Source: an uncultured Clostridia bacterium
Lineage (GTDB): Bacteria; Bacillota; Clostridia; TANB77; CAG-465
DNA length: 33,417 nucleotides
Assembly: GCA_947631415.1 (NCBI GenBank)
Contig: CANRLG010000012.1
Location: 1-33,417, forward strand
Direction: 5' to 3'
Part shown: positions 1 to 33,417 of the stretch, piece by piece
How the letters are laid out: every line of letters begins with the position of its first letter
How positions within the stretch are numbered: the first letter of the stretch is position 1
Program-made: the position numbers and the translations under genes
The notes under the pieces: generated by a model
The model's database searches: none
What the model saw: the letters and a program-made list of their open reading frames with translations, nothing else
Told to the model about the DNA's origin: nothing

Positions 1-21
1 ACAATATGTCAATACAAAAAT

Positions 22-61
22 CGCAATTCATACCACTACCTTAGAGGTAGGGGACTTCTTG
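22..61 (+). mobile_element. Probable IS200/IS605-family right end (TnpB guide-RNA-type hairpin)
   Basis: An imperfect hairpin has arms CCACTACC (33-40) and GGTAGGGG (46-53) with one A.G mismatch and a TTAGA loop. Outer GCAA (23-26) and TTGC (58-61) can also pair. The arrangement TCGCAATTCAT, hairpin, ACTTCTTGC is, from memory, the conserved right end found after tnpB in many Firmicutes IS200/IS605 elements, which is also the 3' end of the TnpB omega RNA. If so, tnpB lies on the plus strand just left of the window. No transposase is visible here, so this is a call on a short motif. Confidence 0.45.
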
Positions 62-88
62 CTTAGTTAGGTTAAATTTGTGTAATTA

Positions 89-114
89 AAAAAAGAGAGG
101 CTTCACACACCTCT
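89..114 (-). terminator. Rho-independent terminator of the rpoZ-kinase operon
   Basis: On the minus strand AGAGG (114-110) and CCTCT (100-96) form a 5-bp stem around a 9-nt loop, followed at once by a run of seven T. The stem begins within the stop codon of the kinase gene. Short but well formed. Confidence 0.65.
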
Positions 115-676
115 ACTTTCTCTCATTTAGCCATTTTTTATACTCAGTAAGTATAATATCTTTTACCATTTCTGGTGTTTTATCTGTAGTATCTACAACT
201 AAATCATAATTTGACATATCTTCACGTCTTACATTATATGTCTTTAAATATCTATAATTTTCTTGTTCGTAACGATATTTAATATCTTCTATAGCTTTTT
301 GAACAGATTCATATTCTTCTGTATCTTTTCTCAAAGCATCATTATACGCACGTCTTCCAGCTTCATTTATATCTACTTTCAAATAAACTTTAAAAGAAGA
401 TGGAATTGCATAAAATCCAAGTCTTGCATCAACAATCAAATTGTCATGAGTCTGTGCATACTCTGCACAACTTTTTTCAACTTTTTGGTCTATTTCTTCG
501 TGAGCATTCAAATACTCTTGAAATTCAATAATAGACATATTCATTTGTTTTGCAAGTTGTCGTACATATTCTCCATTTTTATAAACTTCATATTTCAACT
601 CTTCTTTAAGCAGTGCTGTGACTGTTCCTTTTCCACTTGCTATATCACCAGTGATAGTTATAATATGTATGTTCAT
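113..676 (-). CDS. Cytidylate-kinase-like P-loop NMP kinase
   Basis: A 187-aa protein with a P-loop GDIASGKGT at residues 10-18, right after the first beta strand, then a helical NMP-binding-like region and an Arg-rich lid-like stretch (RYEQENYRYLKTY). This fits the AAA_18 / cytidylate kinase 2 type of small nucleoside monophosphate kinase, which transfers phosphate from ATP to CMP/dCMP or a related substrate in the cytoplasm. The substrate cannot be fixed from sequence alone. The ATG lies 6 bp after the stop codon of rpoZ, and the AAGGAG ribosome binding site is formed by the last codons of rpoZ, so translation is probably coupled. Guanylate kinase is the usual partner of rpoZ in Firmicutes; this P-loop (GDIASGKGT rather than GPSGVGKGT) does not look like Gmk. 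Confidence 0.75.
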   Translation of the reverse strand: MNIHIITITGDIASGKGTVTALLKEELKYEVYKNGEYVRQLAKQMNMSIIEFQEYLNAHEEIDQKVEKSCAEYAQTHDNLIVDARLGFYAIPSSFKVYLKVDINEAGRRAYNDALRKDTEEYESVQKAIEDIKYRYEQENYRYLKTYNVRREDMSNYDLVVDTTDKTPEMVKDIILTEYKKWLNERK

Positions 677-682
677 AAAAAA

Positions 683-1024
683 TTACTCCTTGTCATCTTT
701 TAAAGCTGCCATTTGAGCTTCTTTTATTTCTCTCTCCATTTCAGATTGTGGTGTTACTGCATATTTACCATCAATTTTAATATAAATTTTACCATCAACG
801 ATTTCTTTTGCTGCTCTGTCTACAGCATCAAAAGTATATTCAGAAAAATCTGTATCTTTAGCATTCAATTCTTTTCCAGCAGCCTTTAAAGCCTCTTTAG
901 CTGCTTTTCTTTTTTCTAAAGTTTCAGATTCTATTTGTCTAGCTCTTTTTGATATTGCAAGAACAGATTGATATCTGTTTCCTACTTTTGGTAATATTTC
1001 CTTTACGTTTGGTTTTGATAACAT
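683..1024 (-). CDS. rpoZ: DNA-directed RNA polymerase omega subunit, long form
   Basis: A 113-aa protein. Residues 16-31 (GNRYQSVLAISKRARQ) match the core omega motif (S/N)RY..V...KRARQI, which wraps the C-terminus of beta prime and helps RNA polymerase assembly. Typical Firmicutes omegas are about 60-75 aa. Here residues ~32-65 are an additional charged, Ala/Lys-rich helical stretch between the KRARQI helix and the segment that normally follows (AVDRAAKEIVDGKIYIKIDGKYAV). First gene of a two-gene operon with the kinase. The RBS is AAAGGGGGAAA and a clear promoter lies at 1058-1086. The identification rests on one strong motif and length, and is fairly safe. Confidence 0.85.
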   Translation of the reverse strand: MLSKPNVKEILPKVGNRYQSVLAISKRARQIESETLEKRKAAKEALKAAGKELNAKDTDFSEYTFDAVDRAAKEIVDGKIYIKIDGKYAVTPQSEMEREIKEAQMAALKDDKE

Positions 1025-1057
1025 AATTAAAATTTCCCCCTTTAAAATATGATATAT

Positions 1058-1086
1058 ATTATATATTATTTTTTACAATTTGTAAA
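1058..1086 (-). promoter_or_regulatory. Promoter of rpoZ operon
   Basis: On the minus strand a -35 TTTACA (1086-1081), exactly 17 bp, then a perfect -10 TATAAT (1063-1058), placed 34 bp before the rpoZ ATG. Sigma-A type by inspection; the region is AT-rich, so the -35/-10 spacing is the main support. Confidence 0.6.
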
Positions 1087-1111
1087 TACAAACTAGCTAT
1101 TTTTCGTAAAC

Positions 1112-1135
1112 TAAAATTCACAAATCGTAGTAATA
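1112..1135. repeat. Left copy of 24-bp direct repeat (methyltransferase 3'-end duplicate)
   Basis: 24 bp matching 4316-4339 at 23 of 24 positions in the same orientation. Read on the minus strand it would encode the tail ITTICEF followed by a TAG stop (stop bases 1111-1113), the same seven residues that end the methyltransferase at 4315. There is no further homology on the upstream side, so it is either a 3'-end remnant of a gene or an attachment-like core. The surrounding 1087-1190 holds no gene that I can see. Confidence 0.6.
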
Positions 1136-1190
1136 TTATAATTTAAAAATATTTTTAATTATTAATTACTTGCATCTATATAAAACATTG

Positions 1191-3059
1191 TTATATTGTT
1201 AATTTTAGCAAATAACTTTCATCTGATGTTTCTACTATCTTATATTCTAAATTTAAGATTTCATTAATAATATTATTTTTATCTTTATCTATTATTATCC
1301 ATCCTACTCTATACTTTTCTAGCAAATTTTGTAATAAATTTATTTTTTCTTCATTTCCATCTATTATATCTTGTAAGTCAATTCTTTCTTGTGCTTCTTC
1401 TTCTTTTCCTCTATATTGTAATAAATCTAACATATATTGATACCTAGAAAAGATTAACTTTATATTACTATATTTTTGTCTAATCGTTGTATTTATTCCA
1501 TTTTTTGCAACAAGTGTCCTATTATTTTCATCTTGAGATATTATTTGTCCAAAAGCTATAGCATCTTGAGGTAGTTTATATACATTTTCTACTTTCCTAA
1601 AAGAGTTATCTGCTGATACAATCCATTTTCCTGTTAAGCAAATAACAACTATACATGCACATACAAACGCATATTTTAATTTTAAATTTTTTATTTTATC
1701 CAATATTAATAATATTGCTGTAATAATACCATAAGAAAATGGAATTAACCAAAATACTCGCCAATATGTACTTACCTTAGTTATATTTTCTGCAACAAAT
1801 TTTCCTGTTATTGGATTCCAAATAAATATGAGCATAAGTATTGGAGCAAATACCAATATATTTTTTTGTTCATCATTACCTTTTTTTAAAATATATATTG
1901 CTGATAATATATACAAAATCAAATATATCCATGAATGTCCACCAAAGAATTTAGTATAAATATTCAATATTCCTTCATATGATATTGTTGAAGCTGCGGC
2001 AATTTGAGCAGTAAATTGACTTGTTCTCATATATATAAATAGAGTAAAACTCAACACCGCTATAACACTTGGTATCATATATAATAATAGTTTAGCATTC
2101 TTTTTGTATATAGATATTGCCACTAGTAAAAACAATGTCTCAAATCCTATTATAAATAAACTTGTTGGATTCAGTCCAATAGATGCTAATACACATATTA
2201 ACATATCTATAGATAAAGTATAGTCGACTTTTTCTAATGCATTTACTATATATGTAATAACTAAAGGTAAAACAACAGTTAAATATACAGATTTTCCTTG
2301 CCAAATTCTGCACATTACTCTACTTCCACAAGTATAAGTTGAATACCCTCCAAATAAATTAAATAAAATTAAAAATCCTGCAAAAAAATAAGCTTTATTA
2401 TTATCTTTAAATAATTTTTTTCCTAGTACAATACTTGACATACTAGATAATATTATTAAAATTGGTATTAAAAAAGTATGTGCTATAATAACTGGTTCAA
2501 CTGAAAAAATCTTTCCATATACTGTAATCATACTTTCCCATACCTGAAAATCATAAAGTGGTACTGTACCTAAACTATCATCCCCCATGCTTGAATCATA
2601 CTCATTTAAATATTGAGAATTTGCAAACAAAGTAGAATTACTTACATAAAATGAATCATCATCATCTGATTTGTAATATATTGTCGTAAGAATAATTTCA
2701 AACATTAGTAAAGCTACAAAAAGTATTCTCACTAGTACATCTTTTACTTGTACCTTTTTTAAATTATTCTTTTCGTACTTTTTAGTATTTTTTAAATCTT
2801 TATATGTAAAATACATCCCTATAATTGTTGGTACAATAGTTATAGCCATCATTACACTCATAAAAATAGTTGTACTTAATTTAAAAGCTACAAAATACCA
2901 CAAAAAAAGCTGTATTAATGCTAAATTTACAACAAAACCATATACTATATTTTCAATATAGTTATTTTCTTTTTTTAATATTTTACTTATACATTTTCCA
3001 GTAAAAAAATTAGTCAAAAAAATGTAGAAGAAAAATAGCATAAATTTAATAATCAACAT
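1191..3059 (-). CDS. Large polytopic membrane protein, DUF6077/GT-C-like
   Basis: A 622-aa protein with about 12-14 hydrophobic segments and a soluble C-terminal tail (~510-622). I chose the ATG at 3059 because GAGGAGATAAGT precedes it; an open frame reaches 40 codons further upstream without an RBS. An acidic SDDDDSFYVS motif (131-140) lies in what would be a large extracytoplasmic loop, followed by a WES...YG segment. Asp clusters in such loops are typical of GT-C glycosyltransferases, and the overall look resembles the clostridial family DUF6077, but this is recollection only. It is divergent from a GT2-GtrA fusion across 141 bp, which suggests the pair forms a sugar-lipid donor synthase/flippase plus an extracytoplasmic transferase. 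The substrate is unknown. Confidence 0.55.
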   Translation of the reverse strand: MLIIKFMLFFFYIFLTNFFTGKCISKILKKENNYIENIVYGFVVNLALIQLFLWYFVAFKLSTTIFMSVMMAITIVPTIIGMYFTYKDLKNTKKYEKNNLKKVQVKDVLVRILFVALLMFEIILTTIYYKSDDDDSFYVSNSTLFANSQYLNEYDSSMGDDSLGTVPLYDFQVWESMITVYGKIFSVEPVIIAHTFLIPILIILSSMSSIVLGKKLFKDNNKAYFFAGFLILFNLFGGYSTYTCGSRVMCRIWQGKSVYLTVVLPLVITYIVNALEKVDYTLSIDMLICVLASIGLNPTSLFIIGFETLFLLVAISIYKKNAKLLLYMIPSVIAVLSFTLFIYMRTSQFTAQIAAASTISYEGILNIYTKFFGGHSWIYLILYILSAIYILKKGNDEQKNILVFAPILMLIFIWNPITGKFVAENITKVSTYWRVFWLIPFSYGIITAILLILDKIKNLKLKYAFVCACIVVICLTGKWIVSADNSFRKVENVYKLPQDAIAFGQIISQDENNRTLVAKNGINTTIRQKYSNIKLIFSRYQYMLDLLQYRGKEEEAQERIDLQDIIDGNEEKINLLQNLLEKYRVGWIIIDKDKNNIINEILNLEYKIVETSDESYLLKLTI

Positions 3060-3085
3060 ACTTATCTCCTCATATAGTATTCTAA

Positions 3086-3114
3086 ATTTTATCATATAAT
3101 ATTTAGTTTGTAAA
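3086..3114 (-). promoter_or_regulatory. Promoter of the 622-aa membrane protein gene
   Basis: Minus-strand -35 TTTACA (3114-3109), 17 bp, -10 TAAAAT (3091-3086), 26 bp before the chosen ATG. Faces away from the 3147-3175 promoter, giving a divergent regulatory region. Confidence 0.5.
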
Positions 3115-3146
3115 CGAATTATAAAATCACAATATATTATAAATAT

Positions 3147-3175
3147 TTGAACTATATTTCCATATATGTTATAAT
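3147..3175 (+). promoter_or_regulatory. Promoter of the GT2-GtrA gene
   Basis: TTGAAC (3147-3152), 17 bp, TATAAT (3170-3175), then AGAGGG as RBS before the ATG at 3201. Close to the sigma-A consensus. Confidence 0.65.
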
Positions 3176-3200
3176 ACACTATATAAAAAGAGGGATATAA

Positions 3201-4277
3201 ATGAACAAAAACGATATTGTCGTATTAATACCAGCGTATAATCCAACTGAAGATTTAATTTTACTTACCGACAACCTATTATCAAATAATTACAAAGTAG
3301 TTATTGTTAATGACGGCAGTAAGGAAGAAACAAATTATATTTTTGATAAATTAGATAAAGATAATGTAATATTCATAGAACATGAATTTAACAAAGGAAA
3401 AGGTCAAGCATTAAAGACTGGATTTAAATATATACTCGAAAATATCAAATGTAAAGGTGTTATAACTGCAGATGCAGATGGACAGCATTTAGTATCTGAT
3501 ATAATAAATATATCTAATTCTCTATGTGAAAATTCAAAAAGTTTAATTCTTGGAAGCAGAACCTTAGATAAGAGTATGCCCTTTAGAAGTAAATTTGGTA
3601 ACTCAATAACTCGTTTAGTATTTAAACTTGCTACCAAAGTTCGTGTATATGATACTCAAACTGGTCTTAGAGGTATCCCCTTTGAATTACTAGAAAAGTT
3701 TGTTGAAATTGATGGTCAAAGATATGAATATGAAATTAATATGTTGCTTTATTGTGCAAAAAATAAAATTCGTATAGAAGAAATTCCTATAAAAACCGTT
3801 TACATAGATAATAATAAAACATCTAGCTTTCATGCAATCAAAGATTCATTCCAAATATATAAATGTATATTCAAAAATTCTGATATTAAGACATCTATAC
3901 TTTTTGGAATTTCTGCTATTATTTCTTTTTTAATTGACTTTATATTGTTACTTGTTTTAAATAAAATTTTGCTACCTTTATTAGAAGAAAATATAGCTCT
4001 ATTACTAAGTGTAATCGGTGCAAGAGCTGTTAGTTCTTTGTTTAATTTTACATTTAACAGAAACGTAGTATTTAATAACCATTCAAGTATTATAAAAGCA
4101 CTATCCCAATATTACTTATTGGCAATTTCTGTACTTATTGTTAATTATCTCTTATTAAATTTATTAACAATACAATTAAGTTTAAACCTAACACTTTCTA
4201 AAATACTTGTGGAAATATTTTTATTTATTAACAATTATATTATTCAAAAGATATTTATATTTAAAAAGAACACCTAA
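3201..4277 (+). CDS. GT2 polyprenyl-phosphate glycosyltransferase fused to GtrA domain
   Basis: A 358-aa two-domain protein. Residues ~5-215 are a GT2 fold of the dolichol-phosphate mannose synthase/GtrB type: PAYNP (11-15), VNDGS (36-40) and the metal-binding DADGQH (91-96), then TQTGLRGIP, the usual (Q/T)TGxR signature. From ~230 to the end there are four membrane helices with NFTFNRNVVF, the GtrA-family hallmark. Such proteins make undecaprenyl-phosphate-linked hexose at the inner leaflet and help flip it outward; the fusion puts both steps in one chain. It lacks the two C-terminal helices of classic GtrB, which are replaced by GtrA. Divergent partner of the 622-aa membrane protein, a plausible acceptor-side transferase. 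Ends in a strong terminator. Confidence 0.85.
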   Translation: MNKNDIVVLIPAYNPTEDLILLTDNLLSNNYKVVIVNDGSKEETNYIFDKLDKDNVIFIEHEFNKGKGQALKTGFKYILENIKCKGVITADADGQHLVSDIINISNSLCENSKSLILGSRTLDKSMPFRSKFGNSITRLVFKLATKVRVYDTQTGLRGIPFELLEKFVEIDGQRYEYEINMLLYCAKNKIRIEEIPIKTVYIDNNKTSSFHAIKDSFQIYKCIFKNSDIKTSILFGISAIISFLIDFILLLVLNKILLPLLEENIALLLSVIGARAVSSLFNFTFNRNVVFNNHSSIIKALSQYYLLAISVLIVNYLLLNLLTIQLSLNLTLSKILVEIFLFINNYIIQKIFIFKKNT

Positions 4278-4303
4278 TTTAATACTTAGGTGCTCTTTTT
4301 TAT
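4266..4303 (+). terminator. Terminator between GT2-GtrA and the convergent methyltransferase gene, likely bidirectional
   Basis: Arms 4266-4277 and 4286-4297 pair over 12 bp with one mismatch around an 8-nt loop, followed by a T run on the plus strand. Read on the minus strand the hairpin is followed by TTCTTTTT, so it can also end the methyltransferase transcript. The left arm includes the stop codon of the GT2-GtrA gene. Confidence 0.8.
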
Positions 4304-4314
4304 TTATAATATAA

Positions 4315-5184
4315 TTAAAATTCACAAATTGTAGTAATACCACAAGGTAGAAATATCTCAGAATTTTTTTGTTTTAGACCTATTTCATCAAAAGATATCT
4401 TCATATTATTTCTTTTTATAGCAAAATTTAATGCATTTTCAATAACAGTTCCAGATAAACCACCAGTATATGTATTTACCATAATAAATAAAGGATTATC
4501 AGATAATAGTTCATTACATAGTTCAAGTAATTCATATATATTATTTTCTATTGTCCATACTTCTCCATTTTTTCCTCTACCATAAGATGGTGGATCCATT
4601 ATAATTGCATCATATTTATTTCCACGTCTTATCTCTCGCTTTACAAATTTTAATACATCATCAACTAGAAATCTTACTGTTCTATCTTGTAAATTACTAG
4701 ATATTACATTTTCTTTTGCCCAGTTTACCATTCCTTGTGATGAATCTACATGGACTACTTCTGCTCCTGCATACGCACAAGCTACACTTGCTCCACCAGT
4801 ATAAGCAAATAAATTTAATACCTTAATTTTTCTTCCTTTTTTAGTTTCTTTTGAAATTGCATTTATCATATAATCCCAGTTTACAGCTTGTTCTGGAAAT
4901 AGTCCTGTATGTTTAAATCCCATTGGTTTTAAATTAAATGTCAAATCTTTGTAATTAATACTCCAACTATCTTTCATTGCCTTTAATTTTTCCCAATGTC
5001 CTCCACCATTACTACTTCTTATATATCTTGCATGAGCTCTTTTCCATTCCTTTGGATTTGTCTTTGTTGTCCAAACAATTTGAGGGTCTGGCCTAATTAG
5101 TATATACTCTCCCCATCTTTCAAGTTTTTCACCATTTGCCATATCTAGTAATTCATACTCATCTAAATATTTACTATAACGCAT
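4315..5184 (-). CDS. Class I SAM-dependent methyltransferase, RlmI/RlmK-like
   Basis: A 289-aa Rossmann-fold methyltransferase. SAM-binding motif I is VLNLFAYTGG (122-131), the acidic motif II is at VHVDSS (144-149), and the catalytic-type motif IV is DPPSYGRG (197-204). The FAYTGG plus DPPS(Y/F) combination is characteristic of the 23S rRNA cytosine-C5 methyltransferase group (RlmI-like, Methyltrans_SAM), but the N-terminal PUA domain of full RlmI is absent, so the RNA substrate is uncertain. The RBS is AAGGAG. A -10 TATAAT on the minus strand (5206-5211) sits just upstream and overlaps the start region of the divergent ylbJ gene. Its last seven codons and stop are duplicated at 1111-1133. 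Confidence 0.75.
   Translation of the reverse strand: MRYSKYLDEYELLDMANGEKLERWGEYILIRPDPQIVWTTKTNPKEWKRAHARYIRSSNGGGHWEKLKAMKDSWSINYKDLTFNLKPMGFKHTGLFPEQAVNWDYMINAISKETKKGRKIKVLNLFAYTGGASVACAYAGAEVVHVDSSQGMVNWAKENVISSNLQDRTVRFLVDDVLKFVKREIRRGNKYDAIIMDPPSYGRGKNGEVWTIENNIYELLELCNELLSDNPLFIMVNTYTGGLSGTVIENALNFAIKRNNMKISFDEIGLKQKNSEIFLPCGITTICEF
4316..4339. repeat. Right copy of 24-bp direct repeat (methyltransferase 3' end)
   Basis: Contains the last codons of the methyltransferase gene (ITTICEF and most of the stop codon). Matches 1112-1135 at 23 of 24 positions, same orientation. The two copies bracket the divergent membrane-protein/GT2-GtrA pair. Confidence 0.6.
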
Positions 5185-5213
5185 ATTATTTCTCCTTTTT
5201 CATAAATTATACT

Positions 5214-6314
5214 ATGATTATTAATTTACAAAAACCATATATTAAGTTTATATTATTTGTTATTTTACTATTTTCATTATTTATATTTCAAGAAAGTAAT
5301 TTTGAAACTGTTATACAATCTACAGATATATTTTTAAGCTCCATTTTGCCATCTATTTTCCCTTTTATTCTTTTTACTAACATGTTACTCATTTCGAATG
5401 GATTAGTTTTTTTAAAGCCAATTTTAAAAGAAAATTACTATATTTTCTTTTGCATAATAACTGGATTTTTATGTGGATATCCAATGGGTGCTAAAACCAC
5501 ATCTGCTATGTTAAATGAAAAGAAAATTTCATATAAACAAGCTAAGTTTCTACTTTCTTTTGTTAATAATTGTAATCCTATATTTATACTTTCCACTGTA
5601 GGCTTGTCTATACTTGGAAATGTTAAATATGGATTAATTTTATGTATTAGTCACTACCTTAGTGCAATAATAATATCTTTAATATATTTATCTCATACTA
5701 TTATACACAAAAGTAATAAAAAATCAAATAATTTTAAGATAAATGAGACTAAAATATTACATAATAGTATATTTGAAGTACTAGATGCATCAATAAAGTC
5801 TACCCTATCTACTCTTGGTAATATTTTTTCTTGCGTTACAATTTTTAATTTGCTATTTTCTTGTATTAAACAAATTATTATACATTTTAAGTTATCTAAT
5901 ACTGCTATATCCTTAATATCTTCTATTTTTGAGGTAACACAAGGAATAAAAAATATTGTAACTAACACCAATTATACAGATAGTATTTCATTATGCTTAA
6001 TATCCTTTGCACTAGGTTTTAGTGGATTTGCTATTATATTTCAAATATATTCATGCATTTACAAAGATAAAATTAATGTTTTTTATATTATTTATAATAA
6101 ATTAAAACAAGGAATTTTGTCTTCTATTATAACTTACATTTGTTTGAAATTATGTAAAAATACTAAAATTAATTTGTTTAGTTACGAATATCTTACTCAA
6201 AACTTTAAATTAAATATATTTTCTCAATATTCATACTTCATATTTTGTGTATGTATTATATACATATTAATATTTGCTTTTAATTCTACTAAAAATAGAA
6301 TACAAAAAAAGTAA
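5214..6314 (+). CDS. ylbJ: Sporulation integral membrane protein YlbJ-like
   Basis: A 366-aa polytopic membrane protein. The hallmarks are LPSIFPF (45-51), GFLCGYPMGAK (84-94) and FVNNCNP (116-122), the GYPMGA and NN.NP signatures I associate with YlbJ, a nucleoside-recognition/gate-domain protein expressed in the mother cell of Bacillus and needed for stable spores. About 8-10 hydrophobic segments, and slightly shorter than B. subtilis YlbJ (~400 aa). I chose the ATG at 5214 because it starts just before the first hydrophobic helix; no convincing Shine-Dalgarno is visible, which is odd for this window. The start lies only 29 bp from the divergent methyltransferase ATG. A 12-bp stem overlaps its stop codon. 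The presence of ylbJ suggests a spore-forming lineage. Confidence 0.75.
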   Translation: MIINLQKPYIKFILFVILLFSLFIFQESNFETVIQSTDIFLSSILPSIFPFILFTNMLLISNGLVFLKPILKENYYIFFCIITGFLCGYPMGAKTTSAMLNEKKISYKQAKFLLSFVNNCNPIFILSTVGLSILGNVKYGLILCISHYLSAIIISLIYLSHTIIHKSNKKSNNFKINETKILHNSIFEVLDASIKSTLSTLGNIFSCVTIFNLLFSCIKQIIIHFKLSNTAISLISSIFEVTQGIKNIVTNTNYTDSISLCLISFALGFSGFAIIFQIYSCIYKDKINVFYIIYNKLKQGILSSIITYICLKLCKNTKINLFSYEYLTQNFKLNIFSQYSYFIFCVCIIYILIFAFNSTKNRIQKK

Positions 6315-6341
6315 CTTAAAACATATCTATTTTAAGTTACT
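6304..6341 (-). terminator. Perfect 12-bp stem at ylbJ 3' end, U-tract on the minus strand only
   Basis: Arms 6310-6321 and 6330-6341 pair perfectly over 12 bp. On the minus strand the stem is followed by seven T (A run 6304-6310), a textbook terminator. On the plus strand it is followed by CTATATAAA, without a U-tract. It would therefore stop transcripts entering ylbJ from the right better than it stops ylbJ mRNA, though it may still protect the ylbJ 3' end. Confidence 0.6.
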
Positions 6342-6389
6342 CTATATAAATTAAAGAAGGGGGTAAACTATAAGTCTACACTAATATTA

Positions 6390-6397
6390 TATACAGT
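6390..6397 (+). promoter_or_regulatory. Possible sporulation sigma-E-like -10 before the 75-aa gene
   Basis: TATACAGT matches the sigma-E -10 consensus (CATACANT) at all but the first base and lies 33 bp before the TTG start at 6431. A CTATAAG at 6368-6374, 15 bp upstream, shares only the central ATA with the sigma-E -35. No sigma-A pair is obvious in 6315-6430. Weak evidence, noted because ylbJ is next door. Confidence 0.25.
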
Positions 6398-6430
6398 TAT
6401 TATTTTTTTATTCATAAAGGAGGTGAGTTT

Positions 6431-6658
6431 TTGGATAAAAATCAACCATTTTTTGACCCATATAATTTTAATATTCAACAACAAGCAATGCAAAATCCAA
6501 GTATAGACCCTACAATAGATAATATGGCAAATCCTATGATGTACTATGAACAACAATATATATATTATAGGTATTTAACTCAAGTTTTAGAATATAAGAT
6601 AAAATTAAAAGAACTTGAAAAATTAAATAATACCAATAATACTACTACAAATAATTAA
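6431..6658 (+). CDS. Small Asn/Gln/Tyr-rich protein of unknown function (TTG start)
   Basis: 75 aa, starting at a TTG placed 8 nt after a very strong AAAGGAGGTGA ribosome binding site; no ATG near the RBS is in frame. The N-terminal half is polar and rich in Asn, Gln, Pro and Met (NPSIDPTIDNMANPMMYYEQQ). Residues ~40-66 form an aromatic-to-charged helix (YIYYRYLTQVLEYKIKLKELEK), and the tail is Asn/Thr-only. No signal peptide or membrane helix. I do not recognise the family. Its size, composition, the neighbouring ylbJ and a sigma-E-like -10 make a sporulation or spore-coat role possible, but that is inference. Followed by a bidirectional terminator. Confidence 0.7.
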   Translation: MDKNQPFFDPYNFNIQQQAMQNPSIDPTIDNMANPMMYYEQQYIYYRYLTQVLEYKIKLKELEKLNNTNNTTTNN

Positions 6659-6686
6659 AAAGGTGATTTCTCACCTTTTTAAATTT
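6655..6686. terminator. Bidirectional terminator between convergent genes
   Basis: Arms 6655-6666 and 6671-6682 form a perfect 12-bp stem with a TTTC loop, and A/T runs lie on both sides. It serves both the 75-aa gene (plus) and the convergent membrane protein gene (minus). The left arm begins at the stop codon of the 75-aa gene. Confidence 0.85.
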
Positions 6687-7496
6687 TTATATATTTTCTT
6701 TTAATTCGTTTTCTTTTTTCTTTGCTACTTGCTTCATAATTAAAGCCGATATTGTAGATATAGCTCCAATAACTCCGCATATTATGCATAGAATAAGCAT
6801 ATATCTTACACTAAAATCCATTGTACCACCTAAAAGCATACTGGATATATTTCTCTTAAATATTTTAATTATATACGTTATAACAAATAATATAACTGAA
6901 GAACTAAATAATGCTATTCCTACATTTCCTATAGCTTTATACTTTTGTTCGCTTTCTCTATATAATTTATATATAATAAGTGCAATTAGTAGTATATTGA
7001 AAATTCTATAAATAGTATTAGTATATATAGCATAAATTATTACTATAATTTTTTCATTTTTCCATCCTGAGTTTAATGCATCAGTTACTCTATCTATAAT
7101 TCCTTGATAGTCTTCTCGTTCAAAGCTACTAGCAATAAACTTCTTCTCTTTTTCTTCAACACCTGCTAAATTATTTTCAATTATACCATTTAATTCTTTG
7201 TCTATGTGAAGATTTTTATAGCAATCATTTGTAACATTAAAAATTATGACATTCAAACATTTTTGTGTTATTCTGTCTATATATTTGCTATGCTTTACAT
7301 TATTAAGTATTTCTGTTTGTTGATTTGTATCATAATTGTATAATAACTCTTGCAAAACACTTCCTTGTATATGTTCTTCTGTATATATATCTGATACTGT
7401 TTTAATAACACATATCTGTATACCAAAACTTCCTATTAGAAATACGAATAATATAAAAAGTAAAATGCTATATACTATGTAATTTTTCTTTTTCAT
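6687..7496 (-). CDS. Membrane protein of unknown function with extracytoplasmic domain
   Basis: 269 aa. A positively charged start (MKKKN) is followed by a strong helix at ~8-30, then an ~120-residue Asn/Glu/Lys-rich domain, probably outside the membrane, with two Cys (C80 and C92). Three membrane helices follow (~152-172, 188-212, 230-255), ending in a Lys/Glu-rich cytoplasmic tail. I recognise no family. It starts 13 bp after the stop codon of the SDR gene with GGGGTG as a modest RBS, so the two are co-transcribed. No catalytic motif is visible. A sensor or accessory membrane protein is possible, but the sequence does not say. Confidence 0.7.
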   Translation of the reverse strand: MKKKNYIVYSILLFILFVFLIGSFGIQICVIKTVSDIYTEEHIQGSVLQELLYNYDTNQQTEILNNVKHSKYIDRITQKCLNVIIFNVTNDCYKNLHIDKELNGIIENNLAGVEEKEKKFIASSFEREDYQGIIDRVTDALNSGWKNEKIIVIIYAIYTNTIYRIFNILLIALIIYKLYRESEQKYKAIGNVGIALFSSSVILFVITYIIKIFKRNISSMLLGGTMDFSVRYMLILCIICGVIGAISTISALIMKQVAKKKENELKENI

Positions 7497-7509
7497 TCTT
7501 TACACCCCA

Positions 7510-8247
7510 TTATATTACTAGTCCACCATTTGGGCTTATTACTTGTCCTGTTATGTATCTTGCTTCATAAGAGGCTAAAAATTTAACTGTTGCTGCTACA
7601 TCCTCTACTGCTCCTATTTTTCCAAGAGGTATTTCTTCTGTTAAAACTTTTAGATCTTCTTTTGAAAGAGCTCCTAACATATCTGTAGATATAGCACCTG
7701 GTGCAACCACATTTACTGTAATATTAGATGGTGCAAGTTCCTTTGCAAGTGCTTTACTCATTCCAATTATTGCTGCCTTTGATGTTGAATATGCAACTTC
7801 AAGAGAAGCACCAACCATTCCCCATATAGAAGATATATTAATTATTGTACCATCTTTTCTACTAATCATAGATTTTTGTAATACAGCTTGTGTAGTATTA
7901 AAAACACCAACTATATTTACATTTAACATTCTCTGTATTTCTTCTTGAGTTATATCTATAAATAATTTGTACTCACTTATTCCTGCATTATTAATTAATA
8001 CATCTACTTTTCCATAAGTACCCAAAACATAATCTATCATCTTATCTACTTCTTTTCGATTAGTAACATCTGCTTTAAATATAATAATATTACAACCTTT
8101 TTTCTTTAGTTCTTCACAAAGTTCCTTAGCTTCTTTTTCTGATGTATTATAATTTATACACACATTATATCCACTCATAGCAAATTCCCTTGCTATTGCT
8201 CTACCAATTCCCTTTGCAGCTCCTGTTATTATAGCTGTTTTGTTCAT
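7510..8247 (-). CDS. Short-chain dehydrogenase/reductase, FabG/YmfI-like
   Basis: 245 aa from the ATG at 8247. GGGTGA ends 5 nt upstream, and the GTG three codons earlier is part of that RBS. A classical SDR: the NAD(P) loop is TGAAKGIG (8-15), then NNAG (86-89), the catalytic set Ser140, Tyr153, Lys157, and PGAI after the active site. The segment SIWGMVGASLEVAYSTSKA differs from typical FabG (G..GQ.NY.ASKAG) and resembles the proteins annotated as elongation factor P 5-aminopentanone reductase (YmfI), which reduces the ketone of the EF-P modification. FabG (3-oxoacyl-ACP reductase) remains possible; no other fatty-acid genes are nearby. Promoter at 8265-8293; operon with the membrane protein downstream. 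Confidence 0.8.
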   Translation of the reverse strand: MNKTAIITGAAKGIGRAIAREFAMSGYNVCINYNTSEKEAKELCEELKKKGCNIIIFKADVTNRKEVDKMIDYVLGTYGKVDVLINNAGISEYKLFIDITQEEIQRMLNVNIVGVFNTTQAVLQKSMISRKDGTIINISSIWGMVGASLEVAYSTSKAAIIGMSKALAKELAPSNITVNVVAPGAISTDMLGALSKEDLKVLTEEIPLGKIGAVEDVAATVKFLASYEARYITGQVISPNGGLVI

Positions 8248-8264
8248 AACTATCACCCAAATAA

Positions 8265-8293
8265 ATTTTATAATATAATGAAAGTAATGTCAA
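8265..8293 (-). promoter_or_regulatory. Promoter of the SDR operon
   Basis: Perfect TTGACA (8293-8288), 17 bp, TAAAAT (8270-8265), 17 bp before the ATG. The -35 lies immediately after the U-tract of the terminator of the preceding gene. Confidence 0.65.
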
Positions 8294-8294
8294 C

Positions 8295-8324
8295 ATAAAA
8301 AAGAAGCACTAATGTGCTTCTTTT
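8295..8324 (-). terminator. Terminator of the 43-aa/751-aa operon
   Basis: Minus-strand stem AAAAGAAGCAC (8324-8314) with GTGCTTCTTTT (8309-8299), 11 bp, loop of four (8310-8313), continuing into a T run. It begins 6 bp past the stop codon of the 751-aa gene. Confidence 0.85.
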
Positions 8325-8330
8325 GTTAGT

Positions 8331-10586
8331 TTACTCGACAACTTCTTTGTCATCTTTATTTCTATTTTCTTGAGTTTTTGCCCATTCTTTAGTATCTTCA
8401 TAATTTATATATTCACTCACTTCTCTTTCTCCTTTAGATAATTCTCCTTCAGAAATACTTTTTTGAATATTATTTTTAACTTTTTTTTGAAGATCAGGTG
8501 GCAATTTTTTATATTCTTCTACACTTATTTTATTTTTATTAATTTTTTCAAGTATATCAGCCTCTTTCTCTGCTGAATTTTCAGTTTTCTCAGTTAAAGT
8601 GGATATAAATTCATTTTTTTTATCTTCTTTTTCTTTTTCTACTTCGGCTGATGCATCCTTAATGTGTTCTAACAATGTTCTATCAGTTTTCTTACCATCC
8701 ATTCCTGCTTCAAAATGTTTTTGTTGGCCACCATTTAAATCAATTAATCCACTATTTATATATGAAAGTGTTGTCTTGTCTCCTTTTTCTTTTAGATCTA
8801 AAACCATTCTGTTTAAATCTCTATATGACATATTATTAATTTTTTCTTGAAGTTCATTTATTTCAGCCTTTTCCTCTTCACTAAAATCTTTAAATTTATC
8901 TTCCTCTTTAATATCCTCTTTAGCTTCTGGTAAAATATTCTTATCCTTATTTAAGTATTGGTTTGTTTTTTCTCTAAAATCTGATACTGACAATACTGAA
9001 GCATATTTTTCATTTAATTCTTGATATTCTGGTGAATTTATATAATCCTTTTCGCCTTTCTCAGCTTTAATTATATCTAATTTTTCTTTATATTCTTTCA
9101 TTATCTTATCATACTCTTTAAGTTCTTCACCTTTTTTTACTCTCATACCTAAATATTCTTGAGCAGCCGCTTTTGGAAGAAATTCATTTGCTGCTTTTAA
9201 TAATGCTTTTTTAGTTTTTCCAAATCCTATTTTTTGGAAGAATTTAGCCTTATCTACTTTATCCATTGCATCAAAAATAACTTTTGCTGCCTTAGGATCT
9301 TTTAGAATATCCATTTGCCTACTTTCTTCTCTAGCAAAATTTTTAAGAAGAGCCTTTGCGTTTCTTACGTTCATTGTCTTTTTGGCATCATAACCAATCC
9401 ATGTAAGAGCCTCTTGGGCTGGAGTTATATCACCAAATCTTGCAAATTTATCTTCTTCAACTTGTTCTACTTCTTGAGTTCCTACACTATTTCCCTGTTG
9501 AGAAGGTTCTTGCTGACCATTAATATTTTCACCAGCAACTTGTCCTCCTGCATACATAATTTTTGGACCACCTTGTTGATTTATATTATCTTGGACATAT
9601 GCTCCATTTTGTTGTATATTTTGTCTTGATTGCACTTGTTCTTGCGTAACTGGTTCTTTATTTTCATTCATCAATTCTTCTTTCATCTTTGTGTATTGTT
9701 CTGCAACTTTACCTTCTTTTGGCTCTATTTTTCCAATATCTGGGTGTTGAAACACTAAATCAGGTCCATATATTAAAGACATAGTTTTTATTGCATTTTG
9801 CTTTGAACGTTCATGGTCATCAATTAACTTTTGAATTCTTCCTCCTTTATACTTTCCTGTTTCTTTATCCTCTTTTCCTTTAATAACCTCTTTCATATCA
9901 TCTAATTTTTTCTTTCCTTCTTTGGAACTTTCTATCTCTGTATTTATATTACTTTTTTCATCTTCTAATTGTTTTTTTTCATCTTCTAATTGTTTTCTTT
10001 CATTTTCATCTAACTGAGTATTTGAAAGTTTTTTATCAATTTCATTAATTCTATTTTCTTTATCTAAAAGTTCCTTATTTTTTTCCTCTAATTGATTATT
10101 AATATTAACTAGTTCTGCCTCGATTTCACCAAGTAAATTTTGATACAATGGTATTATACCATCTTCCTCTCTTTTGCTAACATTTCCATTTTCATCAAAA
10201 GCCACAGGAGTTCCATTTAATAAATCTGTTCTTTCAGTTACTTGAGCTTTAATTTCCTTCATAGTACCATCAAGCAAAGCTTTTCTATCTTCTTCACTCA
10301 ATTCAAAATTATCAAATTCTATTCTATTCTCTGTTGGTAAACTCTTTATATCATTGAACTGTATTGGTTCTCCATCACCCTTATACTCTGACTTAGTTTT
10401 TTCATTTATAGCGTTTAGAAATACTTCTTCTTTTTTACTTTTTAATAAATCATAGTTTTTACTCAAAATTTTTTCAATTTTGCCTTTTGCTTCTCTATTA
10501 TTAAATTCTGGTTCTTCTTTTTTGCTATTTTCAATGCTTTTAAATTTATCTTGAATTTTCTTTATATTTTCGCTAAGTTCTGGCAT
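8331..10586 (-). CDS. Large Lys/Glu-rich coiled-coil protein of unknown function
   Basis: A 751-aa soluble protein with no signal peptide, no membrane helix and no Cys. It starts after AAGGAGGG. Layout: N-terminal charged helical region (1-145); long heptad-rich coiled coil (~150-240) containing a tandem repeat of KQLEDEK; helical segment (245-308); Gln/Asn/Gly-rich disordered linker (~310-378); a compact-looking, more hydrophobic Ala/Lys/Phe-rich module (~380-485, with ITPAQEALTWIGYDAKK); then further charged helices to the acidic end. I recognise no catalytic motif or known family. Co-transcribed with a 43-aa protein 26 bp upstream. A structural, scaffold or adaptor role would suit the composition, but this is only inference. 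Phage tail or secreted-effector origin was considered and finds no support in the neighbours. Confidence 0.75.
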   Translation of the reverse strand: MPELSENIKKIQDKFKSIENSKKEEPEFNNREAKGKIEKILSKNYDLLKSKKEEVFLNAINEKTKSEYKGDGEPIQFNDIKSLPTENRIEFDNFELSEEDRKALLDGTMKEIKAQVTERTDLLNGTPVAFDENGNVSKREEDGIIPLYQNLLGEIEAELVNINNQLEEKNKELLDKENRINEIDKKLSNTQLDENERKQLEDEKKQLEDEKSNINTEIESSKEGKKKLDDMKEVIKGKEDKETGKYKGGRIQKLIDDHERSKQNAIKTMSLIYGPDLVFQHPDIGKIEPKEGKVAEQYTKMKEELMNENKEPVTQEQVQSRQNIQQNGAYVQDNINQQGGPKIMYAGGQVAGENINGQQEPSQQGNSVGTQEVEQVEEDKFARFGDITPAQEALTWIGYDAKKTMNVRNAKALLKNFAREESRQMDILKDPKAAKVIFDAMDKVDKAKFFQKIGFGKTKKALLKAANEFLPKAAAQEYLGMRVKKGEELKEYDKIMKEYKEKLDIIKAEKGEKDYINSPEYQELNEKYASVLSVSDFREKTNQYLNKDKNILPEAKEDIKEEDKFKDFSEEEKAEINELQEKINNMSYRDLNRMVLDLKEKGDKTTLSYINSGLIDLNGGQQKHFEAGMDGKKTDRTLLEHIKDASAEVEKEKEDKKNEFISTLTEKTENSAEKEADILEKINKNKISVEEYKKLPPDLQKKVKNNIQKSISEGELSKGEREVSEYINYEDTKEWAKTQENRNKDDKEVVE
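9961..10002. repeat. Two tandem 21-bp units inside the coiled-coil gene
   Basis: Units 9961-9981 and 9982-10002 differ at one base. They encode two copies of the heptad-length KQLEDEK at residues ~199-212 of the 751-aa protein. A likely slippage-prone coiled-coil expansion. Confidence 0.8.
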
Positions 10587-10612
10587 TCTTTTTTCCCTCC
10601 TTATATTAATTA

Positions 10613-10744
10613 TTAATATTTATTAACTAATTCCTTTAAAGAATTTATAAACTCCATATGAGCATCTAGTTCTAATTCATCTTCAAATGGTTTAACCACT
10701 TCCTCAAGTTCATTAAATTTTGCTTGAATTTCTTCAACTGTCAT
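10613..10744 (-). CDS. Small 43-aa acidic helical protein
   Basis: A 43-codon frame with ATG at 10744, preceded by a near-perfect AGGAGGAGATATT ribosome binding site and a good promoter at 10778-10806. The stop is TAA at 10613-10615. The product begins MTVEEIQAKFNELEEVV and ends SLKELVNKY: amphipathic, acidic, probably two short helices, no membrane segment and no Cys. I recognise no family. It is the first gene of an operon with the 751-aa coiled-coil protein, 26 bp downstream. The quality of the RBS and promoter makes it a real gene rather than a leader artefact. It could be a partner or regulator of the large protein. Confidence 0.75.
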   Translation of the reverse strand: MTVEEIQAKFNELEEVVKPFEDELELDAHMEFINSLKELVNKY

Positions 10745-10777
10745 AATATCTCCTCCTATACATTATATTTCAAAAAA

Positions 10778-10806
10778 ATTATATAGTAAAAAAAATATAA
10801 AGTCAA
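10778..10806 (-). promoter_or_regulatory. Promoter of the 43-aa/751-aa operon
   Basis: TTGACT (10806-10801), 17 bp, TATAAT (10783-10778), 33 bp before the ATG. The -35 box is embedded in the downstream arm of the galE terminator hairpin. Confidence 0.7.
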
Positions 10807-10821
10807 TAAAAAATTGACTTT
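10788..10821 (-). terminator. Terminator of galE and the 13-gene polysaccharide operon
   Basis: Arms 10821-10813 (AAAGTCAAT) and 10807-10799 (ATTGACTTT) form a 9-bp stem with a five-T loop, followed after ATA by eight T. It lies 27 bp beyond the galE stop codon. Confidence 0.7.
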
Positions 10822-10848
10822 ATGTAACATAACTATCATATATGTAAT

Positions 10849-11856
10849 TTATTTGTTATTTTTTTCAAAATTCCAAGCATCCTTGCACATATCTTCTAAT
10901 GTTTTAGTTGCGACAAATCCTAATTCTTCTTTTGCTTTCTTAGGGTCTGCATAACATTGTGCTATATCTCCAGGTCTTCTTGGTGCTATCTTATATGGAA
11001 TAGTAATATTATTTGCTTTTTCAAATGCTTTTACCATATCTAAAACACTATATCCTGTTCCAGTACCTAAATTATATATGTGCATTCCTTTTCCATCTTT
11101 ATTCAATTTTTCTAGTGCTTTAACATGTCCTTTTGCAAGGTCAACTACGTGAATATAATCTCTTACACCAGTACCATCTTTAGTGTCATAATCATCACCA
11201 AATACAGAAAGTTGTTCTAATTTTCCTGCAGCTACCTTTTGAATATATGGCATTAAATTAGCAGGAATTCCATTTGGTGATTCACCAATTAATCCACTCT
11301 CATGTGCTCCAATTGGATTGAAGTATCTTAGTATTGCGATATTCCATTCATTATCTGATTTATATAAATCTTGAAGTATATTTTCAACCATTAATTTAGA
11401 TGTTCCATAAGGATTTGTTGTTCCACCAACTTTACTATCTTCTGTAATTGGTACAAATTCAGGGTCTCCATATACTGTAGCAGATGATGAAAATACTAGA
11501 GTTTTTACATTATGTTTTTTCATTTCATCTAATAATACTAATACTGTTGATACATTATTTGTATAATATTCAACTGGTTTTTGTACAGATTCTCCTACGG
11601 CTTTATATGCAGCAAAATCTATAACTGCACTAATTTCATTTTCAGTAAATATTTTTTCTAGGATATTTCTGTCAATCATATTTCCTTCATAAAGTTTAAT
11701 TTCTTTTCCAGTAATTTTTTTTACGTTTTCTAAAGCATCTGGTTTACTATTAGAAAAGTTGTCTAATACTACAATATCATAACCTGCATTTTGTAGTTCA
11801 ACACAAGTATGTGTGCCTATATAACCCGCACCACCTGTTACTAAAATTTTTTGCAT
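10849..11856 (-). CDS. galE: UDP-glucose 4-epimerase
   Basis: 335 aa, the usual GalE length. Extended SDR with the NAD+ loop GGAGYIG (8-14), LDNFSNS (31-37), the catalytic SSSATVYG (123-130) with Ser124/125, Tyr150 and Lys154 in YGTSK, and RYFNPIGAH, a GalE hallmark. It interconverts UDP-Glc and UDP-Gal, and some homologues also use the N-acetyl forms. As the last gene of the polysaccharide operon it most likely provides UDP-Gal (or UDP-GalNAc) to one of the upstream glycosyltransferases rather than serving galactose catabolism, since no galK or galT is present. The RBS is AAGGAGG. The 56-bp gap before it is among the longest in the operon. Confidence 0.92.
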
Positions 11857-11912
11857 TTATATTCCTCCTTAAACTTAAATAATTATGTTATATGAAAATT
11901 TAAAAAGCTTAT

Positions 11913-12794
11913 TTACTTTTTAAATATTTTTCTTATTGGAACTTCTATAAATAGTTCAATTTTTCTAATAAATCTCAATATATTAAACAATATAATTAAA
12001 GGTAAATGTATGTTATTATATTCTTTTTGATAATATATTTTACTATCAAAAAGTATATCCATTTTTTTAAACATATTCATCATCTTACCAATAGTTTGAC
12101 TTTCGTAATGCATAAATTTTAAATTATTTAATATATGGATTTCTAACCCTATCTTTTTTAATCTAGCACCTAAAATATCTTCTTCATAGAAAAGAAAAGT
12201 ATTTTCATCTAAAAAGTCTATTTTTTTTAATGAATCATATTTAGCTATAAAAAATGAACCTGCTACACAATCTACTTTTAAATCTTCTTGCATATATTCT
12301 TTTTTAGAATACTCTCCTTTTTTCATAAAAGGATACATAAGAAATTCTGTTATTCTTGTAGAATTAGCAATATCTATTAATGGTTTTCTAGTTTTCCAAG
12401 CTGCTCTTCTTGCAGGACCACTAACAAAATGCATTCTTGGAGAGACAACAGCTACCTTATTATGTTCTTTTAAATAATCTAAACATTTAATTAGTGTATC
12501 TTCATCTACAAATACATCTGGATTAGATATTGCTACATATTCATAATTGCCTACTTTCTCTAAATATTTTAAGCCCAAATTATTTCCATAAGCATATCCT
12601 CCATTTTTTTCAGAAGATAAAACTTCTACTTTTTCAGACTCAACACTTTTAAGAATTTTAATTTCATCATTCAATGTAGAATCATTATCCACTATTATAA
12701 TTTTATCTATAATATCATATTCTTTTATTGTATTAACATATTTTAACGTATTTTCATGGTCATTATAATTAAGTACAATAACTGCAAATTTCAT
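11913..12794 (-). CDS. GT2 glycosyltransferase, rhamnosyltransferase-like
   Basis: 293 aa. A GT-A fold: VIVLNYND (5-12), VDNDS (35-39), the GGYAYGNN nucleotide-sugar loop (65-72) and NPDV (91-94) in place of the DxD motif, then DCVAGSFFIAK and LDE..FLFYEEDI, a pattern shared with WbbL/RfbF-type dTDP-rhamnose:glycan rhamnosyltransferases. The ~35 C-terminal residues are hydrophobic and basic and probably lie on the membrane. Given the rml operon next door, rhamnosyl transfer is the best guess; the acceptor and linkage are unknown. It lies 11 bp after the deacetylase gene, with AAAGGAG as RBS. Confidence 0.8.
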   Translation of the reverse strand: MKFAVIVLNYNDHENTLKYVNTIKEYDIIDKIIIVDNDSTLNDEIKILKSVESEKVEVLSSEKNGGYAYGNNLGLKYLEKVGNYEYVAISNPDVFVDEDTLIKCLDYLKEHNKVAVVSPRMHFVSGPARRAAWKTRKPLIDIANSTRITEFLMYPFMKKGEYSKKEYMQEDLKVDCVAGSFFIAKYDSLKKIDFLDENTFLFYEEDILGARLKKIGLEIHILNNLKFMHYESQTIGKMMNMFKKMDILFDSKIYYQKEYNNIHLPLIILFNILRFIRKIELFIEVPIRKIFKK

Positions 12795-12805
12795 TTTATT
12801 CTCCT

Positions 12806-13666
12806 TTAATTTATATTTACCATGGATTTCTCACAATAATTTATAAATGTATCCAAACTCATACTACGCATAGCATAAATTCTTGGTATTAGATATAAAT
12901 TTGATTTACTACTATAATTAAATACTCCACCATCCATAAGTAATCCATATTTATAATTTTTTGATGCTATGTCAAGTACAGTTGAATTTTGTCTTCCTGA
13001 TGGATAACAAATAACTTTAGAATCTACATCTAAATTATCTTTTAAGAATTTCTTAGAATTAACCAATTCATTTTCAATCTCATCTGCAGATAGTTCATTT
13101 AAGTATGGATGTGATAATGTATGTGAATCTAGTTCTACAAGTCCACTATCTTTCATTTCTTTTAATTCATCCAAAGTACAATATCCAGGTGTTCCTATTA
13201 AATCTATTATTATATACATACAAAACTTCATATTTAATTCTTTAGCAATAGGAAAAGCAATATTATATACATCTTCCCATCCATCATCGAAAGTTAAAAT
13301 AACTGGTTTATTATAATGTTGTAAAGAATCTAATTCTGATACAAAAATAACATCATAATTATTTTCATGTAAATAATCCATTTGTTTTCTTAGTTCCAAA
13401 GGTTTAACCATATTTTCAGGATACATATAATCACCTGTATCATCTTTTATCCAATGGTACATAAAAATTGGTACATTTGCATTTATTTCATAATCAGAAG
13501 TTTGTTCTATTTTAACATTGTTTTTATCTTCATCAAATTCTTTTATAACATTAGTATCTAATAAATTTATTTTTTTTATAAAAAATGGTTTTATTAAAAA
13601 AATGCTCATAACTATTAAGCATACACTAACTATTAATATGCTTATTGAATAAAACTTTTTTTTCAT
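12806..13666 (-). CDS. Membrane-anchored polysaccharide deacetylase (NodB/CE4 fold)
   Basis: 286 aa. An uncleaved-type N-terminal helix (~8-26) anchors a CE4 domain outside the cell. Motif 1 TFDDGW (125-130) gives the catalytic Asp127 and metal ligand Asp128. Motif 2 SHTLSHPYL (181-189) supplies the metal ligands His182 and His186. Motif 3 is CYPSGRQN (220-227), the variant found in IcaB/PgaB-like enzymes rather than RxPY. VPIFMYHWI near the start of the domain is also typical of that group. It probably removes N- or O-acetyl groups from the exported polysaccharide or peptidoglycan. Its place inside the operon favours the polysaccharide made here. Confidence 0.85.
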   Translation of the reverse strand: MKKKFYSISILIVSVCLIVMSIFLIKPFFIKKINLLDTNVIKEFDEDKNNVKIEQTSDYEINANVPIFMYHWIKDDTGDYMYPENMVKPLELRKQMDYLHENNYDVIFVSELDSLQHYNKPVILTFDDGWEDVYNIAFPIAKELNMKFCMYIIIDLIGTPGYCTLDELKEMKDSGLVELDSHTLSHPYLNELSADEIENELVNSKKFLKDNLDVDSKVICYPSGRQNSTVLDIASKNYKYGLLMDGGVFNYSSKSNLYLIPRIYAMRSMSLDTFINYCEKSMVNIN

Positions 13667-13691
13667 TTAAAATAACACCTCATATTCTAAA

Positions 13692-14636
13692 CTATTTATC
13701 TATATTTATAGTTTTAGAGATAATATATTGTGGTCTTCCTTTACTTTCATCATAAATTCTTCCAATGTATTCAGAGATTATCCATAAAGATGTAAGTTGT
13801 ACACCTGAGAAGAAAGTAATGCATACCATAATAGATGTCCAACCTGCAGTAAGTCCATTAAATTTTAGTATGTATGCAAGTAATGCATATATCATAATTC
13901 CTATTGAAATTAATATACTTACAATTCCAAGCATACCAATTATTTTTAATGGTTTTGTTGAAAAGCTAATAATTCCATCAGAAGCTAGTTTTAACATTTT
14001 CTTTAGTGGATATTTTGTTTTTCCAGCAAATCTTTCTTTTCTTTCATATTCAAAAGCATATTGTTTATATCCTACCCAACTAAATAATCCTCTTAAAAAT
14101 TTATTATGTTCTGGTAATGAATTTATTGTTTCAACAACTTTTTTATCTACTAATCTGAAATCTCCAGTATCTTTAGGTATATCTACATCTGAGAAGAAAT
14201 TTAAAGTTTTATAAAACATCTTTGCTGTAAACAATTTAAAGAAAGATTCTCCATCTCTTTTCTTTCTTTTACCATATATTACTTCATATCCTTCTTCCCA
14301 TTTTTTTAACATATCTCCTATAAGCTCAGGTGGGTCTTGTAAATCTGCATCAATTATGCAAACTGCATCTCCTGTAACATATTTTAATCCAGCTGTTACT
14401 GCACATTGGTGTCCAAAATTTCTAGCAAAAGATATTACTTTTACATTTTTATCATCTTTTGCAATATCTTCTAATATTTCTAATGTTTTATCTTTACTAC
14501 CATCATTTACAAATACCATTTCATATTCATAATTTTCTAGTTCACTTAGAACTTTTTTCATTCTATTATAACATTCTCTTGCTACTTCTTCTTCATAATA
14601 CATAGGTATTACAACAGATATTTTTTTATCTTTCAT
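13692..14636 (-). CDS. GtrB-type polyprenyl-phosphate glycosyltransferase (GT2)
   Basis: 314 aa. GT2 domain (~5-225): VVIPMYYEEE, VNDGSKD (43-49), ARNFGHQCA and the metal-binding DADLQDPP (96-103), TGDFRLVD; then two membrane helices (~232-255 and 265-290). This is the GtrB/YkcC/ArnC layout: transfer of a hexose from a nucleotide sugar to undecaprenyl phosphate on the cytoplasmic face. It is followed upstream in the operon by GtrA and two GT-C proteins, which together form the three-part system used to decorate polysaccharides outside the membrane. The sugar is probably Glc, Gal or a derivative; the sequence does not fix it. RBS AAGGGGAG. Confidence 0.88.
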   Translation of the reverse strand: MKDKKISVVIPMYYEEEVARECYNRMKKVLSELENYEYEMVFVNDGSKDKTLEILEDIAKDDKNVKVISFARNFGHQCAVTAGLKYVTGDAVCIIDADLQDPPELIGDMLKKWEEGYEVIYGKRKKRDGESFFKLFTAKMFYKTLNFFSDVDIPKDTGDFRLVDKKVVETINSLPEHNKFLRGLFSWVGYKQYAFEYERKERFAGKTKYPLKKMLKLASDGIISFSTKPLKIIGMLGIVSILISIGIMIYALLAYILKFNGLTAGWTSIMVCITFFSGVQLTSLWIISEYIGRIYDESKGRPQYIISKTINIDK

Positions 14637-14663
14637 TTTTACTTCTCCCCTTCATATTACATA

Positions 14664-15080
14664 TTATTTATTATCTTTAAAAATAATAAATTTACTAAGT
14701 ACATAATTTACTATTATAACTATTACATTTGATATTATTTTTACAATTAAATCATTTATTCCCATTACATCAGCCATTACATACAATATAAGCATATCCA
14801 ATAATAATGAAAATACTCTTGCCATCATGAATTTAAAGCCCTCTTTAGCAACTATCTTTATAGATAAATCCTTACTATTAAAGACTATAAGTTTATTTGT
14901 TACAAAAGCAAAGATAACTGATAAAAGCCATGCTATCAAATTACTTATAAAAATGTCAACACCAAATAGTCTAGTAAATAAGATATAAGATACATAATTA
15001 ACTAATGTAGTTAAAACGCCAAATATTCCGTAATTTATTATCTCTTTGTACTTTATAAATAAATTTTTTATCTTGTCCAA
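14664..15080 (-). CDS. GtrA-family membrane protein (TTG start)
   Basis: 138 aa from the TTG at 15080, preceded by GAGGAGGGAGATAGG; the open frame reaches 16 codons further upstream but without an RBS. Four membrane helices, with NYGIFGVLTTLVNYVSY at the start and FVTNKLIVFNSKD in the middle, are the signature of the GtrA family, thought to flip undecaprenyl-phosphate-hexose to the outer leaflet. Partner of the GtrB-type transferase 27 bp downstream. Belongs with the GT-C genes encoded just upstream in the same operon. A short family member of normal length (110-150 aa). Confidence 0.85.
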   Translation of the reverse strand: MDKIKNLFIKYKEIINYGIFGVLTTLVNYVSYILFTRLFGVDIFISNLIAWLLSVIFAFVTNKLIVFNSKDLSIKIVAKEGFKFMMARVFSLLLDMLILYVMADVMGINDLIVKIISNVIVIIVNYVLSKFIIFKDNK

Positions 15081-15137
15081 CCTATCTCCCTCCTCTATTA
15101 CATTATAACACATTTTTTTTATTATCATAGTATTTTA

Positions 15138-16709
15138 TTATATATTATTACCTTCTGGTAACGACCTTTTTCTTTTTATTAATATATAATCGTAAAATTT
15201 ATCTATACCATAAAATTGAGCTAAAAGCATTATAGGTATAAAGTTTACAATATATCTAGAACGAGCCTCCCAAATAATTAAAAAGATTAATAAACCAAAT
15301 ATAGACATATTAGCTATAATATTAATTTTTTCTTTTAAATCATTTTCAAAATTCTTTTTGACTTTGTAATTTAATATAGATGATATAACCATAAATATTA
15401 ATATACCTAAATGTTGAATTTCTGCATAATACATATATATGTATGAATATTTTCCCTTGGCAAGTATAAATTCATGTTGAATTCCTTTTCTAACAGGATA
15501 TTTTCTTAATTTTTCAGGTGCATAGTATGTACCATCTCCCCATGTAAATACCATCTTAGAAATTTCAAATCTTACTAAATCGTGATTTCTAATTAAATTA
15601 GATAACCTTTCTTTAATAATTTTTACATTTTCTGCTTTTCTTACATCCTTTCCACCAGAAATTGAGTCTGTAAATCCATTATCTTCACCACTATATCCGC
15701 CAATCATAACTTCATTTTTATAATTTATTCCCATCATAATCCAGTGAGTATACGGAAATTCTAACTTATATTCAATATTTTTATCTCTAATATTTGATAA
15801 ATATTTGTTTTTTACCAAAATAAATAGTATCAATGATATTATAACAATAGTACCAATTTTAAAAATTTCTTTATATCTTACATACAATATTTCTACTAAA
15901 ATCATGGCAATAAAGATTATACTAACTGTTATTTTTATTTGCATTCCAATAAATAGTACAGTTCCTGCTAGTAATGCCAATAGTATATTTGTTTTTGAAA
16001 ATAATTTATCTTTATTAGCTTTTTTGTTAATCAATATAAATAAATATAACAATAATATTGGATATACCATAGTTAATGTATCAGTATAAAATATAGGTGC
16101 ATACGTATATATAGGTGTCATTAAACACATTAAAATTAATGCAAATATTGCTTTATTATATCCAAATATTTCTTTGACAGACTTATATAGAAAAAATATT
16201 GAAATATCAATAAAAAATATATTTAAAATAATTCCAATAATTGTATATGCTTCAATATGTATAAATCTAAATATATCAAATATAATTGTTAATAATACTG
16301 TTATTGCTATATTATTTGGATATTGATACAAATACCAGTCTTCTATTTTTGAAGATATATTCATATCAAAATTTGTAGCTAAATTATATACATATCCAAA
16401 ATCCCAACTAGGAATTACCATAAAAAAATATGAAAATAACAATTGCAATATGATAGTAATTCCAAATATTATACCTACAACTAATCTTTTATTTTTTATA
16501 TTTGCTTTACAAATTTTTTTATAAATAAAAATAATTCCAATAATATAACAAATAACTAAAGCAATTAAAATAAATGGATTATAATTATATACTTTACTTA
16601 CATTGCTATTAAAAATGGATTTATATATTATTACACAAAATATAAATGCAAAAAACAATTTAAATATTTTTATTAATACGTCATTTATTTCACATAATTT
16701 ATTTTTCAT
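15138..16709 (-). CDS. GT-C-type integral membrane glycosyltransferase (single domain)
   Basis: 523 aa, about 11-12 membrane helices. Motifs shared with the N-terminal half of the next gene: WDFG (102-105), YPNN (130-133), YTDT (208-211), FPYTHWIMMG (~328) and a DGT in the extracytoplasmic C-terminal part (WGDGTYY). An Asp after the first outer helices (D103) fits the GT-C catalytic position. It probably transfers a sugar from an undecaprenyl-phosphate donor, such as that made by the GtrB/GtrA pair downstream, onto the exported glycan. The start is uncertain in one respect: the ATG has no Shine-Dalgarno within 15 nt (the nearest, GAAAGGA, is about 24 nt away), although no other start fits. 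Confidence 0.7.
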   Translation of the reverse strand: MKNKLCEINDVLIKIFKLFFAFIFCVIIYKSIFNSNVSKVYNYNPFILIALVICYIIGIIFIYKKICKANIKNKRLVVGIIFGITIILQLLFSYFFMVIPSWDFGYVYNLATNFDMNISSKIEDWYLYQYPNNIAITVLLTIIFDIFRFIHIEAYTIIGIILNIFFIDISIFFLYKSVKEIFGYNKAIFALILMCLMTPIYTYAPIFYTDTLTMVYPILLLYLFILINKKANKDKLFSKTNILLALLAGTVLFIGMQIKITVSIIFIAMILVEILYVRYKEIFKIGTIVIISLILFILVKNKYLSNIRDKNIEYKLEFPYTHWIMMGINYKNEVMIGGYSGEDNGFTDSISGGKDVRKAENVKIIKERLSNLIRNHDLVRFEISKMVFTWGDGTYYAPEKLRKYPVRKGIQHEFILAKGKYSYIYMYYAEIQHLGILIFMVISSILNYKVKKNFENDLKEKINIIANMSIFGLLIFLIIWEARSRYIVNFIPIMLLAQFYGIDKFYDYILIKRKRSLPEGNNI

Positions 16710-16749
16710 ATCTAATACTACTTTTAATTTCCTTTCAAAAATATATTAA

Positions 16750-19545
16750 TTATTCAATGCTCTTTATATCTTGATTTTTTTGTATATCTCTTAATGTATC
16801 CCAAGTAAATTTTGCAATAGCAATATATTCAACAACTGAAAATACTGCCATATAATCCCAATTAATTATAGTTGGTGCTAAAAAGCAGTAATAGCCGTAT
16901 ACAGCACACGTTATAAGTACAATTGGAAAATAATATGATTTTTTATATAGCATAACGTATATAACCGCAAGAATTTCTGCTAAAAAAGCGTATCTATCAT
17001 GCATTTTTGGTAAAAAGAATACTATAAGTATTGAATACAATAAAGATATTGGAATAATATTACTTTTTACATCAATATTTTTATATATAATATACATAGA
17101 TATTATACCTAACACAAATATGGTAAAAATTACACCAACTCCTGATTGATTTTCAAAAAATCTACCAAAAATATTATAAATATTAGTATAATTTAATGTA
17201 ATTTGCTCATACGAACCTGTTTGCTTAAAATATATAGATAAACAGTCTATCAAACTTCTGCCCTGAATTAGTGCTGGAAGACACATAATTACATTTACAG
17301 TAGGTATTATAAAAAAATGTAAGAAACTTATATTTTTCTTTTGTAAATAAAGTAAAATATAAACTGGTACTATAAATATAAATTGTAGTTTAAAGGCAAA
17401 GGCAATTCCTAAAAATAAAAATGATAGAAATACTTTATCTTTTTTTATTAAATATAAGCTAATTAATATAAATGATACATATATTGTGTCACATTGAGCC
17501 CATAAACTTGAATTCATTAAAACTGTTGGTAAAAACAAAATAATAGCAAATGTTAAACATGCTATAAATTTTGAATTCTCATTTTTTCCAAGAATTTCAT
17601 ATACTAATAATCCTGCAAAAATAGCACATACAAAATCAAAAATAATTGATACCACCTTAATAGAGATTAATGAACTAATTGGCAAGTATGTTAATATTGC
17701 AAGTATTGTTAAATATGGTACATTATAATCACCTATATTATTTTTTAAAGCACGTATTCCTCCCTGTTCTTTTATTTCATCAAACCATTTAGACAAAAAA
17801 TCACCATAATCACCAGATACATATTTCATCATAAGTACTCTTACTACAATAGCAAGTAATATAATTGCAACTAAAAATATTCTTTTCAAATTCTTTTTAT
17901 CTAAAATTTTGCTTTTTACAACGTTTTCTATATCATTTATTTTTGTATATAATTTTTCCACTTTTTTCTCCTTTAATTTCCACTCTTTAATTTTATAAAT
18001 TATATTTGATATGCTATATGTACTTAATACTATAAATATAGGTAAATAGTTCATAAGATATCTAGACCTAGATTCAAAAAGTAATATAAACATTATAATT
18101 CCTATAATAGATAGTTCCATAATATTTATATTTAAATTTTCTTTGTTAAATTTAAGTATTGAACCTATAACTATAGTTAGCAATATAACTCCCCAAATAG
18201 CTTGCATTATATATTTAGTTATATCATAATAATATTCTTTATCTATATATACAAATTTTTGAATAGCTTTTGCAACTGAATTTGAATAATATGGTTCTGA
18301 TGTATAAAAACTTCCCTCACAACCGTAAAAGAAAGTTCCATCAGATATAATATGTGCATATTTTCCAACTAAATATGACAAATATCCTTTAACTCCCATA
18401 TTACTAAGTCTTAATTTTACTTGATTTAAATTATATTCTTTCTTCGCTTCTATTCCGACTTGACTTGCTGTAGCATTTACATCATCATCATTATACTGTC
18501 CATAATATTTTCCTTCATAATCAACAGGTTTCATTCCCATCATTAAAAAATGTGTAAATGGAAAACTATTTTCTTCGTACTCTTGCTTAGAAATATATTT
18601 TCCTAATCTAACATTTTTGTATACTAAGAAAATTCCATAGACTAAAGCTACTACTATAATATAAATAAACATAAATTTAAGAAGTTTACTCATTAAATTT
18701 TTTATTAATTTTTTCTTTTCATTAGAATTTAAAAGACTATTAATAAATTCTACAATTTCCATAATGACAATAGCAATTAGTACTATTATATTAGTAGGTT
18801 TTACCAAAAAGCCAACTATAGTACAAAGTGCCATAAGAATTATATTCTTTTTATTACTATTTTCTTTATAACATAAGTAATAGTAGTATATTGCTATTGG
18901 AAATGCTAAAGATAATGTATCAGAATATACTACTCCTATATATGGGCTAAAAAATAAAAAAGTAAATGTTATAAACGTATTAATACAACTATATTTTTCC
19001 TCAATTATTTTTCTGCATACCTTGCTTATATATATGATTGCAAAGTCTACCATTAAGATATTAAAAATAATTGCAACTATTAAATAGTTATTGTAACTAA
19101 ATATTTTAGCTATTCTAAAAAGAATTTCTAAAATCATCAATAAAAATATATTGTTACTGTATCTTGAAAAATACCACTGAGAAGTGAAACTACCATTAGA
19201 TATGTCTTCAGCAGCTTCAAATACAACTCCACAATCCCATCCAATATTTCTTGATATTAAAACTCCAAACATCAGTTGTAACAATAAAACAATGCTAACA
19301 GCTACAACTTTTAAAATTTTCTTAGTTTTTTCTTTAATTTGAATTTTACTTTTCAGTTTGTAGACTGCTAACATGCATATTATATATATTATTGCATATA
19401 CAACTAATTTTATTCTTTTGTAGCTATGCAAGATATTATAGTTTAAAAAAAATATATTAAAAAAAGCAAAACCTAATAAAGCTAATATTAAAATTTTTAT
19501 AGATATATTTACAAACTTCTTTAAATACAACTTATTATTCTGCAT
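16750..19545 (-). CDS. Double GT-C membrane protein (paralogous domain plus COG5542-like domain)
   Basis: 931 aa, unusually long. Residues 1-~520 are a paralogue of the 523-aa neighbour: WDCG (103-106), YSNN (129-132), YSDT (207-210), FPFTHFLMMG, SDGTFF (401-406), ESRSRYL..YLP (491-502). A charged linker (~515-550) leads to a second polytopic domain (~553-931) with GDYGDFLSKW (578-587) in its first outer loop and SLWAQCDTIYVSF (680-692), resembling the Gpi18/COG5542 mannosyltransferase-like group. Both halves look complete, so one chain may add two residues outside the membrane. AGGAG RBS. No frameshift or stop separates the halves. Which sugars are used is unknown. Confidence 0.75.
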   Translation of the reverse strand: MQNNKLYLKKFVNISIKILILALLGFAFFNIFFLNYNILHSYKRIKLVVYAIIYIICMLAVYKLKSKIQIKEKTKKILKVVAVSIVLLLQLMFGVLISRNIGWDCGVVFEAAEDISNGSFTSQWYFSRYSNNIFLLMILEILFRIAKIFSYNNYLIVAIIFNILMVDFAIIYISKVCRKIIEEKYSCINTFITFTFLFFSPYIGVVYSDTLSLAFPIAIYYYYLCYKENSNKKNIILMALCTIVGFLVKPTNIIVLIAIVIMEIVEFINSLLNSNEKKKLIKNLMSKLLKFMFIYIIVVALVYGIFLVYKNVRLGKYISKQEYEENSFPFTHFLMMGMKPVDYEGKYYGQYNDDDVNATASQVGIEAKKEYNLNQVKLRLSNMGVKGYLSYLVGKYAHIISDGTFFYGCEGSFYTSEPYYSNSVAKAIQKFVYIDKEYYYDITKYIMQAIWGVILLTIVIGSILKFNKENLNINIMELSIIGIIMFILLFESRSRYLMNYLPIFIVLSTYSISNIIYKIKEWKLKEKKVEKLYTKINDIENVVKSKILDKKNLKRIFLVAIILLAIVVRVLMMKYVSGDYGDFLSKWFDEIKEQGGIRALKNNIGDYNVPYLTILAILTYLPISSLISIKVVSIIFDFVCAIFAGLLVYEILGKNENSKFIACLTFAIILFLPTVLMNSSLWAQCDTIYVSFILISLYLIKKDKVFLSFLFLGIAFAFKLQFIFIVPVYILLYLQKKNISFLHFFIIPTVNVIMCLPALIQGRSLIDCLSIYFKQTGSYEQITLNYTNIYNIFGRFFENQSGVGVIFTIFVLGIISMYIIYKNIDVKSNIIPISLLYSILIVFFLPKMHDRYAFLAEILAVIYVMLYKKSYYFPIVLITCAVYGYYCFLAPTIINWDYMAVFSVVEYIAIAKFTWDTLRDIQKNQDIKSIE

Positions 19546-19560
19546 ATTTTACTCCTAATA

Positions 19561-21510
19561 TTATTTATCTCCTACATTCCATACTCTTTTTAAGAAAGCA
19601 ATTCTTTCTTCTCTCTTTTTCTCTTGAAATTCATTTGTTCCATATTTCTCTGTAATGTATTTATATATTTCTTTTATTTCTTCTAGATGCTTTTCTTTTT
19701 TCATTTGAGAAGTAATTTGACTTTCATGAACTCTATAATAATTTAAAGGTTTATTAACAAATGCAATTTTTCCTCTACTCATTATTTCAAGGTAAAATAC
19801 CCAATCACCAGATTGTCTATATTTTTTAATTTCGTTAAATATATTACTGTAATCATCTTTTTTTATAATACAAGATGAAACATTTGCAATAGTATTATTT
19901 AAAAATGTATATTTTTCTATCTCAGTTAATCCATCATCTACAAAATCTGAATCCCAATGACCAGTTTTCATAACATCAATTTCTGGTTTTATTGTTTTTA
20001 AAAATATATTTCCTTTATAATCAGTAAAAGCTGTATCAACATAAGCAATTTTAATATCTCTGTCTTCTTCTACTTTATTTAACAAAGTTCTTATCATATT
20101 TTTATTACAATAATCATCTGCTTCTGCAATCCACACATATTCACCTTTAGCTTCTTCAATACCTTTTGCCCATTGAGGAAATGCTCCACCAGAATTTTGA
20201 GTATTATATATTTTTCTAATATTAATTATGTCCTTTGTTTTTTCATATATTTCATCTATTAACTTTCTACTATCATCTTTTGAACAATCATCTAAAATAA
20301 TCACTTCATAAATCTTTGTAGTTTGATTTAAGATACTGTATATTCTTCTAATTAAAAAATCTTTGTAATTATAGTTTGGAATTACTGCTGATATTTTAAT
20401 TTTTTCTTCTTTTAATTTACTTTGTTTTTTTGCAAGTTTTACTAGTTCTTCAACTGTGTACTTTCCTTTTTCTTTATTTTTTCCTATCAACTTTTTAAAA
20501 TCTGTTTTAAAATTTTTTCTAAGTCTTATTAATCTATTAATAGTATTTGCATTTCCAAATGCTAAGAATTTTGAAACTAGATAGTAATACCATCTAATAT
20601 TTTTTCTATGCATACGTATAAATGCATTAAAATTAGATATTTTCCATACTTTAAAATTATATTGTTGAATTTTTTCAATATATTTTTCTATTAAATATAG
20701 TCTTTTTTCCTCATCTTCAATTTCTATTATAATATATATATATATTTCTAAAATTTGATGTAATATTATAACATCTCTATACTTTTTATAATCTTTTTCA
20801 TCTTTAATTCTATCAAGACATAAACTTACAGTTTCAAAAGTATCAAATCTTTTTTCTGAAAATTCTGAATTTTGTATAGAGCCTTTTCTTTGAACATAAT
20901 TATATACAGCATCTTCTGTATATGTTACTTTATTACTATGAACTACACAAGGTAATACAGAAGCTATATCTTCATTAATTTTTCCTTCATAAAAAGGATA
21001 CTTTTCAAGTAAATCTTTTCTAATTATTTTATTACAAGCAGATGCTGCTAAACCATTATCCACTATATTTAGCTTGTTTATTTTTTCATTACAAGCTTTT
21101 GTAACAGGTGCTATCTCTTTTCCATCTTCATCAACTAATTGAATATCATTAACTATTAAATCTGCATTATCTTCTACCATTTTTCTTACTAAGCATTCAT
21201 AATAATCTTTTGCTACGTAATCATCTGAGTCAATAAATCCAATATAATTTCCTGTTGCCTCTTTAACTCCTTTATTTCTTGTATAAGCCAGTCCTCCATT
21301 TTTTTCGTTTTGAAGTAAGACAAATTTTTCATTATATTCTTTATGTAAATTTTTTAGTATTTCGTAAGTATTATCTGTTGATTTATCATCTATAACTATT
21401 ACTTCAAGATTTTCATAGCTTTGGTTCATAATAGAATCTATACACTTCTTTACAAAATTTTCAACGTTATAACATGGTATTATTACAGATATCTTTTCAC
21501 CAATTGTCAT
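19561..21510 (-). CDS. Two-domain GT2 glycosyltransferase
   Basis: 649 aa, two GT-A domains in tandem. Domain 1 (~5-260): VIIPCYNVENF, DDKSTD (41-46), NGGLAYTRNKG and DSDD (94-97). A helical linker (~260-365) follows. Domain 2 (~370-615): VIPNYNYKDF, DDCSKDD (407-413), NSGGAFPQWAKG and EADD (463-466), then SGDWVFYLEI and YRVHESQIT near the end. Each half has the features of an active inverting enzyme, so it probably adds two residues or an alternating disaccharide at the inner membrane face. Start 2 bp after the preceding gene, whose last Arg codons AGG AGG form the RBS. Acceptor and sugars unknown; rhamnose is likely given the rml genes. Confidence 0.82.
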   Translation of the reverse strand: MTIGEKISVIIPCYNVENFVKKCIDSIMNQSYENLEVIVIDDKSTDNTYEILKNLHKEYNEKFVLLQNEKNGGLAYTRNKGVKEATGNYIGFIDSDDYVAKDYYECLVRKMVEDNADLIVNDIQLVDEDGKEIAPVTKACNEKINKLNIVDNGLAASACNKIIRKDLLEKYPFYEGKINEDIASVLPCVVHSNKVTYTEDAVYNYVQRKGSIQNSEFSEKRFDTFETVSLCLDRIKDEKDYKKYRDVIILHQILEIYIYIIIEIEDEEKRLYLIEKYIEKIQQYNFKVWKISNFNAFIRMHRKNIRWYYYLVSKFLAFGNANTINRLIRLRKNFKTDFKKLIGKNKEKGKYTVEELVKLAKKQSKLKEEKIKISAVIPNYNYKDFLIRRIYSILNQTTKIYEVIILDDCSKDDSRKLIDEIYEKTKDIINIRKIYNTQNSGGAFPQWAKGIEEAKGEYVWIAEADDYCNKNMIRTLLNKVEEDRDIKIAYVDTAFTDYKGNIFLKTIKPEIDVMKTGHWDSDFVDDGLTEIEKYTFLNNTIANVSSCIIKKDDYSNIFNEIKKYRQSGDWVFYLEIMSRGKIAFVNKPLNYYRVHESQITSQMKKEKHLEEIKEIYKYITEKYGTNEFQEKKREERIAFLKRVWNVGDK

Positions 21511-21512
21511 TT

Positions 21513-23315
21513 TTACCTCCTCAATATTTTATTTGTATTTATATAAAAATTACTATTATCTAATCTTAAATTAATATTATAATATGGGTCTCCATTTTCT
21601 AAAATATTTTTCCATTTAAATTTAAATAAATCCATTTCAGATTCAAATCTCTTTATCTTTTCTTTTGTATCTTCCATCCCTCTTGTTTTTGACTCATAAT
21701 GAGTTAATTTAGCAAATGGATTTAATACTACAAGATATCCTTTTTCTCTAACCTTTAGACAAAAATCTATATCATTAAATGCAACTTTAAATTCTTCTGT
21801 AAGTCCTCCTACTTCTTCGTATAAATTCCTTTTTACCATTAAGCAAGCTGCAGTAACTGCAGAGAAATTATTTATTACTGTTGCCCTAGAAAAATATCCT
21901 GGTTCATTTTCTCTTAAATTTGTATTTACATGTCCTGCTACTCCTCCAATACCTACTACAACACCAACATGTTGCGTAGTATTATCTGGATATAAAAGTT
22001 TAGCACCGACTATTCCTACATCTTCTCTTTGACAAATTCCAAGCATATTTTCTATCCAATCATTAGCAATTACTTTTGTATCATTATTTAATAACAGTAT
22101 ATAATCTCCTTTTGCAAATTTTTCACCATAATTATTAATTTTTGAATAATTAAATTCATCAATCTTCATTTCTTTTACGAATATGTTAGAATATTCTTTC
22201 TGTAATTTTTCATAATATTTAAAAGTTTCTTCTTTTGTACTATTATTTTCTACAATTATTATTTCATAATTATTGTATGTGGATTTAAGAATAGAATCTA
22301 TACAATTTTTTAAGTCTGATTTTGCATCTTTATTAGGAATTATAATACTTACTTTTGGATTTCCAATTATTTCATAGTTTATTCTATATCTACCTGGTTC
22401 ATCTTCTAGCATAGATACTGTTCCAGAAATTCCATTTTCCTTTAAGTTATATTCTATAGCTTTTTTACCAGCCTCAAATACATAAGTTTTTGATTCTGAT
22501 GAACCTGCTGTAGAATTAGAATGAGACCTCCAATGATATAATACTTTTGAAATATGAACAATATTTTCAGCTTTATTTGTTGCTCTTAGTACAAAGTCAT
22601 AATCTTGAGCTCCATCATATTCCTTTCTAAGCATTCCAACTTTATTAAGTAATTCTCTTTTTACAGTAACTAAATGACAAATATAGTTATAACTTCTTAA
22701 TAAATCGATAGAGAAATCTGGTTTAAAATGTGGATTCTTTCTAACATTTCCATCTAATATATCTTCATCTGAATATATAAAATCTGTCTTTTTGTTTTCA
22801 TTTAAAGCTTTTATAATTTCATAAAGTGCATTAGGAGCTAATAAATCATCATGGTCACAAAAAACTATATATTCTCCTGTTGACATTTTTATAGCTTCAT
22901 TTGTATTTTCTGATATTCCTCCATTTTTTTCTAAAAGCTTATATAATATTCTATCATCATTTATTTCCTCACTTATATATTCAAATGTCTCTTTACTTCC
23001 ATCTGCTAAACATAATTGCCAATTAGTATATGTTTGTTTCAAAATAGAATCAATCAATTCATTAAAAAATTCTTTTGGTGTATTATATAAAGGAATAACA
23101 ATACTAATTAAGGGCGAATATTCAAATCTTTCTTTTTTTTGTTTTTCTAATTCAACCTCATTTGGTTCATTATTTTTTATATAATCATAATAGTTTTGTG
23201 AAACATTATTCATTTGCTTTTTATTTAAATATTTAAAATATAACTTTTTTACAGATTTCTTTACACCATTTTTCTTTAAATAATTGATACCTGCTTTTAT
23301 TTTTCTATTATTCAT
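21513..23315 (-). CDS. Two-domain GT2 glycosyltransferase, rhamnan/O-antigen type
   Basis: 600 aa. A basic N-terminal helix region (1-65) precedes domain 1 (~67-290) with SIVIPLYNTP, the nucleotide-sugar-binding region ending in CDHDD (153-157), YSDED and GAQDYDFVLR. Domain 2 (~318-575) has VSIIIPNKD, VENNST (355-360), LLNNDT (408-413), GAKLLYP, HVGVVVGIGG and FNDIDFCLKVREKGY. Domain order and the 'QHVGVVVG.GG..GH' stretch are typical of the large GT2 proteins of rhamnose-rich cell-wall and O-antigen clusters. Probably a chain-building enzyme in the cytoplasm. Ends in codons AGG AGG TAA, which double as the RBS of the next gene, so the two double-GT2 proteins are translationally coupled. Confidence 0.85.
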   Translation of the reverse strand: MNNRKIKAGINYLKKNGVKKSVKKLYFKYLNKKQMNNVSQNYYDYIKNNEPNEVELEKQKKERFEYSPLISIVIPLYNTPKEFFNELIDSILKQTYTNWQLCLADGSKETFEYISEEINDDRILYKLLEKNGGISENTNEAIKMSTGEYIVFCDHDDLLAPNALYEIIKALNENKKTDFIYSDEDILDGNVRKNPHFKPDFSIDLLRSYNYICHLVTVKRELLNKVGMLRKEYDGAQDYDFVLRATNKAENIVHISKVLYHWRSHSNSTAGSSESKTYVFEAGKKAIEYNLKENGISGTVSMLEDEPGRYRINYEIIGNPKVSIIIPNKDAKSDLKNCIDSILKSTYNNYEIIIVENNSTKEETFKYYEKLQKEYSNIFVKEMKIDEFNYSKINNYGEKFAKGDYILLLNNDTKVIANDWIENMLGICQREDVGIVGAKLLYPDNTTQHVGVVVGIGGVAGHVNTNLRENEPGYFSRATVINNFSAVTAACLMVKRNLYEEVGGLTEEFKVAFNDIDFCLKVREKGYLVVLNPFAKLTHYESKTRGMEDTKEKIKRFESEMDLFKFKWKNILENGDPYYNINLRLDNSNFYINTNKILRR

Positions 23316-23328
23316 ATCTTCTCCTATT

Positions 23329-25026
23329 TTACTTTTTAAAAAGTCCTTTTAAGATATATTTTGGTTTTTTACTATTTTTTATTTCTTTTTCAAGACTATC
23401 TACATGTTCTTGCCATTTAATATTAGTTTTTTCAACATCTTTTAATAATCGTTCAAATTTTCCCTTTTCATTTTCAACTTCTTGCTTAATTCCTTCGATT
23501 GTTGTTAAAGCATTATATGTTTTCTCATAAATTTGAGCTATTTCTTTATTTAAAAGTTTTTCTTGAATTGTAGAGTCTAATTTTTCAAAAACATCTATAA
23601 AATCAGTAATTCCAAATTCATTATATAAATCTTCTTGTTTTATATATTTTGATATTTTAGAATTTTTCTTATATAAAACATTTATTGACCTATATAATAT
23701 AAATTCTACTGGTGCATTTTTTTCATTCCATTCTTGGTCATAAACAATAAACTTCTCAAATTCATTATTTTCATTTATATCAATAAAAACATTTTCAAAT
23801 GTTAAATCGAAAAGACAATCAGTTAAAAAATGCATTTTTTCTTTTAGATTATTGTCTACTATTATACCATATTTTTCGAAAATATTAACATTTTTCATTG
23901 TTTTTTCACAAAACATACACATTGAGCTACTATATATTATTTCATACCATTTTTTTATCAATATTTTAATTAAATCTATATTTTCTTGAGAAACAAGTTC
24001 ACCAATATATTCATTAAAAGTTTTAAGTGTTTGATATTTACTAATTACCTTATTATTTTCTATACTATCAGCTGTATTTATATTGCATTTTTTCAAAATT
24101 TCAATATTTTCTTCAATTTTTTTTATATGGTTTAGTCCTTCTTCAAATATTGCTTCTTTTTGGACATATCCATCATACATTTTGGTAATTAGCTTATTTT
24201 CTTTGTTTCTGAAGTTATTATAACTTGCAAATTTTACCCTTGAAAAATTTTCATCACTATTAGAAACTTCCAATAAGTATGAATTAGAAAAATAGTCTAA
24301 CATTCCATCTTTCACTATTTCTCTTATAGCTTCCATTTCATTAAAAATAATTGTATCATTTGGATTATAATATACTAAATAAGCTAATTTACTATTATTA
24401 TCATTAGGTAAATATTTATCTGAATACACTATACTTGGTAGTTTATGGTCAGGAAACGGATAATAAAAATTATATTTTTCAAATTTTGATTCATTTAATA
24501 TTTTTATTATTTCATTTTTAGAGTAAATTGCAGTGCTCTTTTCTTTTCCAAGAAGAACATCATAACTATTTCCTCCGTTATATGTTGCTCCAGAAAAGTT
24601 TTTAATTGAAAACTTATTTGCTACTGAAAACAATATAATTCCAGAATTATTTAAAATATTGTATGATAGTTCTAAGAACTGTTTTAATGTGGATTTTCCT
24701 ACCTTTATAAAGTCTTTTAGTCTATTCATTGCCTCCATGATGATTATATAATCAAATTTCTTTCCACATTGACTAGAAAAAAGTGTTAAGTCTTGATTAA
24801 CCTTTTCTAGATTTTCTCTATCTTCAATTGTTTCTAGTAATTGTTTATCTACATCTAAAACTGTTACCTTATTATCATTTTTAAATAAACATTCATAAAC
24901 ATCACTACCAATAAAAAGAATATTAGCTTTCTCTTTAAAGTCATACCAATTAATTATATTTTCCCTAATATCACTTTTTTTTATAAAATTATCTAAATTT
25001 AATACATTTTCTTCATTGTTAGGCAT
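23329..25026 (-). CDS. Methyltransferase-like / kinase-like / coiled-coil protein, candidate chain terminator
   Basis: 565 aa from the ATG at 25026, because the ATG five codons earlier is part of the GGGAGGTAAA RBS. Residues ~20-215: Rossmann methyltransferase-like, with NILFIGSD at motif I (glycine loop degenerate), LDVD (57-60), FDYIIIMEAMNRL and SVANKFSIKNFSG, then FYYPFPDHKLP (187-197), a signature I associate with SAM methyltransferases of polysaccharide clusters. Residues ~260-455 look kinase-like: YVQKEA (Lys290), a catalytic-loop-like FDLTFEN with Asp407 and Asn412 in the D(x)4N spacing, and VYDQEW (Asp430). Residues ~495-552 form a coiled coil, then a basic tail. The order matches E. 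coli WbdD. It sits 22 bp after the Wzt-like gene. Confidence 0.6.
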   Translation of the reverse strand: MPNNEENVLNLDNFIKKSDIRENIINWYDFKEKANILFIGSDVYECLFKNDNKVTVLDVDKQLLETIEDRENLEKVNQDLTLFSSQCGKKFDYIIIMEAMNRLKDFIKVGKSTLKQFLELSYNILNNSGIILFSVANKFSIKNFSGATYNGGNSYDVLLGKEKSTAIYSKNEIIKILNESKFEKYNFYYPFPDHKLPSIVYSDKYLPNDNNSKLAYLVYYNPNDTIIFNEMEAIREIVKDGMLDYFSNSYLLEVSNSDENFSRVKFASYNNFRNKENKLITKMYDGYVQKEAIFEEGLNHIKKIEENIEILKKCNINTADSIENNKVISKYQTLKTFNEYIGELVSQENIDLIKILIKKWYEIIYSSSMCMFCEKTMKNVNIFEKYGIIVDNNLKEKMHFLTDCLFDLTFENVFIDINENNEFEKFIVYDQEWNEKNAPVEFILYRSINVLYKKNSKISKYIKQEDLYNEFGITDFIDVFEKLDSTIQEKLLNKEIAQIYEKTYNALTTIEGIKQEVENEKGKFERLLKDVEKTNIKWQEHVDSLEKEIKNSKKPKYILKGLFKK

Positions 25027-25048
25027 AAATTTACCTCCCATTATTCAT

Positions 25049-26380
25049 TTATTTTTTTTCAAAAGTAATATTTGAATCTAATCTTATAAAACCTACCACT
25101 TCTTTAGTAGATAAAATCTCTACTAATAGTGCATCATATTTTCTATTTAAAACTTCTAATTCACCATTTGAATTTATATGTGTACAACTAAATGACAACG
25201 TATATTTTCCAGGTCCTAATTTAATTTTTTGTTTAAATGTAACCTCAACTATATCCCCTTTTTTGAAATTTCCTGTATCTACATTTTCTAAAAGTGTATT
25301 TGTACCACACATCTCTAATCCCTTAAAGTCTTTTATTGTCATAGTAAATATTGGAGAATCAATATCTTCATTAAATTGTATCCTAGATTTTAAATATACA
25401 TCTTTATCGTTTTCTATTGAAGATAAATAATGTCCTTTTTCATCAAAAATACCATAATCAAAAACTTCAGCTTTTCCGTTTCCATAAGTTATAACTTTAT
25501 CATTTTGAATCATGTGTTCTTTCCAAGTTTCATTTTCAGGGTCATCAATTATTTTAAATTGACTGTCTTCTAATTCTACATTATCTTCAATTTCTTCTGT
25601 TTCTTTTTCAATCTCATTTTGCTTTTTTAATTCATTAGGTTTTAACCCAACTATTATTTTTTTATATAACTCAACTCCATCTTTTACACTTCCATCAAAT
25701 ATTTTTGTTCCAGCATCAATTATTATAGTTCTAGTACAATTTCTCAATATATCAGAGATGTTATGTGTAACAAAAAGTATTGTTTTTCCTTTTTTCTTAA
25801 ATTCTTCAAATTTTTTAAAACATTTTAGTTGGAATGACATATCTCCAACAGACAATACTTCATCTACAATTAAAATATCTGGTTCTACATTTATAGCACA
25901 AGCAAAGGCAAGTCGTGCAAACATTCCTGATGAATAAGTCTTTACTGGTTGACTTAAATGTTCACCTATATCTGCAAATTCTATTATTTCTTTTTCTTTC
26001 TCTTTTATTTCTTCATTTGTTAAGCCCATTACTTGTCCGTGTTGATATATATTTTCATATCCTGTAAGTTCTGCATTAAACGCAGCTCCAAGTTCCAATA
26101 AAGAACTAATTTTTCCATTAACATTAAGTTTTCCACTAGTTGGAGTTACAACTCCCGTAATCATCTTTAATAGCGTAGACTTTCCTGCACCGTTTTTTCC
26201 AAGAACTCCTAATATTTCTCCTTTTTTAACTGTAAATGATACATCATTCATAGCTCTAAAAGTTTTATGTTTTTTGTATCCTGGAATTAAACTTTCAAAC
26301 AATCTATCTTTTTTGCTATCAAACATTTTATATTCTTTAACTAAGTTTTCAACAACTATAACATTATCTTTATCCATCAA
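25049..26380 (-). CDS. wzt: ABC transporter ATPase with C-terminal carbohydrate-binding-like domain (Wzt/TagH/RgpD)
   Basis: 443 aa. ATPase domain (~5-245): Walker A GKNGAGKST (61-69), signature YSSGMFARLAFA (149-160), Walker B ILIVDEVLS (169-177), H-loop His206. This is the polysaccharide-exporting ABC-2 subgroup (DEVLSVGD). An acidic linker (~250-290) leads to a beta-rich C-terminal domain (~295-443) with YGNGKAEVFDYGIFDEKG and GPGKYTLSF, like Wzt_C, which in E. coli O9a reads the modified end of the glycan. Start ambiguous: TTG at 26380 is 10 nt from GAGG, while ATG at 26377 is 13 nt away. Partner of the Wzm-like permease two genes upstream, with a GT2 gene between them. Confidence 0.88.
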   Translation of the reverse strand: MMDKDNVIVVENLVKEYKMFDSKKDRLFESLIPGYKKHKTFRAMNDVSFTVKKGEILGVLGKNGAGKSTLLKMITGVVTPTSGKLNVNGKISSLLELGAAFNAELTGYENIYQHGQVMGLTNEEIKEKEKEIIEFADIGEHLSQPVKTYSSGMFARLAFACAINVEPDILIVDEVLSVGDMSFQLKCFKKFEEFKKKGKTILFVTHNISDILRNCTRTIIIDAGTKIFDGSVKDGVELYKKIIVGLKPNELKKQNEIEKETEEIEDNVELEDSQFKIIDDPENETWKEHMIQNDKVITYGNGKAEVFDYGIFDEKGHYLSSIENDKDVYLKSRIQFNEDIDSPIFTMTIKDFKGLEMCGTNTLLENVDTGNFKKGDIVEVTFKQKIKLGPGKYTLSFSCTHINSNGELEVLNRKYDALLVEILSTKEVVGFIRLDSNITFEKK

Positions 26381-26392
26381 ATTAACACATCC

Positions 26393-27364
26393 TCATTTTC
26401 TAAATATACGGTAAACATTATATCCAAATCTATATATAATAGGAAAATTATAAAAGAAAAAATAAAATATCTTATATCCTAAACTTTCTTCTTTAAATAT
26501 CTTATTATAAATATTCCAGTCTTTAAAATTCACATTTTTTATTTTCTTTACCATTTTAAAATAATATAATCCTTCTTCACTTAAATTAATAAGCTGATCT
26601 GGAAAATATTTTTTATTTTCAATATATGTATTGAATTTATCTATTTTTAAATCTATAATGTAATCTCTTTTTTCATCAAAAGTCTTATATCTTCTTGTAT
26701 ATCTATTTGTTCCTACTTGATTATTTATATGTTGTCTATATTTTATTGTAGGAATATCAAGATAATAAATTGTTCCATTAAGTGATGTAATTAAAGCTAT
26801 CCAATAGTCATGCAATATATTTTTAGTATTAGGAAATGGTAAAATTTCTTTAATCTTTGATGACTTACAAATCATGGTACAACCTGTTACACAGTTATAC
26901 AAATATTCAAGTCTATAATCGTTAAATTTTTTTTGTTTTCGTATTAATTTCATTTTTCTATTAAATGATTTATTTACTGAATTAAGTTTTTCATCTACAA
27001 TTTCTAAGTCAGTATATACTATATCTGCATTTTTTTCTTCTATTGTTTTAACACTCAAACTTACTTTATCTTTATTCCATACATCATCTTGGTCAGAAAA
27101 CATATAATATTCACTTTCTACTTGAGATAGTAAAAATTCAAAGTTTTTTGTTGAACCTAAATTTTTCTCATTAAATATAATTTTTACTCTTTCATCTTTT
27201 TCTTCATACTCTTTTAAAATATCTCTTGTAGAATCAGTTGAGCAATCATCTGAAATAATTAAGTTAAACTCACTATAATCTTGAGATAAAATTGAATCAA
27301 TTTGTTCTTTTAAATATTTTTCACCATTATATGTTGCAAGTAATATATCTACTTTTTTCTTCAT
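26393..27364 (-). CDS. GT2 rhamnosyltransferase-like protein (RgpB-type)
   Basis: 323 aa. ILLATYNGEKYLKEQIDSIL (7-26), SDDCSTD (38-44), NLGSTKNFE (68-76) and FSDQDDVW (89-96) form the tight signature of the alpha-L-Rha 1,3-rhamnosyltransferase group (RgpB/WsaC-like); HDYWIALI and KYRQHINNQVGT downstream also fit. The last ~35 residues are aromatic and basic (YKIFYFFFYNFPIIYRFGY) and probably sit on the membrane. Lying between the permease and ATPase genes, and 12 bp from each, it is likely a core chain-building enzyme using dTDP-L-rhamnose. Linkage and acceptor are not deducible. RBS GGAGG. Confidence 0.85.
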   Translation of the reverse strand: MKKKVDILLATYNGEKYLKEQIDSILSQDYSEFNLIISDDCSTDSTRDILKEYEEKDERVKIIFNEKNLGSTKNFEFLLSQVESEYYMFSDQDDVWNKDKVSLSVKTIEEKNADIVYTDLEIVDEKLNSVNKSFNRKMKLIRKQKKFNDYRLEYLYNCVTGCTMICKSSKIKEILPFPNTKNILHDYWIALITSLNGTIYYLDIPTIKYRQHINNQVGTNRYTRRYKTFDEKRDYIIDLKIDKFNTYIENKKYFPDQLINLSEEGLYYFKMVKKIKNVNFKDWNIYNKIFKEESLGYKIFYFFFYNFPIIYRFGYNVYRIFRK

Positions 27365-27376
27365 AAAAGACCTCCA

Positions 27377-28171
27377 CTATAGCACATCTGCAAAGTCTTT
27401 TTTAGATTTTTTGAAAACTGTATTTCCCCATATAAATAATACTATTGTTACACACCAAAATACTATAGTATATCTAGCATTTGCTTCTGTTACAATATTT
27501 GAATTATTAATAAAAGCATCTCTAAATCCTGTTACCAAATAAGTTAAAGGTAAACACTTTGAACCAATTAACAAAGTATTATGACCTTCTAGCATATTTA
27601 AATTCCAAATTACAGGAGTAAGCCAAAAAAACAACTGCATCATAACGCTTAATAATTGAACGACATCTGGTATTAGAGTTGCTAATGCAGATGTTAACCT
27701 AGACATAGCTACAATAAATGCTATGGCACATATTGCCATATATAATACTTGTAAAAAATTTCCAATATATCCAAACCCTGCGCACACTGCAGTTGCAACA
27801 GCAAATAGGAATATTCCAATAATACTAGATGATGATAGTGATATTAATGGAATTATATCCACTGGAAAAACTACTTTTTTAACTAAATACGAATAAGAGC
27901 GTATTGAGTTACTTGCAGTAAGAATTGCATCATTTAAAAAAGTCCACATTGCCATTCCTGGTAAATACCAAACTATAAATGGGTCATTTCCTGCACTTTT
28001 AGTTTTTAATATATATTGAAATACAATTACATACATTGCCATAAATATGAAAGGTTGTATAAATCCCCATATAGCACCAAGACTTGTCCCAGCAAATCTA
28101 TTTTTAAAATCACTTTTACCAAGTCTAAATATCATCTTTCTATTTTTTATTATTTCTTTAACAAATTCCAT
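27377..28171 (-). CDS. wzm: ABC-2 polysaccharide exporter permease (Wzm/TagG/RgpC)
   Basis: 264 aa from the ATG at 28171, which follows GAGGAGATGTGC; the frame is open 20 codons further upstream, but that part overlaps the promoter -10. An amphipathic N-terminal helix (VKEIIKNRKMIFRLGKSDFKNRFAGTSLG) precedes six membrane helices with GAIWGFIQPFIFMAMYVIVFQ, WYLPGMAMWTF and FWLTPVIWNL, all typical of the ABC2_membrane family that exports lipid-linked teichoic acids, rhamnans and O antigens. First gene of the 13-gene operon. Forms the channel energised by the Wzt-like ATPase. Confidence 0.9.
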   Translation of the reverse strand: MEFVKEIIKNRKMIFRLGKSDFKNRFAGTSLGAIWGFIQPFIFMAMYVIVFQYILKTKSAGNDPFIVWYLPGMAMWTFLNDAILTASNSIRSYSYLVKKVVFPVDIIPLISLSSSSIIGIFLFAVATAVCAGFGYIGNFLQVLYMAICAIAFIVAMSRLTSALATLIPDVVQLLSVMMQLFFWLTPVIWNLNMLEGHNTLLIGSKCLPLTYLVTGFRDAFINNSNIVTEANARYTIVFWCVTIVLFIWGNTVFKKSKKDFADVL

Positions 28172-28199
28172 GCACATCTCCTCTTTTTTACACAAAGAA

Positions 28200-28228
28200 A
28201 TTATACCATTAACATTATCAAATTTCAA
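28200..28228 (-). promoter_or_regulatory. Promoter of the 13-gene polysaccharide operon
   Basis: TTGAAA (28228-28223), exactly 17 bp, TATAAT (28205-28200), 28 bp before the permease ATG. The only convincing promoter I find between here and galE. The rest of the 212-bp gap 28172-28383 holds the terminator of the preceding operon and AT-rich sequence without a gene. Confidence 0.75.
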
Positions 28229-28321
28229 CAAAGCTAATTACTAAAATATAAAAGAGCTTCAAGATAATTTATAATCATTTTTTAGTATTTTTTCTCTGTT
28301 TAAAAAAATATTTTCTATTTT

Positions 28322-28362
28322 TAAAAATAGGCTCATTATAAACATATATTTATAATGGGCCT
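28322..28362 (-). terminator. Terminator of the rml operon
   Basis: Arms 28362-28349 and 28342-28329 pair over 14 bp with one mismatch around a 6-nt loop, followed on the minus strand by ATTTTT. It starts 21 bp after the rmlB stop codon. Confidence 0.8.
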
Positions 28363-28383
28363 CTTATTATTTTTTTAAATTTT

Positions 28384-29355
28384 TTACTTATCTAAATATT
28401 CAGGATGTTCCAAATACCAATCAATTGTCTTTACTATTCCATCTTTAAACATAGTATGTGGTTCCCATCCAAATTCTTCTCTTGTCTTACTTGGATCTAT
28501 TGCGTATCTAAAGTCATGACCTTTTCTGTCTTCTACATGTTGTATTAATGTTTCTGGTTTTCCCAGTCTTTCAAGAATTAATTTTACAATTTCAATATTT
28601 CTTTTTTCGTTGTGTCCACCAATACAATATCTTTCGCCTTTTCTACCTTTGTGTAAAACAATGTCTATTGCTTCACAGTGGTCATCAACAAATAACCAAT
28701 CTCTAATATTTAAACCTTCTCCATAAACAGTTAAAGGTTTATCTTGTACTGCAAGCGAAATCATATGTGGTATTAATTTTTCATGATGTTGATTTGGTCC
28801 ATAGTTATTTGAACAGTTTGTAACTGATACATTCATTTTAAATGTTTCAGCATACGCAAAAGCAATTAAATCTGAAGATGCTTTTGAAGCTGAATATGGA
28901 CTATTTGACTTAATAGGTGAAGTTTCACTAAAGTATCCTTCATCTCCTAAAGAACCAAATACTTCATCTGTTGAAACATGTACAAATTTATTTTCTGAAC
29001 CTTCTCCCCACACTTGCTTACAAGCTTCAAGTAATGCATGAGTTCCAAGTACATTTGTTTCAGTAAAAGTAAGAGGTCTTTTTATACTATTATCTACGTG
29101 GGACTCAGCAGCAAAATGAACTACTGCATCAATATTATATTTTTTTAAAGTTTCAATATTTTGTTCTAAATCGCAGATATCTCCTTTAACAAAGATATAT
29201 TTTCCTTCACTTGGTTTTAAATTTTCCATATTTGCTGCGTAAGTTAATTTATCATATACAACGTAAGTATATTTATCTCCATATTTTCTAACCATTAAAT
29301 TTACAAAATTAGAACCAATAAATCCAGCTCCACCTGTTATTAAAATGTTTTTCAT
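28384..29355 (-). CDS. rmlB: dTDP-glucose 4,6-dehydratase
   Basis: 323 aa. NAD+ loop GGAGFIG (8-14); catalytic STDEVFG (128-134) with Thr129, Asp130 and Glu131; the SDR pair Tyr154 and Lys158 in YSASK; NCSNNYGPNQ and RDWLFVDDHC are RmlB hallmarks. It converts dTDP-glucose to dTDP-4-keto-6-deoxyglucose, step 2 of dTDP-L-rhamnose synthesis. Slightly shorter than E. coli RmlB (361 aa) but all catalytic parts are present. Last gene of the five-gene operon, 12 bp from rmlC. Confidence 0.95.
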   Translation of the reverse strand: MKNILITGGAGFIGSNFVNLMVRKYGDKYTYVVYDKLTYAANMENLKPSEGKYIFVKGDICDLEQNIETLKKYNIDAVVHFAAESHVDNSIKRPLTFTETNVLGTHALLEACKQVWGEGSENKFVHVSTDEVFGSLGDEGYFSETSPIKSNSPYSASKASSDLIAFAYAETFKMNVSVTNCSNNYGPNQHHEKLIPHMISLAVQDKPLTVYGEGLNIRDWLFVDDHCEAIDIVLHKGRKGERYCIGGHNEKRNIEIVKLILERLGKPETLIQHVEDRKGHDFRYAIDPSKTREEFGWEPHTMFKDGIVKTIDWYLEHPEYLDK

Positions 29356-29367
29356 TATTATTCCTCC

Positions 29368-29949
29368 CTATTTTAGATCCTTAAATAAATCTGTTTGACT
29401 TAATTCTTTAAGTGATGGCCATTTTCCATCTTTTTCTGAAGTTAGCAATTCACTTTTATCTATTCCATCCATTGGCCATGCAATATTTACATCTGGGTCA
29501 TCCCATTTTAAGCCACCTTCTGCTTCATGATTATATATATCATCGCATTTATATACAAATTCTGCCTCGTCTGATACAACTAAAAATCCATGAGCAAATC
29601 CACGTGGAATCATAAACATTTTCTTATTTTCCTCTGTAAGCATAACGCCTTCATATTTTCCATAAGTCTTACTTCCAGGTCTTAAATCTACAGCTACATC
29701 ATATACTGCACCTTTAATTACTCTTACAAGTTTTGCTTGTGAATTTTGTTTTTGGAAGTGAAGTCCTCTAAGTACACCTTTTCTAGATTTTGATTGATTA
29801 TCTTGCACAAATTTATTAGTTATTCCAATTTCTGCAAATTCTGCTTCACTATATGTTTCCATGAAGTATCCTCTTTCATCTCCAAAAACTGTTGGTTCAA
29901 TTACATATACTCCTTCTATTGATGTTTCATTCTTTTTAAATTTTCCCAT
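29368..29949 (-). CDS. rmlC: dTDP-4-dehydrorhamnose 3,5-epimerase
   Basis: 193 aa, a normal size. Cupin fold with FGDERGYFMETY (22-33), the substrate-binding VLRGLHFQ (59-66) with catalytic His64, KLVRVIKGAVYDVAVDLR, IPRGFAHGF (114-122) and Tyr133. Carries out the double epimerisation at C3 and C5 in dTDP-L-rhamnose synthesis. It lies between rmlA and rmlB. RBS AAGGAAGGAGC. Confidence 0.95.
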   Translation of the reverse strand: MGKFKKNETSIEGVYVIEPTVFGDERGYFMETYSEAEFAEIGITNKFVQDNQSKSRKGVLRGLHFQKQNSQAKLVRVIKGAVYDVAVDLRPGSKTYGKYEGVMLTEENKKMFMIPRGFAHGFLVVSDEAEFVYKCDDIYNHEAEGGLKWDDPDVNIAWPMDGIDKSELLTSEKDGKWPSLKELSQTDLFKDLK

Positions 29950-29973
29950 CTTTATAATAGCTCCTTCCTTGCC

Positions 29974-30915
29974 CTATTTACCTATTTCTCTTGGTCCTTC
30001 ATTTTGAATAAAATCTATTGAGTCTAGTACATCTTCATAGTAATCATAATCATGCTCCAATAATTTGTACATATATCTTCCATAATCTGTTTTACCATGT
30101 TTTTCAGCCAAAGTTATTAACTGATTATCTGTAATCCAGTTATTTTTATATGCAATTTCCTCAATACATCCTATTTGAATACCTTGTCTAATTTCGATAG
30201 CTTTCACAAAATCTGATGCATCATTTAATCTATCTGCTGTACCTGTATCAAACCAAGCAAATCCGTTACCGAGTGGTATTACCTTAAGTTTTCCTTGTTC
30301 CATATATGTTTTATTTACATCTGTAATTTCAAGTTCTCCTCTAGCAGATGGTTGAATTTTCTTAGCAATTTCAACAACTGAATTATCATAAAAATATAAT
30401 CCTGGTACGGCTAAATTAGATTTAGGGTAATTAGGTTTTTCTTCAATAGATAACGCATTACCTTTTTCATCTATTTCAACAACGCCATAAGAAGTTGGGT
30501 CTGCTACTTTATATCCAAATATTATTCCACCTTCTTTTAATTTACTTGCTTGCTTTAATACTTTTTCAACTCCAGGTCCATAAATCATGTTATCTCCAAG
30601 AATTAAACAAACACTATCATTTCCAATAAAATCTTCTCCAACTCTAAAAGCATCTGCAAGTCCTACTGGTTTCTCTTGAATTTTATATTCAATTTTCATT
30701 CCAAGTGAACTTCCATCACCAAGTAAAGCTTGAAATACTGGTAAATGCATAGGTGTAGATATAATTAGCACCTCTTTAATTCCAGCAAGCATTAATGTAG
30801 ATAATGGATAATAAATCATTGGTTTGTCATAAACTGGTAATAGTTGTTTTGAAACAGCTATTGTTATAGGATAAAGTCTAGTTCCACTTCCTCCTGCAAG
30901 TATAATACCTTTCAT
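29974..30915 (-). CDS. rmlA: Glucose-1-phosphate thymidylyltransferase
   Basis: 313 aa. Nucleotide-binding GGSGTRLYP (8-16), SKQLLPVYDKPMIYYP, LILGDNMIYGPG with the metal-binding Asp, and EEKP..PKSN..VPGLYFYDN; all are RmlA signatures. Joins dTTP and glucose-1-phosphate into dTDP-glucose, the first committed step towards dTDP-rhamnose and normally the feedback-controlled one. About 20 aa longer than the common 290-aa form, owing to a C-terminal extension ending in GPREIGK. It begins 3 bp after rmlD. Confidence 0.95.
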   Translation of the reverse strand: MKGIILAGGSGTRLYPITIAVSKQLLPVYDKPMIYYPLSTLMLAGIKEVLIISTPMHLPVFQALLGDGSSLGMKIEYKIQEKPVGLADAFRVGEDFIGNDSVCLILGDNMIYGPGVEKVLKQASKLKEGGIIFGYKVADPTSYGVVEIDEKGNALSIEEKPNYPKSNLAVPGLYFYDNSVVEIAKKIQPSARGELEITDVNKTYMEQGKLKVIPLGNGFAWFDTGTADRLNDASDFVKAIEIRQGIQIGCIEEIAYKNNWITDNQLITLAEKHGKTDYGRYMYKLLEHDYDYYEDVLDSIDFIQNEGPREIGK

Positions 30916-30918
30916 AAA

Positions 30919-31779
30919 TTATTCCCCCTTTAGATATTCTTTTACAGCATCAACATAATTTGTTGGATATATTCCGACACTGTGTAATTTTTCTTTTGAA
31001 AGTTTTGAGTTAAACGGTCTATCACTTGATTGTGGATACATAGCTTTATATTGTTCAGATGTAATAGGTTTAACTTTTGTTTTTATACCTTTTATATCAT
31101 AAAATTGTGTAGTAAATTCATACCAAGTTGTAAATCCCTCATTTGTTGAATGATATATTCCGTATTCTGGTTCTTTTTCCATTATTTGTTCTATTATTTC
31201 ACAAAGAGTTGTTGTAGATGTAGGAGATCCATGTTGGTCACATACAACTGTAACTTCATCACGAGTCTGTGAAGCATTTAACATAGTTCTAACAAAGTTT
31301 TTACCTTGTCCATATAGCCAAGCAGTTCTTAATATATAATATTTTTCTGCTTTTTTAGCATTTTCCTCTCCCATAAGTTTTGTTTTTCCGTACGCACTTA
31401 CTGGATTTGGAATCATATCTTCTGTATATGCTTTTTCTACATCTAATTTGCCATCAAAAACGTAATCTGTACTAATTTGTATTAGAGTAGCTCCAACTTC
31501 TTTAGCAGCTTCAGATAAATTTCCAACTGCAATTCCGTTTACAGCTTCTGCTAAATCATAATTAGTTTCGCAACCATCAACATTTGTATAAGCAGCACAA
31601 TTAATTATGAAATATGGTTTTTCTGCATTAACTTTAGTTTTAACAGCTTCTAAATCTGTTATATCTAAAGTTTGCAATGTAGTTGAAACCACTTCATATT
31701 TATCTGTATAAGAAGTTAATCTGCTACACAATTCGCTTCCTAACATTCCATCTTGACCTACTAATAAAACTTTTTTCAT
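30919..31779 (-). CDS. rmlD: dTDP-4-dehydrorhamnose reductase
   Basis: 286 aa. NADPH loop GQDGMLG (8-14), INCAAYTNVDGCE (59-71), STDYVFDG (103-110), catalytic Tyr130 and Lys134 in YGKTK, and RTAWLYGQGKNFV. It reduces the 4-keto group to give dTDP-L-rhamnose, the last step. Second gene of the operon, 15 bp after the mutase gene, with AAGGAGG as RBS. Confidence 0.95.
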   Translation of the reverse strand: MKKVLLVGQDGMLGSELCSRLTSYTDKYEVVSTTLQTLDITDLEAVKTKVNAEKPYFIINCAAYTNVDGCETNYDLAEAVNGIAVGNLSEAAKEVGATLIQISTDYVFDGKLDVEKAYTEDMIPNPVSAYGKTKLMGEENAKKAEKYYILRTAWLYGQGKNFVRTMLNASQTRDEVTVVCDQHGSPTSTTTLCEIIEQIMEKEPEYGIYHSTNEGFTTWYEFTTQFYDIKGIKTKVKPITSEQYKAMYPQSSDRPFNSKLSKEKLHSVGIYPTNYVDAVKEYLKGE

Positions 31780-31794
31780 TTAAATTTCCTCCTT

Positions 31795-33174
31795 TTATTT
31801 TATTAAAGCCATAAACTCTTTTTCAATTTTATCTTTATCTTCTTCTGTTACCCCTTCAAATCTACATGTAATGTTAGGTCCAGTATTTGATGCTCTAACT
31901 AAAGCCCAACCATTAGAAAACTCTGCTCTTACACCATCTATATCATTTACTTTATATCCTTTTTGTTTACAATATTCTTTTACAGAATCAATAACTTTGA
32001 ATTTTTCTTCATCTGTAGATTTTATTATTATTTCAGGACTTGAATAATATCTTGTTACTCCCTCTAAAAGTTGTGATACAGTTTTATCTGTTTTTGAAAG
32101 TATCTCTACAAGTCTTAGACCTGCATAAAGTCCATCATCTATATTATCCCATTTATCTCTAAAAAATACGTGTCCAGATAATTCAGAGCCAAAAGCAAAA
32201 TCTCCTTCTCTCATTTTTGCTTTCATATATGAATTTCCTGTTCTATAACATACAGGTATTCCACCTAATTTTTCTATTTCATCTGGTAATGATTTAGTAC
32301 ATTTTACATCAAATAAAGCATGTTTATTTTCAACTTTACTCATTATATCTCTCCATATAATAATAGCAAAGAAGTCTATAAACACCATATTTCCTTTTTC
32401 ATCTATTACTCCAACTCTATCTCCATCACCATCTATTCCAATCCCAACATCAGCACCTGTTTGTATAACTTTTTTCTTTAAGTCTTCGTTGTTTGACTCA
32501 ACACTTGGGTCTGGATGATGATTTGGAAAACTAGGGTCAGATTCCATATATAATGGTACTAATTCAATGTTATCAAACATATTATATACTTCTTTAGCAA
32601 TTATTGAAGCTGTACCATTTGCAGTATCAACTACTACTTTTATTTTCTTATCTCCTAAACTAATTGACTCTTTAATTGCTTTTAAATAAGCCTCTTTTAT
32701 ATCGTAATTTTCTACTTTTCCCTCTCCTACTTTAAAATTTCCTTCTTCTGTATAGACTCTAAAGTCTTGTATCATTTGTCCACAGGCATTTCCGAAATCA
32801 TCAAAAGCAATTTTAAAGCCATTATATTCTTTGGGATTGTGAGATGCAGTAATCATCACGCCTGGAGCAATGTTTAGATATTTTTGTGCATAATAATACA
32901 TTGGTGTTGTACAAAGTCCAAGATAAACTACATCTACCCCTGTGATAGTAATACCAGTAATCAACGCATCTGCTAATGGGTCAGATGATGTTCTATTATC
33001 ATGCCCTACTAAACATTTTTTGTATCCTTTCTCTTGAATATAAGACCCAAAAGATAATCCAATTGTATACGCGATATCTTCATTTAAGTCTTGCCCATAT
33101 ATTGCTCTAATATCATAACCTCTAAATATATTTGGGCTTATATTTTTATAAATTTCATATTTGCTCATAAGCAT
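31795..33174 (-). CDS. Phosphoglucomutase/phosphomannomutase
   Basis: 459 aa from the ATG at 33174; the GTG two codons earlier is part of the GAGGTGA RBS, and the ATG at 33168 is also possible. Four-domain alpha-D-phosphohexomutase: FRGYDIRAIYG at the start, phosphoserine loop TASHNP (109-114, Ser111), Mg2+ loop DGDGDR (248-253), sugar-specificity loop GSELSGH (329-335), and phosphate-binding RASNTGPN near the C-terminus. It probably makes glucose-1-phosphate from glucose-6-phosphate to feed rmlA; the GSELSGH loop is of the dual PGM/PMM (AlgC/ManB) type. First gene of the dTDP-rhamnose operon. Confidence 0.92.
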   Translation of the reverse strand: MLMSKYEIYKNISPNIFRGYDIRAIYGQDLNEDIAYTIGLSFGSYIQEKGYKKCLVGHDNRTSSDPLADALITGITITGVDVVYLGLCTTPMYYYAQKYLNIAPGVMITASHNPKEYNGFKIAFDDFGNACGQMIQDFRVYTEEGNFKVGEGKVENYDIKEAYLKAIKESISLGDKKIKVVVDTANGTASIIAKEVYNMFDNIELVPLYMESDPSFPNHHPDPSVESNNEDLKKKVIQTGADVGIGIDGDGDRVGVIDEKGNMVFIDFFAIIIWRDIMSKVENKHALFDVKCTKSLPDEIEKLGGIPVCYRTGNSYMKAKMREGDFAFGSELSGHVFFRDKWDNIDDGLYAGLRLVEILSKTDKTVSQLLEGVTRYYSSPEIIIKSTDEEKFKVIDSVKEYCKQKGYKVNDIDGVRAEFSNGWALVRASNTGPNITCRFEGVTEEDKDKIEKEFMALIK

Positions 33175-33189
33175 ATTCACCTCGTATAA

Positions 33190-33198
33190 ATTATATCA
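33190..33198 (-). promoter_or_regulatory. Extended -10 promoter of the mutase-rml operon
   Basis: TGATATAAT on the minus strand: a perfect -10 (33195-33190) with the TGn extension, 16 bp before the ATG at 33174. The -35 position holds only TTTTAA, so the extended -10 probably carries recognition. The short leader would include the GAGGTGA RBS. Confidence 0.5.
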
Positions 33199-33329
33199 TA
33201 TAGATATTTAATTTAAAAGTACTAAACATTCGTACTATGTTTCCTACTTTTTACTGAATTTTACCATATTTCTAGCCGTTTTTGGTGTTTAAACTGTGAT
33301 AATTTGTTGAAAAAATATCATTATATACC

Positions 33330-33359
33330 AAAAAAAACAGTCGGGAATTTGACAGTTTT
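33330..33359 (-). terminator. Probable terminator of an upstream minus-strand gene
   Basis: On the minus strand AAAACTGTC (33359-33351), a 7-nt loop and GACTGTTTT (33343-33335) form a 9-bp stem with one T.T mismatch, running into eight T in total. It would end transcription arriving from beyond the right edge. The 33175-33417 stretch shows no gene. Confidence 0.45.
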
Positions 33360-33378
33360 AAATAAGAAAAAACTTTGT

Positions 33379-33404
33379 AAGCATTGAAAATGCTTAATTT
33401 TTTT
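33379..33404 (+). terminator. Hairpin with plus-strand U-tract
   Basis: AAGCATT (33379-33385), loop GAA, AATGCTT (33389-33395), then AATTTTTTT on the plus strand. Looks like a terminator for plus-strand transcription, but no plus-strand gene precedes it for over 26 kb, so its purpose is unclear. It may instead be part of a leader read on the minus strand. Confidence 0.4.
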
Positions 33405-33417
33405 GTCAAATTTTTAA

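Follow-up and report, generated by a model that had tools for sequence, protein, structure and literature searches.

Two GT-C domains of different type fused in one membrane protein of a Clostridia polysaccharide locus

Introduction

Can a single membrane protein hold two GT-C glycosyltransferases, and what would it do with both? To our knowledge, GT-C enzymes have a single active site in each chain, and some of them act as pairs of chains. The question is raised by a 931-aa reading frame within a 33,417-nucleotide stretch of DNA (the window; contig CANRLG010000012.1) from an uncultured Clostridia bacterium. The original prediction for this gene, made from the letters alone, proposed two complete GT-C domains that arose by tandem duplication and fusion of one copy to a different GT-C type, and that may add two sugars in sequence outside the membrane. 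Among the matches listed, the accessible text of the open-licence PMC literature yielded no single-chain double GT-C, and the phrases "two GT-C domains" and "tandem GT-C" do not occur among the matches listed from the same literature.

Results

The features discussed are collected in Table 1. The reading frame is uninterrupted on the minus strand from an ATG start, the plus frame across the same positions having 90 stops, and its translation contains the motifs quoted in the original prediction: GWDCG, YSNN, YSDT, FPFTHFLMMG and DGTF in the N half, and GDYGDFLSKW and WAQCDTIYVSF in the C half. A second species (genome G021, contig CANQVI010000002.1) carries the fusion unbroken, as a stop-free frame of 936 aa in a locus that is collinear with the window, fusion included, and an assembly error is thereby ruled out as its source. 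The two proteins are 44-46% identical over the N half and 76% over the C half, and the two halves may therefore be under different constraints.

Table 1. Features of the fused gene and its surroundings in the window
Feature	Position	Strand	Evidence
Fused protein with two GT-C domains	16750..19545	minus	931 aa, stop codon included; open reading frame and full-length 936-aa G021 orthologue
N domain (residues 1-530), predicted TIGR03766/PMT_2-type GT-C, two extra N-terminal helices ahead of core	17956..19545	minus	TIGR03766 191.5 bits; model m77af67956c7a
C domain (residues 531-931), predicted ALG6/GPI-mannosyltransferase/PimE-like GT-C (weak GT87)	16753..17955	minus	PF09594 23.5 bits; model m21a9d0f5c985
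Asp104, predicted catalytic residue of N domain (GWDCG, directly after first core helix)	19234..19236	minus	invariant in the 37 rows (out of 38) that have a residue here
Asp579, predicted catalytic base of C domain (SGDYGDF)	17809..17811	minus	invariant in the 36 rows (out of 37) that have a residue here
Lysine-rich linker (residues 515-553), predicted cytoplasmic	17887..18003	minus	12 K/R versus 6 D/E
Possible internal GTG start (residue 529) at domain junction	17959..17981	minus	AAAGGAG six bases upstream
523-aa neighbour, separate TIGR03766-type GT-C, paralogue of N domain	15138..16709	minus	outside fused N clade
GtrA-family putative flippase	14664..15128	minus	PF04138 87.8 bits (cut-off 26.1)
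PgfS-like GT2, predicted undecaprenyl-phosphate-sugar synthase	13692..14636	minus	NF047588 PgfS 332.7 bits (cut-off 500)
GalE, UDP-glucose 4-epimerase	10849..11856	minus	TIGR01179 457.9 bits (cut-off 262.3); G021 counterpart 87% identical
Wzt, ABC exporter ATPase with C-terminal Wzt_C domain	25049..26380	minus	PF14524 120.4 bits; PF00005 85.2 bits
Wzm-like ABC exporter permease	27377..28231	minus	PF01061 49.4 bits (cut-off 26.9); NF050109 45 bits (cut-off 380)
rmlB, rmlC, rmlA, rmlD, dTDP-rhamnose synthesis	28384..31779	minus	TIGR01181, TIGR01221, TIGR01207, TIGR01214 above cut-offs

The full-length fusion was seen in two genomes only (G000 and G021): in 2 of 36 genomes from the family, in 1 of 391 in the class among the matches listed (G000) and in 1 of 398 in the phylum at E<=1e-25 (G000), the class and phylum surveys drawing overlapping sets of genomes and scoring at most two candidates per genome. 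None of the 56 plasmid records and 4 phages matching the fused protein covers 80% of the query. A candidate third fusion (G031) was rejected, as its match spans both halves but passes through two stops, the region holding a 520-aa N-type gene and, after it, a 513-aa gene that does not match the C half. The common state is separation (G474 and G491 provide examples); thus relatives with the two halves in separate genes, raised by the original prediction as a possible objection to itself, do exist, but the sequencing error that was to account for the fusion does not, since G021 is also fused. G474 has four separate genes in a tight row: N-type, PgfS-like GT2 (NF047588, 233.3 bits against a cut-off of 500), C-type and epimerase. 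In G103, an N-type GT-C is fused to GtrA. Most free-standing C-type relatives are without a PgfS-like neighbour: of the 26 annotated neighbourhoods of C-type genes unfused to an N domain, only 4 contain a gene that matches the PgfS-like GT2 best among the window proteins (G071, on the opposite strand; G474; G352; and G491, at 24% identity).

In Pfam, the whole chain has no match at E<=1, a single-sequence search of the PDB gave no match at E<=1, and neither half alone reaches a curated family cut-off in Pfam or NCBIfam; residues 629-744 show a weak NCBIfam match to AZOBR_p60025 (15.7 bits, cut-off 150). Predicted separately, both halves gave confident models (pLDDT 82.3 and pTM 0.88 for N; 84.2 and 0.86 for C) whose top matches are GT-C chains, and the best structural matches of both include lipid-phosphate-sugar-dependent enzymes.

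The N domain is predicted to have the GT-C fold. With VIA-align, residues 73-515 of its model match ArnT (5f15) at Z 20.8 (309 aligned, rmsd 3.5), and the first 46 rows are all GT-C-fold chains, the next being RodA-PBP2 at Z 3.8; Foldseek found no match at E<=0.001 (best AglB, 2.0e-3, and ArnT, 4.4e-3), and the profile of the domain found only three unrelated chains in the PDB (E 0.88 to 6.6). The predicted core is that of ArnT and the protein O-mannosyltransferases (PMT_2 kind), identity to ArnT in the structural alignments being 10-11%, and the difference from ArnT lies in two further N-terminal helices (residues 7-34 and 44-67) before the ArnT-matched stretch. The family, which the original prediction could not name, is predicted to be of the TIGR03766/PMT_2 kind: the N domain and the 523-aa neighbour cover nearly the whole model of TIGR03766, the XrtG-associated glycosyltransferase, at scores below its cut-off of 500 bits (63 bits for the neighbour), which the G021 orthologue likewise misses at 205 bits. 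Against PF13231 PMT_2 (gathering score 26.1), the fused protein has no match, the G021 orthologue scores 32.9 bits and the neighbour 23.1 bits. XrtG itself (TIGR03110) has no match in the bacterium's own genome, which is 91.9% complete, nor in any control genome; the search was positive on a Lactococcus plasmid carrying TIGR03766 (200.2 bits).

The C domain, too, is predicted to have the GT-C fold: its model aligns with ALG6 (6snh) at Z 28.1 (365 aligned, rmsd 3.1), the first 45 VIA-align rows are GT-C-fold chains, Foldseek gives two matches at E<=0.001, and the profile of the domain matches GPI mannosyltransferase 1 at E 8.8e-07. The predicted fold is shared with GT87/PimE, ALG6 and GPI mannosyltransferase I at 9-14% identity in structural alignments; the PF09594 GT87 score of the half lies below the cut-off of 25, and no scanned member of this ALG6/PimE-like family reached a curated cut-off for the C-type domain. 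The rows include the non-enzymatic homologue PIG-U, and the GT-C fold can thus occur without transferase activity.

In both domains, an acidic residue (D104 and D579) directly follows the first core helix. Aligned rows were chosen by a profile score of at least 100 bits, a span of >330 positions and a redundancy filter, L021 being kept for the residue counts and left out of the C tree, for which rows were otherwise chosen likewise. Among 38 N-type domains, D104, Y207, K395 and E491 are present in every row with a letter, and D209 and R495 in 37 of 38; among 37 C-type domains, the same holds in every row with a letter for D579, Q684, D686, K719 and R851. The position of Asp579 resembles D58 of PimE as described in the accessible text of PMC12041525, and the spacing D58/Q163/K195/H321-H322 given there is nearly kept by D49/Q154/K189/H319 in C-half numbering. 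The folds and the kept catalytic residues bear out two complete GT-C domains of differing type in a single chain. The charge of the linker, and the fact that in either half the catalytic Asp follows the first core helix, suggest that the linker is cytoplasmic.

The proposed origin did not survive. The N half is indeed akin to the 523-aa neighbour, with 28% identity over 463 columns (E 8e-32, far past chance), but in the domain-wise tree, the fused N halves cluster with N-type genes that stand alone in other taxa, in a nine-row clade (support 100/99) from which the neighbour is excluded. A constraint joining the N half and the 523-aa neighbour with the corresponding G021 proteins, the grouping of the original prediction and one tested after the tree had been seen, was rejected (p-AU 0.00078), and recent duplication of the neighbour is thus ruled out as the source of the N half. 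A joint alignment (A2) was set aside, as it placed N-only rows against the C half. From their sequences, the two look like old paralogues standing side by side.

The synthase, flippase and fused GT-C genes lie on one strand in a single gene run, the first two downstream of the 523-aa gene, and the locus thus encodes together the lipid-sugar synthase, flippase and GT-C expected of a multi-component transmembrane glycosylation system. Given the adjoining synthase and GtrA flippase and the ABC exporter, action outside the membrane, as originally suggested, can fairly be inferred. The rml products have counterparts in G021 that are 81-94% identical. A search of the genome with the PgfS-like GT2 finds only that protein at E<=1e-10, although, at 91.9% completeness, a further synthase could be missing from the data; a GT2-GtrA protein at 3201-4277 could supply another donor.

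Discussion

Our analyses support the fusion of two GT-C types in one chain; the activity of each domain, the identity of the donor, the acceptor and the order of transfer we infer. The reading that we favour, with a probability of roughly 0.6, is an enzyme with two active sites in a transmembrane glycosylation system whose target is a Wzm/Wzt-exported polymer that probably contains rhamnose. Following the scheme in the accessible parts of PMC8035078, PMC11754754 and PMC11127046, the PgfS-like GT2 would use a UDP-sugar to load undecaprenyl phosphate at the inner face (with Glc, Gal or an N-acetylated form, the Gal types being possible since GalE is present), and GtrA would carry the lipid-linked sugar to the outer face. 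There, in the ArnT/PMT-like N domain and the ALG6/PimE-like C domain alike, the Asp after the first core helix would activate an acceptor hydroxyl, and both domains would transfer sugars to the exported polymer. As the genome has one close PgfS-like synthase, both are expected to use the same donor and to form two different linkages, giving either a side chain of two sugars or a pair of branch points. The conserved fusion and the separate genes flanking one lipid-sugar synthase in G474 both speak for a single product served by the two types.

It is unlikely, in our judgement, that sugar transfer is the work of one domain only, with the other built in as a partner for polymer binding or for keeping the complex together, in the manner of PIG-U in the GPI transamidase. 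PIG-U chains from that complex do rank fourth to sixth among the VIA-align matches of the C domain (the accessible text of PMC12041525 names PIG-U for 7WLD and contrasts it with PimE), and the available part of a review raises the possibility that acceptor binding by the smaller GT-C enzymes depends on a second protein (PMC8035078). A scaffold, however, would be free to lose the catalytic-site residues, which are kept in both families, and either half can also be found alone in an open frame. Less probable still is protein O-glycosylation of the Pgf kind, the fusion corresponding to PgfM1 and the 523-aa neighbour to PgfM2, with a surface protein rather than a polysaccharide as the target. A PgfS-like GT2, for which NF047588 PgfS is the top NCBIfam match, GalE and two PMT_2/TIGR03766-type membrane proteins do occur together, much as in pgfS-pgfM1-pgfE-pgfM2, and PgfM1 and PgfM2 have 16 and 10 predicted TM segments in the accessible text of PMC5856776; that text, however, states that no enzymatic function is predicted for PgfM1, the NF047588 cut-off is missed, no adhesin-like gene was noticed by eye in the window translations, and in both species the genes sit inside a Wzm/Wzt, rml and GT2 polysaccharide locus. 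We give very little credence to two proteins in practice, be it through a free C-type enzyme started at GTG 529 or through a fusion that is an assembly accident. The sequence ahead of that codon and the commonness of separate genes speak for it, but a similar ribosome-site-like sequence precedes 7 of the 349 internal start codons in the 24 reading frames of the window, GTG 529 being among the 7, and the start has no counterpart in G021, which is fused too and has no ATG, GTG or TTG between residue 508 and Met576, past the first C-domain helix.

The two-active-site enzyme invites a bolder and rather doubtful extension: that it is the first single chain with two working GT-C sites fed by one undecaprenyl-phosphate sugar, the side chain passing between the sites outside the membrane, with the fast-changing N half making a variable linkage and the conserved C half a constant one. 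The fusion gives the ALG6/PimE-like C family a partner, and a concrete way to ask how two transferases share one undecaprenyl-linked sugar.

As far as the accessible texts describe them, several known systems follow a similar plan. The S. mutans Pgf operon (PgfS, PgfM1, PgfE, PgfM2) likewise combines a PgfS-like GT2, an epimerase and two related membrane proteins, one of them larger; it reportedly modifies surface proteins and adjoins the adhesin gene cnm (PMC5856776), and the likeness to PgfM1 is one of description. Gtr systems, Listeria GtlA/GtcA/GtlB and S. mutans SccN/SccM with SccP/SccQ have, as here, a GT-A lipid-sugar synthase, a flippase, which in Listeria is also of the GtrA type, and a GT-C acting on an exported polymer (PMC8035078; PMC11754754). 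In S. mutans, two GT-C enzymes, SccM and SccQ, act on one rhamnan (PMC8035078; PMC11754754); these, however, are separate proteins, each with its own synthase, whereas here two GT-C types form one chain, close to a single PgfS-like synthase.

The Fusion Is Real and Rare

The fused gene recurs in a second species, an uncultured Clostridia bacterium (isolate Lapin-033, contig CANQVI010000002.1; here G021), as an unbroken orthologue of 936 aa with 58% identity over the whole length, in a locus collinear with the window from the phosphomannomutase gene through GalE. The fusion is thus real; genes for the two halves do occur separately elsewhere, for example in G474 and G491, and the fusion is not explained by a sequencing error. 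G021 is the one additional genome with the fusion that our searches found. Full-length fusions appear in 2 of 36 family genomes, in one of 391 class genomes among the matches listed and in one of 398 phylum genomes, these draws overlapping; 80% of the query was covered by none of the 56 matching plasmid records and none of the four matching phage records. The source genome (1.58 Mb, 76 contigs, 91.9% complete) holds one fusion and the 523-aa paralogue, and no further match at E ≤ 0.001.

The N half (residues 1 to 530) is 44 to 46% identical between the two species and the C half (531 to 931) 76%. In 40-residue bins, identity ranges from 0.28 to 0.70 in the N half and, from residue 561, from 0.65 to 0.95 in the C half, with 0.45 for the last 11 residues. 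In sequence identity, the N half is on a par with the less conserved genes of the locus (double GT2s 51% and 60%, methyltransferase-like 33%, 523-aa paralogue 60%), and the C half with the better conserved ones (Wzm 79%, GtrA 82%, Wzt 87%, PgfS-like GT2 91%). At the junction, the window's GTG codon 529 has AAAGGAG six bases upstream, which could allow the C domain to be translated by itself; the G021 fusion has no start codon there. Of 349 internal start codons in 24 ORFs of the window, 7 have such a site ahead of them, and a slightly wider ribosome-site pattern precedes 11 of the 24 assigned starts.

Coordinates of the fusion, its relatives and other proteins
Feature	Sequence	Position	Strand	Remark
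Fusion, 931-aa frame	window	16750-19545	minus	open throughout
DUF6077 membrane protein	window	1191-3179		
GT2-GtrA protein	window	3201-4277		
751-aa protein	window	8331-10586		
570-aa protein	window	23329-25041		
C-type GT-C behind WecG/TagA/CpsF domain	L069 (G068)	8653-10590		
C-type GT-C behind WecG/TagA/CpsF domain	L071 (G066)	2160-4136		
C-type GT-C before YkuD domain	L070 (G136)	9776-11470		
N-type gene, 428 aa	L110 (G474)	8597-9883		
PgfS-like GT2	L110 (G474)	9903-10886		NF047588 233.3/500 bits
C-type gene	L110 (G474)	10874-12067		
Epimerase	L110 (G474)	12057-13142		
986-aa ORF	L079 (G123)	9868-12828	plus	
709-aa protein	L078 (G103)	8188-10317	minus	
901-aa ORF	L077 (G031)	4138-6843		
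C-type gene	L127 (NZ_CP026849.1)	3309-4481		

Two Different GT-C Domains

Both halves were predicted to be complete GT-C domains of different types, and structure prediction agrees. The N-half model (pLDDT 82.3, pTM 0.88) has ArnT as its closest match in a second look by VIA-align (Z 20.8, 309 aligned, rmsd 3.5), and 46 rows of GT-C fold precede a drop to Z 3.8; plain Foldseek returned nothing at E ≤ 0.001, the best match being AglB at 2.0e-3. By sequence, the N half reaches 191.5 bits against TIGR03766 (cut-off 500) and is 28% identical to the 523-aa neighbour over 463 columns. For the whole chain, Pfam gave no match at E ≤ 1; the orthologue in G021 clears the PMT_2 threshold at 32.9 bits. 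The C-half model (pLDDT 84.2, pTM 0.86) matches ALG6 best (Z 28.1, 365 aligned, rmsd 3.1), then ALG3 (26.6), GPI mannosyltransferase I (25.9), PimE (22.0) and ArnT (19.1), with two Foldseek matches at E ≤ 0.001 and 23.5 bits against GT87 (cut-off 25); PIG-U, the same fold without the activity, also ranks high.

Among 38 N-type and 37 C-type domains chosen by profile score, D104, Y207, G349, K395, G482 and E491 are invariant in the N type (all 37 or 38 rows with a letter; D209 and R495 in 37 of 38), and D579, W587, Y607, Q684, D686, K719, Q721, R851 and Y852 in the C type (all 36 or 37 rows with a letter; H849 in 35 of 37).

Origin of the Halves

In the unrooted N tree, built on 38 domains, the two fused N halves lie inside a nine-row clade (100/99) with G103, G525, G485, G321, G385, G474 and G265, the G525 and G485 rows being flagged as long branches; the window's 523-aa protein and the matching one of G021 fall outside. 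Forcing the four window and G021 rows together cost 50.8 log-likelihood units (p-AU 0.00078), and the tandem duplication of the 523-aa neighbour that the original prediction placed before the fusion is rejected; its other step, the joining of two different GT-C types, stands, and these types were already distinct. In the unrooted C tree, which has 36 rows and excludes locus L021, the window and G021 copies of the fusion pair as sisters (100/100), and both trees thus fit a single fusion event. Since separate genes are the common state, we infer that they are ancestral and the fusion later.

TIGR03766 matches occur in 20 of 191 order genomes, in none of them above the cut-off. C-half matches occur in 14: two fusions, one weak fragment (G177), eight free-standing genes (two of them, in G033 and G034, with a stop inside the matched stretch) and three otherwise attached: in G068 and G066 the C-type domain comes after a WecG/TagA domain, and in G136 it precedes a YkuD domain. 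The C family is thus joined to differing partners. The most telling case is G474, where N-type gene, PgfS-like GT2, C-type gene and epimerase stand in a tight row. In G491, a deep-branching N-type gene is followed after 103 bases by a C-type gene; in G321, the C-type gene directly follows rmlC, with the N-type gene about 3.6 kb off on the opposite strand; in G352, a C-type gene accompanies a PgfS-like GT2, a GtrII-family protein and Wzt/Wzm. Across 26 annotated neighbourhoods (4 to 21 kb each) of C-type genes without the N-domain fusion, only four (G071, G474, G352 and G491, the last at 24% identity) hold a gene with the PgfS-like GT2 as best window match, which counts against the G474-type pairing.

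Other architectures were seen in passing. The 986-aa ORF of G123 combines a TIGR03766-type GT-C (1-497) and an ABC2_membrane permease domain (734-943), a sugar transferase fused to a polymer exporter, and is followed by a Wzt gene; its extension of about 220 aa between the domains recurs in two proteins of G120 (49% and 37% identity). The 709-aa protein of G103 joins an N-type GT-C to a GtrA flippase domain and adjoins a PgfS-like GT2, and the 901-aa ORF of G031 has an N-terminal GtrA domain, its other 736 residues matching neither Pfam nor either GT-C profile. A 9.9-kb Weissella koreensis plasmid (NZ_CP026849.1) carries a C-type gene (36% identity) and, downstream, genes for a 505-aa protein without a clear family assignment and for an acyltransferase. 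N-type relatives of 25 to 28% identity also occur in PQ520410.1, OR846642.1, MT838568.1 and OR846596.1, which are deposited as phage records, Enterococcus in three of the four cases.

Locus and Proposed Mechanism

The window is transcribed in the order phosphomannomutase-like gene, rmlD, A, C and B, Wzm, GT2, Wzt, a gene whose product has weak methyltransferase hits, two double-GT2 genes, the fusion (starting 15 bases past a double-GT2 gene and ending 40 bases ahead of the next gene), the 523-aa gene, GtrA, PgfS-like GT2, polysaccharide deacetylase, GT2 and GalE. All four rml products and GalE pass NCBIfam cut-offs, the phosphomannomutase-like product matches PgmG best (405/600 bits), Wzm passes ABC2_membrane and Wzt has an ABC and a Wzt_C domain. 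The 570-aa protein near this Wzt, with weak methyltransferase and coiled-coil hits and just 33% identity to its G021 counterpart, is perhaps a chain-end enzyme. The DUF6077 membrane protein, divergent from the GT2-GtrA gene, probably forms with it a second transmembrane glycosylation set. The 751-aa protein has no Pfam or NCBIfam match, and the similarly placed G021 protein resembles it over the middle part only (28%).

In the standard scheme, as outlined in PMC8035078, C55-P-sugar is produced by a GT-A enzyme and taken outside by a flippase, frequently one of GtrA type, and a GT-C enzyme transfers the sugar to a wall polymer; side chains of O antigens are described as added after ABC-dependent polymer export (PMC11127046). 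Anatomy, folds, residues and context are results of the analysis; we infer that both domains work, and their donor, acceptor and order. In each half, the predicted catalytic Asp comes after the first core helix, and the linker is lysine rich (12 K/R vs. 6 D/E); this would put the linker on the inner side of the membrane and the two active sites on the outer side. Since the genome has one PgfS-like synthase (E ≤ 1e-10) and two GtrA domains, one free and one in the GT2-GtrA protein, both domains are expected to draw on the PgfS-like product. They would form two linkages, both of the same anomeric type, on a probably rhamnose-containing polymer; inversion is described as common to GT-C enzymes (PMC11754754).

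Comparison with Known Systems

The folds, the families and the glycosylation scheme are already known; the fusion is real, conserved and rare, of a kind otherwise known. In the parts of the open-licence PMC literature covered, we found no chain described as combining two GT-C types. Streptococcus mutans PgfM1 is given 16 predicted transmembrane segments (PMC5856776), and should it share the two-GT-C build, the novelty of the fusion would be lower. For PimE, D58 is described as the base and Q163, K195 and H321/H322 as part of the active site (PMC12041525); D49, Q154, K189 and H319 of the C half, numbered alone, have nearly that spacing, a likeness of spacing and not a residue-level superposition. 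The S. mutans enzymes SccM and SccQ are reported as two GT-C enzymes that modify one rhamnan at two positions (PMC11754754); each has its own synthase, whereas the genome of the fusion has one PgfS-like synthase.
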